Assembly (NCBI RefSeq): GCF_014495845.1
Contig: NZ_CP061080.1
Coordinates: 4,454,001-4,518,000 of the forward strand
Length of the DNA: 64,000 nt
Origin: Aquibium microcysteis
GTDB taxonomy: Bacteria > Pseudomonadota > Alphaproteobacteria > Rhizobiales > Rhizobiaceae
Reading direction: 5' to 3'
The position numbers and the translations under genes are program-made. Under the pieces are notes generated by a model. It saw only the letters and a program-made list of their open reading frames with translations. It did not search any database and had not been told where the DNA came from. Below are positions 1 through 64,000 of the stretch, piece by piece (the stretch's first letter is position 1; every line of letters begins with the position of its first letter).

Positions 1-93
1 CTGGCCCGCGCGCTCGGAGACCGACGGCGTCGCGCCGCCGCGGAACTCGGGCATCGTCCTGTTGCCGCCGTCGCTTCCTCTTTTTCCAAACAT
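1..93 (-). CDS. cpaF: CpaF, Flp pilus assembly ATPase (N-terminal fragment)
   Basis: Only the first 31 codons lie in the window; the gene runs off the left edge. The peptide starts MFGKRGSDGG, which resembles rhizobial CpaF N-termini, and the position directly behind cpaE (27 bases after its stop) is the standard place of cpaF in cpa loci. CpaF is the cytoplasmic secretion ATPase that powers Flp pilus assembly. The ATPase domain itself is outside the window, so the call rests on the start sequence and on gene order. Confidence 0.75.
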   Translation of the reverse strand, partial: MFGKRGSDGGNRTMPEFRGGATPSVSERAGQ

Positions 94-120
94 GACCCGG
101 GTACCCGCTTCCAGTTCGAA

Positions 121-1407
121 CTATTTCTTCTTCGCCCTGAGCTTTTCCAGGATACCGGTCAGGCCGGGCTTGGCCCGCTGCTTGATCGCCGTGCGGCCGG
201 TGATGACGTGCGCGATCTCCGAGATCGACTTCACCACCGCATGCTGCGCGTCCATCTCCGCCAGCATGCGCCCGTTGTTGGCGGCGTTCCCGAAGAACTG
301 CGGCTCGAACGGGATGATCGCGAGCGGCGTAAGGCCGAGCGGTTCGGTGAAGTCGTTGGGCGAGATTTCCGGGCGCTTCGGCACGCCGGCCTGGTTGATG
401 ATCAGATGCGGCAGCTTGTCGTTCGGGCGAAGCTTGCGCAGCGTGTCGACCAGATTCTTGGTGTTGCGCAGGTTGGCGAGCTCGGGCGTGGCCGTGATGA
501 TCACCTCGTCGGCCTCGACCAGCGTGTTGCGGGTCCAGCCGTTCCAGACGTGGGGGACGTCGAGCACGAGCAGCGGCGCGCTGCGCTGCGCCGTGTCGAT
601 GATCTGCGCGAAGGCATCCGGATCGAAGTCGTAGACGCGGTCGAGGGTCGACGGCGCCGCCAGGAGCGACAGGTGTTCGGCGCACTGCGCCAGCAGTCGG
701 TCGAGATAGACCTCGTCGATCCGCTCGGGCGAGAACACGGCCTCGGCGATGCCCTGTGCCGGATCCTGGTCGAAATTCATGTTGGCGGTGCCGAAAGGCA
801 GATCGAGGTCGGCCACCACCACCTCGGAACTGAAGGTGCTCGACATCGTCCAGGCGACATTGTGGGCGATCGTCGAGGAACCGACGCCGCCCTTGGCGCC
901 GACGAAGGCGATCGTCCTGCCGAGCGGCTCGGATTCCGGATTGACGAAGATCTGCGAGATGTTGCCGATGATGTCGGCGAGCGAGACAGGTGCGACGACG
1001 TATTCCGAGATGCCGAACCGCAGAAGCTCGCGATACAGCCAGACGTCGTTGTAGTGTCCAACGATCACCACCTTCGTCGAGGGGTCGCAGACCTCGGCCA
1101 GCCGCTCGAGCGACTGCAGGAGTTCCTTCGGCTCCGCTCGCGATTCCAGGATGATCAGGTTCGGCGTCGGCGACGTCGCATAGTAGGCGAGCGCGCCGTC
1201 GAGCCCGCCCATGGCGACGCGAACGTGCGCCTTCGACATGCGACGGTCTTCCGCGGCGCGCTCGATCGGCTTGGCGACGCTTTCCGTCTCGCAGAAGGCA
1301 TGGATCGAGATCCGGGGAATCGGGCGCAGAGCGTTCAGCTGCGCGATTTCCTCGGCGGTGGCTCCGCTGCCGCCGATCGGCTCCGAGTTGTAGGCTAGAT
1401 TGCTCAT
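121..1407 (-). CDS. cpaE: CpaE/TadZ-like pilus assembly localization ATPase
   Basis: 428 residues. An N-terminal receiver-like domain (about residues 30-155) is followed by a MinD/ParA-type ATPase domain with a deviant Walker A motif GAKGGVGSST at residues 170-179. This two-part layout is that of CpaE/TadZ, which places the Tad secretion machine in the cell and is cytoplasmic or membrane associated. The C-terminus is lysine rich (KLRAKKK). The gene lies between cpaD and cpaF on the same strand, 24 bases behind cpaD, so it is part of the cpa operon. Confidence 0.93.
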   Translation of the reverse strand: MSNLAYNSEPIGGSGATAEEIAQLNALRPIPRISIHAFCETESVAKPIERAAEDRRMSKAHVRVAMGGLDGALAYYATSPTPNLIILESRAEPKELLQSLERLAEVCDPSTKVVIVGHYNDVWLYRELLRFGISEYVVAPVSLADIIGNISQIFVNPESEPLGRTIAFVGAKGGVGSSTIAHNVAWTMSSTFSSEVVVADLDLPFGTANMNFDQDPAQGIAEAVFSPERIDEVYLDRLLAQCAEHLSLLAAPSTLDRVYDFDPDAFAQIIDTAQRSAPLLVLDVPHVWNGWTRNTLVEADEVIITATPELANLRNTKNLVDTLRKLRPNDKLPHLIINQAGVPKRPEISPNDFTEPLGLTPLAIIPFEPQFFGNAANNGRMLAEMDAQHAVVKSISEIAHVITGRTAIKQRAKPGLTGILEKLRAKKK

Positions 1408-1431
1408 CTCGTGCGGTCCCGTCTCGTCGGA

Positions 1432-2151
1432 TCAGTAGTTGACTTCGGAGGTCTGCCGGAAGCTCCCGGAGACGTTGCGGGCCTTGTAGTCGTCGAGCGC
1501 GTCGCCCCTGTTCTCGGCGTCGATGTCGCCGGGCGCACGAGGGCCGAGCAGATCGGCCGGATTGGCCATCTGGGCTGCGAGGTTGTTCTGGTAGGCACAG
1601 CCGAAATTGGCGTAGTGCTTGTTGTCGACGGTATTCGCGATGTCGGCGGGCCAGCGTCCGCACGGACCTGTGCTGGCCTTCATCCGCCTGTAGGATACGC
1701 GGATCGGCGGGCTCGCTTCCGGCGCACCGGCCTCGTAGGGCATGGAGACGACGCGTCCTGCGGGGATGCCGCGGCCGTGCAGATAGTGGGAAATGTCCGT
1801 TGCAACCAGTCCGGCGGCAACGGCGTTCGCGCTGCCCGACGGATAGAGGATCGTGATCGGCGCGCCCGCTCTCTCGTCGTAGTCCGCCAGGTATCCGTTG
1901 AGCGCGGTGCGCTGGATCCGCGACATGGCGTTGTCGCCGACCCCCACCGGCAGGTCGATTTTCTCTTCCTGCTCCGCGATGACGATGGGGTGATTGGTTC
2001 GGTAGTCGTCCGGCACGGAGCCGACCGTGATGGAGTCGCGCCGGGCGCAGCCGGTCAACACGGCTGCTGCCGCGGCAGCGAGGAGGAACGCGCGGACGGC
2101 GGTGCCGCACCGAGCAGAACCGGCATTGTCACGGTACAGGGCGCTGCGCAT
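1432..2151 (-). CDS. cpaD: CpaD pilus assembly lipoprotein
   Basis: 239 residues. A hydrophobic alanine-rich signal segment (about 20-33) ends in the lipobox LTGC, giving lipidation at Cys35, so the product should be an outer-membrane lipoprotein. The body matches the CpaD family (Caulobacter-type Flp pilus biogenesis), which supports the CpaC secretin. It begins 18 bases after the cpaC stop and precedes cpaE. A purine-rich ribosome site (GGGGGACGG) precedes the ATG. Confidence 0.9.
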   Translation of the reverse strand: MRSALYRDNAGSARCGTAVRAFLLAAAAAAVLTGCARRDSITVGSVPDDYRTNHPIVIAEQEEKIDLPVGVGDNAMSRIQRTALNGYLADYDERAGAPITILYPSGSANAVAAGLVATDISHYLHGRGIPAGRVVSMPYEAGAPEASPPIRVSYRRMKASTGPCGRWPADIANTVDNKHYANFGCAYQNNLAAQMANPADLLGPRAPGDIDAENRGDALDDYKARNVSGSFRQTSEVNY

Positions 2152-2169
2152 GGGTTCCGTCCCCCGGAA

Positions 2170-3735
2170 TCACTTGTAGATGAAGCCGACGACGCCGTGA
2201 TAACGGCCGTTCGGCTTGTCGGTTTGCATGGTGCCGTAGACGCGGTTGACGCGGCCGAGGAAGATTCCCGCACCGTCGCTGGGCGCGTTGAAATTGTCGT
2301 CCGGACGCGCCAGCTGCTGGCGGGCCACCGGCCGCGCGAGGTAGGGCGTGACGATGATCACGAGTTCGGACTCGTTGCGCACGAAATCGCGGCTGCGGAA
2401 CAGCGTGCCCAGCACCGGAAGCTTCGCCAGGCCGGGAATGCCCGAGGACGCCTGGCGGATGTCGTCACGCACGAGGCCGGCGATCATCATCGAGCCCCCG
2501 GAGGGCAGCTCGACGGTGGTATCGGCCAGACGCTTGCGGATCGAGAGCATGTTGGTGCCGTTGGTCGTTCCGCCCGAACTCAGCGCGACGGATCCTTCGG
2601 TCGTCGGCTCCGAGACGGACGTTCGGATCTTCAGGCTGATGCGGCCGGGCGAAAGGACGGTCGGCTGGAATTCGAGCCCGATGCCGTATTCGATCTTCTC
2701 CGTCTCGTAGGTGATCGCACCGGTGCTCTTGTCGGTGGACTGGCCGGTGACGAGGTTGAATTCGCCACCGACCTTGAACGTAGCCTTCTCGCCGGAAATC
2801 GCCGTCAGCGTCGGTTCGGCGAGCGTCTTCATGACACCGGCCTGTTCCATGGCGTTGAGGTAGGACCTGAGGGTCGTGGAGCCGAGTGCGGCTCCGACGC
2901 CGAGCTGGGCGCCCGACATCTGCTTGCCGAGCCCGGAGATCCCGTCCGTGAGCGTGTTCCACGAGATCCCGTTGGAGGTGCCCGACGTGATCATGTTGAC
3001 GCCGAGCTGCTTCATCACGATGCGGCTGACCTCGGCCACGGTGACCTTGAGCGTCACCTGATCCTCGCCGATGATCTTCAGCAGGTTGATGATGGCGCTG
3101 GTCTGGCGCTCGGAATCGGGGTTGTTGATGTCGACGCCGCCGCCATCGGTGGGCGCGGCAGCGGTCTGCGAGTACTGTCCCGTGGTCGCCTCGCCGCCGG
3201 TGACGAAGGCCCTGGCCAGCTGCACCGCGCGGGCGGCGTCGAGCGGCGTCTCGACGGTTCCCGACAGAACGACGTTGTCGTTGAGAAGCTCGACCTTGAT
3301 GTCGGAGTTGGGGACGAAACGTTCGAGATACTCCTCCAGGCCTGCCACGTCGCGTTCGATGGCGAGATCCAGATTGGCGATCTGCTCGCCATTGGCGCCG
3401 AAGACGAAGATGTTGGTCTCGCCGACCTGTTTGCCGAAGAGATAGATCCGACGCGCGGTGCGGGTCACCGCATCGGCGACCGACGGGTTGGCGACGAGGA
3501 TGTCGTAGGCGTCCTGCGGCAGGTCGATGACCAGCGACTTGTTGAGGCCGAGCTTCACCCGCTGAGCACCGGCCGTGGAGCGGACGCTCGCGTCGCGGGC
3601 TTCCGCCGGGACGGTTGCGGCGGCGGCAAGGAGGACGCCTGCCGACACGGTCGCCGCCAGGGCGCATGCTGCGAGGCGAGGCAGGGCGCGGCCCCTGGCG
3701 CCGACACGGTGCGTGTTCCCTTCAGGCGACGTCAT
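2170..3735 (-). CDS. cpaC: CpaC/RcpA, outer-membrane secretin of the Flp pilus
   Basis: 521 residues from the ATG at 3735, which overlaps the cpaB stop by four bases (ATGA). The same frame stays open upstream into cpaB, but a start there would lack a signal peptide. From 3735 the protein has a signal peptide ending near residue 46, a pilus/secretin N-domain (about 55-125, with the pattern VANPSVADA), a BON-like segment and a C-terminal type II/III secretin domain (about 280-470, including VELPSGGSMMIAGL). It forms the outer-membrane channel for the pilus. Confidence 0.94.
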   Translation of the reverse strand: MTSPEGNTHRVGARGRALPRLAACALAATVSAGVLLAAAATVPAEARDASVRSTAGAQRVKLGLNKSLVIDLPQDAYDILVANPSVADAVTRTARRIYLFGKQVGETNIFVFGANGEQIANLDLAIERDVAGLEEYLERFVPNSDIKVELLNDNVVLSGTVETPLDAARAVQLARAFVTGGEATTGQYSQTAAAPTDGGGVDINNPDSERQTSAIINLLKIIGEDQVTLKVTVAEVSRIVMKQLGVNMITSGTSNGISWNTLTDGISGLGKQMSGAQLGVGAALGSTTLRSYLNAMEQAGVMKTLAEPTLTAISGEKATFKVGGEFNLVTGQSTDKSTGAITYETEKIEYGIGLEFQPTVLSPGRISLKIRTSVSEPTTEGSVALSSGGTTNGTNMLSIRKRLADTTVELPSGGSMMIAGLVRDDIRQASSGIPGLAKLPVLGTLFRSRDFVRNESELVIIVTPYLARPVARQQLARPDDNFNAPSDGAGIFLGRVNRVYGTMQTDKPNGRYHGVVGFIYK

Positions 3736-4541
3736 TTGCGCGCTCCAACTTCGGTGACTTCTCCCGAGCGGATGAGACGCACCGTGCCGCGCCGGCCGTT
3801 TCCGGACACGAGGTAGTCGGCATCCTCCGCCGGCGGTTCCTGTGAATCGGTGATCGACCGGAGCGCGAGCGTGAGACGATCTGCCATCTGCTGCGCCACG
3901 GTGATGATCTCGGACTGCTGCGGCGTCAGCTCGAGGGTGGCGGTCTCGCCCACCTTCACGCGCTTGCCCTCCTCGTTTTCCTGGATCATCTGGTCGATGG
4001 CGAGCACGCGGATGTTCTTCAGGATCGTCTCGGTCACGAAACCCTGCGACGATCCGTTCTCCGAGCGCCGCGTCATGATCACGTCGACATAGTCGTTGGG
4101 CAGGATGAAGCCGCCCGCCGAGGTGTCCGCCGAGATCTGCGTCGCGACGGCCCGCTTGCCGGACGGCAGAATCGACGACATGAAGCTCTTCCCGTGGCCG
4201 ATCAGCTTGGACCTGCGGACGGGCTCGCCCTTGTACATGGAGACGCGCGGGACCGATCCCTTCAGGAGCTCCATCGCGTCGGCCTCGTCGTTGCGGAGGA
4301 TATATCCCTCCGTCACCGCCGCCTCCGGCCACGACTGCCACTTCATCTGCGTTTCGAGCGGCTGGCCGGCCGGTACGTCCTCCGACAGGATCAGGACTTC
4401 GGTCAGGGGGATCGAGGGCTTGACGGGTGCTGCCGCGACGATCTCGGCCGGCGGCGTGGTGGCCATGTTCTTGGCGATGTACCCGGCGCCGCCTGCGGCG
4501 ACAGCCGCGACGCCCAGTACGATCAAGCGTGATGTGTTCAT
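3732..4541 (-). CDS. cpaB: CpaB/RcpC, Flp pilus assembly protein
   Basis: 269 residues from the ATG at 4541. A start 63 bases further up is open, but the 4541 ATG has an AGAGG ribosome site and puts the membrane anchor (LIVLGVAAVAAGGAGYIA) at the N-terminus, as in the family. A SAF-type domain (about 45-110) and a CpaB/RcpC C-terminal domain follow. CpaB is an inner-membrane/periplasmic protein working with the secretin. It is the first gene of a tightly packed cpaB-cpaC-cpaD-cpaE-cpaF series. Confidence 0.92.
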   Translation of the reverse strand: MNTSRLIVLGVAAVAAGGAGYIAKNMATTPPAEIVAAAPVKPSIPLTEVLILSEDVPAGQPLETQMKWQSWPEAAVTEGYILRNDEADAMELLKGSVPRVSMYKGEPVRRSKLIGHGKSFMSSILPSGKRAVATQISADTSAGGFILPNDYVDVIMTRRSENGSSQGFVTETILKNIRVLAIDQMIQENEEGKRVKVGETATLELTPQQSEIITVAQQMADRLTLALRSITDSQEPPAEDADYLVSGNGRRGTVRLIRSGEVTEVGARK

Positions 4542-4635
4542 CGACCCGCACCTCTGCCCGGCGAATGTGCTCACCGGGCCCGACAATGCGGCGCCAATCG
4601 TCAAATTACGGTTAATGAATAGCTTACGGTCGTGC

Positions 4636-4650
4636 TTAATTTAGGGTTGA
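4636..4650. promoter_or_regulatory. Possible CtrA-like box upstream of cpaB
   Basis: The AT-rich gap between cpaA and cpaB holds TTAA-N7-TTGA, close to the alphaproteobacterial CtrA consensus TTAA-N7-TTAA. CtrA controls pilus genes in Caulobacter. One near-match is weak evidence and this is only a candidate. Confidence 0.25.
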
Positions 4651-4685
4651 AACGCGCCTCTGGAAACCGTCGCGGCGGCCTGAGG

Positions 4686-5207
4686 CTAGCCGGCGATCAT
4701 CCGGGCGACCGCCCATGCCGCGAGCGGCGATTCGGGGAAGGCCACGAAACCTCCCATGGCGAGCGCGATGCCATAGGGAATGCCGACGGAGGAGTCGGCG
4801 ATGTTGCGCAGCAGGATGTGCTTGCCGGCATAGACGCTGAGGGGCGAGTTGCGAAACGTCAGGATGGCGAGGGTGAGCGTCCCGCCGAAGGCGGCCGAGG
4901 CGAGGATGTAGATCGCCAGCGGCATCCCGAAGCCCATCCACAGGGCCGTGGCCGCCAGCAGCTTGGCGTCGCCGCCGCCCATGGCGCCGATGGCGAAGAG
5001 CGAGAAGGAGAAGGCCAGGACCACCGCCATTGCAGCGAAATGGAGGCCGTAGGTCTGCCAGTCCATCCCCGTCAGGGGGGCGAGGATCGCGAAGGTAGCG
5101 ACGAGGATGATCGAAACCCGGTTGGCGATCGTCATCGACAGAAGATCGGAAACTGCCGCGAAGGCGAGGCAGAACGGAAAGACCACGAAAATGGCTGCCT
5201 CGATCAT
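4686..5207 (-). CDS. cpaA: CpaA/TadV, A24-type prepilin peptidase
   Basis: 173 residues and almost wholly hydrophobic, with about five to six membrane segments. Both aspartates expected of A24 peptidases are visible: Asp21 in AAVSDLLSM and the GGGD motif near residue 79 (MGGGDAKLL). The enzyme cleaves the leader of Flp pilins and of TadE-type pseudopilins in the inner membrane. A GGGGAG ribosome site precedes the ATG. It lies between the pilin gene and cpaB; the pilin terminator separates it from the pilin gene. Confidence 0.93.
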   Translation of the reverse strand: MIEAAIFVVFPFCLAFAAVSDLLSMTIANRVSIILVATFAILAPLTGMDWQTYGLHFAAMAVVLAFSFSLFAIGAMGGGDAKLLAATALWMGFGMPLAIYILASAAFGGTLTLAILTFRNSPLSVYAGKHILLRNIADSSVGIPYGIALAMGGFVAFPESPLAAWAVARMIAG

Positions 5208-5291
5208 GTTCCAACTCCCCTCTCGAGCACCATTGTTTTCCCCCCGGCCCCCATGTCGTCCGCCCGTCGCGGTGGTCCGGGGCAGGTCACG

Positions 5292-5324
5292 AAAAAGGGC
5301 CGCTCCTTCCGGGAGCGGCCCTTC
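5292..5324 (-). terminator. Rho-independent terminator after the pilin gene
   Basis: A perfect 10-bp stem (GGGCCGCTCC / GGAGCGGCCC, 5-base loop) is followed on the minus strand by TTTTTC. It lies 30 bases behind the pilin stop and before cpaA. It probably keeps abundant pilin mRNA separate from the assembly genes. Confidence 0.85.
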
Positions 5325-5354
5325 TTCACAGAACCGCGCTAGGCGGGCTTGCGA

Positions 5355-5573
5355 TCAGTCGCCGGCGCCATCGCCAGCGCCAGCGCCAGCACCCGCGCCG
5401 CCGCCGGCGCCGCTGACCGTCGTGGCGATCGAGCTGAACTTCGAGTCGAGGCTGGTGCCGAGAGCGGTGGCACCGGTCATGATGGCGACGGCGATGAGGG
5501 CGGCGATGAGGCCGTACTCGATGGCGGTCGCGCCGGATTCGTTCTTCAGGAAGCGTGCAAAAAGCTTGGACAT
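5355..5573 (-). CDS. pilA: Flp/Fap-type major pilin
   Basis: 72 residues. A short basic leader ends at Gly14, followed by ATAIEYGLIAAL, the class IVb Flp cleavage and assembly motif with Glu at position +5 of the mature pilin. One hydrophobic helix (about 15-38) follows. The last 18 residues are an unusual Gly/Ala/Asp tail. The start has a good AGGAG site. The product should be cut by CpaA and polymerised into the adhesive Flp pilus. Confidence 0.93.
   Translation of the reverse strand: MSKLFARFLKNESGATAIEYGLIAALIAVAIMTGATALGTSLDSKFSSIATTVSGAGGGAGAGAGAGDGAGD
5358..5411 (-). repeat. Short in-gene repeat encoding the pilin Gly-Ala tail
   Basis: GCTGGC-type hexamers are repeated in tandem at the 3' end of the pilin gene and encode GAGAGAGA followed by GDGAGD. 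The low-complexity tract could change length by slippage. Confidence 0.6.
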
Positions 5574-5890
5574 TCGAGAGCTCCTACTCCACGTGTTTAC
5601 AGCGAACCGTCAACGTTCTTGCCGTGTTGATCGGATGTCCCAACACTAGAAGGGAGGCATTTCGATCGGCTTAAGAAACAGAATTACCGGTTTCCTAATG
5701 TCGCCGATGGTGCTGCATGGTTAACGTGCGGCGAACGGGATGCAGTGGCGGGACGCCGTGGATTTATTCTTTAGCGGCCGTCTGTCGCGTCGGACGAGCC
5801 GCTGCGGCGGCCCGGCTGGAGAGCCCCCTTAACCTCGCATTCACCAGTTCGCTTCATGATCGCTAAACATCCACTCGTCGGAGCCCTTCC
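5574..5890. other. Intergenic region between the divergent pilin gene and the secretin-N protein gene
   Basis: 317 bases without a gene. It must hold the pilin promoter and the start signals of the gene at 5891. It contains AT-richer stretches such as TTAAGAAACAGAATTACC and GGTTAACGTG, but no site matched a full TTAA-N7-TTAA CtrA box and no clear sigma70 pair was found. Confidence 0.5.
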
Positions 5891-6322
5891 ATGGCGCGGA
5901 CATTCTTGCCTTTGCCCGGTGCAGCGGCCGCCTGCATGGCGGTTGCGGTTCTTGCCGGGGCACCGGCCCGGGCCGAGGGCGGCATTCCGATCCTGATGAA
6001 CGAGGCCAAGATCGTGAAGCTGGCACGCCCCGCCGACACGATCGTCGTCGGCAATCCCGACATCGCGGATGCCTCGGTTCAGGACGCGACCACCATCATC
6101 CTCACCGGCAAGGGCTTCGGCGTGACCAACCTCGTCGTGATGGACGAGACCGGCGCGCCGATCGTGGACGAACAGATCTTCGTGAGCAGGCAGGACGCCA
6201 GGTCGGTGCGCATCTATCGCCGCTCCGAGGTGCAGACGCTGTCCTGCACGCCCTACTGCGAGGGTGCCTACAAGAGCGAGGCCGAAAGGACCTCCGAGGC
6301 CGAGATGAACGTCAGCCGCTGA
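5891..6322 (+). CDS. Pilus assembly protein, stand-alone secretin N-terminal domain
   Basis: 143 residues. A signal peptide ends near ARA-EG (about residue 28). The mature part resembles the N-domain of CpaC in this window: compare VVGNPDIADASV here with VANPSVADAV in CpaC, each followed by a G-x-TN segment. This is the T2SS/T3SS pilus N-domain seen in small periplasmic proteins of tad loci. Two cysteines near the C-terminus (SCTPYC) could form a disulfide. Probably periplasmic and tied to pilus assembly; its exact role is not known to me. Confidence 0.8.
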   Translation: MARTFLPLPGAAAACMAVAVLAGAPARAEGGIPILMNEAKIVKLARPADTIVVGNPDIADASVQDATTIILTGKGFGVTNLVVMDETGAPIVDEQIFVSRQDARSVRIYRRSEVQTLSCTPYCEGAYKSEAERTSEAEMNVSR

Positions 6323-6478
6323 GCGGCTGGCCGGCATGACGGACGTGGACGATCCGCGGCCGCCGCGGTGAAGGAATCCTTGACGGGGCCGGTGCAAGTC
6401 GATCTTTCCGAGGAACGGGAAGTCAACCGCCCTCCGCTAATGTGACGACCGACTGCACAGGGACAGCAGGATCGGGTC

Positions 6479-7057
6479 ATGAACAGGTGGATTTCGTTTC
6501 GCAGGACAAGGTCCGGCTCGGCAGGCTGCCAGCGGCGCCTCGTTCGTTTTGCCCGCGACGAGAACGGGGCCCTGGCGATCGAGTTCGTCGCGCTCGCGCT
6601 GCCGTTCTCGATGCTGGTGTTCGCGATCCTCGAGAGCAGCGTCTCGTTTGCCGGTCAGCAGGTGCTCGTCAATGCGGCCGACAACATCGCCAGGCAGTTC
6701 CGCACCGGCCAGCTGAAGCCTGCCGACGTCGATGAAGCCAAGCTGAAGACCCTCATCTGTGCTGAACTCAAGATCATCGTGGCCTCCGGCTGTCCCGGCC
6801 TGGAGGTCGACCTGCGCCAGTTCGACACGTTCGAGGAGGCGGCCCAGCTCCGGATCAAGTACACGGACGGCGGCGACATCGACACGAGCGATTTCACGGT
6901 GGATCCCGGGCCGTCTCTCAGCAAGAACACGCTGCGCATCTTCTACCGCTGGCCGGTGATGACGGACGTGATGCGCAAGTCGATGTCGAACATCGGCGAC
7001 GGCTATACGCTGCAGTTCGCCACGGTCACCTGGCAGAACGAGCCGTTCGATGACTGA
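6479..7057 (+). CDS. TadE-like pilus assembly pseudopilin
   Basis: 192 residues. After a basic N-terminus comes GALAIEFVALALPFSMLVFAILE (about residues 36-58), the TadE signature: a Gly followed by a hydrophobic helix with Glu at +5. The periplasmic remainder is the usual TadE-like domain. It probably forms a minor pseudopilin processed by CpaA. The stop overlaps the next start by eight bases, so the two are translationally coupled. Confidence 0.85.
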   Translation: MNRWISFRRTRSGSAGCQRRLVRFARDENGALAIEFVALALPFSMLVFAILESSVSFAGQQVLVNAADNIARQFRTGQLKPADVDEAKLKTLICAELKIIVASGCPGLEVDLRQFDTFEEAAQLRIKYTDGGDIDTSDFTVDPGPSLSKNTLRIFYRWPVMTDVMRKSMSNIGDGYTLQFATVTWQNEPFDD

Positions 7058-7727
7058 GAGCAGATCCGCGACGAGCAGGAACGCCGGTATGGCCCGGGAG
7101 GACGCGCAGCCCGCACGGCCGAAGGGGATCCTGTGCCGAATCCGCGCACAGCTTGCCAGGCTCGGCCGGGACCGCGGCGGGGTCGCCGCGATCGAGTTCG
7201 CCTTCGTCGCCCCGGTCCTCCTGGTCACCTATTTCATGACGATGGAGGTCTCGCAGGGCCTGGAAATCAGCAAGAAGACGGGGCGTATCGCGATCATCGT
7301 CGGTGACCTCGTCACCCAGCAGCAATCGCTCAACAAGTCGGATCTGGATGCGATCATGCGGATCGGAGAGGCCGTGATCCAGCCCTACAACCGCAGCAAG
7401 CCTTCGGTCTACGTCACCGCCATCGAAATCAGCAACGAGGATACGCCGAAGGCCAAGGTCGCCTGGTCGCGGAAGCTCGTGGACGGCACGGCGAGCGCCT
7501 ATCTCACGGTGGGTTCGGCCGTCAATTCCGTGCCCGAAAAGCTGATGATACCGGGTTCCTTCCTCATCCGCGCGGAAGCTTCGCTCGAATACACGCCGGT
7601 CGTGGTCTGGAGCGCCGGCGACGTCAAGGACCTCGGCCTGGTCTCGTCCTTCGACAAGCTCGACATGAGCGACCGCTACTTCCTGCGGCCGCGCATGAGC
7701 CAGAAGGTGACCTGCAACGACTGCTGA
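7050..7727 (+). CDS. Second TadE-like pilus assembly protein
   Basis: 225 residues. An unusually long basic N-terminal region (about 45 residues) precedes GVAAIEFAFVAPVLLVTYFMTMEV, a TadE/TadF-type membrane helix with Glu at +5. The C-terminus has a Cys pair (CNDC). It overlaps the previous tadE-like gene and is likely its partner pseudopilin. A typical tadG (with a vWA domain) is not present in the window. Confidence 0.83.
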   Translation: MTESRSATSRNAGMAREDAQPARPKGILCRIRAQLARLGRDRGGVAAIEFAFVAPVLLVTYFMTMEVSQGLEISKKTGRIAIIVGDLVTQQQSLNKSDLDAIMRIGEAVIQPYNRSKPSVYVTAIEISNEDTPKAKVAWSRKLVDGTASAYLTVGSAVNSVPEKLMIPGSFLIRAEASLEYTPVVVWSAGDVKDLGLVSSFDKLDMSDRYFLRPRMSQKVTCNDC

Positions 7728-7734
7728 GCCCGAG

Positions 7735-8601
7735 TCAGCGGGGCTCAGGCTCCGCGAGGGCGTCGACCATCGCCGCCGCGACGGCGTAGTCGGCATCGGA
7801 GACGCGGACGAAACCGCCCTGGCGCAGAGGCTCGAGATGCTGGAGCACGTCCGGCTGCGCATCGTGTAGGCCGGTCAGGAAACGGACGAGCGCCGCTCTC
7901 GTCGCGGCCGGCATGTCGGCACGGACGGCATGGGGACCGTAGCGGAGCGGCTCGGACTGCCACTCCACCAGAAGGTCCTCCCGGGAGAGCCCGGCCGCCA
8001 CGAGCCGGGAGAGAGTACCTCCGTCCGGCGCGGCGCCGGGCTGGAACGGGACCCAGCCGATCATGCCGCCGGCCTTGCCGGACACCAACATGTCCTCTGC
8101 GTCCGAAGCGCTTGCGGCCTCGGCGTAAGGGCCGGGCGCTCCCGCCGGCTGGCGGGCGGACGCCAGCCATCCGGTGGCGTCGGGCGGGACGGCCACGACG
8201 GCGCCGGCCTCGTCCCTGCGTCGGATCAGGACGGCGCGGATGCCCGTCGAACCGTCGGCACCGATCGGCGCCGCGATCGCCTCCAGGCAGCCGCAGACGC
8301 GCCGCGCCAGCGCATAGGCGGCGGCCGTATAGACGCCGTAGTCGATGCGGCCCCGCGACTGGGCGTCGATCAGCGCGGCATAGTCGCGGGCCACGAAGAC
8401 CTGCGCCGGCAGCCCCGTCGCGTCCGAGAACGCCTTTTCGATCAGGACGGCGCCGTCGATCATGTTTCCGGCAGGTGTCTGCGCGACCATGCCTATCCTC
8501 AGGACGGACGGGTCCGCGACGGTCTGGGCCGCGCCGGACTGCGCATACAGGAGCACTGCCAGGGCGGCTCCGGAAGCCAGGCCGGCCGTCTTCGTGAACA
8601 T
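7735..8601 (-). CDS. PhnD-like periplasmic substrate-binding protein
   Basis: 288 residues from the ATG at 8601, chosen for its GAGGAG ribosome site and the signal peptide that follows (cut near residue 25); the frame is open further upstream without such signals. The fold is that of phosphate/phosphite/phosphonate ABC binding proteins (PhnD family): RIGMV, then [16 protein letters not shown] and GMIGWVPF. No permease or ATPase lies next to it, so it is an orphan and its ligand is unknown. It is convergent with the TadE pair, only seven bases apart. Confidence 0.7.
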
Positions 8602-8725
8602 GATCGTCACTCCTCGGATCACCGTCCCATCATGCCGCTGCAATCTTGCGGTTTGGTTTCCGAATTGCCAACGCGGCGCAACCTTCCTATCTCTGCGCAT
8701 TGCCTCTCGCAGTCCGGACCCTCGC

Positions 8726-9964
8726 ATGGCGCGCGCCTTCCTCTTCGTCCTTGATTCCTTCGGCATCGGCGGAGCGCCGGATGCGGCGCGGTTCGACGAC
8801 GAGGGCTCCGACACGTTCGGCCATATCGCCGCCGCCGCCGCCGCCGGCGCGGCCGATCGCGACGGCCTCCGGTCCGGGCCGCTGAAGCTGCCGAACATGA
8901 TGGCGCTCGGGCTCGGCGAGGCGGCCCTGCTCGCCACCGGCACGTGGCCGGCCGGCATGGAACGCCCGAAGCCGGCCGGCGTCCATGCGGCGGCGCAGGA
9001 GGTTTCGAGCGGCAAGGACACGCCCTCGGGACATTGGGAGATCGCCGGCGTACCGGTTCCTTTCGACTGGGGATATTTTCCAGACACGGTGCCGGCCTTT
9101 CCGCCGGACCTGACGGAGGCGATCGTCCGGGAAGCCGGCCTGCCGGGCATCCTGGGCGACTGCCACGCCTCGGGAACGGAGATCATCGCGAGGCTCGGCG
9201 AAGAGCATGTCCGGACCGGAAAGCCGATCTGCTACACCTCGGCCGACTCGGTCTTCCAGATCGCCGCCCACGAGACGCATTTCGGGCTGGAGCGGCTCTA
9301 TGCGCTCTGCGCGGTGGTGCGCCGCCTCGTCGATCCGCTCAACATCGGCCGGGTGATCGCGCGCCCCTTCGTCGGCGACAACGCGGAAGACTTCGTGCGC
9401 ACCGCCAACCGCCGGGACTACGCGGTGCCGCCGGCCGAGCCGACGCTGCTCGACCGCACCCTCGCGGCGGGCCGCAAGGTCATCGCGGTGGGCAAGATCG
9501 GCGACATCTTCGCCCATCAGGGCGTGAGCGAGGTGCGCAAGGCCCCCGACAACATGGCGATGTTCGACGCCGCGCTGGGTGCCATGGCCGATGCCCGCGA
9601 CGGGGACCTGGTCTTCGCCAATTTCGTCGACTTCGATTCCAGTTTCGGCCATCGCCGCGACGTCGCCGGCTACGCCGCGGCGCTCGAGGCGTTCGACCGG
9701 CGCCTGCCGGAAGTTCTGGAACGGCTTCGGCCCGGCGATCTCCTCGTCCTGACCGCCGACCATGGCTGCGACCCCACCTGGCGCGGCACCGAACACACCC
9801 GCGAGCGCGTGCCCGTTCTGGCGACGGGACCCGGCATGGCCGCAGGCTCGGCCGGCATCCGGGAAACCTTCGCGGATATCGGCGAGGCGGTGGCCGCGCA
9901 TCTGGGCCTGCCGCCCGGCCCGCATGGCCGCTCCTTCCTGGCGGATCGCATCGACCATGCCTGA
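8726..9964 (+). CDS. deoB: Phosphopentomutase
   Basis: 412 residues. It interconverts (deoxy)ribose-1-phosphate and (deoxy)ribose-5-phosphate in nucleoside breakdown. It has alkaline-phosphatase-superfamily motifs: DSFGIGG at the N-terminus, the [10 protein letters not shown] signature and the metal-binding [18 protein letters not shown] near the C-terminus. The start at 8726 gives the family N-terminus ([13 protein letters not shown]); the frame is open upstream but is not needed. The stop overlaps mutM by eight bases. Confidence 0.95.
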
Positions 9965-10850
9965 GCTTCCCGAGGTCGAGACCGTCCGCCGCGGCCTGTC
10001 CGGCACCATGGAAGGGGCGCGCATCGTCTCGGTCGACCAGCGCCGGCCGGACCTGCGCTTTCCTTTCCCCGCCGATTTCGCGGCGCGGCTGACCGGCCGG
10101 CGGATCGAGGCCCTGTCCCGCCGCGCGAAATACCTCGTCGCGCATCTCGACGACGGGCTGGCGCTGATCAGCCATCTCGGCATGTCGGGCTCGTGGCGCA
10201 TCGAACGCGGCTCGGAGACGGCCACGCCGGGGGTCTTCCACCACGAGCGTTCCAAGCTCGCCGCCCACGACCACGCCGTCTTCCACCTCGAGAGCCCGAC
10301 CGGCGAGACGAGCCGCGCCGTCTTCAACGATCCGCGCCGCTTCGGCTTCATGCTGTTCGCCGAGCCGGGTGCGCTGGCCGAGCATCCCGCGCTGGCGGGC
10401 CTCGGCTTCGAGCCGACGGGCAACGAACTCTCCGGCGACCTGCTGGCCGACCTGTTTCGGGACAAGCGAACACCGCTCAAGGCCGCGCTGCTCGACCAGC
10501 GGCTGATCGCGGGGCTCGGCAACATCTATGTCTGCGAGGCGCTGTGGCGCGCCGGCCTGTCGCCGCGCCGCGCCGCGGGCACGCTCGCCACTTCGACGGG
10601 CCGGCCGACGAAATCGGCAGAAACTCTCGCCACGGCGATCCGCGACGTCATCGCCGACGCGATCGCGGCCGGTGGCTCGTCGCTGCGCGACTATGTCCAG
10701 GCCGACGGCTCGCTCGGCTATTTCCAGCACACCTTCGCCGTGTACGACCGCGAGGGGGAAACCTGCCGCACGCCGGGCTGCAAAGGGGTCGTGCACCGCA
10801 TGGTGCAGTCCGGCCGCTCCACTTTCTATTGCCCCGCCTGCCAGCGTTAG
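9957..10850 (+). CDS. mutM: Formamidopyrimidine-DNA glycosylase
   Basis: 297 residues. [14 protein letters not shown] places the catalytic Pro2 and Glu3 at the N-terminus, followed by an H2TH region and a C-terminal zinc finger (Cys-x4-Cys ... Cys-x2-Cys ending CPACQR). It excises oxidised purines such as 8-oxoG and Fapy in base excision repair. The ATG at 9957 is fixed by the invariant Pro2, despite an open frame further up. It overlaps deoB by eight bases; a standard enoyl-CoA hydratase follows, as in many rhizobia. Confidence 0.97.
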
Positions 10851-10885
10851 CTAATCCGGAGCGGACACAGCTCCGGAGGACGTCC

Positions 10886-11659
10886 ATGGCCTACGAAACG
10901 ATCATCGTCGAAAACCGCTCGCGCGTCGGGCTGATCACGCTCAACCGCCCGAAGGCGCTCAACGCGCTGAACACGACGGTGATGGCCGAGATGGTCGCCG
11001 CGCTGAAGGTCTTCCAGCAGGATGCCGGCATCGGCGCGATCGTCGTCACCGGTTCGGAAAAGGCCTTCGCGGCGGGCGCCGACATCAAGCAGATGCAGTC
11101 GATGGACTACATCGACGCCTTCATGAGCGATTTCTTCGGCGGCTGGGAAGAGATGACCCGCGTGCGCAAGCCCATCATCGCCGCGGTCGCCGGCTATGCG
11201 CTCGGCGGCGGCTGCGAACTGGCCATGATGTGCGACTTCATCATCGCGGCCGACAACGCCAAGTTCGGCCAGCCCGAGATCACGCTCGGCGTCATGCCCG
11301 GCATGGGCGGCTCGCAGCGCCTGACCCGCTTCGTGGGCAAGTCGAAGGCCATGGACATGTGCCTGACCGGGCGCATGATGGACGCGGCCGAGGCCGAGCG
11401 CTGCGGCCTCGTCTCGCGCGTCGTGCCGGTCGCCGACCTGATGGAGGAGACGCTGAAGGCTGCGGCCAAGATCGCCTCCTTCTCGCTGCCCGCCGTCATG
11501 ATGGTCAAGGACGCCGTCAACCGCTCCTACGAGACCACGCTTGCCGAAGGCCTGCTCTACGAGCGCCGCATGTTCCACTCGCTCTTCGCCTTCGACGACC
11601 AGACCGAGGGCATGACCGCCTTCGTGGAAAAGCGCAGCCCCAACTTCCGCCACCGCTGA
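10886..11659 (+). CDS. Enoyl-CoA hydratase (crotonase family)
   Basis: 257 residues with the full crotonase signature: an oxyanion segment [20 protein letters not shown] with the first catalytic Glu and [12 protein letters not shown] with the second. It hydrates 2-enoyl-CoA in beta-oxidation. A CCGGAGGA ribosome site supports the ATG at 10886. It sits 35 bases behind mutM, the usual rhizobial pairing; rpsT and dnaA, which often follow there, are not found here. Confidence 0.93.
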
Positions 11660-11718
11660 TCGATGACGGCAGGTCTCGCCGTCTGCGGTCGATCCGTGAC
11701 GGAAACATGAAAGACGGC

Positions 11719-11747
11719 TTGGCAGGGCCGCCGATATCGACTAGATG
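11719..11747 (+). promoter_or_regulatory. Possible promoter of tRNA-Ser
   Basis: TTGGCA and TAGATG are spaced 17 bases apart about 40 bases before the tRNA, consistent with a sigma70-type promoter. This is a motif match only. Confidence 0.4.
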
Positions 11748-11785
11748 AGCCGCGCGTCCCCGTCGTGCTGCGGCGGGGACCGCAT

Positions 11786-11875
11786 GGACAGGTGGCCGAG
11801 TGGTTGAAGGCGCACGCCTGGAACGCGTGTATACGGGAAACCGTATCGAGGGTTCGAATCCCTCTCTGTCCGCCA
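11786..11875 (+). tRNA. tRNA-Ser (anticodon GGA)
   Basis: A class II tRNA. The 7-bp acceptor stem GGACAGG/TCTGTCC carries one G-T pair; discriminator G and an encoded CCA follow. The anticodon stem CACGC/GCGTG holds the loop CTGGAAC with anticodon GGA at 11820-11822. A long variable arm (TACGG/CCGTA) is typical of serine tRNAs. The T arm has GGTTCGAATCC. It reads UCC and UCU codons. Confidence 0.97.
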
Positions 11876-11998
11876 CCATTTCCCGACACCCTGTCTCCGT
11901 TCGATTTCGAAGCCTGTGGCCGGTTCCGGGACCTTAGGCGAGCGGGTTCCGGCGTCGGATTTGCCCGGTGCCCTCACACGACGTCAGTAAATCTCTGG

Positions 11999-12029
11999 AA
12001 ACCCAGCCGGTCGGTTCGGCGGGTTTTTT
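11999..12029 (+). terminator. Terminator downstream of tRNA-Ser
   Basis: AAACCC(A)GCCG pairs with CGGCGGGTTT around a 7-base loop, with one bulged A, and is followed by further T residues. It lies between the tRNA and the convergent gene ending at 12137. Confidence 0.6.
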
Positions 12030-12136
12030 CACCGTCGGTTCGTGACCGATGCTTCCAGCACCGGCGGCGTTCGGCTCCGGCCGCATGGCGAGACATCCCT
12101 CGCAAGCACTCCGTCCCCGGGTTCCCGGACTGACTC

Positions 12137-14440
12137 TCAGAAGGCGAAGATGACGTCTGTCTTCTCGACCGTCGTCACGGGCTCGCCGCCCATTTCGTCC
12201 GGCGTGATCCGGAAGGTGATCGAGTAGAGCGACAGCCCGTCGCTCTTGATCATGCGGGTTTCGCCGCTCAGCAGGCCGAGGGCCGCCGGGGTCTGCAGCA
12301 GCGTGCTCCGGACCAGCCAGCTTCCGTCCTCCTGGCGGACCGCCTCGTGCATCGTCTTTGCGTTCACCCCGCCGACCATCATGTTGCCCTCGCCGAAGGC
12401 GGTGCTGTTGCCGGTGCCGACGAGCGTGTTCAGGGCTTCCTGGTTCATGCAGCGCCCGATGGCCCTCGACATATTCGGGTCGGTCATCGCGAAGGCCTCG
12501 GTAAAGCTCTGCAGGCGCGTCTCCGGCGTATTGCCTTCGATCACCAAGCCGTTCACCCGATAGTCCGCGCGGTTGAGATCGGCGAGGGTCTGATCCGGCA
12601 GCCAACTCCCCTCCTTCACCTTGAGCGTGGTGACGGAGTCGAGAACGATGCCTCCCACCTTGTCCTTCAGGCTGTCGGCGCGGAAGTCCTTCTGGACCAA
12701 CCTGCCGTTCGGCGAGCCGGAAAGGACGCCGCGGTCGTCGATCTTCTCGGGTGCGGAGTTCAGGATCGCGATGGCGAGATCGCCGCGCAGGTCCGACAGG
12801 CCCCTTCCGCCGCCGGAGCCGAGGTCGTTCGACGTCCGTAGTGCGGTTTCGGGATCCTGACCGGATCGCTCGGCCACCGCCTGCACCATCAGCGTGAAGA
12901 TCGTCGGCATCGCTCCGCCGACGACCATGTCGCTTGACCTCGACATGCCAGCGATCAGCCCCTTCGCCTCGTCGCCCGTCAGCCGCGTCAGCAGATCGCT
13001 CGCTTCCTCCGGTGTCAGGCCCGCTGCGGCGAAGCGTGAAAACTCCAACATGAGTTGGTTCACCATCTCCCCGCCCAGCAGGCTGCCCGCTTCCTGCATG
13101 GTCTCGCCGCCATGGAACCTCATCCTCTCGATGCCGTCCTCTACGGATTTCAGCACGGTGCGGAAGCTGTCGAGCACCGCCTGCGGTGAGCCGCTCATCG
13201 TGAAGTCCGAGACTTTCTGAAGTGTGGAGGCGATCAGATCGCCGACCGTTCGGTACTCCCCGACCTGGACTCCATCGATGCGCCGGGTCTCGGCCACGTG
13301 AATCAGGACCTCGGCTTGATCCCTAGTGATGACATCGCTGGGCCGGCTAAGCCCTTCGAGCGCCTTCATGTGCTCCTCGACGGCGGCGTTGACGTAGAGC
13401 GAAAGCCGTTTGTCCAGCGCCTCGCAGACCGAGCCGAGATCGGGATCGCAACCGAACTCGTGAGGCATCGCGTGGATCACCGAGACGAGCGATTCGATCA
13501 TGCTGCCCGTGATCGATTTCAGGACGGCCTGGCTCGGCGCGGGTAGGTCGTGCATCTTGACGAGGTCCGAGACGATCTTCCCGAGCATGGATTCCGGGTT
13601 TCTCCTGTCGAGATGCCGCTCCAGCCGGTCGACGATCACCAACTCTCGGGCATACGCCTTGACCTCGTCCTCCGAGCCGCGTTCGCCGACGCGCGACAGG
13701 ATGTCGTCCATCGTCTCGTCGGTCATGCCGGTAACGGTGGCGAGGTCTTCCTTTAGTTCGGCGAGAAAGCGCAGTGCGTCGCGTGCGGCGAATTCGATCG
13801 TCCGGTTGTCGATCGTTCCCTTGCCGTAGTCCGCGTTCTCGCTGATCGCGAGCCGCACCAGAGATGCGACGAGCTTGGAGGCGCCGGGACCGAGCGCCTC
13901 GCTCCAGCCGCCGCCATCGCGCCCCAGTTCGAAGCCCATGTCGAGATAGACGCCGTTCATGTCGGTCTCGTTCGGCAGCCGCTGGCCGCCCGCGAGCGGG
14001 CTTTCGAGGAAGCGGGTCACGGCGATGTTCGTCTGCGCCTTGAAATGTTTCTCCGTCCGCTCGGCATTGCCAAGGATCGTGGCGACGGTGCGCTGGCTGA
14101 GCGGGGCGCCCTCCAGCGGGCGCAGATCGCGCATCGCCATGTCGGCGACGTGCTCGCCGAACCGGGTCTGGAGATCGCGGACGAAGCCCGACAGGATCTG
14201 GCGGTTGCTGATCCGGTAGTTCTCGAGCTTGATCGGGTATTCGGCGACCGTCCGCCGCGCATCCTGCAGTGAACCGATCCGGCCGAGCAGCGGAACGTTC
14301 GACAGCGCGGCCTTGAACTTCGTCCAGCCGGATGGCGCCTCGAGCGGCTCGCGCAGCACGATCCGCCCCTTTTCCGTCTGCCCCAGCACACTGTTCTGCA
14401 GCGGCTGCTGCGCGATCGTCGTATAGTCTCCGATGGCCAT
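12137..14440 (-). CDS. Large protein of unknown function, candidate type III secretion substrate
   Basis: 767 residues, and I recognise no named family. There is no signal peptide and no clear membrane segment; the composition is soluble, largely helical and rich in Asp and Glu. The first 60 residues contain WTKFKAALSNVPLLGRIGS, a possible chaperone-binding region. The main clue is context: the gene starts 24 bases behind a CesT-type type III chaperone on the same strand, the classic chaperone-then-substrate order. No catalytic motif of a known effector family was found. The call of secreted substrate is inference from the neighbour. Confidence 0.5.
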   Translation of the reverse strand: MAIGDYTTIAQQPLQNSVLGQTEKGRIVLREPLEAPSGWTKFKAALSNVPLLGRIGSLQDARRTVAEYPIKLENYRISNRQILSGFVRDLQTRFGEHVADMAMRDLRPLEGAPLSQRTVATILGNAERTEKHFKAQTNIAVTRFLESPLAGGQRLPNETDMNGVYLDMGFELGRDGGGWSEALGPGASKLVASLVRLAISENADYGKGTIDNRTIEFAARDALRFLAELKEDLATVTGMTDETMDDILSRVGERGSEDEVKAYARELVIVDRLERHLDRRNPESMLGKIVSDLVKMHDLPAPSQAVLKSITGSMIESLVSVIHAMPHEFGCDPDLGSVCEALDKRLSLYVNAAVEEHMKALEGLSRPSDVITRDQAEVLIHVAETRRIDGVQVGEYRTVGDLIASTLQKVSDFTMSGSPQAVLDSFRTVLKSVEDGIERMRFHGGETMQEAGSLLGGEMVNQLMLEFSRFAAAGLTPEEASDLLTRLTGDEAKGLIAGMSRSSDMVVGGAMPTIFTLMVQAVAERSGQDPETALRTSNDLGSGGGRGLSDLRGDLAIAILNSAPEKIDDRGVLSGSPNGRLVQKDFRADSLKDKVGGIVLDSVTTLKVKEGSWLPDQTLADLNRADYRVNGLVIEGNTPETRLQSFTEAFAMTDPNMSRAIGRCMNQEALNTLVGTGNSTAFGEGNMMVGGVNAKTMHEAVRQEDGSWLVRSTLLQTPAALGLLSGETRMIKSDGLSLYSITFRITPDEMGGEPVTTVEKTDVIFAF

Positions 14441-14464
14441 GGCCGTGATTCCCTGGAATGATGG

Positions 14465-14941
14465 TCAGAGACGGATGGTGATCGTGTCGGCGTCGGCGAG
14501 CGGCACCGATGCGTCCGGAGCGGCGCCCTCCGCCGCCATGGCGGCGAGCCGGCCGCCCCAGCGCTCGGCCTGGTTGACCACGTTCTCCAGCACGGCCTCG
14601 ATGCGACGCGCGTCGAGATCGGCGACCGGATGGGCATAGAGCAGGATGATCCCGCCCGTGCCTTCCTCCAGGCAGAGCGTGGCGCCGCGGGTGCGGTGCC
14701 AGAACAGGTTCGCCGCCATCAGCTCGCGCAGCGCGGCTTCCGCCCCGGCGGCAGGCAGTTCCCCGAGATAGGACGAGAACACCAGCCGGCCGGCGGCGGC
14801 GTCGTATTCCAGATTGACGATCAGCTCGCCGTCGAAGACGAGCACCGTGCTGTCGGTGGCCGCGTCGAGGGTGAGTTCCCCCAGCCCCATCGCCGCGCCG
14901 AGCTCCGCCACCAGCCGCTCCGCCCTCACCCGGTCGTTCAT
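14465..14941 (-). CDS. CesT/Tir-family type III secretion chaperone
   Basis: 158 residues and acidic. The layout is that of class I type III chaperones: an N-terminal helix, strands (STVLVFDGELIVNLEYD), the segment LRELMAANLFWHRTRGATL, which is the CesT family hallmark, then a strand pair GGIILLYAHPV and a C-terminal helix with NQAERW. Such proteins dimerise in the cytoplasm and hold one or a few effectors for export. It is the first gene of a two-gene unit with the 767-residue protein. No secretion apparatus gene is in the window. Confidence 0.8.
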   Translation of the reverse strand: MNDRVRAERLVAELGAAMGLGELTLDAATDSTVLVFDGELIVNLEYDAAAGRLVFSSYLGELPAAGAEAALRELMAANLFWHRTRGATLCLEEGTGGIILLYAHPVADLDARRIEAVLENVVNQAERWGGRLAAMAAEGAAPDASVPLADADTITIRL

Positions 14942-15148
14942 GTCGCGATCTCCTGCACCATCGTTTCCGCATTAAGCGATCCTCCGGCCCATCCGTCGAG
15001 TGTCGGCCGACACCGGCCCGCATCCTCCAGTGCGAGCGATGCCGGGCCCGATGCCGGAACCGGAAGGGAGGCTGGTGGTTCTTCTGCCTCGGCCGCCGCG
15101 GCCGGGCTGTCGCCTGGGCTCTCCTTGCCGGCGAATCGCGAGGTGAGC

Positions 15149-18100
15149 ATGCCAGAACGTCCCTTGGTGGGAGCGACCGCCATCCTGCTCCTCGAACGAG
15201 CACGGGAAGGTGGAGGTTCGCTGATTCACGTCGCCGCGAGCGAGGGGCGGGCACGCGGCATCGCGCGGTTCCTGGCCGCTCTCTCGTCTGACCACGACGT
15301 GGCGGTCCTGCCATCCTGGGACTGTCTGCCCTACGACCGCGCGCTTCCCTCGCCCGAGGTGACGGGACAGCGCATGGCGGTCCTCGACCGCTTGTCGAGC
15401 GGCGGGTTGCGCCGCTTCATCGTGGTGACCACGCCGGATGCACTGTTGCAGCGGGTTCCTCCGCCACGGTCCGTCACGAGCGTGGATCTGCGTCGCGGGG
15501 AGGATATCGATCTCGACCATCTGCGCGCCTTCTGCCGATCCGGCGGCTATGTCGAGGACGAGCGGGTGGATGAACCCGGCGAGGTGGCGTTCCGGGGAGG
15601 GGTCGTCGACATCTTCCCGGCCGGCAGGCTGACCCCCTGTCGAGTCGAGATCCGGGACGGCCGGATCACGTCGATCAGACCCTACGATCCCGTCACGCAG
15701 CGCACGAACGGCGGGGCGGAGAGCCTCCGCCTCGTGCCGTCATCGGAGCTGCGTGAGTGCGACGGAAGCGACGCAGGAACCGGCCTGGATCATGCCGAGA
15801 CGGAGGGTCTCTCCTCGCTCTTCGACTACATCGGGGATGCGACCATCACGTCGGAACCCGGCGCGGAGGATCGGCGCGAGGCAATGAGCACGCAGATCCG
15901 GGAGGCATACGAAGACCGCAGGAAGATGGCTGCGGCGCCGCCGCCGCCCGAACGGCTCTATGTCGGGGAGAACGAATGGAAGGAGCGGATGATCGCCCGG
16001 GCCGAGCTTCTCCAGAGCGACAGCCGTTTCCGACCCGCCCCGGAATTCGCGTTGGAAGCCCTCCCGGCTGCGTCCTTTGCGGCGTTCCTGCGCCGCCAGG
16101 CTCTGGAGAACGACAGGGTCCTGCTGGTCGCCCCGGACGAGGACGACCTGTCGCGGCTTGCGCGCTGGGCAGCCCGGTCGGTTGGCCGGCAACCTTCTCC
16201 GGCCCTGGCGTGGAACGAGGTGCTCCAGGGCCACGCAGGATCGGTCGCCACCATGCACGCGGAGCTGCGGCAGGGTTTCCTCGACCGCGAGCACGGGATC
16301 GCGGTGGTCACGAGCCACGACGTGTTCGGAAGCCGGGCCGGTACCGGCCCGGTTGCGGCAGGCTCCGGGGCCTTGTGGGAGAGCGAACTCCTGGAACTGC
16401 ATCCGGGTGACCTCGTGGTTCATCTCGATCACGGCATGGCGATCCTCCAGGGGCTGGAGCCGATCGCGGCGGCGGACGAGGACGGCGAGGCGATCCGCCT
16501 CGAATATGCGGATGGCGCCAAGCTGATGGTTCCGGTGGACGAAGCCGACCGGATCTGGCGCTACGGATCGGACGAAGCATCGGTCAGCCTGGACAGGCTC
16601 CATGCCGACGCCTGGACGAAGCGCAGGGCGCGGCTGAAGTCCGCTCTCGAGGAGACGGCGGAGAAGATCGTGGTCAGCCGGACGACGCGACTGGCGCAGG
16701 AGGCGCCGAGATGCGTGCCTCCGCCGCGCGACTACGAGCGCTTCGTCGCACGCTTTCCCTTCGCCGAGACGCCGGACCAGTCCCGTGCCATCCGGGCCGT
16801 CCTCGAGGATCTCTCCTCGGGCCGGCCCATGGATCGCCTCGTGCTCGGTGACGTCGGCTTCGGCAAGACGGAAGTCGCCCTGCGCGCGGCCGCAGCGACC
16901 GCCTTCAGCGGGAGGCAGGTCGCCTTCGCGGTTCCGACGACCGTGCTCGCGCGGCAGCATTTCGAGACGCTCAGCCGCCGCTTCGCGCCGTTCGGTCTGC
17001 GCGTGGGTCATCTGTCGCGTCTCGTCTCCAAGAAGGAAACCGATGCGGTGAAGGCCGGCCTCGCCGACGGAGGCATCCGCATCGTCGTCGGCACGCATGC
17101 CCTGGTGGGCAAGGGAATAGCATTCGCCGAGCTGGGCCTCCTGGTGGTGGACGAGGAGCAGCGCTTCGGCGCCGCGCACAAGAAGAAGCTTGGCGCACTC
17201 GCAGCGGGAATCCATCGCCTTTCCCTGACCGCCACGCCGATACCGCGGTCGCTGCAGGGAGCACTCGCGGGCCTGCAGGAAATCAGCCCGATCCGCACGC
17301 CTCCTTCGCGGCGCCGGCCGGTCCGCACGCTGTCGTCGGCTTACGATCCGGTGACGGTCTGCGACGCCCTGCACCGGGAGAAAAGACGCGGCGGTCAGAG
17401 CTTCTTCGTGGTTCCGCGCATCCAGGACATCGGGCCGATCGTGGGGGAACTGCAAAGGCTTGCGCCCGATCTCGACGTCCGGATCGCGCATGGCGAGCTT
17501 CCTGCGAGAACGGTGGACGAAACCATGGTGGATTTCGCCGCTGGCCGCGGAGACGTGCTCCTTGCGACCAGCATCATCGAGAGCGGCCTCGACGTGCCCC
17601 GCGCGAACACGATGATCATTCACCGGGCGGATCTGTTCGGGATGGCGGAGCTGCACCAGCTGCGCGGCCGGGTGGGCCGGGCGCATGTCCAGGCGCACTG
17701 CTATCTGACGACCGAGCCGGACCAGGAACTCTCCGAGGCCGTCATGCGGCGGCTGGGGACGCTCCAGGCTTACGACCGGCTGGGCGCGGGGATGGCGATC
17801 GCGCTGCGGGATCTCGATCAGCGGGGTGCGGGCGATCTCTCCGGAGACCGGCAGGCAGGACATGTGAAGCTGGTCGGGCTGCCGCTCTTTCAGGACTTCC
17901 TCGCACGTGCCGTGAGAGAAAGACGAGGAGAGCAGCCGCAGGAGCAGCGAACCGCGCTGCAACTCGAGCTTTCGCCGTTCATCCCGGCGGACTATGTTCC
18001 CGAGCCCGAGCTTCGCCTGACCCTCTACCACCGCATCGCGCACGCCCGCGAGGCCGGCGACGTGGCCCGCCTCGGCGCCGAGATCGCGGACCGGTTCGGC

Positions 18101-18370
18101 CCGCCGCCCGATCGCGTCCGTCATCTCCTGGCGATCGCGTCCATCCGAACCACGGCGGCGGCCCTGGGCGTCAGCCGGCTGGCGGCGGGTCCGCAGGCAA
18201 TCACCCTCCGCTTCCATCCGGACAGGGAGCCCGATCAGTCGCTCGCCGAGCTGATCCAGAACGACCCCGATCTCTCCTGGAGCGAAGGACGGCTTCTCTG
18301 CAGGCGGACGGCGGCCGATCCGATGGCGCGACTAGCCATCCTCGAAGAACTGCTCGACCAGATGTCATAG
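15149..18370 (+). CDS. Mfd-like helicase (second transcription-repair coupling factor type)
   Basis: 1073 residues from the ATG at 15149, chosen for its AGGTGAG site; the frame is open upstream through low-complexity sequence. It has an N-terminal UvrB-homology module (about 5-230), a CarD-like RNA-polymerase-interaction domain (VVHLDHGMA near 420), Walker A GDVGFGKTEVALR near 568, the DEEQRFG helicase motif near 667, motif VI QLRGRVGRA and a C-terminal TRCF domain (from about 950). It lacks an obvious N-terminal extension and is shorter than the usual 1150 or so. Probably an Mfd paralogue; the canonical mfd would be elsewhere. Confidence 0.85.
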   Translation: MPERPLVGATAILLLERAREGGGSLIHVAASEGRARGIARFLAALSSDHDVAVLPSWDCLPYDRALPSPEVTGQRMAVLDRLSSGGLRRFIVVTTPDALLQRVPPPRSVTSVDLRRGEDIDLDHLRAFCRSGGYVEDERVDEPGEVAFRGGVVDIFPAGRLTPCRVEIRDGRITSIRPYDPVTQRTNGGAESLRLVPSSELRECDGSDAGTGLDHAETEGLSSLFDYIGDATITSEPGAEDRREAMSTQIREAYEDRRKMAAAPPPPERLYVGENEWKERMIARAELLQSDSRFRPAPEFALEALPAASFAAFLRRQALENDRVLLVAPDEDDLSRLARWAARSVGRQPSPALAWNEVLQGHAGSVATMHAELRQGFLDREHGIAVVTSHDVFGSRAGTGPVAAGSGALWESELLELHPGDLVVHLDHGMAILQGLEPIAAADEDGEAIRLEYADGAKLMVPVDEADRIWRYGSDEASVSLDRLHADAWTKRRARLKSALEETAEKIVVSRTTRLAQEAPRCVPPPRDYERFVARFPFAETPDQSRAIRAVLEDLSSGRPMDRLVLGDVGFGKTEVALRAAAATAFSGRQVAFAVPTTVLARQHFETLSRRFAPFGLRVGHLSRLVSKKETDAVKAGLADGGIRIVVGTHALVGKGIAFAELGLLVVDEEQRFGAAHKKKLGALAAGIHRLSLTATPIPRSLQGALAGLQEISPIRTPPSRRRPVRTLSSAYDPVTVCDALHREKRRGGQSFFVVPRIQDIGPIVGELQRLAPDLDVRIAHGELPARTVDETMVDFAAGRGDVLLATSIIESGLDVPRANTMIIHRADLFGMAELHQLRGRVGRAHVQAHCYLTTEPDQELSEAVMRRLGTLQAYDRLGAGMAIALRDLDQRGAGDLSGDRQAGHVKLVGLPLFQDFLARAVRERRGEQPQEQRTALQLELSPFIPADYVPEPELRLTLYHRIAHAREAGDVARLGAEIADRFGPPPDRVRHLLAIASIRTTAAALGVSRLAAGPQAITLRFHPDREPDQSLAELIQNDPDLSWSEGRLLCRRTAADPMARLAILEELLDQMS

Positions 18371-18507
18371 AGCGTTCGGACAAGGGCGATCCTCGGGACA
18401 GGAGGCCTGCCGGGTCTAGGGGCGCCGGTATCCGGCGGTCCGCTCCCGCCCTCCGCGGTTGGTCGTCTTCGGCCGTCACAGCCAGCGAACCCGCGCAAGC
18501 CGATCGC

Positions 18508-19263
18508 TCAGATGGCCTTGACGGTGACGCCGCCGTCGACATGGAGGATCTCGCCGGTGACGAAGTTCGCCTCGGGTCCGATCAGGAAGGCCACCGCACG
18601 GGCGACGTCCTCTTCGGTGCCGAGGCGGCCGAGGGGAGATTGCTGGCGTCGCTTTTCATAGCCGGCCTCGTCCACCATGGCGCGGGCGCCGGGGGTCGGC
18701 ACCGCGCCCGGCGTGACACCGTTCACCCGGATGCCGAGCGGTCCGAGTTCGACCGCCTGCTGCCGCGTCAGCGCCACGAGGGCGCCTTTCGTGGCCGTAT
18801 AGCAGGACGTGTTCGGCAGACCGAGATCGGCGACCGGGGAGGTGATGTTGACGATCGTGCCCGGGCGATCCTCGCGGTGCTCGAGAAGAGCCTGCGCGGC
18901 CCAGAACGCACCTTTGATGCCCACCGCGAGCATCCGGTCGAGAACCTCTTCCGTCACCTTCCCCAGCGGCGCGTAGTTGATCCACATGGCATTGGCGACC
19001 GCGCTGGTCAGCGCGCCGTGCTCTGCACGCAGACGCGCGGCGGCGGCGAGGACGGAGTCCCGGCTGGCGACGTCGCAAGGCAGGGCCAGCGCGCGACCGC
19101 CGACCGCGGCGATCGTCGCGGCCGTCCGGTCAACGAGCCCGCGGTCGATGTCGAGCACACCGATCGCCGCGCCGCGTTCGGCCAGAAGCAGCGAGATGGC
19201 AGCGCCGATGCCCCGGCCCGCGCCGGTCACGAGGACCACCTGTCCGTCGAGTTGTTTCGTCAT
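18508..19263 (-). CDS. SDR-family oxidoreductase
   Basis: 251 residues. A classical short-chain dehydrogenase: cofactor motif TGAGRGIG at 13-20, catalytic Ser142, Tyr155 and Lys159 (YTATK). Asp38 after the second strand favours NAD. The C-terminus VTGEILHVDGG is typical of 3-oxoacyl reductase or glucose-dehydrogenase-like members. It is the last gene of the minus-strand series led by the thiolase at 24208, 31 bases behind the hotdog thioesterase, and could act on a hydroxyacyl or alcohol intermediate. Confidence 0.85.
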   Translation of the reverse strand: MTKQLDGQVVLVTGAGRGIGAAISLLLAERGAAIGVLDIDRGLVDRTAATIAAVGGRALALPCDVASRDSVLAAAARLRAEHGALTSAVANAMWINYAPLGKVTEEVLDRMLAVGIKGAFWAAQALLEHREDRPGTIVNITSPVADLGLPNTSCYTATKGALVALTRQQAVELGPLGIRVNGVTPGAVPTPGARAMVDEAGYEKRRQQSPLGRLGTEEDVARAVAFLIGPEANFVTGEILHVDGGVTVKAI

Positions 19264-19294
19264 GATCGCTCTCCCCCAAAAATAACCGTGACGT

Positions 19295-19735
19295 CTATGC
19301 CCGCGGCAGAACCAGCAGCGTCGACGTTGCCGTGGCGATGACGGCTTCGCCGTCGGTGATTTCGGCCGCGGCGAACATCACCCGTCGCCCCGGCTTCTCG
19401 ACGCGGCCGCGCACGGTGTACCGTGCGCCCGTCGCTGCCTTCTGGAAGACGACGTTCATGCTCAGCGTCGACAGGATTGCGTCGTCCGGCAGCTGCGTGA
19501 ATCCGGCGAAGGCCATCGCGAAGTCGAGCATGGACGCCACGGCGCCACCCTGCAGCACGCCCGCGCCCTGCCGGAAGGTCGCATCCGGCTCGTAGGACAT
19601 GACCAGTTCGCGACGCTCGGGGTTCCACGCTTCGAGGCGCGCACCCAGAGCCACCGCCAACGCGCTGCTGTCGACGGGAACCGCGGCACTGCCGTCTGCG
19701 ACGAAACGCCGGACGAGAACGAGATCGGGGTTCAT
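19295..19735 (-). CDS. PaaI-type hotdog thioesterase
   Basis: 146 residues. A single hotdog domain with QGGAVASMLDFAMAFA, the usual helix pattern of PaaI/YdiI-type acyl-CoA thioesterases. It probably hydrolyses a CoA thioester of the local pathway, sparing CoA when an intermediate stalls. It lies about 110 bases behind the MDR gene on the same strand. Substrate unknown. Confidence 0.8.
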   Translation of the reverse strand: MNPDLVLVRRFVADGSAAVPVDSSALAVALGARLEAWNPERRELVMSYEPDATFRQGAGVLQGGAVASMLDFAMAFAGFTQLPDDAILSTLSMNVVFQKAATGARYTVRGRVEKPGRRVMFAAAEITDGEAVIATATSTLLVLPRA

Positions 19736-19845
19736 CGGCGCCGCTCAGAGCGTGTGAATCAATCGGGTATGCAGAAGAATGCCCCCTGAAATCCTCGAAC
19801 CTATCGGCTCAAGCTGCGCGAAAACGGGCATGCTTCCACATCCTC

Positions 19846-20862
19846 TCAGCCGATCTCGATGCAGACCTTGCCGACATGACGACCGGCTTCGAGGTACCGC
19901 AACCCGTCCGCCAGGTCGCAGAGGCCGAACCTCTGCGCGTCGATGACCGGCTTCAGGCCGTTGGCGGCGATCGCGTCGACCATCTGCTGGAGCATCAGCC
20001 GGCTGCCCGCATTGGCGCCTTCCAGCCGCAGCGCCTGCATGGCGACGATCGGCACGTTGAGTTCCGCCTTGGGGCCGGTGACGACCCCTATCAGGGTGAT
20101 GGTGCCGGCCGGCTTGAGCGCCCGCATGGACTGCTTGAGGGTTTCGGCGCCACCGATGTCGACGACGTGATCGATCCCCGCGCCGCGGGTCAGGCCCATG
20201 ATGGTCTTTCCCCACTCGGCATCCTCGCGGTGGTTCACCACATGGTCGGCGCCCAGGCGCTTGAGGAGCTCCAGTTTTTCGGGGCTGGACGACGTGGCGT
20301 AGACCTCCGCCCCGGCGAGCTTGGCGAACTGCAGGGCAAACAGCGACACGCCGCCCGTTCCCTGAGTGAGCACGCGCTGGCCGGGCCTGATGCCGCCGCG
20401 TTCGATCAATCCGTTCCACGCCGTGGCGGCGGCGCAAGGCAGCGTGGCGGCTTCCGCGAAGGACAGCGAAGCCGGCATGCGCACCAGCGCATCCTCGCGG
20501 AAGACGCGCTTCTCCACCGCCACGCCGTCGAACATGCCGCCGAGATCCTCGGTGACGCACTCCAGCCTGAGCGGGCCGGCCTGCCAGCGCGGAAAGAAGC
20601 AGTTCAGCACGCGGTCGCCCACCTTCCAGGCGCGGACCTTCGAACCGACGGCCACGACCTCGCCGGCGGCGTCCGAGAGCGGAATGAGCCTGCCCTGCTT
20701 CTGCATGCGGCCATAGCCGCCCCTGACCGCGAGGATGTCGCGATAGTTGAGCGACGCCGCGCGGATGGCGACGAGCACCTCGCCCGGGCCGGGTTCCGGC
20801 TCGTCGATGTCGACGACGCGCAGATTGTCGATGCCCATCGGTTCGACCAGTGCAGCTTTCAT
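19846..20862 (-). CDS. MDR-family NAD(P)-dependent oxidoreductase (quinone-oxidoreductase-like)
   Basis: 338 residues from the ATG at 20862, preceded by ACGAGGAGA. Another start at 20895 would overlap the upstream stop by four bases but has a poorer site. It has an N-terminal GroES-like domain and a Rossmann domain (QGTGGVSLFALQFAKLAG ... LLKRLGADHVVNH). The catalytic zinc ligands of true alcohol dehydrogenases are not evident, so it is likely a zinc-independent enoyl reductase or quinone oxidoreductase type. It belongs to the thiolase-FadJ operon. Confidence 0.82.
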   Translation of the reverse strand: MKAALVEPMGIDNLRVVDIDEPEPGPGEVLVAIRAASLNYRDILAVRGGYGRMQKQGRLIPLSDAAGEVVAVGSKVRAWKVGDRVLNCFFPRWQAGPLRLECVTEDLGGMFDGVAVEKRVFREDALVRMPASLSFAEAATLPCAAATAWNGLIERGGIRPGQRVLTQGTGGVSLFALQFAKLAGAEVYATSSSPEKLELLKRLGADHVVNHREDAEWGKTIMGLTRGAGIDHVVDIGGAETLKQSMRALKPAGTITLIGVVTGPKAELNVPIVAMQALRLEGANAGSRLMLQQMVDAIAANGLKPVIDAQRFGLCDLADGLRYLEAGRHVGKVCIEIG

Positions 20863-20891
20863 GGCGTGTCTCCTCGTTGTTTCGGCAATCG

Positions 20892-22991
20892 TCACAGCGC
20901 GTGGAAGCGCGTGCCGTCCCGCGCCATCGCCACCAGCAGCGCCGGCGGATCGAAGCGCGACCCGTAGTCCCGCGCCAGTTCGCGCGCCTGATCCACGATA
21001 CGCGCGGCACCCATCCCGTCGACATAGGCGAATGGGCCGCCGAGATGGACCGGATAGCCCCAGCCGAGCACGGCGGCGACGTCGCCCGAGAGCGGATCGT
21101 TCAGGACGCCGTCCTCCAGCGCACGCACGGCTTCGAGCGACTGCGTCACCAAGAGGCGCGCGCGGACGTCCTCGTGCGGGACGATCGAGGTTGCAGGAAA
21201 CAGCGCGGTCAGCCCGGGCCAGGGCGCGGCGCCGTCCTCCGCATAGTCGAACAGACCCTGACCCGTCGGTCGACCGACGCGGCCGGCGGCCGCGAGCTTC
21301 GCCAGCGCCTCGACCGCCTTCGACCCCTCCATCGATTTCGGCGAGCCGGGTCCGCTCATGGATCTGAGGATGTCCCCGAGCAGGGGAATCTTCGTCAGGT
21401 CGGCCAGCGTCGCCGCGCCGATGGCAAAGCCGGCGGTCGTCATCAGATTGTCGATCACCTGCGGCGGGACACCTTCGGCGATGAGGGTCATGCCCTCGCT
21501 GGACAGGCTGGACACGACGCGGCTGGTGTAGAACCCGAGCCCATCGTTAACGGTAAGTATCGTCTTACGCATTGCCGACGCCATCATCTGGGCGTCGCGC
21601 AGGGCTCTTTCCAACGTGGCATCGGCCCGCACGATCTCGAGCAGCTTCATTGCCTCGACGGGCGCGAAGAAATGCATGCCGACCATCCGCGTCGGGTCAC
21701 GGAGGGCAGTCGACAGCGAGCCGATCGGGATGGTCGAGGTGTTGCTGGCGATCGTCGTGCCCGGACGCATCGCCGCGTCCAGCTTGTGCAGGACGTCCTG
21801 CTTGACGTCGAGGCGCTCGAAGACCGCTTCGATCGCCATGTCGGCATCGGCGGCGACGGCGTAGCTTTCGGAGGTCTGGATCCGGCCGAGAAGGGACGTC
21901 GCGTCGTCGCTCGAAAGGCGACCGCGTTCGACCTGGCGCTCCGCCAGCTTGCCGATCCGGTCGCGCGCCTCGTCCGCCTTGTCCCGCGACGCTTCCACGA
22001 GGGCCACGGACAGGCCGGCGAGGGCCGCTGTATAGGCGATGCCGGTGCCCATCTGGCCGCCGCCGACCACGGCGATCCTGCGAAGCGAACCGTCCGGCCG
22101 TACCGATGGCCGCGCGGCCCGGGTGCCGTAGTGCAGCACGCGCATGCGGTTGCGAGCGCCCTCGGAAACGGCAAGACGGGCGAACTGGCGCGTCTCGACC
22201 GCGATGCCGGCGTCGAGCGATCGCTCCAGGCCGTGATGCAGGACATGAAGGATCGCCATGGCGGCTTGGTTCGTCGCGGCCGACTTCGAGCGGATCCGCG
22301 CCCAGGCGCCGGTGAAGAAGTTGCGGCCCCTGGGCGTGTTCGGATCGAGACCCGGCAGCGTCCAGCCCTTGCGGTCCCAGGGCTGAGTCGCTGCCGGATT
22401 GGCGGCGATCCAGCCCTTGCAGGCATCGAGAAGCTCGGTGGCCGGGACCACGGCGTCGATCAGACCAGCCTTCAGCGCGGCGGCCGTGGCGAGCGTGCGG
22501 CCGGGCAGGATGAGATCGGCCGCCGCCTGCAGGCCGACGAGGCGGGGCAGGCGCTGCGTCCCGCCGGCGCCGGGCATCAGCCCAAGCCCCGCTTCGGGCA
22601 GGCCGAAAAGCGCGTCCGGACGATCCGCGGCGATGCGGCGATGGCAGCCGAGCGCGAGTTCATAGCCGCCACCAAGCGCGGTGCCGTTGAGGGCTGCGAC
22701 GACCGGCCGGCCACAGGTCTCCAGCTTGCGGATGGCCGCGAGGAAGGGCGAGACGATCGCCACGATGTCGGCAGGCACGCGGGCGGCACGCAATTCGTCG
22801 AGATCGCCGCCGGCCGCAAAGCCATCCTTGGCCGAGGTCATGACGATGCCCGTCACCGCGTCGTCGGCAACGATCTCTTCGACCATCTGGAGAAAGGCCT
22901 GGTTGAAGGCTTTCGTCAGCGTGTTGACGGGGCCGGACGTTTCGATCGTCAGGAGGACGATCCCGTCCCCAAGGTCGGTGCGGCTGATCAC
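20892..22991 (-). CDS. FadJ-like bifunctional enoyl-CoA hydratase / 3-hydroxyacyl-CoA dehydrogenase
   Basis: 699 residues from a GTG start overlapping the thiolase stop (GTGA), with GGGAGG upstream. A crotonase domain (about 1-190; GGGYELALGC and EAGLGLMPGAGG) is fused to a 3-hydroxyacyl-CoA dehydrogenase (about 300-690; VVGGGQMGTGIA, SNTSTIP and MHFFAPVEAM). It carries out hydration and dehydrogenation in one protein. With the adjoining thiolase this makes the core of one beta-oxidation cycle. Confidence 0.93.
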   Translation of the reverse strand: MISRTDLGDGIVLLTIETSGPVNTLTKAFNQAFLQMVEEIVADDAVTGIVMTSAKDGFAAGGDLDELRAARVPADIVAIVSPFLAAIRKLETCGRPVVAALNGTALGGGYELALGCHRRIAADRPDALFGLPEAGLGLMPGAGGTQRLPRLVGLQAAADLILPGRTLATAAALKAGLIDAVVPATELLDACKGWIAANPAATQPWDRKGWTLPGLDPNTPRGRNFFTGAWARIRSKSAATNQAAMAILHVLHHGLERSLDAGIAVETRQFARLAVSEGARNRMRVLHYGTRAARPSVRPDGSLRRIAVVGGGQMGTGIAYTAALAGLSVALVEASRDKADEARDRIGKLAERQVERGRLSSDDATSLLGRIQTSESYAVAADADMAIEAVFERLDVKQDVLHKLDAAMRPGTTIASNTSTIPIGSLSTALRDPTRMVGMHFFAPVEAMKLLEIVRADATLERALRDAQMMASAMRKTILTVNDGLGFYTSRVVSSLSSEGMTLIAEGVPPQVIDNLMTTAGFAIGAATLADLTKIPLLGDILRSMSGPGSPKSMEGSKAVEALAKLAAAGRVGRPTGQGLFDYAEDGAAPWPGLTALFPATSIVPHEDVRARLLVTQSLEAVRALEDGVLNDPLSGDVAAVLGWGYPVHLGGPFAYVDGMGAARIVDQARELARDYGSRFDPPALLVAMARDGTRFHAL

Positions 22992-24208
22992 GATCCGCCT
23001 CCCACGCGCTCGATACAGGTGGCGACGCCCATGCCCATGCCGACACAGAGCGTCACGACCCCGCTTTCGCGGCCGGTCCGTTCGAGCTCGTCGAGCAGCG
23101 TGCCAAGCAGCATGACACCCGTCGCACCGATCGGATGGCCCATGGCGATGGCGCCTCCGTTCACGTTGATGCGGTCGGAGCCCACGCCCGTCCTCTCCAT
23201 GAAGTGGAGGACGACCGAGGCGAAGGCCTCGTTCACCTCGTAGAGATCGATGTCCTGAAGCGTCCGCCCGGCGCGTGCGAGGCAGCGTCGTGTCGCGTCA
23301 GCCGGGGCCGCGAGCATCAGGCACGGGTCCATCGCGGCATTGGCAAAGGAGCGGATGACGGCGCGCGGCTCGAGCCCCATGCGCCGGCCAGCCTCCGCGG
23401 TGCCGATCAGCATGGCCGCCGCACCGTCGACGATGCCCGACGAATTGCCGGCGGTGTGGACGTGCGCGACCTTCGCCACTTGCGGATAGCGCTGGCGGAC
23501 GACGGCATCGAAACCGCCTTTCTCGCCCATGGCCTTGAAGGCGGCCGGCAGTTTCGCGAGGTCGTCCACCGTCGTGCCGGGCCGCATGTGTTCGTCGCGG
23601 TCCAGCATGAGGACGCCGTTTCCGTCGTGGACCGGAACGACGGACCGGTCGAAGCGGCGCTCGCTCCAGGCCGCGGCGGCCCGTTCCTGGGACATGGCCG
23701 CGAAGGTGTCGACGTCCGAACGCGTGTGGCCGCACAGGGTGGCGAGCAGGTCGGCCGCTTCGCCGAGCGGCGTGAAATGGGCTTCGTCATTGAAGATCGC
23801 GTCGGTGCCGTTCGGGCCGCCCGTCCCGGCGATCGGGATGATCGACATCATCTCGACGCCGCCCGCCACCAGCAGGTCGGCCTGGCCCGCCATGATCCGC
23901 GCTGCGGCCGCGTTGACGGCATCGAGACCGGAGGCACAGAAGCGGCTGATCGTGCAGCCCGGAATGCCGTCCGGCAGGCCTGCGTGGAGCACCGACGAGC
24001 GGGCGATGTTGGCGCCCTGGTCGTTGACGCCGTCGCCGCAGCCGAAGATGACGTCTTCGGGCTCGAAGCGGGAGAACCGGGTCCGCTCGTCGAGGGCCAA
24101 CAGCACCGTCGCCCCGAGATCGATCGGCGACAGCGTATGCAATGCGCCGGACGGGCGTCCCCTGCCGCGCGGCGTGCGCACGGAATCGAAGATGTAGGCC
24201 TCTGGCAA
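22988..24208 (-). CDS. Thiolase (acetyl-CoA acyltransferase)
   Basis: 406 residues from a TTG at 24208, chosen for GGGAGACGAG upstream; an in-frame ATG at 24256 lacks a ribosome site. Nucleophile Cys91 lies in ISRFCASGLDAV, the catalytic His in GGAIAMGHPIGATG and the second Cys in TLCVGMGMG. It cleaves 3-oxoacyl-CoA. First gene of a five-gene minus-strand operon (thiolase, FadJ-like, MDR, thioesterase, SDR). A putative MarR operator lies about 70 bases upstream. Confidence 0.92.
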   Translation of the reverse strand: MPEAYIFDSVRTPRGRGRPSGALHTLSPIDLGATVLLALDERTRFSRFEPEDVIFGCGDGVNDQGANIARSSVLHAGLPDGIPGCTISRFCASGLDAVNAAAARIMAGQADLLVAGGVEMMSIIPIAGTGGPNGTDAIFNDEAHFTPLGEAADLLATLCGHTRSDVDTFAAMSQERAAAAWSERRFDRSVVPVHDGNGVLMLDRDEHMRPGTTVDDLAKLPAAFKAMGEKGGFDAVVRQRYPQVAKVAHVHTAGNSSGIVDGAAAMLIGTAEAGRRMGLEPRAVIRSFANAAMDPCLMLAAPADATRRCLARAGRTLQDIDLYEVNEAFASVVLHFMERTGVGSDRINVNGGAIAMGHPIGATGVMLLGTLLDELERTGRESGVVTLCVGMGMGVATCIERVGGGS

Positions 24209-24277
24209 GTCTCGTCTCCCTGCGGATCCAGGTCCGTCCGACGCACGCGGCGACATGCGACGAGACGACGGATATTA

Positions 24278-24291
24278 TTTAATATGTTAAT
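24278..24291 (+). promoter_or_regulatory. Putative MarR-regulon operator, site 1 (upstream of thiolase operon)
   Basis: TTTAATATGTTAAT with the dyad TTAA-N4-TTAA inside a longer AT-rich patch (24272-24296) in GC-rich surroundings. It is 70 bases before the thiolase start. Five similar sites occur upstream of other operons up to 36924. Confidence 0.6.
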
Positions 24292-24350
24292 AGAAATCGT
24301 CCGGCGGGTCCAGCCGCCGCGGCGCGGTTACCGAACGATTCCGGCAGACG

Positions 24351-25127
24351 CTACCGCGAAAGCCGGGTCGGCTTCGACCGCCGTTCCAACATGCCGAGCG
24401 GAACCATGATGACGCTCGAAAGCACGAGCAGCACGACGACCGCCGCGAACACGCCCGCCGAATGAAATTGCGAGGCCGAATACTCGATCAGGAAGCCGAG
24501 CCCCCGGTTCGAGGACAGGGCCTCCGACACGACGGTCGTCGTGAGCGCGTAGCCGAGCGATGTGCGCAGGCCGGTGTAGAGCCAGGGCAGGATCGCGGGC
24601 ATGCGCACCTTGCGCGTGATTTCCGCGCCACTGGCGCCCATCAGCCGCAGCCCGTCGATCATGTCGCGATCGATGTCGCGCACGCCGGCGAGCGTCGCGT
24701 AGAAGAGGAGGAAGATCACCACGGATGCGACCAGCGCCACCTTCGAGACGAGACCGATGCCGAAGAAGATGACGAACAGAGGCAGCAGCGCCACTTTCGG
24801 CAGGCCATAGAGCGCGGCGATGAACGGCGCGACGATCCGCTCCGTCTTCGGCGACAGGCCGAGCGCCAGTCCCAGGCCGATGCCCAGGACGGCGCCGACC
24901 AGATAGCCCATGAAAAGCGTCACGATGGTGGATCGGATGTGGACCCAGATCGATCCGTCGGCCAGCCACTTCCAGATCACGCTGGCGATGTCGAGCGGGT
25001 TGCTGATGTAGAAGGGTGGGATCAGACGTCCAGAAACGAACTGCCAGGCGCCGATCAGCAGGATGAGAAACGCGAGCTGCTGGACGAGCACCACGCGCGG
25101 GTTCAGGGGCCTTTGCCTATTGCGCAC
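24351..25127 (-). CDS. ABC transporter permease (TauC/SsuC type)
   Basis: 258 residues from a GTG start that overlaps the ATPase gene by 11 bases. About six membrane segments, with the EAA-loop region GLRLMGASGAEITRKVRMPAILP cut by the usual pattern (key residues MGAS and P). This is the inner-membrane channel of a nitrate/sulfonate/taurine-type importer. Last gene of the four-gene importer operon. Confidence 0.88.
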   Translation of the reverse strand: MRNRQRPLNPRVVLVQQLAFLILLIGAWQFVSGRLIPPFYISNPLDIASVIWKWLADGSIWVHIRSTIVTLFMGYLVGAVLGIGLGLALGLSPKTERIVAPFIAALYGLPKVALLPLFVIFFGIGLVSKVALVASVVIFLLFYATLAGVRDIDRDMIDGLRLMGASGAEITRKVRMPAILPWLYTGLRTSLGYALTTTVVSEALSSNRGLGFLIEYSASQFHSAGVFAAVVVLLVLSSVIMVPLGMLERRSKPTRLSR

Positions 25128-25980
25128 GACGTTCCCTCTCCACGCTGGCGGCGAACTCGTCCTTGAGTTCGCTCCACAGCTCTTCGTGGATGGCGCTGAA
25201 CTCGGGCCGGAAGCGCAGTTCCATGGCGTTTCGCGGCCGCTCGAAGGGAATGTCGCGCTCGGTCCGGATCCGGCCGGGCCCGGAGGTGAAGACCATGACG
25301 CGATCGGCCATCAGCACCGCCTCTTCCAGGTCGTGGGTGACGAGGATGACGGTCATCTGCCGGCGTTCGACGAGACGCAGCAGTTCCTGCTGCATCAGGA
25401 TGCGAAGCTGCGCGTCGAGCGCGGCGAACGGCTCGTCGAGCAGCAGCGTCTCCGGTTCGTAGATCAGCATGCGGGCAAGGGAAGCGCGCTTGCGCATCCC
25501 CCCGGACAGCTCGGCGGGAAAGTGGCGTTCGAAGCCCTTCAGGCCGACGAGGTCGATCATCTCGGCGACACGCTCGCGGCGCTCAGCGGCACTGGCCTTG
25601 CGGCACCGCAGCTCGAAGGCGATGCCGATGTTGTCGGCCACGCTGCGCCAGGGCAGCAAGGTGTCCTTCTGGGTCATGTAGCCGACGCGGGTGTTGGCCG
25701 CCTGAACCGGCGCGCCGTCATAGGTGACGGTGCCTTCGCTCGGCGCGAGCAGGCCGGCCACCATGTTGAGGACGGTGGACTTGCCGCAGCCGCTCGGCCC
25801 CACGAGGGCCAGGAACTGCATTTCGGGCACCTCGATCGTGACGTTCTCGACGGCGCGGAACGTCTTGCCGCGCGTCGTGAAATCGACGGCGACCTTGTCG
25901 AGGCCGATCTTCCGCCGACGGGCCGGCGAAGGGCCGGTGGAGGGCTCGGACCGGACGAGTTGCAGATGGGCCATGGTCAT
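25117..25980 (-). CDS. ABC transporter ATP-binding protein (TauB/SsuB type)
   Basis: 287 residues. Walker A GPSGCGKST, signature LSGGMRKRASLAR, Walker B LLLDEPFAALD and the switch His in VTHDLEEA are all intact. The ATG overlaps the upstream permease stop (ATGA). It energises the importer together with the two flanking permeases. Confidence 0.93.
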   Translation of the reverse strand: MTMAHLQLVRSEPSTGPSPARRRKIGLDKVAVDFTTRGKTFRAVENVTIEVPEMQFLALVGPSGCGKSTVLNMVAGLLAPSEGTVTYDGAPVQAANTRVGYMTQKDTLLPWRSVADNIGIAFELRCRKASAAERRERVAEMIDLVGLKGFERHFPAELSGGMRKRASLARMLIYEPETLLLDEPFAALDAQLRILMQQELLRLVERRQMTVILVTHDLEEAVLMADRVMVFTSGPGRIRTERDIPFERPRNAMELRFRPEFSAIHEELWSELKDEFAASVERERRAQ

Positions 25981-26741
25981 CGTCCTCGGGTTTCCAGATG
26001 GCGCCAGCGGAGCAGCCGGTTCTCGACCAGGGTCGTCGCCTCGTTGATCATTGCTCCCACGACCATCAGGACGAACAGCGCGGTGTAGATCCCGGTCATG
26101 TCGAACTGCTGGGCGGAACGGGTGATGAGATGACCGAGCCCGTTGCGCGACAGCATCATCTCGCCGATCACCGCGGCGATGAGCGCATAGGGCAGGGCGT
26201 TCTTCAGCCCGGCGATGGTCCAGGTCAGGCAGGACGGCACGACGACCTTGACGAAACGTTCCCGGGCATCGGCGCCCATCAAGGCCAGCGTGTCCATCAG
26301 TTCGTCATCCACGGCGCGCGCGCCGGAAAACGAGTTGAAGAACATCAGCAGGAAGGAGACGAACGCCACCAGCACGATCTTGGGCTGCATGCCGAGACCG
26401 AACCACATGATCAGCAGCGGAGTCAGCGCCACGATCGGCAGGGAGTTCATCAGGACGATGAACGGCCGGAAGACGGCCGCCATCCTCTGCGAGCGCCCCA
26501 ACAGCATTCCGGTGAGAACGCCGAGCGGGATGCCGATCGCCAGGCCTGCGCCGATCTCGGCGCCGGTGATCATCATGTGGTACCAGAGGTCGCCCGCCAT
26601 CCACTGTGCGAGCCTCTCTGCGATGGCCACCGGACTGCTGATCCAGCGGTCCGATATCAGGCGTGCGCATGCCTCCCATGACGCGAGCATCACGGCCAGG
26701 AGCACGGCGCGCTGCACCCAGAGCCTGGACGAATCGGTCAC
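25977..26741 (-). CDS. ABC transporter permease (TauC/SsuC type)
   Basis: 254 residues, GTG start. About six membrane segments and the EAA-loop region LMGADARERFVKVVVPS. With the permease at 24351 it gives a heterodimeric channel rather than the more usual homodimer of this family. It begins nine bases behind the binding-protein gene. Confidence 0.88.
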   Translation of the reverse strand: MTDSSRLWVQRAVLLAVMLASWEACARLISDRWISSPVAIAERLAQWMAGDLWYHMMITGAEIGAGLAIGIPLGVLTGMLLGRSQRMAAVFRPFIVLMNSLPIVALTPLLIMWFGLGMQPKIVLVAFVSFLLMFFNSFSGARAVDDELMDTLALMGADARERFVKVVVPSCLTWTIAGLKNALPYALIAAVIGEMMLSRNGLGHLITRSAQQFDMTGIYTALFVLMVVGAMINEATTLVENRLLRWRHLETRGR

Positions 26742-26750
26742 CGGTCCGAC

Positions 26751-27806
26751 CTACTGCTTCAGGAGTTCGGCCGCCGCCTTTTCCGCGAAACTGTCGTCGA
26801 CGAACTCGTCATAGGTGACCGTGACCGGCTCGGGCGAGGCGATGGCCACCCAGTCGAGCAGTTTCTGATAGCCTTCCCTGGAGGTGACCGGAGTGGTCGC
26901 GGATTTTCCGCGGAAGGTCGGCTCGAAACCGTCGAAGAGGGCCTGATCCGTGTCGGGGAAGTAGCTCTTGAGCCTGGCTCCGACGCCGTCCGGATCGGCT
27001 GCCTGGGCGAGCATCGCCTTGGTCAGGGCATTGACCATGCGCTGGACGAGTTCGGGCTTTTCCTTCGTCAGCGCACCACGGGTGATGATGGCCGTGTAGG
27101 GGACGCCTTCGAGTTCGGGAATGCTCTCGGTCAGGGGGTCGATGACGATCTTGCCGAGCCCGGCGGCCTCGGCCTGCTGGGGGAACGGCGAGCCCAGCAT
27201 GAAGCCATCGACGGCGCCCTGCTCGAATGCGGCGAACATGGCCGGCGGGCTGCCCAGCGGCTGGATCGTCAGCCGCTGCTCGACATCCTTGCCCCGCTGC
27301 TTGAGCCAGCTGCGCAGGAGGACGTCGGTGGTGCTGCCGATCCCGGTGACGCCGACGGACACCGCCTGAAGCTTCTCGACCTTCTCGTCGATGGGCATCT
27401 CGGGAGAGATCCCGGTCTTCTCGATCGCGGCGTTCGAAAGCACGAGCTGGATGGCGTAGCCGTTGAAGAGACTGGCCACCGAGACGAGATCGGCGCCGTT
27501 CTGGCGCGCGGTCATCGCCGGCTGCATGCCGACGACGGCGAAATCGGCGCTGCCGCCCGCGACCGCGGCGATCTGGCGCGAACCGGCTCCGACGTCGACC
27601 CAGTCGATCCTGATCCCCTCCTTTTCGAAGAGGCCCTCGGATTCGGCGACGTAGAAGGGGTAGAAATGCAGCGCCGCACCGGGCGTGGCGATGGTGACGG
27701 TCTGCGTGTCCTGGGCAATGGCCGGTGCTGAAACGGCGACCGCCGCCGCGAGCGCAAACGCCCGCAGGGAATGGCTCAGCGCGAATGCTTTCCGATACTC
27801 AGTCAT
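26751..27806 (-). CDS. ABC transporter substrate-binding protein (TauA/SsuA, NMT1-like)
   Basis: 351 residues from the ATG at 27806, chosen for GGGAGGAATCC and the signal peptide (cut near AIA-QD, residue 32). The mature protein has the NMT1/THI5-like fold: FYPFYVAESEGLFEKEG, then GGSADFAVVG and GSPFPQQAEAAGLG. The family binds sulfonates, nitrate, pyrimidines or aromatic acids; the ligand here is unknown. First gene of the importer operon, with a putative MarR operator 88 bases upstream. Confidence 0.9.
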   Translation of the reverse strand: MTEYRKAFALSHSLRAFALAAAVAVSAPAIAQDTQTVTIATPGAALHFYPFYVAESEGLFEKEGIRIDWVDVGAGSRQIAAVAGGSADFAVVGMQPAMTARQNGADLVSVASLFNGYAIQLVLSNAAIEKTGISPEMPIDEKVEKLQAVSVGVTGIGSTTDVLLRSWLKQRGKDVEQRLTIQPLGSPPAMFAAFEQGAVDGFMLGSPFPQQAEAAGLGKIVIDPLTESIPELEGVPYTAIITRGALTKEKPELVQRMVNALTKAMLAQAADPDGVGARLKSYFPDTDQALFDGFEPTFRGKSATTPVTSREGYQKLLDWVAIASPEPVTVTYDEFVDDSFAEKAAAELLKQ

Positions 27807-27893
27807 GGATTCCTCCCGAGGTCTCATTCGCCGGACAGGACTGACGGACGGTGCGTCGGTCGAGCTCCTCCCTGTGTCGGCCACCCAAAACTA

Positions 27894-27907
27894 ATTAACT
27901 TGTTATA
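27894..27907 (+). promoter_or_regulatory. Putative MarR-regulon operator, site 2 (upstream of ABC importer operon)
   Basis: ATTAACTTGTTATA, aligned to TTTAANNTGTTAAT with mismatches at the ends, inside the AT-rich run 27888-27911. It lies between the importer genes and the end of the dehydrogenase gene at 27926. Confidence 0.55.
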
Positions 27908-27925
27908 TTTTTGCAAGCTTCGATG

Positions 27926-28834
27926 TCAGCCGCCCGGCGCGTCAGGGCTGTCGCCGACGACGACCTCGCCCCACTCTTCGAACACCTTGATCATGGTGGA
28001 GTAGTCGGATTCCGCCCCCAGTTTCGAGGCGATGTGGTTGAACACGCCTGAGACGGTGGTGCCGATCGCGGCCGGCATGCGCATGTCGTGTGCGAGTTCA
28101 AGATAGAGGTCGATGTCCTTCAGACCGATCGCCAGCGGCCCGCCATAGCTGAAGCTCCGCGGCAGGATCGACTTCGGAAACTTGTCCATGGTGGCGGAAT
28201 TCCGCCCCGTGCTCACGTTGATGACATCGATCATCGTGCGGGCGTCGAGGCCGGCCTTGACGCCCATCGAAACCGCCTCGCAAGTCGCGACCATGGCGGT
28301 GATGGACAGGATGTTGTTCACCAGCTTGCAGACCTGCGCCATGCCCGGCTCCGGCCCGATGACGAAGATGTTGGAGGCGACCGCCGCCAGAGCCGGCCGC
28401 GCAGCCTCGATGCTTTCCGCCGAGCCCGAGACGATCGCCGTGAGCAGGCCTTCCACCGCCCCGCGCGGCCCGCCGCTCACGGGCGCGTCGAGGAAGCCGA
28501 TACCTGCGGCCGCCATCGATCCGCCGATCTGGGTGACGGCGTCGCGTCCGAGCGTCGACATCTCGACATAGGTCGTGATCCGGTCGCCGTGAACGACGCC
28601 GTCGTCGCCGAAGGCGGTATCGAAGCTCGCCTTCTTGCCGGGCAGGCAGGCGAGGACGAGTTCGGCGTCATCGGCCACGGCGCGGGGATGCGCCGCGATC
28701 TGGCCGCCGGCCGCCTCCAGCCGTCGCATCGCGTCCGCGGAGGTGTCGAAGCCGACCACCTCGTGACCGCTCCCGATCATCCGGACCGCCATCGCGCCAC
28801 CCATGTGGCCGAGACCGATCATCCCGATTTTCAT
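27926..28834 (-). CDS. Beta-hydroxyacid dehydrogenase (3-hydroxyisobutyrate dehydrogenase family)
   Basis: 302 residues. An N-terminal Rossmann motif GLGHMGGAMA, substrate segment DAPVSGGPRGA and the catalytic Lys region (KLVNNI, then GLKDIDLYLE). The family oxidises or reduces beta-hydroxyacids such as 3-hydroxyisobutyrate or tartronate semialdehyde. The start overlaps the stop of the decarboxylase homologue upstream (ATGA), so the two are coupled and probably act on consecutive steps. Cofactor and substrate cannot be read from sequence. Confidence 0.88.
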   Translation of the reverse strand: MKIGMIGLGHMGGAMAVRMIGSGHEVVGFDTSADAMRRLEAAGGQIAAHPRAVADDAELVLACLPGKKASFDTAFGDDGVVHGDRITTYVEMSTLGRDAVTQIGGSMAAAGIGFLDAPVSGGPRGAVEGLLTAIVSGSAESIEAARPALAAVASNIFVIGPEPGMAQVCKLVNNILSITAMVATCEAVSMGVKAGLDARTMIDVINVSTGRNSATMDKFPKSILPRSFSYGGPLAIGLKDIDLYLELAHDMRMPAAIGTTVSGVFNHIASKLGAESDYSTMIKVFEEWGEVVVGDSPDAPGG

Positions 28835-29556
28835 GTCCGTTCCTTCCTTGGAAATTCCGTCTGGTAGAGACGGCCGAAACCCGGTGCGTGGCCGGGCCGG
28901 CCGGTCAGCCGAAGCGCGGCCCAGGCACCGACCATGGCGCTCGACAGGACCGGCAGGTCGAATTCGGCTTCCAGCACCGGACTGACGGTGTGAGTGGAGA
29001 GCCCGGCGCAGGAAATCACGAGCGCATCGGCGCGCGGGGCCTGGTCCCGAACCCGGCGCGCGAGGGCCGCGATTTGTTCGGGACCGGCCTGTTCGGCAGC
29101 TGAGAGCGAGACGATGTCCAGCCCGTCGATGGCATCGATGAAGAAGCCCTCGGCCGAGAAATAGGACGTGAACAGCGCATTCACGTCGTGCGTATAGGCC
29201 GTCGCGACCGCGAGGCGGCGCGCCGACACGATCGTCAGCGCATCGACGAGGGCGCTGGTCAGCGTCCTGCAGGGGAGACCGCTCGCCTGCGTCATCCTGT
29301 GCTCGAGTTCGGCGTTGAAGGCTGGACCGCGGAAGAAACTCAGCGACGTGCCGAACAGCAGGACGGCTTCGGCCCCACGGCGTGCGAGCGAAGCGCAGGC
29401 GGTTTCCAGCCGGGCGACCGCCTCGGCATAGCCGGCCTCGGACATGCCGGACACGCCCAGGCCCTCGACCAGGAAATCGACGTCGGGAAACATCGCCGCC
29501 CCGTCCGGAGGAACGCGTCCCCGCTCCGGCGGAACGACGAGCCCGACTCGCGCCAT
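28831..29556 (-). CDS. Arylmalonate decarboxylase / Asp-Glu racemase family protein
   Basis: 241 residues from the ATG at 29556 (GGGAG ribosome site); an in-frame TTG nine bases up is less likely. It resembles Bordetella arylmalonate decarboxylase along its full length (240 residues). By my recollection of that enzyme, Thr75, Ser76, Tyr126 and Cys188 form the active site; here Thr70, Ser71, Tyr121 and Cys183 sit at a constant offset of five (GTSLSFFRG, TAYTHDV, ISCAGLS). A single active-site Cys rather than two argues for a decarboxylase rather than a racemase. It pairs with the dehydrogenase at 27926. The true substrate is unknown. Confidence 0.8.
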   Translation of the reverse strand: MARVGLVVPPERGRVPPDGAAMFPDVDFLVEGLGVSGMSEAGYAEAVARLETACASLARRGAEAVLLFGTSLSFFRGPAFNAELEHRMTQASGLPCRTLTSALVDALTIVSARRLAVATAYTHDVNALFTSYFSAEGFFIDAIDGLDIVSLSAAEQAGPEQIAALARRVRDQAPRADALVISCAGLSTHTVSPVLEAEFDLPVLSSAMVGAWAALRLTGRPGHAPGFGRLYQTEFPRKERT

Positions 29557-29592
29557 GTCTCCCAAGTCGGCCCCTCCATGTCCCGAGAATTA

Positions 29593-29606
29593 TTTAATAT
29601 GATAAA
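29593..29606 (+). promoter_or_regulatory. Putative MarR-regulon operator, site 3 (divergent decarboxylase and TRAP genes)
   Basis: TTTAATATGATAAA in an AT-rich patch 37 bases before the decarboxylase start and about 105 before the TRAP small permease. It could control both directions. Confidence 0.55.
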
Positions 29607-29711
29607 CATTGACAGCCTCCGTTGCCAGCCCCTACCCTCGCCTTCATCCGTGAAGCCGGGGCGAATTTCGGCGGCTTGGGGGCAGGAAGCACACGGGTCC
29701 GGGAGGTGGCG

Positions 29712-30188
29712 ATGAGCCTGGTGACGCGCGTCGTCGATCTGATATCGGGATTCCTGCTGGCCTTGATCGCTCTCACCACTTTCGGTGAAGCGACGCTCCG
29801 CTATCTTTTCGCGATCCAGATTCCCGATGCCTATACCCTTTCGGGCTACGCCCAGGCGATCGCCATCTTCTGGGGAATCTGCAGCGCGACCTACGCCGGA
29901 CGGCACATCACCGTGGATCTCCTGTGGGAGTATCTGGGCCGGAACGGCCGTCGCCTGCTCGATCTCGTCGCGACGCTGTTCAGCGCCCTGTTCCTCGGGG
30001 CGATGACCTGGATGCTGTTCGCCAAGGTGCATCGCGCGCACGGCAGTTTCGAGATCACCAGCGTTCTTCACTGGCCGATCTGGCCCTTCATCGCGGCGGC
30101 CGCGGCCGGCATCGCCGCCGCCTTCTTCTTTGCAGTCCTGCGCCTGGCGAAGATCGCCCGCGGCGGCACCGGTGAGATCCATGACTGA
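29712..30188 (+). CDS. dctQ: TRAP transporter small permease (DctQ)
   Basis: 158 residues from the ATG at 29712 (GGGAGGTGGCG upstream). Four membrane segments and the DctQ pattern FGEATLRYLF ... ITVDLLWE. It is the small inner-membrane subunit of a tripartite ATP-independent transporter for carboxylates. The stop overlaps the dctM start by eight bases. Confidence 0.9.
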   Translation: MSLVTRVVDLISGFLLALIALTTFGEATLRYLFAIQIPDAYTLSGYAQAIAIFWGICSATYAGRHITVDLLWEYLGRNGRRLLDLVATLFSALFLGAMTWMLFAKVHRAHGSFEITSVLHWPIWPFIAAAAAGIAAAFFFAVLRLAKIARGGTGEIHD

Positions 30189-31482
30189 TACGCTCATCGC
30201 CATCGGCGGATTCGTGGGTCTCTTCGTCCTGATCATCCTCAGGGTCCCGATCGGATTCGCGATGGGCATCGCGGGTGTGGCGGGTTTCGCCGCCGTCAGC
30301 GGCTGGAAGCCCGGTCTCAACCTGCTGATGAACTCGCCGCTCCGAACCGCTTCGGACTACACGCTGAGCGTCATCCCGATGTTCGTCCTGATGGGCGTCT
30401 TCGCCAGCGCCTCGGGCATGAGCCGCGAACTGTTTCGCGCCAACCGCGCATGGTTCGGTCACCTGCGCGGCGGGACGGCCATCTCCACCATCCTCGCCTG
30501 CGGCGGGTTCGCGGCCATCAACGGTTCGTCCGTCGCGACCGCGGCCACCATGACGACCGTCGCTTTGCCGGAGATGCGCAAGGCCGGCATGGAACCCGGG
30601 CTTGCGGCGGGCACGATTGCCGCGGGCGGCACGCTGGGGATCATGATCCCGCCGTCCGTCACGATGCTGATCTACGGGATCCTTACCGAGCAGGACATCG
30701 CCAAGCTGTTCATGGCCGGCGTGATCCCGGGCCTTCTCGGCATTCTTCTCTACATCGCCGTCGTGCGCATCATCGTGGCAAGGAGGCCCGAGCTCTGCCC
30801 CGTCGGCGAACGCATGGGGAGACGCGAACGGTGGAGCTCACTGCGCGACATCTGGGCAACCCTTCTGCTCTTCGCCGTCATCATCGGATCGATCTATGGC
30901 GGCTTCGTAACGGTGACTGAAGCAGCCGGCATCGGCGCGACCGGAGCCTTCGCGATCGGCGTGCTGCGCGGGCGCCTGAATGCGGCGCTGGTCGTGGAGT
31001 GCCTGGTGGAAGCGCTTCGCACCACCGCGTCCATCTTCGTCATCGCCATCGGCGCCTATCTCTTCGGGTACTTCCTCACCGTCACGCAGACGGCCCAGGC
31101 GCTGGCCGAAATGCTGGTGGAACTGCCGATCGGTCCCTATGGCACGCTGGCGATCATTCTGCTGGTCTACATTCTCCTCGGCGCCGTGATGGACGAACTG
31201 GCCATCATCCTGCTCACCGTGCCGATCATCTTTCCCGTGATCGTCGCGCTCGGCTTCGACCCGATCTGGTTCGGCGTGATCATCGTCATGACCGTGACGC
31301 TCGGCCTGATCACGCCTCCCGTCGGCATGAACGTCTTCGTCATCAACTCGATCGCCCGGGATGTGTCGCTGACGACCATCTTCCGCGGCGTGGCGCCGTT
31401 CATTGCGGTGGACATCCTGCGTCTGGTGGTCCTGTGCGCTGTGCCCTGGCTGTCGCTCGTGATCCCGAACTCGATGAACTGA
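30181..31482 (+). CDS. dctM: TRAP transporter large permease (DctM)
   Basis: 433 residues with about 12 membrane segments. DctM hallmarks are IPMFVLMGVFAS, the GTLGIMIPPSVTMLIYG motif and LITPPVGMNVFVIN. It is the sodium-coupled channel subunit working with DctQ and, presumably, the DctP protein at 32888, which is placed in a separate unit on the other strand. The ATG is inside the dctQ end. Confidence 0.93.
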   Translation: MTDTLIAIGGFVGLFVLIILRVPIGFAMGIAGVAGFAAVSGWKPGLNLLMNSPLRTASDYTLSVIPMFVLMGVFASASGMSRELFRANRAWFGHLRGGTAISTILACGGFAAINGSSVATAATMTTVALPEMRKAGMEPGLAAGTIAAGGTLGIMIPPSVTMLIYGILTEQDIAKLFMAGVIPGLLGILLYIAVVRIIVARRPELCPVGERMGRRERWSSLRDIWATLLLFAVIIGSIYGGFVTVTEAAGIGATGAFAIGVLRGRLNAALVVECLVEALRTTASIFVIAIGAYLFGYFLTVTQTAQALAEMLVELPIGPYGTLAIILLVYILLGAVMDELAIILLTVPIIFPVIVALGFDPIWFGVIIVMTVTLGLITPPVGMNVFVINSIARDVSLTTIFRGVAPFIAVDILRLVVLCAVPWLSLVIPNSMN

Positions 31483-31545
31483 CCAGCGGGACCGCCGCAC
31501 CGGATTCGCCGCAGCCGGCCATCGCCGGGGGCGCGGCGACGACGT

Positions 31546-32349
31546 TCAGATAACGCCGCCAGCCGGACGTGGACGAACCGATGCGAAGTCCGGCGCTTCG
31601 CGTGCCAGGAAAGCACGCAGGCCCTCCCGGCTCTCCGGCGAGTGGCCGAGCGCGATCGCGTGGTCGAGCGCGGCATCGAGGGCTTCATCTTCAGCGAGCA
31701 GCAGGCCATCGCGCAGCGACTGCTTGATCATCGCCACCGCATCGCGAGGACCACGCGCAAAGCTGCGCGCGAGATCGAGAGCCTCGTCTTCGGCAGGTAT
31801 GGAGGTCGCCAGTCGGTTGACGAAGTTCCAGCGATGCGCGGTCGCCGCGTCGATTTCCTGCCCTGTCAGCATCATTTCGAGGGCGCGGACGTAGCCGATG
31901 CGGCGCGGAATCCAGACCGTCCCGCCAATGCCGGGAAAGACCCCGAGCCTGACCTCGGGTAGACAGAAGCGCGCCTTCTGCCCGGCGATGACGATGTCGC
32001 AGGCCGCTGCCAGTTCCATGCCGCCGCCGAAGGCGATGCCGTCGATCGCCGCGATGGTGGGGATCGGAAGCCCGGCCAGCGCGCGCAAGGCGCGGCTCTC
32101 GACGCGCAGCATCGACGCCGGACCTTCCGGCGTATCCTGAAGGCGCGCCAGTTCGCGGATGTCGGAGCCGGCGCAGAACGTGCCTCCGGCGGTGCCGGTC
32201 ACGAGCACGGCGCCGATCCCGGCCGGGATGCCGGCGAGGATCGCAATCAGCTGCTCCGCCATCGCCGATGTCAGCGCGTTGGCGCTGCCGTTGACGAGGC
32301 GCAGGAGGAGAACGCCATCCTGCTCGATGGTCGACCTGATTTCACCCAT
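31546..32349 (-). CDS. Enoyl-CoA hydratase/isomerase (crotonase family)
   Basis: 267 residues. Crotonase fold: AGSDIRELAR for the oxyanion hole, FGGGMELAAACD with the first Glu and EVRLGVFPGIGG with the second. Catalytic residues look intact. Last gene of the dctP - NTF2-like - crotonase unit, four bases behind the NTF2-like stop. Could hydrate, isomerise or cleave a CoA ester; the reaction is not decidable. Confidence 0.88.
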   Translation of the reverse strand: MGEIRSTIEQDGVLLLRLVNGSANALTSAMAEQLIAILAGIPAGIGAVLVTGTAGGTFCAGSDIRELARLQDTPEGPASMLRVESRALRALAGLPIPTIAAIDGIAFGGGMELAAACDIVIAGQKARFCLPEVRLGVFPGIGGTVWIPRRIGYVRALEMMLTGQEIDAATAHRWNFVNRLATSIPAEDEALDLARSFARGPRDAVAMIKQSLRDGLLLAEDEALDAALDHAIALGHSPESREGLRAFLAREAPDFASVRPRPAGGVI

Positions 32350-32353
32350 CCGG

Positions 32354-32803
32354 TCAGGAGAGGCCCGTGCCGTCGGGCGCCCACGGGCAGTCGACGTCGC
32401 GCCAGTAGTGGACGCGACGCTCGCAGAACAGGAAGCTGGTCTCGGTCCGGCGGAAGTTGTCGGTCGAATAGCCGATCACCTCGAAGATCTTCCTGGCGGC
32501 CTCGGCATGCCACTTCGTCACGGTCCAGTAGGATTGGGTCTGGTAGCCCCATTCGGTGGGCGTGAGGCGAAGATTGTCGATGTGATGCTGGCGGCCGCGA
32601 AAGACCGGATTGGCCATCAATGCGCGGAAGTAGCCCTCGAAAGCCGCGCGTCCCGCGTAGACGTTGCCCGAGGTGTCCTGAAAGATCGCGTCGTCCGTGA
32701 ACAACGCGGAAAGCCTGTCGATGTCGGCGGTGTCGAGCGCCCAGACATAGTCGGCGATCAGGCTCTGGATCCTGGGGTAGTCGGCCCAGTTCGCATCTGT
32801 CAT
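32354..32803 (-). CDS. NTF2-like (SnoaL-type) protein
   Basis: 149 residues from the ATG at 32803; a GTG six bases upstream is possible. The single alpha+beta barrel domain has the pattern IQSLIADYVWALDTADIDRL followed by LFTDDAIF, as in SnoaL-like and ring-hydroxylating-dioxygenase small-subunit-like proteins. Members act as lyases, isomerases or subunits. It sits between the TRAP binding protein and a crotonase, so a role in the same catabolic route is likely; function otherwise unknown. Confidence 0.75.
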   Translation of the reverse strand: MTDANWADYPRIQSLIADYVWALDTADIDRLSALFTDDAIFQDTSGNVYAGRAAFEGYFRALMANPVFRGRQHHIDNLRLTPTEWGYQTQSYWTVTKWHAEAARKIFEVIGYSTDNFRRTETSFLFCERRVHYWRDVDCPWAPDGTGLS

Positions 32804-32844
32804 CGGCACGGTGGCTGTTCCTTGCGTTGAAAAGCAGATGAGGG

Positions 32845-32880
32845 AGGCCGCCGTCGCCCGGAAGCGGTCGACGGCGGCCT
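32845..32880 (-). terminator. Strong hairpin between dctP and the NTF2-like gene
   Basis: A perfect 12-bp inverted repeat (AGGCCGCCGTCG and its complement, 12-base loop) eight bases behind the dctP stop. There is no immediate T-run, so it is more likely a partial terminator or mRNA-stabilising hairpin that keeps the binding protein highly expressed. Confidence 0.6.
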
Positions 32881-32887
32881 TCGGTTC

Positions 32888-33898
32888 TCAGTAGCGGGCG
32901 TCGTTGGCGTCGAGCCGCTCGAACAGTTCGGCCTGCACCTGCTTGGCATTGATGCCGTAGCGATCACCGGCGGTCTTCAGCACGTCGCCGACGAGGGGCG
33001 CGGCGGCTGCCTTCCACTTGGCGAATTCGTCTTCCGTAAGGGAATAGACGGTGTGTCCCTCGAGGCCCTTGAGCCGTTCGAGCGCGGCCATTTCGCCGTT
33101 CGCCCATCCCTGGTTCACCTTCGCCGACCACTCCGGCGTGCAATGGGCGTCGATGACGGCCTTCTGGCTATCCGTGAGGCCGGCATAGAAATCCTTGTTG
33201 ATCACCTGCGCCTGCGCGGTGATGTAGAAGGGCTCGCCCATATGGTACTTGAGCGCGCTCTCGGCCTTGATGACGAAGATGTCCGGCGGCCAGGTGACGC
33301 CGTCGACGACGCCGCGCTCGGCGAGTTCGCGGATCTCGGGAAGCGCCGCCTGCACCGTGTTGCCGCCCTGCGCGGTGACGAAGGCCGAGGTGACCGGACC
33401 GGCCGGGCGGATGCGGAGGCCGGATAGCTGATCCGGCGTGCGGACCTCCGTCTTCGTCGTGTGCAGCGTGCCCGGATGGTGCATCGTGACGAGGCAGACC
33501 TTCACGTCCGGCATTTCCCGGTCGGCATAGGCTGCGTACCATTCATGCAGCGCCTTGGCGCCATCCGTGCTGTTCTTGAAGGTGAAGGGAAGTTCGATGA
33601 TGCTCCAGATCGGAAACCGGCCGGCGGAATAGCCGGGGGCCACCATGGCCATGTCGACGATGCCGTCCCGGGCCATGTCGTAGTGGTCGCCCGCCTTGCC
33701 GAGCTGCTCGGCCGGGAAGAGCTTCACGGCGACCTCGCCGCCCGACGCCGCCTCGACGTCCTTGCCCCATTCCGTCAGGCCCGCGACGAGCGGATGCATC
33801 GGCGGAATCCACAGCGAGAACTTCATGTCGACCGCATGCGCCGCGCCCGGCCCCGCGAGGATGGTCGCAAGCGTCGCTGAAAGAAACAGTTTCTTCAT
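32888..33898 (-). CDS. dctP: TRAP transporter substrate-binding protein (DctP family)
   Basis: 336 residues from the ATG at 33898 (GGAGGAGACCAA upstream). Signal peptide cut at AHA-VD (residue 22). TRAP binding-protein features include the conserved Arg in LRIRPAGPVTSAFV, which normally salt-bridges a carboxylate ligand, and GVVDGVTWPP. The ligand is therefore likely an organic acid. It should serve DctQM at 29712-31482. A putative MarR operator is 44 bases upstream. Confidence 0.92.
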   Translation of the reverse strand: MKKLFLSATLATILAGPGAAHAVDMKFSLWIPPMHPLVAGLTEWGKDVEAASGGEVAVKLFPAEQLGKAGDHYDMARDGIVDMAMVAPGYSAGRFPIWSIIELPFTFKNSTDGAKALHEWYAAYADREMPDVKVCLVTMHHPGTLHTTKTEVRTPDQLSGLRIRPAGPVTSAFVTAQGGNTVQAALPEIRELAERGVVDGVTWPPDIFVIKAESALKYHMGEPFYITAQAQVINKDFYAGLTDSQKAVIDAHCTPEWSAKVNQGWANGEMAALERLKGLEGHTVYSLTEDEFAKWKAAAAPLVGDVLKTAGDRYGINAKQVQAELFERLDANDARY

Positions 33899-33941
33899 TT
33901 GGTCTCCTCCCAGAACGCGTCGAGGAATTCGACGCAAATTC

Positions 33942-33955
33942 TATAACAAATTAAA
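33942..33955 (-). promoter_or_regulatory. Putative MarR-regulon operator, site 4 (upstream of dctP)
   Basis: On the minus strand TTTAATTTGTTATA, close to the shared TTTAANNTGTTAAT pattern, 44 bases before dctP and inside the AT-rich run 33936-33956. Confidence 0.55.
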
Positions 33956-34032
33956 CATCTCGCGTCGCTTTTGTCCAGTTGCAGCCCTCGCATGCCGCGC
34001 CGGCGGCGACGATCGGGATCGGCTGGTCCCGG

Positions 34033-34503
34033 CTACAGGACCGCGAAATAATCGAAGACGGAGTGATCCGCGTGGCGCTCGGCGCGCCCGATGATGACCG
34101 TTCGGGTGAGCCAGTCATGGGGACCGCGCGGCGTGTCGAAAGTGGGCGAGAGCCGCATGTAGTAGTCGTCGGGACCCACGGGTTCGAGCGCTTCCATCTT
34201 GCGGGCCGTCTCCGGCGGTGCGTGGCGATAGCCATTGTTGCGCATGTAGATCTGGGTGCCGTCGTCGGCCTCGAGCATGTAGTGGGCGGTGAAGGCCACC
34301 GTGTCGTCCGGCCGGTAGAGCGCCCAGTCTCCGCCCGAGTTCGGAACCACGCGGCCGTTGAGACGAGGTCCCTCGATCTCGCCGCCGGCCGCGGCGACGA
34401 AGCCGCGAATGCCGCCGGACGGGAGTTCACCGATCTTCTGGCGCATGCCGAGCTTCAGACGGATCCGGAAGACGAATTCGAGCCTCGGGGGATTGATGTT
34501 CAT
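34033..34503 (-). CDS. DUF3237-family protein
   Basis: 156 residues from the ATG at 34503, which overlaps the CoA-ligase stop (ATGA); the frame is open much further up inside the ligase gene, which is only antiframe. It contains GGDWALYRPDDTVAFTAHY and DDGTQIYMRNNGYR, typical of DUF3237 beta-barrel proteins often found in catabolic operons. No biochemical role is known to me. Co-transcription with the CoA ligase suggests it acts on the same compound or its CoA ester. Confidence 0.8.
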   Translation of the reverse strand: MNINPPRLEFVFRIRLKLGMRQKIGELPSGGIRGFVAAAGGEIEGPRLNGRVVPNSGGDWALYRPDDTVAFTAHYMLEADDGTQIYMRNNGYRHAPPETARKMEALEPVGPDDYYMRLSPTFDTPRGPHDWLTRTVIIGRAERHADHSVFDYFAVL

Positions 34504-36071
34504 GCGCTTTCTCCTGGAACCGAGGATGCGGCCGTCCGGGCGACGTGCTCCTCGCGCAGCTGTTTCTTGGAAATCTTGCCGGCGCCGGTGAGGGGAAGGC
34601 TGTCGCGGAACTCGACCGTCCGCGGGCTCTTGTAGCGCGCGATCCGGTCCTTGCAGAAGCCTATGATCGCTTCCGGCTCCAGCGCGGCGCCGACTTGCGG
34701 CACCACGACGGCATGAACCGTCTCGCCCCAGAACGGATCCGGCACCCCGATCACGGCGACCTGCTTCACACCCTCCATCAGGCCGATGACGTTCTCGACC
34801 TCGAGGGAATAGACGTTCTCGCCGCCCGTGATGATCATGTCCTTGATGCGGTCGACGATGTAGAAGAATCCCTCGTCGTCGACATAGGCGGCGTCGCCCG
34901 TGTGCATCCAGCCGTCCCGCAGCGCCTTGGCGGTCTCCTCGGGAAGGTTCCAGTATTCCTTCATGACCATGGGGCCACGGACGACCAGTTCGCCGACCTC
35001 CCCGGGCGGGCACGCGCTGCCGTCGGGCGCGACGATGCGGGCTTCCTCGTTGTAGACGGGCATGCCGCAGGAGCGCATGCGGTGGCCGGCCGTTCTCGGA
35101 TCGCGCCATTCGAACGGCATCAGCATGCCGAGCGGCGAAATTTCGGTCATGCCCCAGCCGTGCAGGAAGAGGAGGTCGGGCCAGAGCCGGATCGCCCGGG
35201 CGAGCGTCGCATCCGGCATGGGCGCGGCGCCGAACTGGATCTGACGCAGCGACGAACAGTCGAAGCGCTCCTTTTCGGCAAGGTTCACCAGCATCTCGAT
35301 CATGGTGGGCACCAGACAGATGTGCGTGACCCCGTGGGCCTGGATGAGCTCCAGGCACTGGCGCGCGTCGAAACGGGGCATGAAGACATGGGTGCCGCCG
35401 GCCATCGTCAGCGAATAGGTCGACATGCCGTCGGTGAGGTGGAACATCGGCGCGGCGTGCAGATAGACGCTCTCCCGCCCATAGCCGATGAGCGCCACCG
35501 CGTTCAGGGCATTGGTCGAAAGATTGTCATGCGTCAGCACGACGCCCTTCGAGCGGCCGGAACTCCCGCCGGTGTAGAAGATGCCCGCCATCTCGTCCCC
35601 GCCGCGCATCCGGTCGGCGAGCGGCGAGGCTTCGGCCAGCATGGTCTCGTAGTCGATCCACCCGTCTGCGCCAGCGCCCGAAAGCGAAATCACCGCCTTC
35701 ATGCCCGACAGGATGTCGCCGAGCTGCCCGGCGCATTCGTGCTGCGAGTCGTCGACGACGAGCGCGACCGCGCCACTGTCTCTGAGAACATAGGCCACTT
35801 CGGCAGGCGAAAGGCGGGTGTTGATGGGGACCATCGCCGCTCCGGCCCAGGGCAGCGCGAACTCGAGCTCGAAGTAGCGGTCGCTGTTGAGGGCGAGCAA
35901 CGCGACGCGATCGCCCCTGCCGATGCCCAGCGCCGCGATGCCCCCGGCCGCCCGCGCGACGCGCTCCAGCACCTCGGTCCAGCTGCGTCTCCGCTCGCCG
36001 TCGACGGTAGCAAACCCGTTCCTGTTGACGAGCGCGGCGCGCTTGAGCGGCTGCGTGAGATAGGCTGGCAT
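34500..36071 (-). CDS. Acyl-CoA synthetase (adenylate-forming, class I)
   Basis: 523 residues from the ATG at 36071 (GGGAGGAGTCC upstream). AMP-binding P-loop YTGGSSGRSKG at 166-176 (the usual T-SG-T is S-SG-R here), HGWGMTEISPLG, the hinge region YIVDRIKDMIITGGENV and the catalytic C-terminal Lys in GAGKISKKQ. It activates a carboxylic acid as the CoA ester, probably the entry step for what the TRAP or ABC system imports. Operator site 5 lies 113 bases upstream. Confidence 0.93.
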   Translation of the reverse strand: MPAYLTQPLKRAALVNRNGFATVDGERRRSWTEVLERVARAAGGIAALGIGRGDRVALLALNSDRYFELEFALPWAGAAMVPINTRLSPAEVAYVLRDSGAVALVVDDSQHECAGQLGDILSGMKAVISLSGAGADGWIDYETMLAEASPLADRMRGGDEMAGIFYTGGSSGRSKGVVLTHDNLSTNALNAVALIGYGRESVYLHAAPMFHLTDGMSTYSLTMAGGTHVFMPRFDARQCLELIQAHGVTHICLVPTMIEMLVNLAEKERFDCSSLRQIQFGAAPMPDATLARAIRLWPDLLFLHGWGMTEISPLGMLMPFEWRDPRTAGHRMRSCGMPVYNEEARIVAPDGSACPPGEVGELVVRGPMVMKEYWNLPEETAKALRDGWMHTGDAAYVDDEGFFYIVDRIKDMIITGGENVYSLEVENVIGLMEGVKQVAVIGVPDPFWGETVHAVVVPQVGAALEPEAIIGFCKDRIARYKSPRTVEFRDSLPLTGAGKISKKQLREEHVARTAASSVPGESA

Positions 36072-36183
36072 GGACTCCTCCCGTTCCGAGCGTCTGCCGC
36101 CGGCCGCCCCCCCCGCTAGGGAATGGCCGACAGGACGGCGCCGCTCCTCCGCGGGCGCCATCGTCGTCGGACTGGAGTAGATA

Positions 36184-36197
36184 TTAAACAAGTTAAA
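36184..36197 (-). promoter_or_regulatory. Putative MarR-regulon operator, site 5 (upstream of CoA ligase)
   Basis: On the minus strand TTTAACTTGTTTAA, a near-perfect palindrome and the best copy of the shared dyad. It lies between the CoA-ligase start and the end of the MarR gene. Confidence 0.65.
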
Positions 36198-36254
36198 TAA
36201 ACAAGGTCAACCGCCGTGCCGCGAGATTGCGTCGGACGGGCGCCCGCGAAGACG

Positions 36255-36830
36255 CTAGCTCGCGACCTTTCGCGGACGTCCGCGAGCCTTCAGGGGCATT
36301 TGCGGGACGAGGTCCGCGGGCAATCCCTGATTTTCGGAGGGGAGGAACGTCAGCCCGGACACTTTTTCATCCAGCTCGACGAGAAGGCTCTGCAGTTGCC
36401 GCAGCTTCTCCGTGCCCATGACGTCGCGGATGCTGCGATAGACCGCACGCGCCTCCGGCGCGACGAGTTCGAATACGCCGGCGCCACGGTCGTTCAGCGA
36501 AACGAGCATTCTGCGCAGGTCCGACGGATCGTTGCGGCGGTTGATGTATTCGCGTTGTTCGAGTTCGCGCACGATGCGCGAGAGCGACGGGAACAGGATG
36601 GCCGTCATGCGCGCGAGTTCGGTCATCTCGACCTCCTCGAGCGATTCGATGGTCCAGATCACCCGCCATTGCGGCTCGGTGAGCCCATACTTGTGCAGGA
36701 CGGTGCGGAAGCTGCCCATCACGCTTTCGCGCGCGCGCACGATCGACAGCGGCAGGGCCTCGACCACCTGCTCCCGCGTCAGGTGCGGTTTGACCGGTTT
36801 CTTCCTGCGCTCACTTGCTGCCATGCCCAT
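36255..36830 (-). CDS. MarR-family transcriptional regulator, HpaR-like
   Basis: 191 residues from the ATG at 36830 (another ATG at 36824 is equally possible). The central part follows HpaR, the homoprotocatechuate-pathway repressor: LPLSIVRARESVMGSFR, then LTEPQWRVIWTIE, a winged helix and the wing RRNDPSDLRRMLVSL. The last 40 residues form a basic extension (KARGRPRK) not usual in the family and reminiscent of an AT-hook. It lies in the middle of the catabolic region and has one of the six shared operators upstream, so autoregulation is likely. Confidence 0.9.
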   Translation of the reverse strand: MGMAASERRKKPVKPHLTREQVVEALPLSIVRARESVMGSFRTVLHKYGLTEPQWRVIWTIESLEEVEMTELARMTAILFPSLSRIVRELEQREYINRRNDPSDLRRMLVSLNDRGAGVFELVAPEARAVYRSIRDVMGTEKLRQLQSLLVELDEKVSGLTFLPSENQGLPADLVPQMPLKARGRPRKVAS

Positions 36831-36910
36831 CCCGTTCAGGTGATTGCTGCCCTTCGTCTTCCCGCAAGGCCGGCGGAAAATCAAGTTGCGCGGCCGAGTG
36901 GCGGAAATTA

Positions 36911-36924
36911 ATAAATCTGTTAAT
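36911..36924 (+). promoter_or_regulatory. Putative MarR-regulon operator, site 6 (between marR and a divergent crotonase gene)
   Basis: ATAAATCTGTTAAT in an AT-rich stretch 81 bases before the MarR start and 99 before the crotonase start. It is the weakest of the six on the left arm, but it is placed where autoregulation would need it. Confidence 0.5.
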
Positions 36925-37022
36925 CAAATGAGGGCTGTGGGTGCCGGCCGTCGACCGGAGGCCAACGTCCCCGGACTGCCGTGATGCGGGATGCCCGTGG
37001 CAGAGAATGCAGAGGAGCGCAG

Positions 37023-37847
37023 ATGCAGTTTTCGGATTTGGCAGTCACCCATCACGGCAATGTGGCATGCATCGCGATCGTCCGCCCCGAGACGAAGAAC
37101 GCATTGCGTCGCGAGACACTGGAACAGTTGCGCGCCGCGATGGCCGCGCTTTCGGCGCGTCCGGACGTGCGTGCCATGGTGCTGACCGGCTGCGAGAGCG
37201 GCTTCTGCTCGGGCGCCGACCTGTCCGACCCGATGATGGGCGGTCACCTGCCGCCCGAACGGCGCGGCGAAGCCTGCGCATCCGTGCTCGACGGATTGAT
37301 GCATGCGCTGATCCGTGACGTGCGCAACGCGCCCTTTCCGGTGGTCGTCGCCGTGAACGGCGTGGCTGCCGGCGGCGGCGTGGGGCTGGCCCTGGCCGGC
37401 GACATCGCGATCGCGGCGCGCTCGGCGCGCTTCGTCCTGACGTTCACGTCGAAGCTGGGCCTCGTGCCGGACCTCGGCACGTCGTGGCAGCTGGCCCGTA
37501 CGCTCGGCCGCGCGCGGGCGCTCGGGGTTCTCCTGACGGGCCAGCCGCTCTCTTCCGAACAGGCGCTCGACTGGGGGCTGATCTGGTCCGTCGCCGAGGA
37601 CGATGGCTTGAGGGAGCAGGCACTGAGCCTCGCCGCCAGGCTTGCGGCCGGGCCGGTAGCCGGACAGGTCGCGACCCGCCGCTTGCTCGACCATGCCTTC
37701 GTAAGCGACCTCGACAGCCAGCTGGACGCCGAGCGCGACGCGCAGGCATCGCTGGTGGGCGGTTCCGAGGTGATGGAAGCCATGCAGGCCTTTGCCGCGC
37801 GCCGCGCGCCCGACTTCCTGGCGGCCGGCCGGACCGGGAAATCCTGA
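37023..37847 (+). CDS. Enoyl-CoA hydratase/isomerase, PaaG-like
   Basis: 274 residues from the ATG at 37023 (AGAGGAG upstream). Crotonase fold with SGADLSDPM for the oxyanion region. The first catalytic Glu position reads GGGVGLALAGD (Val) and the second FTSKLGLVPDLGTSW (Asp), as in PaaG-type ring-epoxide isomerases, which use one Asp. It is read away from the marR gene and probably belongs to the same regulon. An isomerase role is more likely than plain hydration. Confidence 0.85.
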   Translation: MQFSDLAVTHHGNVACIAIVRPETKNALRRETLEQLRAAMAALSARPDVRAMVLTGCESGFCSGADLSDPMMGGHLPPERRGEACASVLDGLMHALIRDVRNAPFPVVVAVNGVAAGGGVGLALAGDIAIAARSARFVLTFTSKLGLVPDLGTSWQLARTLGRARALGVLLTGQPLSSEQALDWGLIWSVAEDDGLREQALSLAARLAAGPVAGQVATRRLLDHAFVSDLDSQLDAERDAQASLVGGSEVMEAMQAFAARRAPDFLAAGRTGKS

Positions 37848-37863
37848 CGCTTTCGATGACGAT

Positions 37864-37902
37864 GCGAAACACCCGCGCCCGGTGGTGGCGCGGGTGTTTC
37901 GC
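37864..37902. terminator. Bidirectional terminator between convergent genes
   Basis: A perfect 16-bp inverted repeat (left arm GCGAAACACCCGCGCC) with a 7-base loop. The outer arms give AAA and TTT tracts in both directions. It separates the plus-strand crotonase from the minus-strand demethylase homologue. Confidence 0.85.
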
Positions 37903-37929
37903 TTCAACGGTGCGGGATCGGGACTGCCG

Positions 37930-39303
37930 TCAGCCGTTGGCGCGGTAGACGGTTCGCGCCTTTTCGACGAGGGGCGCCGGCTGCACCGTGACGCGGATCT
38001 TCACCTGGACGTGGTCCTCGACCTGCAGCTTCGACGACGGAGTGTCCTCGCCCCAGACCAGTGTGATCTCGGTGCCCGGCTCGGCGAATTCGGGCTCCAC
38101 CACGCCCAGCGACAGGATGGCGCGCTCGTTGGCCGAGTAGCCTGTCCAGGTCGACAGGCCGACGGTCCGGCCGTCCGCCTCGACCCGATCGAAATGGAAG
38201 GTGTCGTAGAGCGCCATCGGCAGGTTGATGAACTTGGCGCCGGGGCCGGGGTGGAACATCGAACCATAGGCCTTTGCGGTGTCCTCGCCATTCCAGACGA
38301 AGGTCACCTTGCGCCGCGCGGTGCCACGCTCCGGCACGCGCCGTTCCAGGGCCTCGCGGCCGATGAAGTCATGGTCGAAGGCGACGATCCGTGCGTAGTC
38401 GAGTTCCTCGGGCGTGAAGTAGTAGTCCTCGATGTTCTGCGAATGGAAACTGCCGCCGAGCGGCGAGATGGTCTCGTAGGCGTTGGCCTTGAGCCAGCGG
38501 CGGTAATCCGCCAGACGCTCGTCGGTGTAGATCGCGGGCAGAGGACGCGGCAGCCAGCCGGACTCCAGCGCGTTGGTGTGATAGGCGCGGCCACCGACCT
38601 GGACGAGGCCGTGCTTGCTCCCGGCTGCGAGGAGGGCGGCGTGCACGGCGTCATTGTCCGCCCACGGACCCCAGATCTCGAAGCCGGGCTCGCCGGCCAT
38701 GCCATGCCTGAGGGCGCGCACCTCCTTGCCCGCGATGGTGAACCGCGTCATGTGGAAGAACCGCAGCTTCGGAGGCTCCTGGCCCGTCGCCTCGCGGATG
38801 ACGTCCATCGCGCCCGGCCCCTGGATCTGGTAGCGGTAGAGCACCGGATCCCCCTTGCGCACCAGCGAGTTGTCGTCGCGCCAGACCTGAACGTCGTAGC
38901 CGCCGGTCTCGGCATGGTAGTGCAGCCAGTTGATCGACGGCGGGATGCCGACGGCCTGGTACTCGTCCTCTTCCAGGTGGAACAGGATGTTGTCGCCGAT
39001 CACATAGCCGTCGTGGTTGACCGCCACGAACTGCTTGGCCATGTCGACGGGGAAGACGGCCATGCTGTTGACCGCGAGGCTCGAGATGAGCTTCAGCGCG
39101 TCGGGGCCCTTTATGTTGAGATCGGCCATGTGGTGGGACTGGTCGTAGAGCACCGCCGTACGGCGCCAGGCGAGCTGCTCGTCGCGCCAGTTGGTGAATT
39201 CCTGCACCAGGCGCGGCACGACCGCCGGCGGCGTCTGTGATTCCCACAGCAGCTTCACCGGGCTCCCCGCCTGAGCAATCGCTTCTTCGAGATTCTGCGC
39301 CAT
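37930..39303 (-). CDS. Aminomethyltransferase-fold protein, LigM/DesA-like O-demethylase homologue
   Basis: 457 residues, GGGAGGAG ribosome site. It resembles Sphingobium LigM (471 residues) from end to end: NWRDEQLAWRRTAVLYDQSHHM near the N-terminus, LRHGMAGEPGFEIWGP and SGWLPRPLPAIYT in the middle, then FDHDFIGREALE and a C-terminal beta domain. LigM and DesA move the O-methyl group of vanillate, methylgallate or syringate to tetrahydrofolate. Here the methyl donor is unknown; a methoxylated aromatic is a reasonable guess. Divergent from a LysR gene with a perfect palindrome between. Confidence 0.85.
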   Translation of the reverse strand: MAQNLEEAIAQAGSPVKLLWESQTPPAVVPRLVQEFTNWRDEQLAWRRTAVLYDQSHHMADLNIKGPDALKLISSLAVNSMAVFPVDMAKQFVAVNHDGYVIGDNILFHLEEDEYQAVGIPPSINWLHYHAETGGYDVQVWRDDNSLVRKGDPVLYRYQIQGPGAMDVIREATGQEPPKLRFFHMTRFTIAGKEVRALRHGMAGEPGFEIWGPWADNDAVHAALLAAGSKHGLVQVGGRAYHTNALESGWLPRPLPAIYTDERLADYRRWLKANAYETISPLGGSFHSQNIEDYYFTPEELDYARIVAFDHDFIGREALERRVPERGTARRKVTFVWNGEDTAKAYGSMFHPGPGAKFINLPMALYDTFHFDRVEADGRTVGLSTWTGYSANERAILSLGVVEPEFAEPGTEITLVWGEDTPSSKLQVEDHVQVKIRVTVQPAPLVEKARTVYRANG

Positions 39304-39371
39304 GGATAACTCCTCCCAATTCCGAACGTCTTCGTCGGCAGCGTCAAATCTGGATGGCGCGCGGTCCGATG

Positions 39372-39385
39372 TAAAACATGTTTTA
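39372..39385. promoter_or_regulatory. Palindromic operator between the LigM-like gene and lysR
   Basis: TAAAACATGTTTTA is a perfect 14-bp palindrome, 69 bases before the demethylase homologue and 30 before the LysR gene. The position is that expected of a LysR-type recognition site in a divergent promoter. Confidence 0.7.
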
Positions 39386-39414
39386 AAGACGTAACACGCA
39401 AGCTAGACTGCGTT

Positions 39415-40320
39415 ATGGGCACCCTTCCCTTCACGCTGCGGCAACTGGAATATTTCGATGCCATCGCCAGCGGCGGGTCCCTCGCGGCGGCGGCAGAGCG
39501 GTGCCACGTCAGCGCATCGGCGCTGGCGCTGGCGCTCGACGAACTCGAGCATCACCTCGCCCAGCAGCTGTTCGTGCGCCGCAAGGGCAGAGGCGTCACG
39601 CTGACCTCCGCCGGCACGCGGCTCCTGGCGACCGCGCGTGCCTTGCTTGCGCAGGCCGAAGCACTGGCGGACCAGGCGACGGAGGAAGCCAGCAGCCTGA
39701 CCGGGCGCTTCGCCATCGGCTGCTTCTCCACGCTCGCGCCCTTCCTGCTGCCCGGCATCATGGATCGCTTCCAGCGCAGCCATCCCGATCTGGTCCTCGA
39801 GGTCGCGGAAGCATCGGCCCCGGACCTGGACGACATGCTGCTTCAAGGACGCATCGACGTGGCACTGCTCTACAGCGTCGACGTCTCGCGCCAGCTCGTA
39901 TTCGATCCCGTGCACGCATACCGCCCCTATGTCCTGCTGGGGGCGGGGCACCCCCTCGCTCATCGGCGAAGCGTGCGGCTGGCCGATCTCTCGGCAGAAC
40001 CGCTGATCCTGCTCGACATGCATCCGGCGCGCCGGAACACGGAGCAGATCTTCGCTTCGATCGACGTCAAGCCGCGCATCGGGCACGTCACGACGAACTT
40101 CGAACTCGCCCGCTGCCTGGTCGGCCGCAGGCTCGGCTATTCGGTCCTGTTCCAGAGGCCGGCACCGGTGATGACCTATGATGGGCAGCCGGTCGTTGTG
40201 CTGGAGATCGAAGAGAGCCTCCCGCCGACCGTCTTCGGCCTCGCACGGCCTGCCGGCGCATTCCCGTCGGCCCGCCACATCGCCTTGCTCGACCATCTGC
40301 GCACGACCGCAGGGACGTGA
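39415..40320 (+). CDS. LysR-family transcriptional regulator
   Basis: 301 residues. N-terminal winged helix (TLRQLEYFDAIASGGSLAAAAE, then the recognition helix around SASALALALDELE) and a periplasmic-binding-like effector domain (about 90-295, starting GRFAIGCFSTLAPFLLP). It probably activates the divergent demethylase homologue and possibly the convergent MaoC-ACAD-PrpD series. The effector is unknown. Confidence 0.92.
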   Translation: MGTLPFTLRQLEYFDAIASGGSLAAAAERCHVSASALALALDELEHHLAQQLFVRRKGRGVTLTSAGTRLLATARALLAQAEALADQATEEASSLTGRFAIGCFSTLAPFLLPGIMDRFQRSHPDLVLEVAEASAPDLDDMLLQGRIDVALLYSVDVSRQLVFDPVHAYRPYVLLGAGHPLAHRRSVRLADLSAEPLILLDMHPARRNTEQIFASIDVKPRIGHVTTNFELARCLVGRRLGYSVLFQRPAPVMTYDGQPVVVLEIEESLPPTVFGLARPAGAFPSARHIALLDHLRTTAGT

Positions 40321-40330
40321 AGTGCGCGAT

Positions 40331-41191
40331 CTAGGCGGTCGCCGTCGCCGTCATGCGCGGCGCGCCGTCATCTGCGGCTGTCCAGAGATCGATCGCACCG
40401 GCACGTTCCATCGCATTCACGGTGAAGCTGCCGCCGTGGACGAGGGGAGCGATGCCGCGATAGTCGAAGCGCGCGGGCGCCTTCCCGCCCAGCATCCGCG
40501 CGGCCATGTGCAGCATGAGGGTCGCCTGCAGGGGGCCGTGCACGACCAGGCCCCGATACCCTTCATCGCGGCGCGCGTATTCGAGGTCGTAGTGGATGCG
40601 ATGGCCGTTGAATGTAAGTGCCGAGTAACGAAAGAGCAGCGTCGCCGTGGCGTCGACAGTCTCGCTGCGCTCCGCTCGGCGCGGTTCCGGGACGCCCACG
40701 GGCGGTCGCGCTCCGCCGGTATCGGCCGATTCAGGCACCGGTGCGGCCCGATAGACGATGTCCTGACGCTCCCGTATCGCCAGCGCATCCGCGCAAAGGA
40801 TGTCGTGCTCGACGGTGACGAAGACGAGTTCGCCGCTGCGGCCCCGCTTGTGGACGATTTCCGCGATGCGCGAGATGCGGACGACCTCTTCGCCGACCCG
40901 CAGAGGCTGGAGGAAGGAGAGACCACCGCCGGCCCACATTCGCCGCGGCAAGGCCACGGGCGGCAGGAAACCCCCGCGCGCCGGATGGCCGTCGGCGCCG
41001 AGACCCTCCGCGGCGACTGCCGGCTGGGTCATGCACCAGTGGATCCCGAGCGGTGCCTCGCCGTCGATGCGGGCGAGCGACCGGCCGACCGTCGCATCGA
41101 AACGCTCGACGAGAGCCGCCGTCAGGAGCTCCGACTTTCTCTCCTCGCGGCCGATCCAGGTCCGCAGCGTCTCGACCTCGTTCTCGTCCAT
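40331..41191 (-). CDS. MaoC-type hydratase (mesaconyl-C4-CoA hydratase / FAS1-like dehydratase family)
   Basis: 286 residues, AAGGAGA ribosome site. A double hotdog protein: the N-terminal half is FAS1-like and the C-terminal half has FNGHRIHYDLEYARRDEGYRGLVVHGPLQ with the hydratase Asp/His pair (D in HYDLEYA, H in VHGP). Relatives hydrate mesaconyl-C4-CoA or itaconyl-CoA. Last gene of a minus-strand series behind the acyl-CoA dehydrogenase. Confidence 0.82.
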   Translation of the reverse strand: MDENEVETLRTWIGREERKSELLTAALVERFDATVGRSLARIDGEAPLGIHWCMTQPAVAAEGLGADGHPARGGFLPPVALPRRMWAGGGLSFLQPLRVGEEVVRISRIAEIVHKRGRSGELVFVTVEHDILCADALAIRERQDIVYRAAPVPESADTGGARPPVGVPEPRRAERSETVDATATLLFRYSALTFNGHRIHYDLEYARRDEGYRGLVVHGPLQATLMLHMAARMLGGKAPARFDYRGIAPLVHGGSFTVNAMERAGAIDLWTAADDGAPRMTATATA

Positions 41192-41260
41192 GCGATCTTC
41201 TCCTTGCCTGCGGCGCCTGCAGCCCGCGTCCCGCGCCGGCGCCGGGAGCGAGCGACCCCT

Positions 41261-42433
41261 TCAGTAGGAGCGCGGCATGCCGAGCACGTGCTCGGCAATG
41301 TAGCTCAGGATCAGATTGGTGGAGATCGGCGCGACCTGGTAGAGGCGCGTCTCGCGGAACTTGCGCTCGACGTCGTACTCTTCGGCGAAGCCGAAGCCGC
41401 CATGCGTCTGGACGCAGGCTTCGGCTGCGGCCCACGACGCTTCCGCCGCCAGCATCTTGGCCATGTTGGCCTGTTCGCCGCAGTCCTGCCCTGCCTCGAA
41501 CAGCGCGGCCGCGTGGTGCACCATCAGTTCGGCCGCGCGCATCTGCGCGTAGGCGCGGGCGATCGGGAACTGGACGCCCTGGTTCTGGCCGATCGGCCGG
41601 CCGAACACCTTGCGTTCGCCGGCATAGGCGGAAGCCTTCTCGATGAACCATTTCGCGTCGCCGATGCATTCGGCCGCGATCAGGATGCGCTCGGCGTTCA
41701 TTCCCGAGAGGATGTAGCGAAAACCCTTGCCCTCTTCGCCGACGAGGTTCGCGACCGGGATGCGGACGTTGTCGAGGAAGACCTCCGTGGTCGAGTGGTT
41801 CATCATCGTGCGGATCGGCTTGATGCTCATGCCGGCCGTCAGCGCCTGGCGCATGTCGACGATGAAGACCGACAGCCCGTCGGTTCGCTTGGCGACGTCT
41901 TCCTTCGGCGTCGTGCGGGCGAGCAGGAGCATCAGGTCGGAATGTTCGGCACGCGAGGTCCAGACCTTCTGGCCGCTGACGACGTAGTGGTCGCCGTCGC
42001 GTCGCGCGAAGGTGCGGATCGACGACGTGTCGGTGCCGCTGGTGGGTTCGGTCACGCCGAAGGCCTGCAGCCGGAGTTCGCCGGCGGCGATGGCGGGCAG
42101 GTAGGCCTGCTTCTGGGCCTCGCTGCCATGCCGGAGCAGGGCGCCCATGATGTACATCTGCGCGTGGCAGGCCGCGCCGTTGGCGCCGGCGCGCTGCACC
42201 TCCTCCAGAATGGCGGCAGCCGCCGAAAGCGGCAGGCCGGAGCCGCCATAGGCCTCCGGGATCAGGACCGACAGGTAGCCGGCATCCGACAGAGCCCGCA
42301 CGAACTCCGTCGGATAGGCGCTCTCACGGTCGAGCCGCCGCCAGTATTCGGGCGGAAAGGTGGCGCACAGCCTGCGCACGCTTTCGCGGATGCTGGCGAT
42401 CTCCTCGCCCTGCGGCAGATCCTTCAGGTCCAT
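41261..42433 (-). CDS. Acyl-CoA dehydrogenase
   Basis: 390 residues with the three ACAD domains: N-terminal helices, the FAD beta domain (AFGVTEPTSGTDTSSIRT, VWTSRAEHSD) and C-terminal helices (THGGFGFAEEYDVERKFRE). At the place where medium-chain enzymes carry the catalytic Glu (YEGT) this one has LYQVAPIS, so the base must be elsewhere or the substrate class differs. It should form the 2,3-double bond that the MaoC protein hydrates. Confidence 0.9.
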   Translation of the reverse strand: MDLKDLPQGEEIASIRESVRRLCATFPPEYWRRLDRESAYPTEFVRALSDAGYLSVLIPEAYGGSGLPLSAAAAILEEVQRAGANGAACHAQMYIMGALLRHGSEAQKQAYLPAIAAGELRLQAFGVTEPTSGTDTSSIRTFARRDGDHYVVSGQKVWTSRAEHSDLMLLLARTTPKEDVAKRTDGLSVFIVDMRQALTAGMSIKPIRTMMNHSTTEVFLDNVRIPVANLVGEEGKGFRYILSGMNAERILIAAECIGDAKWFIEKASAYAGERKVFGRPIGQNQGVQFPIARAYAQMRAAELMVHHAAALFEAGQDCGEQANMAKMLAAEASWAAAEACVQTHGGFGFAEEYDVERKFRETRLYQVAPISTNLILSYIAEHVLGMPRSY

Positions 42434-42481
42434 TCGTCCCGTCCCGTCTCGAAGCGGCGTGGCAGATGCATGGGCGCCCCG

Positions 42482-43837
42482 TCAGTCCATGAGCCGGCCG
42501 ATGGCATTGCGTTCTGCCACCGACCAGAGACGCGGGAACAGGCGCTGCATCTCGGCTTTGCCGGCCGCCTTGCCGTAGAGCGCGAGCCCGCTCACCTTCG
42601 CTTCGATCTCCGCACGGGAAAGCGTGTTGCCCGGATCGCCCTTGGGTTCGTCGACGCGTGCCTCGCATACCCGGCCGTCGCGGGTGATCACCGTCGCCTT
42701 GCCGATCCAGCGCGTGGGATAGGCGCCGTCCACCTCCGGGTCGAGTTCCATGCTCACGCGATCACGAAAATCGACCACGGCCGGGTTCCGGAATCCCTCG
42801 TCGAATTCCACCATGCCGGCCTTGCCGGTCACGGCGATGAGCCCGAGAGTCGTCCCCATCGAGAATTTGGCCTGATGCACCGTCGCTGGGTTCGTTACCG
42901 GCCCCAGCACGTCGATCGCACCCTGGTGCACCCGGGTGACGACGCGTTCGATGTCACCGGCCTTCAGCCCGTTCTCGCGCATCGCCTTCTGCAGCGCGTC
43001 CGCCGCCGGATGGGTGTGGCGGCAGGAGGCATGGTACTTGAACGAAGTCTCGGCGGTGGCCCAGCGCGTGCCTAGACCATCGGTCAGCTTCGCCGGATCG
43101 GCATCGCTGGACATGCCGGCTGCCATGCCTTTGGCGCCCTCGAGAACCTGCCGCGCGCCGGTGAAGCCATCCCTCGCCAGATAGGCGGCGATCAGCCCGT
43201 TGGCGGCGGCCTTGGCGGTGTGCAGGGGCTTGGAGTCGGCAGCGTCGCGCAGGAATTCCCACAGACCGGCGGCCTGGGTGCCCGCCGAGCCGAAGGCGTG
43301 GAGCATCGCCTCGGGCGACAGTTCGAGAAGCCGTCCGGCAGCGGCTGCGGCGGCCAGCGTGCCGGCGGTTCCGGTGGTGTGGAAGACCTTGTAGTGCGAC
43401 CGGCCGAGGAACTCTCCGACACGGATGCCGACCTCGTAGCCGGCGACGCTCGCCGCAAGGAACGCCTTCCCCGATGCGCCGACGTCCTGCGCCACCGCCA
43501 GCGCGGCGGGGAACACCACGGCCGCCGGGTGGAAAACCGAGCCGTTGTGGACGTCGTCCTGCTCTGCGACGTGCGAGGATGCGCCGTTGACGAGCGCGGC
43601 GAACAGGGGGGAACTCGACGAGCGGTCGATGAGGATTTCGCTTGATCCCTCGGAGGGTCCCATGCGCCGGGCGAAGGCGGCGATCGTCTGCACGGGCTCC
43701 GCGAACCTGCCGGCCAGGGCGGAACCGAGCCAGTCGACGAAGAGATCCTCCATCCGCGCCATGACCGCCGGCGGGACGTCGGCGTGGGTCAATCCTGCGG
43801 CGAAGGTCGCGAGCCTCGCGCTCGGATCCGCGGTCAT
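42482..43837 (-). CDS. MmgE/PrpD family protein
   Basis: 451 residues from the ATG at 43837; an ATG at 43849 is also possible. PrpD-fold features are VDWLGSALAGRF, HVAEQDDVHNGSVFHPAAVVFPAAL, the GYEVGIRVG helix and SFKYHASCRHTHPA. The family includes 2-methylcitrate dehydratase, cis-aconitate decarboxylase and iminodisuccinate epimerase, so the reaction is on a polycarboxylate but cannot be specified. First of the series PrpD, ACAD, MaoC on the minus strand. Confidence 0.87.
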   Translation of the reverse strand: MTADPSARLATFAAGLTHADVPPAVMARMEDLFVDWLGSALAGRFAEPVQTIAAFARRMGPSEGSSEILIDRSSSSPLFAALVNGASSHVAEQDDVHNGSVFHPAAVVFPAALAVAQDVGASGKAFLAASVAGYEVGIRVGEFLGRSHYKVFHTTGTAGTLAAAAAAGRLLELSPEAMLHAFGSAGTQAAGLWEFLRDAADSKPLHTAKAAANGLIAAYLARDGFTGARQVLEGAKGMAAGMSSDADPAKLTDGLGTRWATAETSFKYHASCRHTHPAADALQKAMRENGLKAGDIERVVTRVHQGAIDVLGPVTNPATVHQAKFSMGTTLGLIAVTGKAGMVEFDEGFRNPAVVDFRDRVSMELDPEVDGAYPTRWIGKATVITRDGRVCEARVDEPKGDPGNTLSRAEIEAKVSGLALYGKAAGKAEMQRLFPRLWSVAERNAIGRLMD

Positions 43838-44121
43838 GGCGCTTCCCATCCCGTTACACTCGCCATTTCCCGTCCTGCTCCGGCATGCGACGTCGCGGCG
43901 CTGCGGAGGAAAAGACGCTTGCCTCACCGGACGGATGGTTCAGCCAGCGGTTTACCCGCAAGAGGAGCCGATGTCGATTCGAAGCCGCCGATACGACGGA
44001 GCCGAGCAACCTCGGTCCTCCGCTGCGCTTTGGAGAACGGCCGGACCCGCCTCCGTCGGCCTTCTCTGCGGGGTCATCCGTCGCGTTCGGAGATCGGACG
44101 GTGTTCCCGGGAGCGCGCCGC
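43838..44121. other. Non-coding stretch upstream of the PrpD-family gene
   Basis: 284 bases between the PrpD start and the end of the GAF gene. It should hold the PrpD-ACAD-MaoC promoter. I see no clear promoter, dyad or terminator in it. Confidence 0.4.
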
Positions 44122-44601
44122 CTACCTGCGCTCCGCGAGGATCGCCAACGCGGCGAGGGGCAGTTCGTCGCGCAGGACCGCAAGCCTTTCGGCGGTGAAA
44201 TGTCCGGCCTCGTCCATGAGGTTCAGGAGGCCGATCGTGGTTCCGGCGACGACGATGGGAACGTTGGCGAGCGAGCCGTATCCCTGTTCGAGGTAGGAAT
44301 CGAACCCCGGCAGCCAGGTCCCGATGGCATCTGAATCGTTGGCCACGATCGCTTCCCGCTCCGAGAAGAGCCTGCGGAACCAGATGCTGTCCTCGACCGG
44401 ATCCGCTCGCCCGAGAGGGTACTGTTCGAGATTGTTGGAAAAGACGCGCACCAGGAAGGGCGCGTCGCTGGAGGGAACCAGGACGGTCACCAGACGGCTG
44501 CCGACGTTCCTGCGGATGCGTTCGGCAAGAACGTCGAAGATCGCCACCGAACCGCGCGGCAAGGCGTCGGCGAGCGAGGCGCCCGGCAGGGCCGGCGTCA
44601 T
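44122..44601 (-). CDS. GAF-domain protein
   Basis: 159 residues from the ATG at 44601, which overlaps the peptidase stop (ATGA). A single GAF domain: LVTVLVPSSDAPFLVRVFSNN, the acid/serine-rich middle and GSLANVPIVVAGTTIGLLNLM. GAF domains bind small molecules. As a stand-alone unit in a catabolic operon it may sense or bind the substrate; no enzyme motif is visible. Confidence 0.8.
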   Translation of the reverse strand: MTPALPGASLADALPRGSVAIFDVLAERIRRNVGSRLVTVLVPSSDAPFLVRVFSNNLEQYPLGRADPVEDSIWFRRLFSEREAIVANDSDAIGTWLPGFDSYLEQGYGSLANVPIVVAGTTIGLLNLMDEAGHFTAERLAVLRDELPLAALAILAERR

Positions 44602-45722
44602 CGTATGCTCTCCCCGACGATGGTCAGCTCGCGGGGAAAGGCCGAAAGCGAGCGGCAGCCGTCGCCGGTGATCAGAACGTCGTCCTCGATGCGCACGCCG
44701 ACGTCGTCGGTCCGGTAGAGCCCCGGTTCGATCGTGACGACCATGCCGGGTTCCGCCGGCTGCAGATTGCCCTTCATCACCTGCGGCGCCTCGTGAACCT
44801 CCTGTCCGAGGCCGTGCCCGGTCTTGTGCACCACCAGATCGGCAAAGCCGGCCTCGACCAGCACGCCGGTGACGGTGCGGTCGAGTTCGTCCATGGTGAG
44901 GCCGGGCCGAGCGATGGCGCGACCTTTCGCGTTCGCGGCCAGAACGGCGGCGTAGACGTCGCGATGCCGCGCGCTGGCCTCGCCGACGAAGACGGTGCGG
45001 GTGATGTCGGCATTGTAGCCGCCCCAGGCCGCGCCGAAGTCGATCAGCAGCGGATCGCCCGCCTTCAGGACCCTGTCTGCGGTGGGGGACCCGTGCGGAT
45101 CGGCGGCCGCGCCGCCGGAAAGCACGATCGGATCGAAGGCCGGGCCATCGGCGCCCTCCGCCAGCATGGCGGCGATCAGGCGGCCGCGCACGTCCCACTC
45201 GCTCATGCCCGGCCGGACGCTCTCCAGGGTGCTGGCCAGCGCCGTCTCGCTGATGGCGATCGCCTTCTCCATGGCGGCGATCTCGGCGTCGTCCTTGTGC
45301 AGGCGGATCGAGGAGATGGCGGCGTGGCAATCCAGCACCGGCGTCTCGCGGAAGGCGCGGCGCAGCGCCTCGGCCTCGAAGACGCGCATGCGCTGGCCCT
45401 CGACACCGATGCGCGAGGCATTGAGCCGGCGCGCGACCGAAGCGAAGGCGGCGTCGAAGCCGTCGGAATCTTGCCAGTAGTCGGTCTCGACCTCCGGGGC
45501 GAGCGCCTGCCAGCGCGCCTTCTCGAGCTCGGGAATGACGGCATGGAGCGCGCCTGTGCGGGTGACGAAGAGCACCGTCGGGCGCTCCATCAGATGGAAA
45601 TGCGCGCCGGTGAGGTGGTAGAAATTGGCACCGGGCACGATCGCGACCGCCTCGGCGTCGCTCGTCTCCATGGCCGCGAGCAGCTTCTGCCTGCGCGTTT
45701 CCTTCAGGCCGGGCTCGATCAT
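44598..45722 (-). CDS. M24-family metallopeptidase (Xaa-Pro dipeptidase-like)
   Basis: 374 residues. An N-terminal creatinase-like domain is followed by the pita-bread domain with all five dinuclear-metal ligands in place: Asp228, Asp239 (LLIDFGAAWGGYNAD), His303 (KTGHGLG), Glu332 (TIEPGLY) and Glu346 (VRIEDD). So it should be an active metallopeptidase, not a metal-free creatinase. It overlaps both the GntR gene (upstream) and the GAF gene. With HyuAB nearby it could cleave a dipeptide or N-acyl product of ring opening. Confidence 0.88.
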   Translation of the reverse strand: MIEPGLKETRRQKLLAAMETSDAEAVAIVPGANFYHLTGAHFHLMERPTVLFVTRTGALHAVIPELEKARWQALAPEVETDYWQDSDGFDAAFASVARRLNASRIGVEGQRMRVFEAEALRRAFRETPVLDCHAAISSIRLHKDDAEIAAMEKAIAISETALASTLESVRPGMSEWDVRGRLIAAMLAEGADGPAFDPIVLSGGAAADPHGSPTADRVLKAGDPLLIDFGAAWGGYNADITRTVFVGEASARHRDVYAAVLAANAKGRAIARPGLTMDELDRTVTGVLVEAGFADLVVHKTGHGLGQEVHEAPQVMKGNLQPAEPGMVVTIEPGLYRTDDVGVRIEDDVLITGDGCRSLSAFPRELTIVGESIR

Positions 45723-46486
45723 CGGTCGCTTCCAGTTCCGTTCGCGAGTGAGAATTTGATGCCGACTTTCGGTTCGAGGGAACGCTGCACGACGCGCAGT
45801 TCCGACATCACGTGGTCGCTCGCCAGTTCCTCGGAACGGGCGGCGTCTCCGTCCTCGATGGCGGCGAGCATCGCCGCGTGCTGATCGACGCAGCGCGCGG
45901 CCTCCTCGGCGTCGAAGAGCGGGTAGTAGTGCAGCAGATGCATGCGGCGCCCATAGTCGAGCGTGAGCTTGTAGAAGCTGCCGAGAAAGGTGTTGCCGCT
46001 GGCCGCCGATATGGCGTTGTGGAAGGCGAGGTCGGCGGCCACGATCGCGTCGATACCGCCGGCGGCGACGGCGGCAGCGTAGTCCGCATGGCGGACGCGG
46101 ATCCGTTCCAGCGACTCCGGCGTGCGCATCTCGGCGGCGAGCCGGATGATGGCGCGCGAGAGCAGCATCAGCGTGTCCATGTACTCGTGCGCATTGCTCA
46201 TCGTGTGCGGCGTGACGATGGCGCTGCGGCCCGGCAGGAAGGTGACCAGGTCCTCGCGCTGCAGCATCAGCAGCGCCTCGCGGATCGGGGTGCGGGACAG
46301 CCCGAAGCGCGCGGCGAGCGCGACCTCGTCCAGCGCGGAGCCCTGGGCCATGCGCAATGACAGGATGTCCTCCCGGAGTTCCTCGTAGACAGCCGTCGAG
46401 CCGCGGCCGCGCCTGACGGCGCCGGGGTCCGGAGCGTCGTCGTCTGCCATGCCCGTGGTCGATGCCTGTCGCGCGCCGGTCGCCAA
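45719..46486 (-). CDS. GntR-family regulator (FCD/FadR subfamily)
   Basis: 255 residues from a TTG at 46486 with GGGAGGACACGGGAA upstream; an ATG at 46450 lacks a good ribosome site. N-terminal winged helix (DEVALAARFGLSRTPIREALLMLQ) and an FCD effector domain with metal-type histidines (DLAFHNAI, then DQHAAMLAAIEDGDA). Its stop overlaps the M24 peptidase. Divergent from the ABC/HyuAB genes, which it likely represses. Confidence 0.9.
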   Translation of the reverse strand: MATGARQASTTGMADDDAPDPGAVRRGRGSTAVYEELREDILSLRMAQGSALDEVALAARFGLSRTPIREALLMLQREDLVTFLPGRSAIVTPHTMSNAHEYMDTLMLLSRAIIRLAAEMRTPESLERIRVRHADYAAAVAAGGIDAIVAADLAFHNAISAASGNTFLGSFYKLTLDYGRRMHLLHYYPLFDAEEAARCVDQHAAMLAAIEDGDAARSEELASDHVMSELRVVQRSLEPKVGIKFSLANGTGSDR

Positions 46487-46586
46487 TTCCCGTGTCCTCC
46501 CGACTTCCCCGTGTGCTTCGCCCCGAGGCTGCTTAGCCGACCTGGCACGGTCGGCAAAGCCAAATTCCGCAGCGGAAATTCCAGTT

Positions 46587-46606
46587 GCATAAAGTTTGTA
46601 TTATGC
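46587..46606. promoter_or_regulatory. Candidate GntR operator in the divergent promoter
   Basis: Inverted repeat GCATAA-N8-TTATGC, 78 bases before the binding-protein gene. A second, imperfect dyad AAATTCCGC-A-GCGGAAATT lies just upstream at 46562-46580. Either could be the site of the adjacent GntR protein. Confidence 0.5.
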
Positions 46607-46664
46607 CTACGATCCTGTTGTCCAGAGGGAATGGCGACATAACGCCGACAAGAGGAGAACCGTG

Positions 46665-47663
46665 ATGCTGAAAGGAATCTGCCGTCTCGCAGCGACGACC
46701 GCGCTGGTCGCGGCCGCGCTGACCGGAACGGCTTTCGCCAAGGACTGGAAGGTCGCCGTCTTCGCCTCGTCGGCCCAGAACGGCTTCAACCAGGCGATCT
46801 ATGCCGGCGTCGAGGCGAAGGCGAAGGAACTCGGCAACGTCGAGACGTCCATCTATGACGGCCAGTTCGATGCCGCGCTGCAGTACAGCCAGATCGAGGA
46901 CGTGCTGGCCGGCGGCCAGTTCGACGCCTTCATCGTCGTCCCCAACGACACGGTCGGCATCGCCGGCGCCGTCGAAGAGGTGGGCAAGGCTGGAAAGCCG
47001 CTCGCCACGGCGCTCTTTCCGATCGGGCCGGATCTTTCCAAGCTCGAACCCCAGGTTCCGGGCGTGACCACCACGGTCGCAGGTCCGCCGGCCGCCGGGG
47101 CGCGAGCCCAGGCCGAGGACGTCGTCAAGTTCTGCGAGGGCAAGGATCCGTGCAACGTCGCGATCCTCATCGGCCAGCGCATCTATCCCTTCGACAATCT
47201 GCGCTACGAGAGCTACGTCGAGGTGCTGGGCAAGCATCCCAACATCAAGATCGTGGCCACCGGCGAGGGCAATTACGACCCCGACAAGTCGCTGACCGTG
47301 ATGCAGGACATCCTGCAGGCCAATGCCGACATCGACGTCGTTCTGTCCAATGCCGACCAGCATCTGATCGGCGCCGAGATCGCCATCGAGGCGGCCGGCC
47401 GCGACGTCAAGGCGATGTACCTGTCCGGCGGCGGTGCCGCTTCGGTGGCCATCGACGCGATCCGTGAAGGGCGCTGGGACGTGACGCTCGCCGCCTTCCC
47501 CTTCTCGATGGGCGTCTACGCGCTCGACGCGGTGGTGAAGACGCTCGAGGGGAAGGATGCGCCGTCCTTCGTCAACATGGACGAAGTCGGTCCCGTGCCG
47601 GCGATGATCAATGCCGAGGTCCTGGCCGCGAACCCGGACTTCAAGGGCGAATGGGCCCAGTAG
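46665..47663 (+). CDS. Ribose-type (CUT2) ABC substrate-binding protein
   Basis: 332 residues from the ATG at 46665 (AGAGGAGAACC). Signal peptide cut at AFA-KD (25). RbsB-like type I periplasmic fold: VAVFASSAQNGFNQAIYAGVE, VVPNDT and MQDILQANADIDVVLSNAD. The ligand is unknown; the neighbours (HyuAB) point to a cyclic amide rather than a simple sugar. First gene of the plus-strand operon; a hairpin follows it. Confidence 0.9.
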   Translation: MLKGICRLAATTALVAAALTGTAFAKDWKVAVFASSAQNGFNQAIYAGVEAKAKELGNVETSIYDGQFDAALQYSQIEDVLAGGQFDAFIVVPNDTVGIAGAVEEVGKAGKPLATALFPIGPDLSKLEPQVPGVTTTVAGPPAAGARAQAEDVVKFCEGKDPCNVAILIGQRIYPFDNLRYESYVEVLGKHPNIKIVATGEGNYDPDKSLTVMQDILQANADIDVVLSNADQHLIGAEIAIEAAGRDVKAMYLSGGGAASVAIDAIREGRWDVTLAAFPFSMGVYALDAVVKTLEGKDAPSFVNMDEVGPVPAMINAEVLAANPDFKGEWAQ

Positions 47664-47689
47664 AACAACAAGACGACCCGATCGACACC

Positions 47690-47722
47690 GCCGGCCCCGA
47701 GGGGCATCGGGGCCGGCCCCTT
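47690..47722 (+). terminator. Hairpin between the binding-protein gene and hyuA
   Basis: An 11-bp perfect stem (GCCGGCCCCGA / TCGGGGCCGGC, 6-base loop) followed by CCCCTT. The T-run is too weak for a full stop. It is likely a read-through attenuator or 3' stabiliser that gives excess binding protein. Confidence 0.6.
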
Positions 47723-47751
47723 CGACAAGAGTTGCTAGCGGGAGAATTGAC

Positions 47752-49773
47752 GTGACAGGCAGGTCCTATCGCGTGTCGGCCGATATTGGCGGTACGTTCA
47801 CCGATCTCGTGTTCCAGGATGCCGAGACCGGCGTGTGCGAGGCCTTCAAGGTCCTGTCGACGCCGCACAACCCGGCGCTCGCCGTCATCGAGGGCGTGGA
47901 GAGGCACCTTCCGGAGGGCTCCGCCGTCGACTTCTTCGTTCACGGCACCACGGTCGGCTTGAACGCGGTGCTGACCCGCCGCGGCGCGAGGGTCGCTCTC
48001 GTCACCACGAAGAACTACCGCGACGTCTACACCATCCAGGGCAATGACCGCGGCGAGATCTTCTCGATCCACTGGCGCAAGCCGCGGCCTCTGGTGGAGA
48101 TACCGGACACCTACACGGTGGCCGAGCGCATCAACGCGAAGGGCGAGATCGAGACGCCGCTCGACGTCTCCGAACTGGACGCGGTGGTCGAGGCGGTCCG
48201 GACGAAAGGCTATGAGGCCATCGCCGTCTGCCTCCTCTTCTCGTTCAAGAACCCCGCCCATGAACTCGCCGTCGAGGCCTATCTCCGGGAGAGGCTTCCC
48301 GACGTTCCGATCACCCTGTCGCACCGCGTTTCTCCCGAGTGGCGCGAATATGCCCGTACCTCCACGACCGCGATGGACGCCTACGCCGCGCCGGTGGTGC
48401 GGCGCTATCTCGACACGCTGGTGACGCAGCTCTCGTCGCGCCTTCCCAGCGGCCGCCAACTGCACGTCATGAAGTCGAACGGCGGCGCCATGACGGCGGC
48501 CGCAGCGACCGACATGCCGCTGCAGACGCTCTTGTCTGGCCCCGTGGGCGGCGCCATCGGCGGCCAGACGCTGGCTGCGGAGATCGGCAAGCCGAACCTG
48601 ATCTGCGTCGACATGGGCGGCACGTCCTTCGACGCCAGCCTGATCATCGACGGTAAGCCGTCCGCCTCCAACGAGGCGGAACTCGAAGGCCTGCCGATCC
48701 AGATGTCGGTGGTCGACATCCACGTCATCGGCGCCGGCGGCGGCTCGATCGCCTGGGAAGAGGCCGGCGCCGTGCGTGTCGGCCCGAAATCGGCCGGCTC
48801 CGTGCCCGGTCCCGCCTGCTACGGGCGCGGCGGCACCGAGCCGACCGTCAGCGACGCCAATCTCGTGCTCGGACGGCTCGATTCGTCCAATTTCGCCGGC
48901 GGCTCGATGACGCTGGACAAGGGGAAGGCGCGCGAGGCCGTCGGCGCGCTCGGCGCCCGCTTCGGCCTGTCCACCGAAGCCATGGCGCAGGGCATCATCG
49001 ACATCATCAATGCCAAGATGGCCGATGCCATCCGCACCATCACCATCCGCCGGGGCATCGATCCGCGCGACTTCGCGCTCGTTGCCTATGGCGGCGCGGG
49101 GCCGGCGCAGGCGGTGGCGCTCGCCCAGCAACTCGACATCCGCGAAGTGGTGATCCCGGTGATGCCGGGCGCCTTCTCCGCCTGGGGCATGCTCCAGACC
49201 GACGTCCGGCACGACTTCAAGATGACCTATTACGGCTTCTGGCACCAGATCGATGCCGCCGACCTTGCGGAGAAGTTCCTGGCGCTGGAGGCCGAAGGAA
49301 CCGGCTATCTGCAGAAGGAAGGCTTCTCCGATACGGATATCTCCTTCGAGCGCTTCGCCGACTTCCGTTATCACGGTCAGGAATACGTGCTGACCATCCC
49401 CGTGCCGGCGGGCACCATCGACATGGCGGCGGTGCGCGCCTCCTTCGACGAGGCCTATGATCGTCAGTACGGCCATTCGAGCCCCGAGGCACAGGTCGAG
49501 GTGGCCAACCTGCGCGTGGCGGCGCTCGGCACGCTCGCCCGCCCCGGCATTCCGGACCCGGCGGTGCTGGGGCGCACCGCGCCGCGTGGCCGCCGCGTCT
49601 ACTTCGACGGCATCGAGCATGACGCGGCCGTCCTCAACCGCGACGAATTCGCCAAGGGCGAGGCGATCGAGGGTCCCGCGATCATCGAGGAGGCCACCGC
49701 GACGACGATCCTGCCGCCTGACTGGCGTGCCGAGGTGATCACCGGCGGCCAGCTTCTCCTGACGCGACGCTGA
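47752..49773 (+). CDS. hyuA: Hydantoinase/5-oxoprolinase subunit A (HyuA)
   Basis: 673 residues from a GTG at 47752 (GCGGGAGAA upstream); a longer open frame through the binding-protein end is not used. ASKHA-type ATPase motifs are SADIGGTFTDLVF at the start, FFVHGTTVGLNAVL and LICVDMGGTSFDASL, then the C-terminal hydantoinase A region. With HyuB it performs ATP-dependent opening of a cyclic amide (hydantoin, N-methylhydantoin, 5-oxoproline or acetophenone-carboxylase-type reactions). Confidence 0.9.
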   Translation: MTGRSYRVSADIGGTFTDLVFQDAETGVCEAFKVLSTPHNPALAVIEGVERHLPEGSAVDFFVHGTTVGLNAVLTRRGARVALVTTKNYRDVYTIQGNDRGEIFSIHWRKPRPLVEIPDTYTVAERINAKGEIETPLDVSELDAVVEAVRTKGYEAIAVCLLFSFKNPAHELAVEAYLRERLPDVPITLSHRVSPEWREYARTSTTAMDAYAAPVVRRYLDTLVTQLSSRLPSGRQLHVMKSNGGAMTAAAATDMPLQTLLSGPVGGAIGGQTLAAEIGKPNLICVDMGGTSFDASLIIDGKPSASNEAELEGLPIQMSVVDIHVIGAGGGSIAWEEAGAVRVGPKSAGSVPGPACYGRGGTEPTVSDANLVLGRLDSSNFAGGSMTLDKGKAREAVGALGARFGLSTEAMAQGIIDIINAKMADAIRTITIRRGIDPRDFALVAYGGAGPAQAVALAQQLDIREVVIPVMPGAFSAWGMLQTDVRHDFKMTYYGFWHQIDAADLAEKFLALEAEGTGYLQKEGFSDTDISFERFADFRYHGQEYVLTIPVPAGTIDMAAVRASFDEAYDRQYGHSSPEAQVEVANLRVAALGTLARPGIPDPAVLGRTAPRGRRVYFDGIEHDAAVLNRDEFAKGEAIEGPAIIEEATATTILPPDWRAEVITGGQLLLTRR

Positions 49774-49787
49774 GAAGGACATCGACC

Positions 49788-51491
49788 ATGGCTATCGCCG
49801 ATCCGATCACCACCGAAGTCGTCCGCAACTTCGTCATTTCCTGTGCCAAGGACATGAACGCCGCGCTCTGGCGTTCGGCCTTCTCGGCGATCATCTACGA
49901 GGGCCGCGACAGCGCGGTCGCGCTGCTCGACGAGAAGGGCAACATGCTCGGCCAGTCGACCGGCGTTCCGCTGTTCGTCGGCGCCATCGACGCCTGCGTG
50001 AAGCTGGTGCTGGAGCGCTACGGCGAGGACATCCACCCAGGCGACATCTTCATCCTCAACGATTCCTACCTGCAGGGAACCCACCTGCACGACGTCACCG
50101 CCATCGGGCCGCTGTTCTACAAGGACGAACTGGTCGGCTTCGGCGCGGCGCGCGCGCACTGGCAGGACATCGGCGCCATCGACCCCGGCTCGACCATGGG
50201 CTCGACCTCGATCTTTCACGAGGGCCTGCGGCTCGGACCCACCCGCATCGTGTCGAAGTCGAAGCGGATTCCCGAGTGGTTCGATCTGCTGACCCGCAAC
50301 ACGCGGCTCAAGGACATGACGATCGGCGATCTGAACGCTCAGATCACGTCGATCCGCACGGGGGAGAAGCGTCTGTCGCAGATACTCGACCGCATCGGCG
50401 CCGACACCTACCGTTCCGCCTGCGCCAACATCTTCGAACAGGCCCGGCTGCTCGACCGCGAAGCCATCGGCAGGCTGCAGGACGGCAGCTACTACCGCGA
50501 GGGCTATCTCGACGACGACGGCGTCACCACCGACCCGGTCAAGGTGGCGCTCCGGCTCACCATCGAAGGCGAGCGGATGATCATCGACCTCGAAGGCTCG
50601 TCGGGGCCTGTCCAGGGCTCGATCAACTGCGGCGCCGTCCAGACCGAGTCGCTGCTGCGGCTCGCCTACAAGACCATGATCAACCCCGACCGCGCGATCA
50701 CCGGCGGCTCCTTCTCGACCATGGAGGTGCGCATCCCGGACGAGTGCATCTTCAACGCCCGCGAACCTGCCGCCTGCGAATGGTACTTCACCGGGCTCGG
50801 CCTGCTCGCTGACCTGATGATCTCCTGCCTCGGCGAGGCGATGCCCGAGAAGGCCACCGCCGCGCACTATGGCGACTCCATGGTCGCGGCCTTCTTCGAC
50901 ATGGATCCGAAGCGCGGCCAGTGGATCTCGGTTGAGCCGACGGCCGGCGGCTGGGGCGGCGCCAAGGGTTCGGACGGCGAAAGCGCGCTGATCAACCTCG
51001 TCAACGGAGGCTTCCGCAACCTGCCGGCCGAGGTCTACGAGACCAAGTTCCCGGTGCGGGTCGAGGAGTTCTCGCTGCGCCGGGATTCCGGCGGGCCCGG
51101 GCGCTGGCGCGGCGGCATGGGGGTGGTGCGCAGCTACCGCCTGCTCGAGGACTGCTACGGCGCGCTCTGGTTCGAACGCTCGCGCACGCCGGCCTGGGGC
51201 ATCAACGGGGGCCTCGACGGACAGGGTCCCGACAACGACATCGTCCACCCGGACGGCCAGGTGGAGAAGCCGCTCAAGATGCGCGCCAGGCGCTTCTCCA
51301 AGGGCACGCTGTTCGTCACCCGCACCGGCGGCGGCGGCGGCAATGGCAACCCCAAGGCGAGGCCGGTCGACGAGGTGCTGCACGACGTCGTCTCCGGGGC
51401 GGTGTCGCGCGACGCCGCGCTTTCGCAGTATGGTGTCGCCATCAACCCCGACCTGACGGTCGATGCCGCCCGCACCGAAAGGCGGGCCTGA
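49788..51491 (+). CDS. hyuB: Hydantoinase/5-oxoprolinase subunit B (HyuB)
   Basis: 567 residues. Family marks: IADPITTEVVRNFVISCAKDMN at the start (cut by the usual pattern DPIT-E), HPGDIFILNDSYLQGTHLHDV and RDSGGPGRWRGGMGVVRSY near the C-terminus. It is the second subunit, 14 bases behind hyuA. Its C-terminus is extended past the family core by about 60 residues (EVLHDVVSG ...), as in larger HyuB forms. Confidence 0.92.
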   Translation: MAIADPITTEVVRNFVISCAKDMNAALWRSAFSAIIYEGRDSAVALLDEKGNMLGQSTGVPLFVGAIDACVKLVLERYGEDIHPGDIFILNDSYLQGTHLHDVTAIGPLFYKDELVGFGAARAHWQDIGAIDPGSTMGSTSIFHEGLRLGPTRIVSKSKRIPEWFDLLTRNTRLKDMTIGDLNAQITSIRTGEKRLSQILDRIGADTYRSACANIFEQARLLDREAIGRLQDGSYYREGYLDDDGVTTDPVKVALRLTIEGERMIIDLEGSSGPVQGSINCGAVQTESLLRLAYKTMINPDRAITGGSFSTMEVRIPDECIFNAREPAACEWYFTGLGLLADLMISCLGEAMPEKATAAHYGDSMVAAFFDMDPKRGQWISVEPTAGGWGGAKGSDGESALINLVNGGFRNLPAEVYETKFPVRVEEFSLRRDSGGPGRWRGGMGVVRSYRLLEDCYGALWFERSRTPAWGINGGLDGQGPDNDIVHPDGQVEKPLKMRARRFSKGTLFVTRTGGGGGNGNPKARPVDEVLHDVVSGAVSRDAALSQYGVAINPDLTVDAARTERRA

Positions 51492-51528
51492 CGACGGAAA
51501 GGCCGGCGGCGGGCAGGAAAGGCACGAG

Positions 51529-53100
51529 ATGGCGGCTGGAACCGGGGACTTGACAGGGCAGGCGGCGCGAGCCGATGCGGCTGCGCCCTGCATCAGCCTC
51601 TCCGGCATCTCCAAGTCCTTTTCCGGCGTCGAGGTCCTGCGCGTCGTTTCCATCGACTTCATGCCCGGCGAGATCCACGGGCTGATCGGGGAAAACGGCG
51701 CCGGCAAATCGACGGTCGGCAAGATCGTCGGCGGCTATTATTCGCGATCGTCGGGTGACCTCGTCGTCTTCGGCGAGAGCGTCACGCAATGGGATCCACC
51801 GCTGGCGCTGGCCCGCGGCGTCGCCATGATGCACCAGGAACTGCAGCTGGTGCCGGCGCTGTCGGTCGCCGAGAACGTCTTCCTCGGCATCGAACACGGC
51901 CGCGCCGGCCTCCTCGTCGGCGACGAGGAGCGGCGGCTGGCGGACATCGCCGCTTTCGCCGGCTTCGACCTCGATCCAAAAGCGCCCGCAGGCGCTCTGT
52001 CGATCGCCGACCAGCAGAAGGTCGAAATCATGCGGGCGCTTGCCCGCGAGGCCCGTGTCATCGTCATGGACGAGCCGACCTCCTCGCTGACCCATGACGA
52101 GGCGGAGCGGCTGCACGGCGTCATGCGCAAGCTGCGCGACCGCGGCTGCACCATCATCTACGTCTCGCATTTTCTCGATCACGTTCTCGACGTCTGCGAC
52201 ACCGTCACGGTCATGCGCGACGGCGCCGTCATCCGCACGGAAAAGGCTGCGGCGGAGACCAAGGCCTCGCTGATTGCGGCGATGATCGGCCGCCCGGCCG
52301 CCGATGTCGCCTATCCGCCGCTGCCGCCGGAGCCGGACCGCACCGGCACGCCGCTACTGTCCGTGCGCGGCCTGGCCACGGCAACCGGGGTGCGCTCCGC
52401 CGACATCGACCTCTGGCCCGGCGAGATCGTCGGCCTCGTCGGCCTCGTCGGCAGCGGCCGCACCGAGATCGCGCGGGCCATCTTCGGCGCCGACCCCTCC
52501 ACGGCGGGCACCGTCTCGATCGGCGGGGAAGCCTACGATCTCCGATCGCCGCGGTCCTCTGTCGAGCGCGGCATCGCCATGGTTCCGGAGGATCGCCGCA
52601 AGCAGGGGCTCGTGCTGACGCAGACCGTGCGCCCGAACATGACGCTGCCGCACCTGTCGGCCTTCGCCCGATTCGGACTGGTCCGGACCGGCGGCGAGCG
52701 GGCCGAGGCGCGCCGGCTGATCGATTATTTCGGCGTCCAGCCCGGTCATGTCGACGGCGCGGTCGCCACCTATTCGGGTGGCAACCAGCAGAAGGTGGTG
52801 ATGGGCAAGTGGATCCTCGGCGACCCCCGCATCGTCATCCTCGACGAACCGAGCCGCGGCGTCGACGTAGGCGCCCGCCGCCGCATTCATGAATTCGTCG
52901 GCGAAACCGCGCGGCGCGGCGCGGCGATCCTGCTCATCTCGTCGGAGATCGAGGAGGTGATGGGGCTGGCGCACCGTGCTTACACGGTCTCCGGTGGGCG
53001 CGTCACCGGCGGGTTCGTACCCGCCGGAACGACGGTGGACGAGGTCATCTGGCGGCTGTTCCACGAACAGGGCGCCGAAAAGGCAGGGGCAACGGCATGA
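51529..53100 (+). CDS. Ribose-type (CUT2) ABC ATPase, duplicated
   Basis: 523 residues from the ATG at 51529. Two ATPase halves as in RbsA: the first has GENGAGKST and DEPTSSLTHDEAE; the second has a degenerate Walker A (VGLVGSGRTEI), the signature YSGGNQQKVVMGKW and DEPSRGVDVGARR. Works with the binding protein at 46665 and the permease that overlaps it (ATGA). Confidence 0.92.
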   Translation: MAAGTGDLTGQAARADAAAPCISLSGISKSFSGVEVLRVVSIDFMPGEIHGLIGENGAGKSTVGKIVGGYYSRSSGDLVVFGESVTQWDPPLALARGVAMMHQELQLVPALSVAENVFLGIEHGRAGLLVGDEERRLADIAAFAGFDLDPKAPAGALSIADQQKVEIMRALAREARVIVMDEPTSSLTHDEAERLHGVMRKLRDRGCTIIYVSHFLDHVLDVCDTVTVMRDGAVIRTEKAAAETKASLIAAMIGRPAADVAYPPLPPEPDRTGTPLLSVRGLATATGVRSADIDLWPGEIVGLVGLVGSGRTEIARAIFGADPSTAGTVSIGGEAYDLRSPRSSVERGIAMVPEDRRKQGLVLTQTVRPNMTLPHLSAFARFGLVRTGGERAEARRLIDYFGVQPGHVDGAVATYSGGNQQKVVMGKWILGDPRIVILDEPSRGVDVGARRRIHEFVGETARRGAAILLISSEIEEVMGLAHRAYTVSGGRVTGGFVPAGTTVDEVIWRLFHEQGAEKAGATA

Positions 53101-54065
53101 CGGCGAGCGCGCGCGAGACGGGACGGGGGTTCGGCGGCGCGGCCGCCCTGAGGCTGCTCCAGACCTATGCCGTCGCGGCCATGATCCTCGTTCTGATGGT
53201 CCTGCTTTCGCTGTCGAGCGATTCCTTCCTCACCGTCCAGAACCTGATCAACATCCTGAACCAGAACACGCCCCTCGCCATCATGGCGGCGGCGATGACG
53301 CTGGTGATCATCTGCGGCGGCTTCGATCTGTCGGTCGGCGCGATCTTCGCCGTCGCAAGCGTGACGGCGGCCTGGCTGGCGCTCAACGTCCACCCCTATG
53401 CGGGGCTGATGGCCGCGCCGCTGGTCGGCATGCTGCTCGGCTTCGTCAACGGGCTGACGATCACCACGCTGAACATCCACTCCTTCCTGGCGACGCTGGC
53501 GACGGGACTGGTCTATCGCGGGATCGCCATCCTGATCACCGGCGGAACGCTCCTGCCGGTGCGGCTCGACGATTTCACCTGGCTCGGCCGCGGCCGGATC
53601 GGCGCGGTCTACTATGCCGTGATCGTGCTCGTCGTCTTCGCCGTGGCGCTGACCATCCTCCTCAACCGCTCGACGATCGGACGCAAGATCCTCGCCGTCG
53701 GCGGCAACGAGGAGGCGGCGATCCTGTCGGGCATCCGCACCACGCGCATCAAGATCGTCGCCTTCTCGATCAACGGTTTCGCGGCGGGACTGGCAGCCGC
53801 CATCGCCACCTCGCGCATCTCGCTCGGCCAGGCGACGGCCGGCACCGGCATGGAGCTCGAGGCGATCGCCGCCGTCATCATCGGCGGCACGTCGATCTAT
53901 GGCGGCCAGGGCGCCGTCTGGCGCTCGGTGGCGGGCGTCTTCATGCTGGCGCTGATCAACAACGGCTTCAACATCCTGAACGCCGATCCCTTCTACAAGG
54001 ATCTGACGACCGGCCTGATCATCGTCGCGGCGGTCGGCATCAGCGCCGCCGGCCGGCGGAGATAG
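53097..54065 (+). CDS. Ribose-type (CUT2) ABC permease
   Basis: 322 residues with about eight to ten membrane segments; RbsC-like motifs ICGGFDLSVGAIFAVA and AVGGNEEAAILSGI, then IAAVIIGGTSIYGGQGAVW. Inner-membrane channel of the hyu-linked importer. Last gene of the operon, 38 bases from the convergent mtnA. Confidence 0.92.
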   Translation: MTASARETGRGFGGAAALRLLQTYAVAAMILVLMVLLSLSSDSFLTVQNLINILNQNTPLAIMAAAMTLVIICGGFDLSVGAIFAVASVTAAWLALNVHPYAGLMAAPLVGMLLGFVNGLTITTLNIHSFLATLATGLVYRGIAILITGGTLLPVRLDDFTWLGRGRIGAVYYAVIVLVVFAVALTILLNRSTIGRKILAVGGNEEAAILSGIRTTRIKIVAFSINGFAAGLAAAIATSRISLGQATAGTGMELEAIAAVIIGGTSIYGGQGAVWRSVAGVFMLALINNGFNILNADPFYKDLTTGLIIVAAVGISAAGRRR

Positions 54066-54103
54066 GAACGCCGCCGGATCCGCTGCAGCCCTGCCCGCTT
54101 CGC

Positions 54104-55195
54104 TCAGCTCGCCGGGAAGAGGCCCCGCAGGCCGGTCTCTGATGCTTCGGCGACGCCGCGCTCGGTGATCAGCCCGGTGACGAGCCGCGCCGGCGTCACG
54201 TCGAAGGCCGGGTTCGCGGCGCTGGTCCCGTCGGGCGAGATGCGCACCTGCACCACCGTGCCGTCGGCTGCCCGGCCCCACACGAGCGAGACCTCGTCGC
54301 CGGACCGTTCCTCGATCGGAATCTCGCGCACGCCGTCGCCGACCGTCCAGTCGATCGTCGGCGAGGGCAGCGCCACGTAGAAAGGCACGCCGTTGTCGTG
54401 GGCGGCCAGCGCCTTCAGATAGGTGCCGATCTTGTTGCAGACGTCGCCATTGCGCGTCGTGCGGTCGGTGCCGACGATCACCATGTCGACCATGCCGTGC
54501 TGCATCAGATGGCCGCCGGCATTGTCGACCAGCAGCGTGTGCGGCACGCCCTGTCCGACCATCTCCCAGGCCGTCAACTGCGCGCCCTGGTTGCGGGGCC
54601 GCGTCTCGTCGACATAGACGTGGACCGGAATGCCTTCCTCTGTGGCGAGGTAGATGGGCGACGTGGCCGTGCCGTAGTCGACGGTAGCCAGCCAGCCGGC
54701 ATTGCAATGGGTGAGGATGCGCACCGGCTCGCCCGGCTGCTTGCCCGCCGCGATCCTGCGGATGATGTCCAGGCCATGCTTTCCGATATTGCGGTTGAGT
54801 TCCACGTCCTCGTCGGCGATCGCGGCAGCGCGGGCGAACGCCGCGTCGGCGCGCTGCGCGGCAGGCATCGGCGCCAGCAGCCGGCGCATGTCGTCGAGCG
54901 CCCAGCGCAGGTTGATCGCGGTCGGGCGGGTTTCGTGGAGCACCTCCCAGGCGTGGTCGAGCCCGGCGTCGGACGAATCCTCCAGCATGGCGATCGCCAT
55001 GCCATAGGCTGCGGTGACGCCGATCAGCGGCGCGCCGCGCACCCACATGTCGCGAATGGCGGTGGCGACGTCGGCCATCGTCGAAAGCGTCACCACGCGG
55101 AACTCGTGCGGCAGCCAGCGCTGGTCGATGATCTCGACCGACCGGCCGTTCGCGGCCGGCCAGATCGTGCGGTAGTGGCGGTCTGCAACCTTCAA
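54104..55195 (-). CDS. mtnA: S-methyl-5-thioribose-1-phosphate isomerase
   Basis: 363 residues from a TTG at 55195 that overlaps the mtnK stop (TTGA), with GGGAGAAG upstream. The aldose-ketose isomerase of the methionine salvage pathway: active-site Cys in [14 protein letters not shown], the Asp in [20 protein letters not shown] and [16 protein letters not shown]. It converts methylthioribose-1-phosphate to methylthioribulose-1-phosphate and can also act on the 5-deoxyribose analogue in organisms with a DHAP shunt. Coupled to mtnK. Confidence 0.95.
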
Positions 55196-56457
55196 GCGAC
55201 TTCTCCCGACTGGAGGCGGCGTGCCAGCCCGTTGACCTCGGCCAGGCCATGAATCGAGGCGCGGTTTACGGCGATCTGGCGCCCGAACTTGAGCGCCTTC
55301 GTCTCGCAGGCCGCCCGCAGGTCGCGATCCTCGATGCTCTCGAAATCCGCATTGTGGGCGAGGCCGAGGATGCGGCGGTGGATCTCGACACCGGCGAAGC
55401 CCAGCATGTCCACCCAGATGTCGTGCAGGATACGGTCGAGCGCCTGCTCGCTGCCGAGCGCGTCGCCGCGATCCTCGAACAGGCTGCGCTGGTAGAGGAT
55501 GCCGGTGCGCTCCGACCGCCACAGGCGCGAAAACTCGCCGCGGAAGGTGCTCCAGCAGTCTTCCGTCGTGTCGATCAGGAAGGCCCGCATCGCATCGCGC
55601 GAACCGCCTGTTTCGTGGCCGTCCTGCGAGAAGTAGGCCATCCAGAAATTGGCGAAGAGCATGCCGACGTCGAAGGCCATCGGTGCATAGAAAGCGAATT
55701 CGGGGTCGATGACGCGGGTGTCCTCGTCGGTGACCATGATCGAGCCCGTGTGCAGGTCGCCATGCACGAGCGTCTCGGCCTTCGCGGCGAAGAGATGCTT
55801 CATCTGCTGCGCGGCAACCTTCATGTCGCGGTCGGTGCGCAGCTCCGCCACCATCGCGTCGAGCTGCGGTGTGGTGTGGGCGTTGAGTTCCGCCTCGAAA
55901 TAGGGGTCGGAGAAGACGAGGTTCTCGGTGATGTCGCAGAGCTCGACATTGTCGGCGAAGAGCGCGAGATCCGCCTTGCGTTCGCGCGTCGCCATCGACA
56001 GGTCCGAGCCGCGGAACAGGGTGCGCGCCATGAACAGGCCGAGATCGCGGGCGATCTTCGGCGGCATCCGACCCTCGATCAGGGCGCGGCGCAGGATGAC
56101 GTGCGGCGTCAGGAACTCCATGACGATCAGCGATTGAGCCTCGTCGAAATGCAGCACGGCCGGGACGCGGCCGGGATCGCGGGCCGCCTGGCGGGTCAGG
56201 GCGTGGTATTCGAAAAAGCTACGCTTCAGCGGCAGCGGCCAGCTCTCGCCGACGAGCCGCACATAGGGCAGCGCCTGCTTGACGATCAGCCCGGCATTGC
56301 CGGCCTCGACGATGAAGACCAGATTGAGATTGCCGTCGCCGACCTCGCGCACGCGCCAGCCGGCCGGATCGCCCAGCGTTCCGCGCATTGCCGCCACGCT
56401 GCCCAGCCGCGCGGCAAGCGTCTCCACCGTCAGAGCCTCGTAGGCCGAGCCTGCCAT
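55192..56457 (-). CDS. mtnK: S-methyl-5-thioribose kinase
   Basis: 421 residues from the ATG at 56457 (GGGAGGAGACG); an open frame 25 codons further up is not needed. Aminoglycoside-kinase-like fold: [12 protein letters not shown] in the N-lobe, the catalytic [11 protein letters not shown] and the metal-binding [13 protein letters not shown]. It phosphorylates methylthioribose using ATP. Divergent from an ABC importer, so it likely acts on an imported pentose rather than only on recycled material. Confidence 0.95.
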
Positions 56458-56526
56458 CGTCTCCTCCCGCAGCGCCTCGCGCGCCGTCTTCGCCTTCGGC
56501 AAACGGTAGTCCAGCGATCTGGCAAA

Positions 56527-56543
56527 TGTCAATCAAGTTGACA
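56527..56543. promoter_or_regulatory. SorC-type operator overlapping divergent promoters (mtnK and ABC genes)
   Basis: TGTCAA-TCAAG-TTGACA, a dyad with perfect 6-bp arms. Each arm also reads as a perfect TTGACA -35 box: on the plus strand with TAGCAT 18 bases on, and on the minus strand with TACCGT 18 bases on. The core TCAATCAAGTTGA matches TCAATAGCTTTGA before the SorC gene at 60420, so the same protein could bind both. Confidence 0.6.
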
Positions 56544-56584
56544 ATTGTGCATGCCGCGCCGTAGCATTCCGGGAAGGGAGGAGA

Positions 56585-58099
56585 ATGCCAGCCATGGCAG
56601 CCATGTTCCGCATCGAGGGACTGGGGAAGTCGTTCGGACCCAACAGGGTTCTGGACGGGGTTTCGCTCGACCTGTTTCCTGGCCAGGTGACCGTCCTGAT
56701 GGGCGCCAACGGCGCGGGAAAGTCGACGCTGGTCAAGGTGATGAGCGGCGTCCACCAGCCGAGCACCGGGACGATGACTCTCGCCGGCGGGCGCTTTTCT
56801 CCGTCGAGCCCGGCGGAGGCCATTCGCGCCGGGGTGGTGACCGTGCACCAGAACATCAACGACGGTGTCGTCGGCGCGCTCGACGTCGCGACGAACCTGA
56901 CGCTCGACCGCCTCTCCGGCAAGGGCGCGCGCCTGTTCGTCAGCCCGCGCCGGATGCGGCGTGAGGCCGCCGAGGTGGCCGCGCGGCTCGACCTCGACCT
57001 CGATCTCAGGGCCGACATCGGCTCGCTCTCGCTCGCCGACCGACAAATGGTCGGCATCGCGCGTGCCATGTCGCACGAGCCGAAGGTGATGATCCTCGAC
57101 GAGCCGACCTCCTCGCTGTCGAGCGCCGAGGCGGACCGGCTCTTCGCCACCATCGAGCGACTGCGCGCGCAGGGCGTCGCGATCCTCTACATCTCGCACC
57201 GCATGTCCGACATCCGACGCATCGCCGACCGCATCATGTCACTTCGCGACGGGCGCATCACCGGCACGTTCGAGACGAAGCCGCTCGACTACGAAGGTGC
57301 GGTCAACGCCATGCTCGGCCGTTCTGTCGACATCGACGCCGTGGCCGTCCGCGATGGCGGCGAACCGATCTTCGAAGCCGCCGGCATGCGCCTGAAGCCG
57401 CAGTCGCAGCCCTTCTCGCTGTCGCTCGGCAATGGCGAGGTGGTGGCGATCACCGGTCTCGTCGGCGTCGGCAAGACGCAGCTCGCCGAGACGCTGTTCG
57501 GCGTCCGCCGGCTGATCGCGGGGTCGATGCGCCTCGATGGACGCACCTATGCTCCCAGGAGCGCCGCTGACGCGATCGACGCCGGCGTTTTCCTCGTGGC
57601 CAAGGATCGCGCCGAAAGCGGCATCGTCGGCGACTTCAATCTGTACCGGAACGTCTCGCTTCCGTTCCTCGACCGCTTTTCCAGGCTGGGGGTGACCCGC
57701 AGCCGCGCGGAGCGCGATGCCGCGCGCGCGCAGATCGACAATCTTTCGATCGTCTGCCGCGGCGAGCGCGACATGATGCAGACTCTGTCGGGCGGCAACC
57801 AGCAGAAGGTGATGGTGGCGCGCTGGATGGCGCAGCCCTCGCGCCTGTTCATTCTCGACGAGCCGTTCCAGGGCGTGGACATTGCCGCTCGCCGCGACAT
57901 TGCCGCCAAGCTCCGCGCCAGTGCAGCCGGCCGGGCGACGCTCCTCTTCCTGACCGAGATCGACGAGGCGCTGGAGACGGCCGACCGCATCCTGGTGATG
58001 TCGGAGCACACGATCGTCGGCGAGCATCGCAATACAGAGGTCGACATGGACCGGTTGCTGGCGGAGATCGCCGGGCAGCCACTCGCGGGAGCGGCGTGA
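56585..58099 (+). CDS. CUT2 ABC ATPase of the methylthioribose-type importer
   Basis: 504 residues, GGGAGGAGA ribosome site. Duplicated RbsA-like ATPase: GANGAGKST and DEPTSSLSSAEAD in the first half; VGVGKTQL, LSGGNQQKVMVARW and DEPFQGVDIAARR in the second. Divergent from mtnK and followed by its permease and binding protein. Ligand inferred from the mtn genes. Confidence 0.9.
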   Translation: MPAMAAMFRIEGLGKSFGPNRVLDGVSLDLFPGQVTVLMGANGAGKSTLVKVMSGVHQPSTGTMTLAGGRFSPSSPAEAIRAGVVTVHQNINDGVVGALDVATNLTLDRLSGKGARLFVSPRRMRREAAEVAARLDLDLDLRADIGSLSLADRQMVGIARAMSHEPKVMILDEPTSSLSSAEADRLFATIERLRAQGVAILYISHRMSDIRRIADRIMSLRDGRITGTFETKPLDYEGAVNAMLGRSVDIDAVAVRDGGEPIFEAAGMRLKPQSQPFSLSLGNGEVVAITGLVGVGKTQLAETLFGVRRLIAGSMRLDGRTYAPRSAADAIDAGVFLVAKDRAESGIVGDFNLYRNVSLPFLDRFSRLGVTRSRAERDAARAQIDNLSIVCRGERDMMQTLSGGNQQKVMVARWMAQPSRLFILDEPFQGVDIAARRDIAAKLRASAAGRATLLFLTEIDEALETADRILVMSEHTIVGEHRNTEVDMDRLLAEIAGQPLAGAA

Positions 58100-58199
58100 T
58101 GGGGGGCATGGGCCTGCCGGTCGTTCCCGCCCCGGGCGCGGCGCAGCGGGACGACTGCGCTCACCTGAGCGAACGCATCTTCAAGGATCACGTTTCATC

Positions 58200-59195
58200 A
58201 TGACTTTGCGCGATCTCGTCATCCGCTACGGGTTCCTCGTCCTGCTGGTCGGGCTGTGCGTCTTCTTCACCCTGTCGACCAGCGGCTTCGCCTCGCCGCA
58301 GGCCGCCGTCTTCATCTTCCAGTCGGTGGCGATCACCGGCATCCTGGCGCTGGGAGTCACCGCGACCCTCGTCGTCGGCGGCTTCGACCTGTCGATCGGG
58401 TCGGTTGCGACGAGCGCCATGATGGCCGCGGCCTATGCCATGATCGTGCTCGAGCAGAATGCCGTCGTGGCCGTCCTGTTCTGCCTGGCGATCGGCGCGG
58501 TGGTCGGGCTCGTGAACGGCCTGATCATCGTCTACATGCGGGTGCCGGACCTGCTCGCCACGCTCGGCATGATGTTCCTGCTGCTCGGGCTGCAGCGCAT
58601 CCCGACCGAAGGCCGGTCGATCGCCGCCGGCATGACCATGCCGGACGGCTCGACCGCGGCCGGCGTGTTCTCGCCGTCCTTCCTGGCGCTCGGCCGGCAC
58701 CGATTCGACTTCATCCTGCCGAACCTCGTGCCGGTGTCGGTCGTGGTGCTGATCGTGCTCGCGGTGCTGATCTGGTTCTTCCTCGAATACACCCGCTTCG
58801 GACGCATGATGTATGCCGTCGGCTCCAACGCCAGGGCGGCCGAACTCGCGGGCGCGCCCGTCAAGGCATACAAGATCTGGGCCTATGTGATTTCTGGAAT
58901 GTTCGCCTCCATCGGCGGGATTCTTCTCGCGGCGCGGCTTGGACGCGGCGACATCGCCTCGGGTAACAATCTTCTCCTGGACGCCGTCGCCGCGGCGCTG
59001 ATCGGCTTCGCGGTGCTCGGCGCCGCCAAGCCGAACGCCTTCGGCACGGCGGTCGGGGCCCTGTTCGTCGGCGTGCTCCTGCAGGGGCTGACGATGATGA
59101 ACGTGCCCTACTACACCCAGGATTTCGTCAAGGGCGCGGTGCTCGTCGTCGCGCTCATTTTCACCTTTGCCCTCTCGAACCAGGGCAGGCGCTAG
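58200..59195 (+). CDS. CUT2 ABC permease of the methylthioribose-type importer
   Basis: 331 residues, about eight to ten membrane segments, RbsC-like motifs VVGGFDLSIGSVATSA and AVGSNARAAELAGAPVKAYK. The 100-base gap after the ATPase gene holds no evident gene. Next gene is the binding protein. Confidence 0.9.
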   Translation: MTLRDLVIRYGFLVLLVGLCVFFTLSTSGFASPQAAVFIFQSVAITGILALGVTATLVVGGFDLSIGSVATSAMMAAAYAMIVLEQNAVVAVLFCLAIGAVVGLVNGLIIVYMRVPDLLATLGMMFLLLGLQRIPTEGRSIAAGMTMPDGSTAAGVFSPSFLALGRHRFDFILPNLVPVSVVVLIVLAVLIWFFLEYTRFGRMMYAVGSNARAAELAGAPVKAYKIWAYVISGMFASIGGILLAARLGRGDIASGNNLLLDAVAAALIGFAVLGAAKPNAFGTAVGALFVGVLLQGLTMMNVPYYTQDFVKGAVLVVALIFTFALSNQGRR

Positions 59196-59231
59196 CCCGG
59201 CAGGGGCTGCGGAAACATGGAGGAGACCATC

Positions 59232-60275
59232 ATGAGGTTCACACGCAGGGCATTCTCGGGCATGGCGCTGGCCGCCACCGCCCTCTTCTCGCTTCCCGCC
59301 ATGGCGCAGGACCGTCCGGCGCCGTTCGACAAGCCGGGCGACGTCAAGATCGCGCTGGTGCGCTATCTGTCGACGGGCGACTTCTTCCAGGCCTATCTCG
59401 CCGGCGTCGAGGCGCAGGCCAAGGCGCTGGGCGTCCAGCTGCAGGTGCTCGACAGCCGGCAGGATGCCGCCCTCCAGGCCGACATGGTCGACCAGGCGAT
59501 CGCGCTCGGCGTGCAGGGGATCATCATCCAGCACGGCCTGACCGAATCGATGAAGGAAGCCGCCCAGCGCGCGGTCGACGCCGGCATCAAGGTCGTGGCC
59601 TTCGACGTCAACGTCGAGAACGAGGCGATTCCGCAGATCGAGCAGTCCGACCGCGACCTCGCGCGCCTGGCGCTCGAGCAGGCGGTCAAGGACAATGGCG
59701 AGGCCTGGAAGGCCGGCTACGTCTACGTCGCCGGCATCGCTCCGCTCGACCGCCGCGACGAGACCTGGCGCGAGTTCAAGGCGAAATATCCGGGAATCAA
59801 CGAGGTGGCCATGTTCGGCACCCTCGACAACCCGATCGCCAACTCCGTCGCCAACCAGGCGCGTTCGGTGGTCACGGCCAATCCGGACATCCAGGTGATG
59901 TTCGCGCCCTATGACGAGTTCGCCAAGGGCGTGAAGATCGCGGTCGACGAGGCCGGACTGACGGATTCGGTGAAGATCTACTCCGCCGACATCTCGACCG
60001 CCGACATCGCCGCTATGCGCGAGCCCGGCAGCGCCTGGGTCGCCACGGCCGCCACCAACCCGGCCGTGGTCGGCCAGGTCTCGGTGCGCGCCCTCGCCAT
60101 GCTCCTCGCGGGCGAGAACCCGGGCAAGCAGGTGATCGTGCCGCCGACGCTGATCACCCAGCAGCAGCTCAACGACAACGACATCAAGAACATGGAAGAG
60201 CTGTCGGCCAAGCTGCCGCAGTTCGCGCATGCCGACGTCGCGATGCCGGCCTGGATGCCCAACCCGAACGAGTGA
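59232..60275 (+). CDS. CUT2 ABC substrate-binding protein of the methylthioribose-type importer
   Basis: 347 residues from the ATG at 59232 (GGAGGAGACC; an upstream ATG at 59217 would spoil the signal peptide). The signal has an RR pair (FTRRAF) and is cut near AMA-QD (25). RbsB-like fold: IALVRYLSTGDFFQAYLAGVE, IIIQHGLTESMKEAA and VVAFDVNV. Its extra N-terminal segment (FDKPGDVK) is longer than in RbsB. Probably binds methylthioribose or deoxyribose; inferred from context. Confidence 0.88.
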   Translation: MRFTRRAFSGMALAATALFSLPAMAQDRPAPFDKPGDVKIALVRYLSTGDFFQAYLAGVEAQAKALGVQLQVLDSRQDAALQADMVDQAIALGVQGIIIQHGLTESMKEAAQRAVDAGIKVVAFDVNVENEAIPQIEQSDRDLARLALEQAVKDNGEAWKAGYVYVAGIAPLDRRDETWREFKAKYPGINEVAMFGTLDNPIANSVANQARSVVTANPDIQVMFAPYDEFAKGVKIAVDEAGLTDSVKIYSADISTADIAAMREPGSAWVATAATNPAVVGQVSVRALAMLLAGENPGKQVIVPPTLITQQQLNDNDIKNMEELSAKLPQFAHADVAMPAWMPNPNE

Positions 60276-60295
60276 CGCGCGCTCGGGCGACCCTG

Positions 60296-60319
60296 GGGGC
60301 GGCTTCGGCCGCCCCTTTT
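60296..60319 (+). terminator. Rho-independent terminator after the ABC operon
   Basis: GGGGCGGC-TTCG-GCCGCCCC, an 8-bp stem with a stable UUCG loop, followed by TTTTC. It ends the importer operon before the regulator gene. Confidence 0.88.
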
Positions 60320-60409
60320 CGTTTCCGGATCCAGTGCGGTTCGACCCGGTGCGGCAGAGGCCTCAGCTCGATGGCGCGGCGGGGGGACAGATTCCGGGGC
60401 GTCGTCGCA

Positions 60410-60439
60410 TTGACTTTTTTCAATAGCTTTGAATAATGT
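60410..60439 (+). promoter_or_regulatory. SorC gene promoter with overlapping operator
   Basis: TTGACT and TAATGT, 18 bases apart, form a sigma70-like pair; the spacer contains TTCAA-TAGCT-TTGAA, whose core (60420-60432) matches the dyad before mtnK. This points to autoregulation of the SorC-family gene that starts 18 bases downstream. Confidence 0.55.
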
Positions 60440-60457
60440 CAGGCAGGAGGAGATGCC

Positions 60458-61411
60458 ATGGCGTTGCGGCCCGGCGACCAGATCGTGCACAAGGCGGCGT
60501 GGCTCTACTACACGCACGGCCTGCGCCAGGACGAGATTGCCCGGCGGCTCGACATTTCGCGGGCGTCGGTGGCCATGTATCTGCGCAAGGCGCGTGAGAC
60601 GGGCATCGTCACCATCGCGGCCTCCACCGAACTCTTCGCCTCCGACGTCCTGTCCCGCCGGATCGAGGACCGCTTCGGACTCGACGCGGTCTGGATCGCC
60701 GACGGCAGCGCCTATCCCGATCCCGAAGCCGAGGTGCCCTCGCTGGCGGCCAGCGTCTTCCTGTCGATGGTCGGCAGCGGCCAGCGCGTCGGCGTGGCGT
60801 GGGGGCGCACCGTTTACGCCATCGCCGACGCCATGACTTTCGCGGACCTGAAGGACGTCACCGTCGTCCAGCTCTGCGGCAATCTCGGCGCCCCCTATTC
60901 CTACAGGCCGGACCAGTGCACGATGGAGATCGCGCGCCGGCTCAACGCCAGGGGCCTGAACTTCTATGCGCCGCTGATCCTGTCCACCGAAGCCCTCGCC
61001 ACCGCCCTGCGCGCGGAGCCCGTCATCCGCGAGCAACTGGCAGGCGTGGGCGAATGCGACATCGCCCTGTTTTCCGTCGGCTTCGCCGACGAGGATGCGC
61101 ATGTCGTCAAGTGCGGCGCGGTCACCGCCGCGGAACTGCGCGCGCTGCGGCGGCAGGGAGCGGTCGGCGTCATCGCCGGGCAGATGATCGATGCGCACGG
61201 CGCGCCGGTCGACTGCGAATACAACCGCCGCTGCATCTCGGCCGACCTGACCGACTTTCGCGCGATCCCGAAGCGGCTGATGGTGGTGCAGGAAGAGGCC
61301 AAGCTCGAACCGCTGCGCGCCGCGCTCGCCGGCCGCTTCGCGACCCATCTCGTCCTGTCGCGCACCATCGCGCAGGCGTTGATCGATTCCCCGGCCGGCG
61401 AGGCCGGCTAA
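60458..61411 (+). CDS. SorC-family sugar-binding transcriptional regulator
   Basis: 317 residues, GGAGGAGATGCC ribosome site. N-terminal helix-turn-helix (LRQDEIARRLDISRASVAMYL, about residues 22-42 in two helices) and a C-terminal sugar-phosphate-binding domain with GVAWGRTVYAIADAM, as in SorC/DeoR-like regulators that sense phosphosugars. The likely effector is a phosphorylated methylthioribose or deoxyribose derivative. It lies between the importer and the aldolase-dehydrogenase gene (24 bases apart). Confidence 0.9.
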   Translation: MALRPGDQIVHKAAWLYYTHGLRQDEIARRLDISRASVAMYLRKARETGIVTIAASTELFASDVLSRRIEDRFGLDAVWIADGSAYPDPEAEVPSLAASVFLSMVGSGQRVGVAWGRTVYAIADAMTFADLKDVTVVQLCGNLGAPYSYRPDQCTMEIARRLNARGLNFYAPLILSTEALATALRAEPVIREQLAGVGECDIALFSVGFADEDAHVVKCGAVTAAELRALRRQGAVGVIAGQMIDAHGAPVDCEYNRRCISADLTDFRAIPKRLMVVQEEAKLEPLRAALAGRFATHLVLSRTIAQALIDSPAGEAG

Positions 61412-61435
61412 GCCAACCTGACACGGACCGCCAAC

Positions 61436-63493
61436 ATGAAGAACCTCTGGACTGATACCGACGCCGAAGCCATGGTCGCGGCCTACGCCGCCAAGGGCGT
61501 CGACCGCGACCTTGCGCTGCGCGTCTACACGACGCGGCTGCTCGGCGGCGATCCCCGCCTCGTCCTGCACGGCGGCGGAAACACCTCCGTGAAGCTCACC
61601 GCCACCGATCTCATCGGCGACCGCTGGGACGTGCTCTGCGTCAAGGGCTCGGGCTGGGACATGGCTGTGATCGAGCCGGCGGGCCTGCCGGCGGTCAAGC
61701 TCGCGCCCCTTCTCAAGGCGCGGGCGCTGGAGAAACTGTCGGACGAGGACATGGTCGCGCTCCAGCGTGCCAATCTGATCGATCCGGGCTCGCCCAATCC
61801 CTCGGTCGAAACGCTGCTGCATGCCTTCCTGCCGCACAAGTTCGTCGATCACACCCATTCGACGGCCGTGCTCGCCATCGTCGACCAGGGCGATGAAAGC
61901 GAGGCGCTGATCGCGGCGGTGTTCGGTCCGAAGATGGGCTACGTGCCCTACATCAAGCCGGGCTTCGACCTCGCCAAGGCAGCAGCCGAAATCTTCGAGC
62001 GCGATCCGTCGGTCGAGGGACTGATTCTCGACAAGCACGGCATCTTCACCTTCGCCGAGAGCGCGAAGGAGGCCTATGACCGGATGATCCACTGGGTGAC
62101 GGTCGCCGAGGACTACGTCGCTGCCAACCGCAAGCCCGCCGCTGCGCGTGCCACGCTTCCGGCAAGCCTGGCCGACCCGGCCGCCATCGCGCCGATGCTG
62201 CGCGGCGCGGTCGCGGCACGCTACGCGGAAGGCCGGATCGAGCGCATGGTATCGGATTTCCGCACCTCGCCCGCAATCCTCGATTTCCTTGCCCGCGCCG
62301 ATCTCGACCGGCTCGCCGCGCGCGGCGTCTCCACGCCCGACCTCTCGATCCGCATCAAGACCGGCCCGGTCGTGCTGCCGGCGCCCGATGCCGCCGACCT
62401 CGCGGGCTATCGTGCCGCAGTCGAGGGGGCGATTGCCGACTATGTCCGCGACTACGAGCGCTACTTCACGGAAAATGATGCGCGCGACGACGTCAGGCGC
62501 ACCATGCTGGACCCGATGCCGCGCCTGTCGCTGGTGCCGGGCCTCGGCATGTTCGGCCACGGCCGCACGCTGAAGGACGCCCGCATCGCGTCCGACGTCG
62601 GGGAGATGTGGATCGAGGCGGTGTCCGGCGCCGAAGCGATCGGCGACTTCCGCCCGCTGGCGAAGTCGGATCTGTTCGAGCTCGAATACTGGTCGCTGGA
62701 GCAGGCCAAGCTCGCCGGCAACAAGCCGAAGCCGCTCACCGGGCAGGTGGCGCTGATCACCGGCGGCGCAGGCGCGATCGGCGCGGCGACGGCCGGGCTC
62801 TTCGCGGCGAACGGCGCGCATGTGGTCGTCGTGGATCTCGACGCGGCGAAGGCTGCCGAGACCGCGAAGGCCGCCGGCAATGCCTCGATCGGTGTCGGCG
62901 CCGACGTGACGAAACCGGATGACGTTCGCGCGGCCTTCGATCAGGCCGTCGCGATCTATGGCGGCGTCGACATCGTGGTCTCCAATGCCGGCGCGGCCTG
63001 GGAGGGCGGCATCGGCGAGATCGACGACGCATTGCTGCGCAGGAGCTTCGAACTCAACTTCTTTGCGCACCAGACGGTGGCCCAGAACGCCGTACGCCTC
63101 TTCAAGGAGCAGAAGACCGGCGGGGCACTGCTGTTCAACACGTCCAAGCAGGCGGTGAACCCCGGCCCGAAATTCGGCGCCTATGGCCTGCCCAAGGCGG
63201 CAACCCTGTTCCTGTCGCGCCAGTATGCGCTCGAATACGGGGCGATCGGCGTGCGGTCGAATGCCGTGAACGCCGACCGGATCCGTTCCGGTCTCCTGAC
63301 GGACGACATGATCAACAGCCGCTCGAAGGCACGCGGACTTTCGGAGAAGGACTACATGAGCGGGAACCTGCTCGGTCTTGAAGTCACCGCAGACCACGTG
63401 GCGCAGGCCTTCCTGCATCATGCGCTTGCCGAGCGCACCACCGGCGACGTGACGACGGTCGACGGGGGCAACATCGCCGCCGTCCTTCGCTGA
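61436..63493 (+). CDS. Fused class II aldolase / short-chain dehydrogenase
   Basis: 685 residues. The N-terminal class II aldolase/adducin domain (about 20-240) has GGGNTSVK for phosphate and the zinc ligands His139 and His141 (DHTHSTA). From about 436 a classical SDR follows: TGGAGAIGAA, then the YGLPK catalytic pair near 583 and VDGG at the end. This fusion is known from RhaD/aldolase-lactaldehyde dehydrogenase enzymes, where ketose-1-phosphate is split to DHAP plus an aldehyde that the SDR half oxidises. Next to mtnK and mtnA the likely substrate is methylthioribulose-1-phosphate or 5-deoxyribulose-1-phosphate. Confidence 0.88.
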   Translation: MKNLWTDTDAEAMVAAYAAKGVDRDLALRVYTTRLLGGDPRLVLHGGGNTSVKLTATDLIGDRWDVLCVKGSGWDMAVIEPAGLPAVKLAPLLKARALEKLSDEDMVALQRANLIDPGSPNPSVETLLHAFLPHKFVDHTHSTAVLAIVDQGDESEALIAAVFGPKMGYVPYIKPGFDLAKAAAEIFERDPSVEGLILDKHGIFTFAESAKEAYDRMIHWVTVAEDYVAANRKPAAARATLPASLADPAAIAPMLRGAVAARYAEGRIERMVSDFRTSPAILDFLARADLDRLAARGVSTPDLSIRIKTGPVVLPAPDAADLAGYRAAVEGAIADYVRDYERYFTENDARDDVRRTMLDPMPRLSLVPGLGMFGHGRTLKDARIASDVGEMWIEAVSGAEAIGDFRPLAKSDLFELEYWSLEQAKLAGNKPKPLTGQVALITGGAGAIGAATAGLFAANGAHVVVVDLDAAKAAETAKAAGNASIGVGADVTKPDDVRAAFDQAVAIYGGVDIVVSNAGAAWEGGIGEIDDALLRRSFELNFFAHQTVAQNAVRLFKEQKTGGALLFNTSKQAVNPGPKFGAYGLPKAATLFLSRQYALEYGAIGVRSNAVNADRIRSGLLTDDMINSRSKARGLSEKDYMSGNLLGLEVTADHVAQAFLHHALAERTTGDVTTVDGGNIAAVLR

Positions 63494-63692
63494 AGCGTGC
63501 CGCAATCTTCGAGATTCGCTCCGCACGCTTCAGGTCTCTGCTTTCGAGCTCGTCTTTGCCCGAAAACCGGTTCTCCCTTTCGGGAGACGTGCTTTGGCAG
63601 GATGGCGCAGGCCGCGCGGTTTCTCCGCGCTGGCCTGTCCCTTAGCCGGTTCACGGGGGCGGCGACGGTCGGCCTCGCGCGGTCGCGGTCGC
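63494..63692. other. Intergenic region between convergent genes
   Basis: 199 bases between the aldolase fusion and the chemotaxis receptor end. It contains a short dyad TCTCCC-TTTC-GGGAGA near 63572-63587, possibly a weak terminator; nothing else was recognised. Confidence 0.4.
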
Positions 63693-64000
63693 CTATGCGG
63701 CCTTGCGCATCGGCTCGGCATGGGCCGACGGAGCGACCTCCCGGATCTGCTTGCGGCGGTTCAGCTTGAACCGAGCGACCAGCTCCGCCAGGATGCGTGC
63801 GTTCTCAGCGAGCATCGCGGAGACGGAAGTCGTCTCCTCGACCATCCCCGCATTCTGCTGCGTCATCCGGTCCAGCTCGCTGACGGAAAGACTGATCTGC
63901 TCCAGTCCGGTCGTCTGCTCTCCGGCGGCGCGGTCTATCTCGCCCACGTTCGCGTCGATGGTGGTCACGTAGCCGGTGATCCGGGTCAGGGCGTCGCCGG
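63693..64000 (-). CDS. Methyl-accepting chemotaxis protein, C-terminal part
   Basis: About 102 codons of the 3' end; the gene runs off the right edge. The visible part is the end of the coiled-coil signalling domain: VGEIDRAAGEQTTGLEQI, NAGMVEETT and SAMLAENARILAELVARFKL, which matches the methylation-helix end of alphaproteobacterial receptors, followed by a basic tail. Sensor domain and ligand are outside the window. Confidence 0.9.
   Translation of the reverse strand, partial: GDALTRITGYVTTIDANVGEIDRAAGEQTTGLEQISLSVSELDRMTQQNAGMVEETTSVSAMLAENARILAELVARFKLNRRKQIREVAPSAHAEPMRKAA

Follow-up and report, generated by a model that had tools for sequence, protein, structure and literature searches.

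The window analysed here, the whole 64-kb stretch of Aquibium microcysteis DNA under study, contains a catabolic block whose operons are preceded by six short AT-rich dyads, labelled a to f below. The features of the block are as follows (dyads are given without strand).

18508..24208, minus strand: thiolase operon encoding a thiolase, a FadJ-like protein, a zinc-type dehydrogenase, a thioesterase-family protein and an SDR (profile matches)
24278..24291: dyad a, TTTAATATGTTAAT, 70 bp ahead of the thiolase operon
24351..27806, minus strand: ABC importer operon encoding a binding protein, permease, ATPase and permease (binding protein by domain; the rest match transporter models below their cut-offs)
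27894..27907: dyad b, ATTAACTTGTTATA, 88 bp ahead of the ABC importer operon
27926..28834, minus strand: 3-hydroxyisobutyrate-dehydrogenase (HIBADH)-like protein (Pfam; 168.6 bits, below the HIBADH cut-off of 291.6)
28831..29556, minus strand: arylmalonate-decarboxylase (AMDase)-like protein (NF052327, 242.8 bits, cut-off 225; PDB 3dg9)
29593..29606: dyad c, TTTAATATGATAAA, in the gap between the divergent AMDase-HIBADH operon and dctQM
29712..31482, plus strand: TRAP permeases dctQ and dctM (domain or family matches)
31546..32349, minus strand: second crotonase-family enzyme, in the dctP operon (no model above cut-off among the matches listed)
32354..32803, minus strand: small dctP-operon protein, labelled SnoaL-type here (near TIGR02246, 33.1 bits, cut-off 33.95)
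32888..33898, minus strand: TRAP solute-binding protein dctP (domain match)
33942..33955: dyad d, TATAACAAATTAAA, 44 bp ahead of the dctP operon
34033..34500, minus strand: DUF3237 protein (domain match)
34500..36071, minus strand: acyl-CoA ligase (Pfam AMP-binding; NF004837, 479.9 against 476 bits)
36184..36197: dyad e, TTAAACAAGTTAAA, 113 bp ahead of the CoA ligase
36255..36830, minus strand: HpaR-like MarR regulator with a C-terminal RGRPRK tail, the likely binder (TIGR02337, PDB match, tail)
36911..36924: dyad f, ATAAATCTGTTAAT, in the gap between the divergent marR and crotonase genes, with two mismatches to WTTAAYWWRTTAAW
37023..37847, plus strand: crotonase-family enzyme (nearest model PaaG, 216.2 bits, below its cut-off of 345.15)

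The spacing of the genes at 18508..24208 suggests that the thiolase operon is one transcript. Of the block's proteins to which profile searches gave a name, none is encoded by a homoprotocatechuate (hpa) gene. AMDase homologues elsewhere score 230.1 bits against NF052327 in a Pseudooceanicola MAG, over the cut-off, and 222.4 bits in genome G1092, under it. Homologues of the small protein at 32354..32803 were found in compared genomes. A DesA/LigM-like gene is not claimed as a member of the regulon, as no such dyad lies ahead of it and no homologue of it showed in two Mesorhizobium MAG contigs.

Form and distribution of the dyads

The preliminary description of this DNA placed copies of one dyad at 24278, 27894, 29593, 33942, 36184 and 36911, each 37-113 bases before an operon; all six were found at those coordinates, and the distances to the likely starts measure about 37 to 113 bp. 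By pattern matching the dyads have the form TTAA-N4-TTAA, with both half-sites perfect in one of the six and one or two departures in the other five. Dyad a includes one of only three perfect TTAAYNNRTTAA in the A. microcysteis genome. When the window was searched for the palindrome WTTAAYWWRTTAAW with up to two mismatches, the six dyads were the only matches (0.06 expected; none of 100 shuffles reached six), a count that is partly circular because WTTAAYWWRTTAAW was derived from these sites; counts over the whole genome and in other genomes test the claim more fairly. The earlier statement that no similar copy exists elsewhere in the window holds for WTTAAYWWRTTAAW at up to two mismatches. 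The consensus of the preliminary description itself gives 12 strand-wise matches at up to three mismatches (1.36 expected; 0/100 shuffles reach 12), of which ten fall on the six dyads, one (36197) overlaps the dyad at 36184, and one lies elsewhere, at 53247, with three mismatches.

A whole-genome scan had also been proposed, and it was carried out in an IUPAC version with mismatches on the 6,109,263 bases of the single A. microcysteis contig. At up to one mismatch WTTAAYWWRTTAAW occurs in five places, all of them within the catabolic block. At up to two mismatches the count rises to 21, of which six fall in the block and 15 are scattered; since the reversed-pattern control gives 28, the regulon is not extended to the scattered places. 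A candidate site at G000:C1:3273534 of A. microcysteis (TTAACCAGTTAA) was left out; its two adjacent ORFs have no NCBIfam match at E 1e-40. Its 12 bases are also present at C107:88926 in A. carbonis.

A weak scan for promoter-like sites found three (1.5 expected); two of these have the right orientation and overlap a dyad. Dyad c overlaps the -10 of a minus-strand site at 29628-29599, and dyad e lies inside a promoter-like TTGACC-18-TAATAT on the minus strand (36210-36181).

Conservation and recurrence in other genomes

Five of the dyads, taken with 5 bp on each side, are 95% identical between A. carbonis and the window (114/120 bases), compared to 75% for the remainder of the same intergenic regions (497/663, with gaps counted as differences). 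Dyad b is 24/24 in both A. carbonis and a Mesorhizobium MAG, dyad f is 23/24 and 24/24, respectively, and dyad e is 21/24 in each; dyads c and d are each 23/24 in A. carbonis. The thiolase-operon dyad (a) is 19/24 in the Mesorhizobium MAG and was looked for in A. carbonis, where it is absent (12/24).

Other genomes were scanned with a pattern fixed in advance, allowing at most one mismatch. Homologues of block genes follow four of the six matches in A. carbonis (the other two are elsewhere), all three in the Mesorhizobium MAG, and five of six in the distant Pseudooceanicola MAG, in which the gene set is rearranged and the sixth match precedes a run of SnoaL-domain and crotonase-domain genes ending in marR. 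Two of the three matches in G1092 are ahead of homologues (the marR pair and thiolase), and the third adjoins a DUF3237 pair. That genome has seven perfect TTAAYNNRTTAA: three are found at thiolase, at hpaF and at the DUF3237 pair, and the other four lie elsewhere. In it the homologous cluster has the hpa operon as its neighbour. Of two same-genus genomes that lack a close MarR, one gave no match and the other gave three, on three contigs. Matches were present in 11 of 12 further genomes (0 to 17 each; reversed control 0 to 27), and genomes G032 and G144 had two and three; these scans are controls of little weight. The comparison of homologous loci, which the preliminary description had called for, shows the dyads recurring in homologous, rearranged gene sets. 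Since related bacteria keep the dyads despite gene rearrangement, a single control of the whole block is very likely.

Similar dyads are found beside other HpaR-like marR genes. The set of 42 such loci consists of those returned by the searches, minus the window's own genome, close orthologues and one duplicate; one source search gave loci for 30 of 37 places. A dyad lies within 300 bp upstream in 21 of the 42 loci (34 to 51% identity), where shuffles predict 0.25, and 22 of the 28 dyads found in the set fall in that upstream stretch. Ten of the 21 dyad-bearing loci belong to one genus, and genomes G1001 and G1052, which look conspecific with L046 and L047, were not counted independently. The remaining 21 loci have no upstream dyad. 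None was found upstream of the Azotobacter hpaR, nor within about 1.5 kb of two of the nearest other tailed homologues (L017 and L018, 49 and 51% identity). A plasmid of Chelativorans on which hpa genes are annotated carries ATTAACATGTTAAC in the gap between hpaR and the hpa operon.

The candidate regulator and competing explanations

The MarR protein at 36255-36830 passes the HpaR equivalog model TIGR02337 marginally (122.2 bits, cut-off 121.2; 123.3 in the genome scan), and its best PDB match is HpaR 7el2; its G1092 orthologue falls below the cut-off at 117.9 bits. The protein and most of its homologues among the matches listed carry an AT-hook-like RGRPRK tail, whose RGRP matches the AT-hook core. 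The AT-hook model PF02178 did not match the protein, and it scored 14.9 and 13.1 bits with two homologues, both under the cut-off of 17.4. The idea that the tail reads flanking AT tracts is unsupported, as in the tailed and tail-less sets alike AT content drops to the background level once one is more than about 6 bp away from the core. The dyad cores of the tailed set are looser, for which search patterns and related rows may account.

The position of the dyads before operons, their conservation and recurrence, their HpaR operator form and the 21 of 42 marR loci together support the single MarR regulon first suggested for the block. Very probably the six dyads serve as operators for the HpaR-type MarR at 36255-36830, which would repress the block until a pathway intermediate releases it. 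A MarR dimer would bind TTAA-N4-TTAA dyads overlapping or lying beside the promoters of eight transcription units (the thiolase operon, ABC importer, AMDase-HIBADH, dctQM, dctP operon, CoA ligase-DUF3237, marR and crotonase), and the bound protein would block RNA polymerase until the intermediate frees it from the dyads. HpaR is released by hydroxyphenylacetate or a related ligand; here, the likeliest ligand class would be an aryl carboxylate, or the CoA thioester that the block's CoA ligase forms from it. Repression by this MarR, its choice over a paralogue and its ligand are all matters that we infer. Repression is not certain, because Yersinia HpaR also activates, at an unlike site (TGGXT-XXXX-AXCCA; PMC7180172).

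The preliminary description called this MarR the obvious binder. On sequence grounds it appears the most likely one, given the HpaR-type operator form and the dyads beside HpaR-like marR genes, but a higher-scoring paralogue is also a candidate. A profile scan found at least one further HpaR-type protein above the TIGR02337 cut-off in each of five genomes, so co-occurrence cannot single out the local MarR. The second HpaR of A. microcysteis (G000:C1:1251950) scores 165.5 bits, against 123.3 for the local protein, and similar-scoring proteins exist in A. carbonis (168.1 bits) and the Mesorhizobium MAG (164.5 bits). This paralogue, alone or with the local MarR, might bind the dyads, and the block would then answer to homoprotocatechuate-type ligands. 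The A. microcysteis hpa operon, 77 kb left of the window, is preceded by a similar TTAA-N4-TTAA dyad and has no marR homologue within 20 kb around it. However, no dyad occurs in the 18 kb around the paralogue gene, whereas the local marR has one, and the dyads travel with the block. Moreover, at their inner positions the hpa-operon sites of A. microcysteis and A. carbonis keep C/G (TTAACGCGTTAA, TTAACGTGTTAA), but a third of the half-sites in the block class (n=27 sites) have T, which suggests two operator classes. Control by the paralogue is accordingly judged unlikely.

The nearest other regulator gene encodes a LysR protein (39415-40320), but control of the block by this protein through the dyads is very improbable: a different palindrome, TGTAAAACATGTTTTA (39370-39385), adjoins lysR itself and is conserved in A. 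carbonis, two (short) Mesorhizobium MAG contigs that keep the dyads showed no LysR or O-demethylase homologue, and such dyads accompany HpaR-like marR genes elsewhere. The dyads might instead be ordinary AT-rich promoter elements that are conspicuous in GC-rich DNA, since they lie just ahead of genes and DNA of 67% GC would be expected to have AT-rich promoters. This explanation is largely refuted by the lack of any other WTTAAYWWRTTAAW match in the window (up to two mismatches) or genome (up to one), and the dyads are better conserved than the surrounding DNA; it is hardly credible.

If the local MarR does control all of these operons, the shared control would suggest that the block is one pathway, for taking up and degrading an acid, probably an aromatic one. 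A more specific and doubtful proposal is that the block is the physiological pathway of arylmalonate decarboxylase under an AT-hook-tailed HpaR. The imported compound would be a tropate-like 2-aryl-3-hydroxypropanoate or a related acid derived from lignin or alkaloids; the HIBADH-like enzyme would begin its oxidation to arylmalonate, and the AMDase homologue would decarboxylate this to arylacetate. The arylacetate would enter CoA-dependent steps and, after hydroxylation or O-demethylation, the homoprotocatechuate ring-cleavage operon; the tailed HpaR would sense arylacetate or its CoA ester and control the distant hpa operon as well. With the single-regulon reading, about 20 generically named genes become one testable regulon containing an AMDase homologue, with co-regulated importers, dehydrogenase and CoA ligase as concrete partners, and with growth substrates to test.

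Comparison with known systems

The closest parallel is HpaR of E. coli W and Yersinia pseudotuberculosis, the repressor of the hpa-meta operon, which like the local MarR belongs to the MarR family and has TTAA half-sites 4 bp apart; PMC7180172 gives Yersinia footprints that contain TTAA-XXXX-TTAA, one overlapping the -10. The hpa clusters differ in that two operators are described, on the hpaG1 promoter, compared to six over 12.6 kb here in a block without identified hpa genes, and the hpa-cluster HpaRs of Chelativorans and Azotobacter lack the RGRPRK tail of the local MarR. The results also suggest that many automatically named HpaR proteins form a tailed subfamily, some with non-hpa regulons, in which case the automatic name can mislead. 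HpaR of Agrobacterium fabrum is likewise an HpaR-named MarR protein, listed in a table of PMC10458429 as repressing hydroxycinnamate degradation, with the acyl-CoA ligands p-coumaroyl-CoA and feruloyl-CoA.

DesR of Sphingobium SYK-6 (vanillate/syringate) also belongs to the MarR repressors and has a single kind of inverted repeat ahead of each of several separate genes, but the repeats given in PMC6888825 (GTTTGTGTCACATAC, GTTTGTGTAACATAC) are unlike the block dyads. The AMDase-like protein is identical to the Bordetella prototype at 8 of the 13 single residues of Table 4 in PMC4996985, including G74, T75, S76, Y126 and C188, and differs at the other five (L40V, V43M, V156L, M159A and G189A). 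Bordetella-type AMDase neighbourhoods resemble the block in placing AMDase beside TRAP and ABC transporters, although that paper's main text never uses the word MarR. New here are the AT-hook-like tail on the local MarR and on most of its listed homologues, the place of an AMDase homologue within the regulon, and the similar dyad found ahead of the hpa operon 77 kb from the window.

Dyads and the genes behind them

The preliminary description reported six AT-rich dyads in the window (67% GC), and all six are present, at 24278, 27894, 29593, 33942, 36184 and 36911. Their palindromic form is WTTAAYWWRTTAAW, with two TTAA half-sites and a 4-bp spacer. With at most two mismatches, the matches to this palindrome in the window are exactly the six dyads (shuffle mean 0.06; 0 of 100 shuffles reach six), and the earlier statement that no similar copy lies elsewhere in the window holds at this threshold. 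The genes preceded by dyads, here called the block, are as follows.

Genes of the catabolic block and their dyads
18508-24208: thiolase, FadJ-like protein, zinc-type dehydrogenase, thioesterase-family protein, SDR; dyad upstream
24351-27806: ABC importer; dyad upstream
27926-29556: arylmalonate decarboxylase (AMDase) and 3-hydroxyisobutyrate dehydrogenase (HIBADH) homologues; dyad upstream, divergent from TRAP permeases
29712-31482: TRAP permeases; dyad upstream, divergent from AMDase-HIBADH
31546-33898: dctP, small protein near TIGR02246, crotonase; dyad upstream
34033-36071: CoA ligase, DUF3237; dyad upstream
36255-36830: marR; dyad upstream, divergent from crotonase
37023-37847: crotonase; dyad upstream, divergent from marR

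The claim of a single MarR regulon depended on such matches being commoner here than elsewhere, and with at most one mismatch they are: all five places in the whole genome lie inside the block. With at most two mismatches there are 21 places, six inside the block (reversed-pattern control, 28). Because the pattern was built from these same six sites, tests in other genomes weigh more. The dyads at 29593 and 36184 overlap promoter-like hexamers in the correct orientation (the promoter scan is weak overall, with 3 found and 1.5 expected); the third site of the scan points away from the thiolase gene.

A different palindrome, TGTAAAACATGTTTTA, lies at 39370-39385 between a DesA/LigM-like O-demethylase gene and a divergent LysR gene; it is mostly kept in Aquibium carbonis and is probably a site of LysR or another regulator. 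The syringate/vanillate O-demethylase-like protein (37930-39303) scores 609 bits for DesA (cut-off 800) and 547 for LigM (cut-off 580), and since it falls below both cut-offs it possibly acts on another methoxyaryl substrate.

Conservation in relatives

The local MarR shares 93% identity with a close orthologue in A. carbonis, 87% with one in an uncultured Mesorhizobium MAG and 69% with one in a Pseudooceanicola MAG. When aligned with A. carbonis, five of the dyads, each extended by 5 bp either way, match at 114 of 120 positions, versus 497 of 663 in the remainder of the same intergenic regions. The thiolase dyad is absent from A. carbonis (12 of 24 positions identical, with no match even at three mismatches).

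Relatives' genomes were scanned with the window-derived pattern kept unchanged and at most one mismatch allowed. Genome-wide, four of six matches in A. carbonis, three of three in the Mesorhizobium MAG and five of six in the Pseudooceanicola MAG lie upstream of block-gene homologues. Gene order is rearranged in the Pseudooceanicola MAG, where, for example, the dctP, dctQ, AMDase and HIBADH homologues form one run; the five sites precede this run, a second dctP, the ABC importer, a DUF3237/thiolase pair and a homologue of the small dctP-operon protein. The remaining match is upstream of a SnoaL-domain gene and a crotonase-domain gene, after which comes marR, and a 2-mismatch site lies upstream of the CoA ligase. 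Between the ABC importer and the dctP-AMDase run of this MAG lies a cytochrome P450 gene (L067:4580-5752).

Three matches occur in the more remote genome G1092 (MarR 51% identity): one between two divergent marR genes, one upstream of thiolase, and one, on a separate contig (L100, contig 10), just past a DUF3237 pair at its 3' end, with a 2-mismatch dyad on the 5' side of the pair. In the Mesorhizobium MAG a DUF3237 gene pair adjoins the thiolase dyad (L066:5037-5880), and DUF3237 seems to be a core component of the regulon. Two same-genus genomes that lack a close MarR gave 0 and 3 matches, the latter spread over three contigs. The comparison of orthologous loci, proposed earlier as a check, finds the dyads recurring before homologues in all four relatives, and on sequence grounds the block is a real, conserved HpaR-type regulon of known type.

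The candidate binder

The local MarR scores 122.2 bits with the HpaR model (cut-off 121.2), and its best solved relative is HpaR 7el2. A WTTAACWWGTTAAW dyad (at most two mismatches) lies within 300 bp upstream of marR in 21 of 42 HpaR-like loci, where shuffles expect 0.25, and 22 of the 28 such dyads in these loci fall within that distance; the loci come from the family and order at 34 to 51% identity, and the counts are partly non-independent since 10 of the 21 dyad-bearing loci are from one genus. In Chelativorans, ATTAACATGTTAAC lies between hpaR and the homoprotocatechuate (hpa) genes annotated on one plasmid; a Rhizobium hpaR apart from hpa genes has a dyad directly downstream; an Azotobacter locus with annotated hpaR and hpa genes yielded no dyad of the WTTAACWWGTTAAW type. 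Yersinia HpaR footprints are described as TTAA-XXXX-TTAA, like those of E. coli W, with one overlapping a -10 element, and Yersinia HpaR is also described as activating from a dissimilar site (PMC7180172). Because its form matches these footprints and dyads lie near hpaR-like genes, the window dyad is, by sequence likeness, of the known HpaR operator type.

The local MarR had been called the obvious binder. Its HpaR-like character and the operator type agree with this, but each of the five genomes encodes at least one further HpaR above the cut-off (in A. microcysteis at G000:C1:1251950, on the genome's contig). The local MarR is nevertheless favoured over this paralogue, because a dyad lies on its own promoter, the paralogue's promoter has none, and the sites of the block form a looser class than those of the hpa operon.

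The G1092 cluster continues into an hpa operon (HpaE, HpaD and HpaH above cut-offs) with a CHMI-family gene in front, an FAA-hydrolase gene inside and a 2-mismatch dyad upstream of the first gene. The A. microcysteis hpa operon (L124:8051-12755, about 4372051-4376755 of G000:C1) lies 77 kb left of the window, and its HpaR-type dyad, TTAACGCGTTAA, is about 20 bp upstream of the first gene; the corresponding A. carbonis site is TTAACGTGTTAA. Perfect TTAAYNNRTTAA occurs three times in the A. microcysteis genome (hpa operon, thiolase and one other; reversed control, 1). The regulon may possibly have a second target besides the block. ParB-family protein, MnmG and MnmE genes are near the hpa operon. 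Perfect TTAACCAGTTAA occurs at G000:C1:3273534-3273545, where two neighbouring ORFs gave no NCBIfam hit at E 1e-40, and, in A. carbonis, at G199:C107:88926-88937.

At the C-terminus, the local MarR and its orthologues carry ARGRPRK or a similar sequence, and RGRP is the core of AT-hooks. The motif [RK]G[RK]P lies within the last 45 residues in 104 of 120 homologues listed, and in 95 of the 104 listed homologues of at least 165 aa; the tail does not reach the cut-off of the Pfam AT_hook model. It is no predictor of a dyad beside marR, since among the 42 loci an upstream dyad accompanies 1 of 6 tailed and 20 of 36 tail-less proteins. A limited literature search, which is no proof that the tail is undescribed, returned one paper, PMC8308502 (its title concerns multiple resistance in Salmonella), with both 'MarR family' and 'AT-hook', the latter once.

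Possible pathway and known systems

The AMDase homologue is above the NF052327 cut-off and retains G74, T75, S76, Y126 and C188, with 5 of 13 listed residues changed. Its operon partner in the window is the HIBADH homologue; in G1092 a GMC oxidoreductase gene is divergent from it, and the cluster also holds an aldehyde dehydrogenase and two further GMC oxidoreductases. Both the HIBADH-like and the GMC families oxidise alcohols. Because the AMDase homologue keeps such company, a substrate might be oxidised to a malonate-type acid and then decarboxylated to an arylacetate. By analogy, a CoA ester is a leading ligand candidate for MarR, since Agrobacterium HpaR is listed with acyl-CoA ligands (PMC10458429). 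Compared with the hpa-operon repressor, as far as the literature consulted describes it, the regulon here differs in the tail, the gene set and the possible second target.
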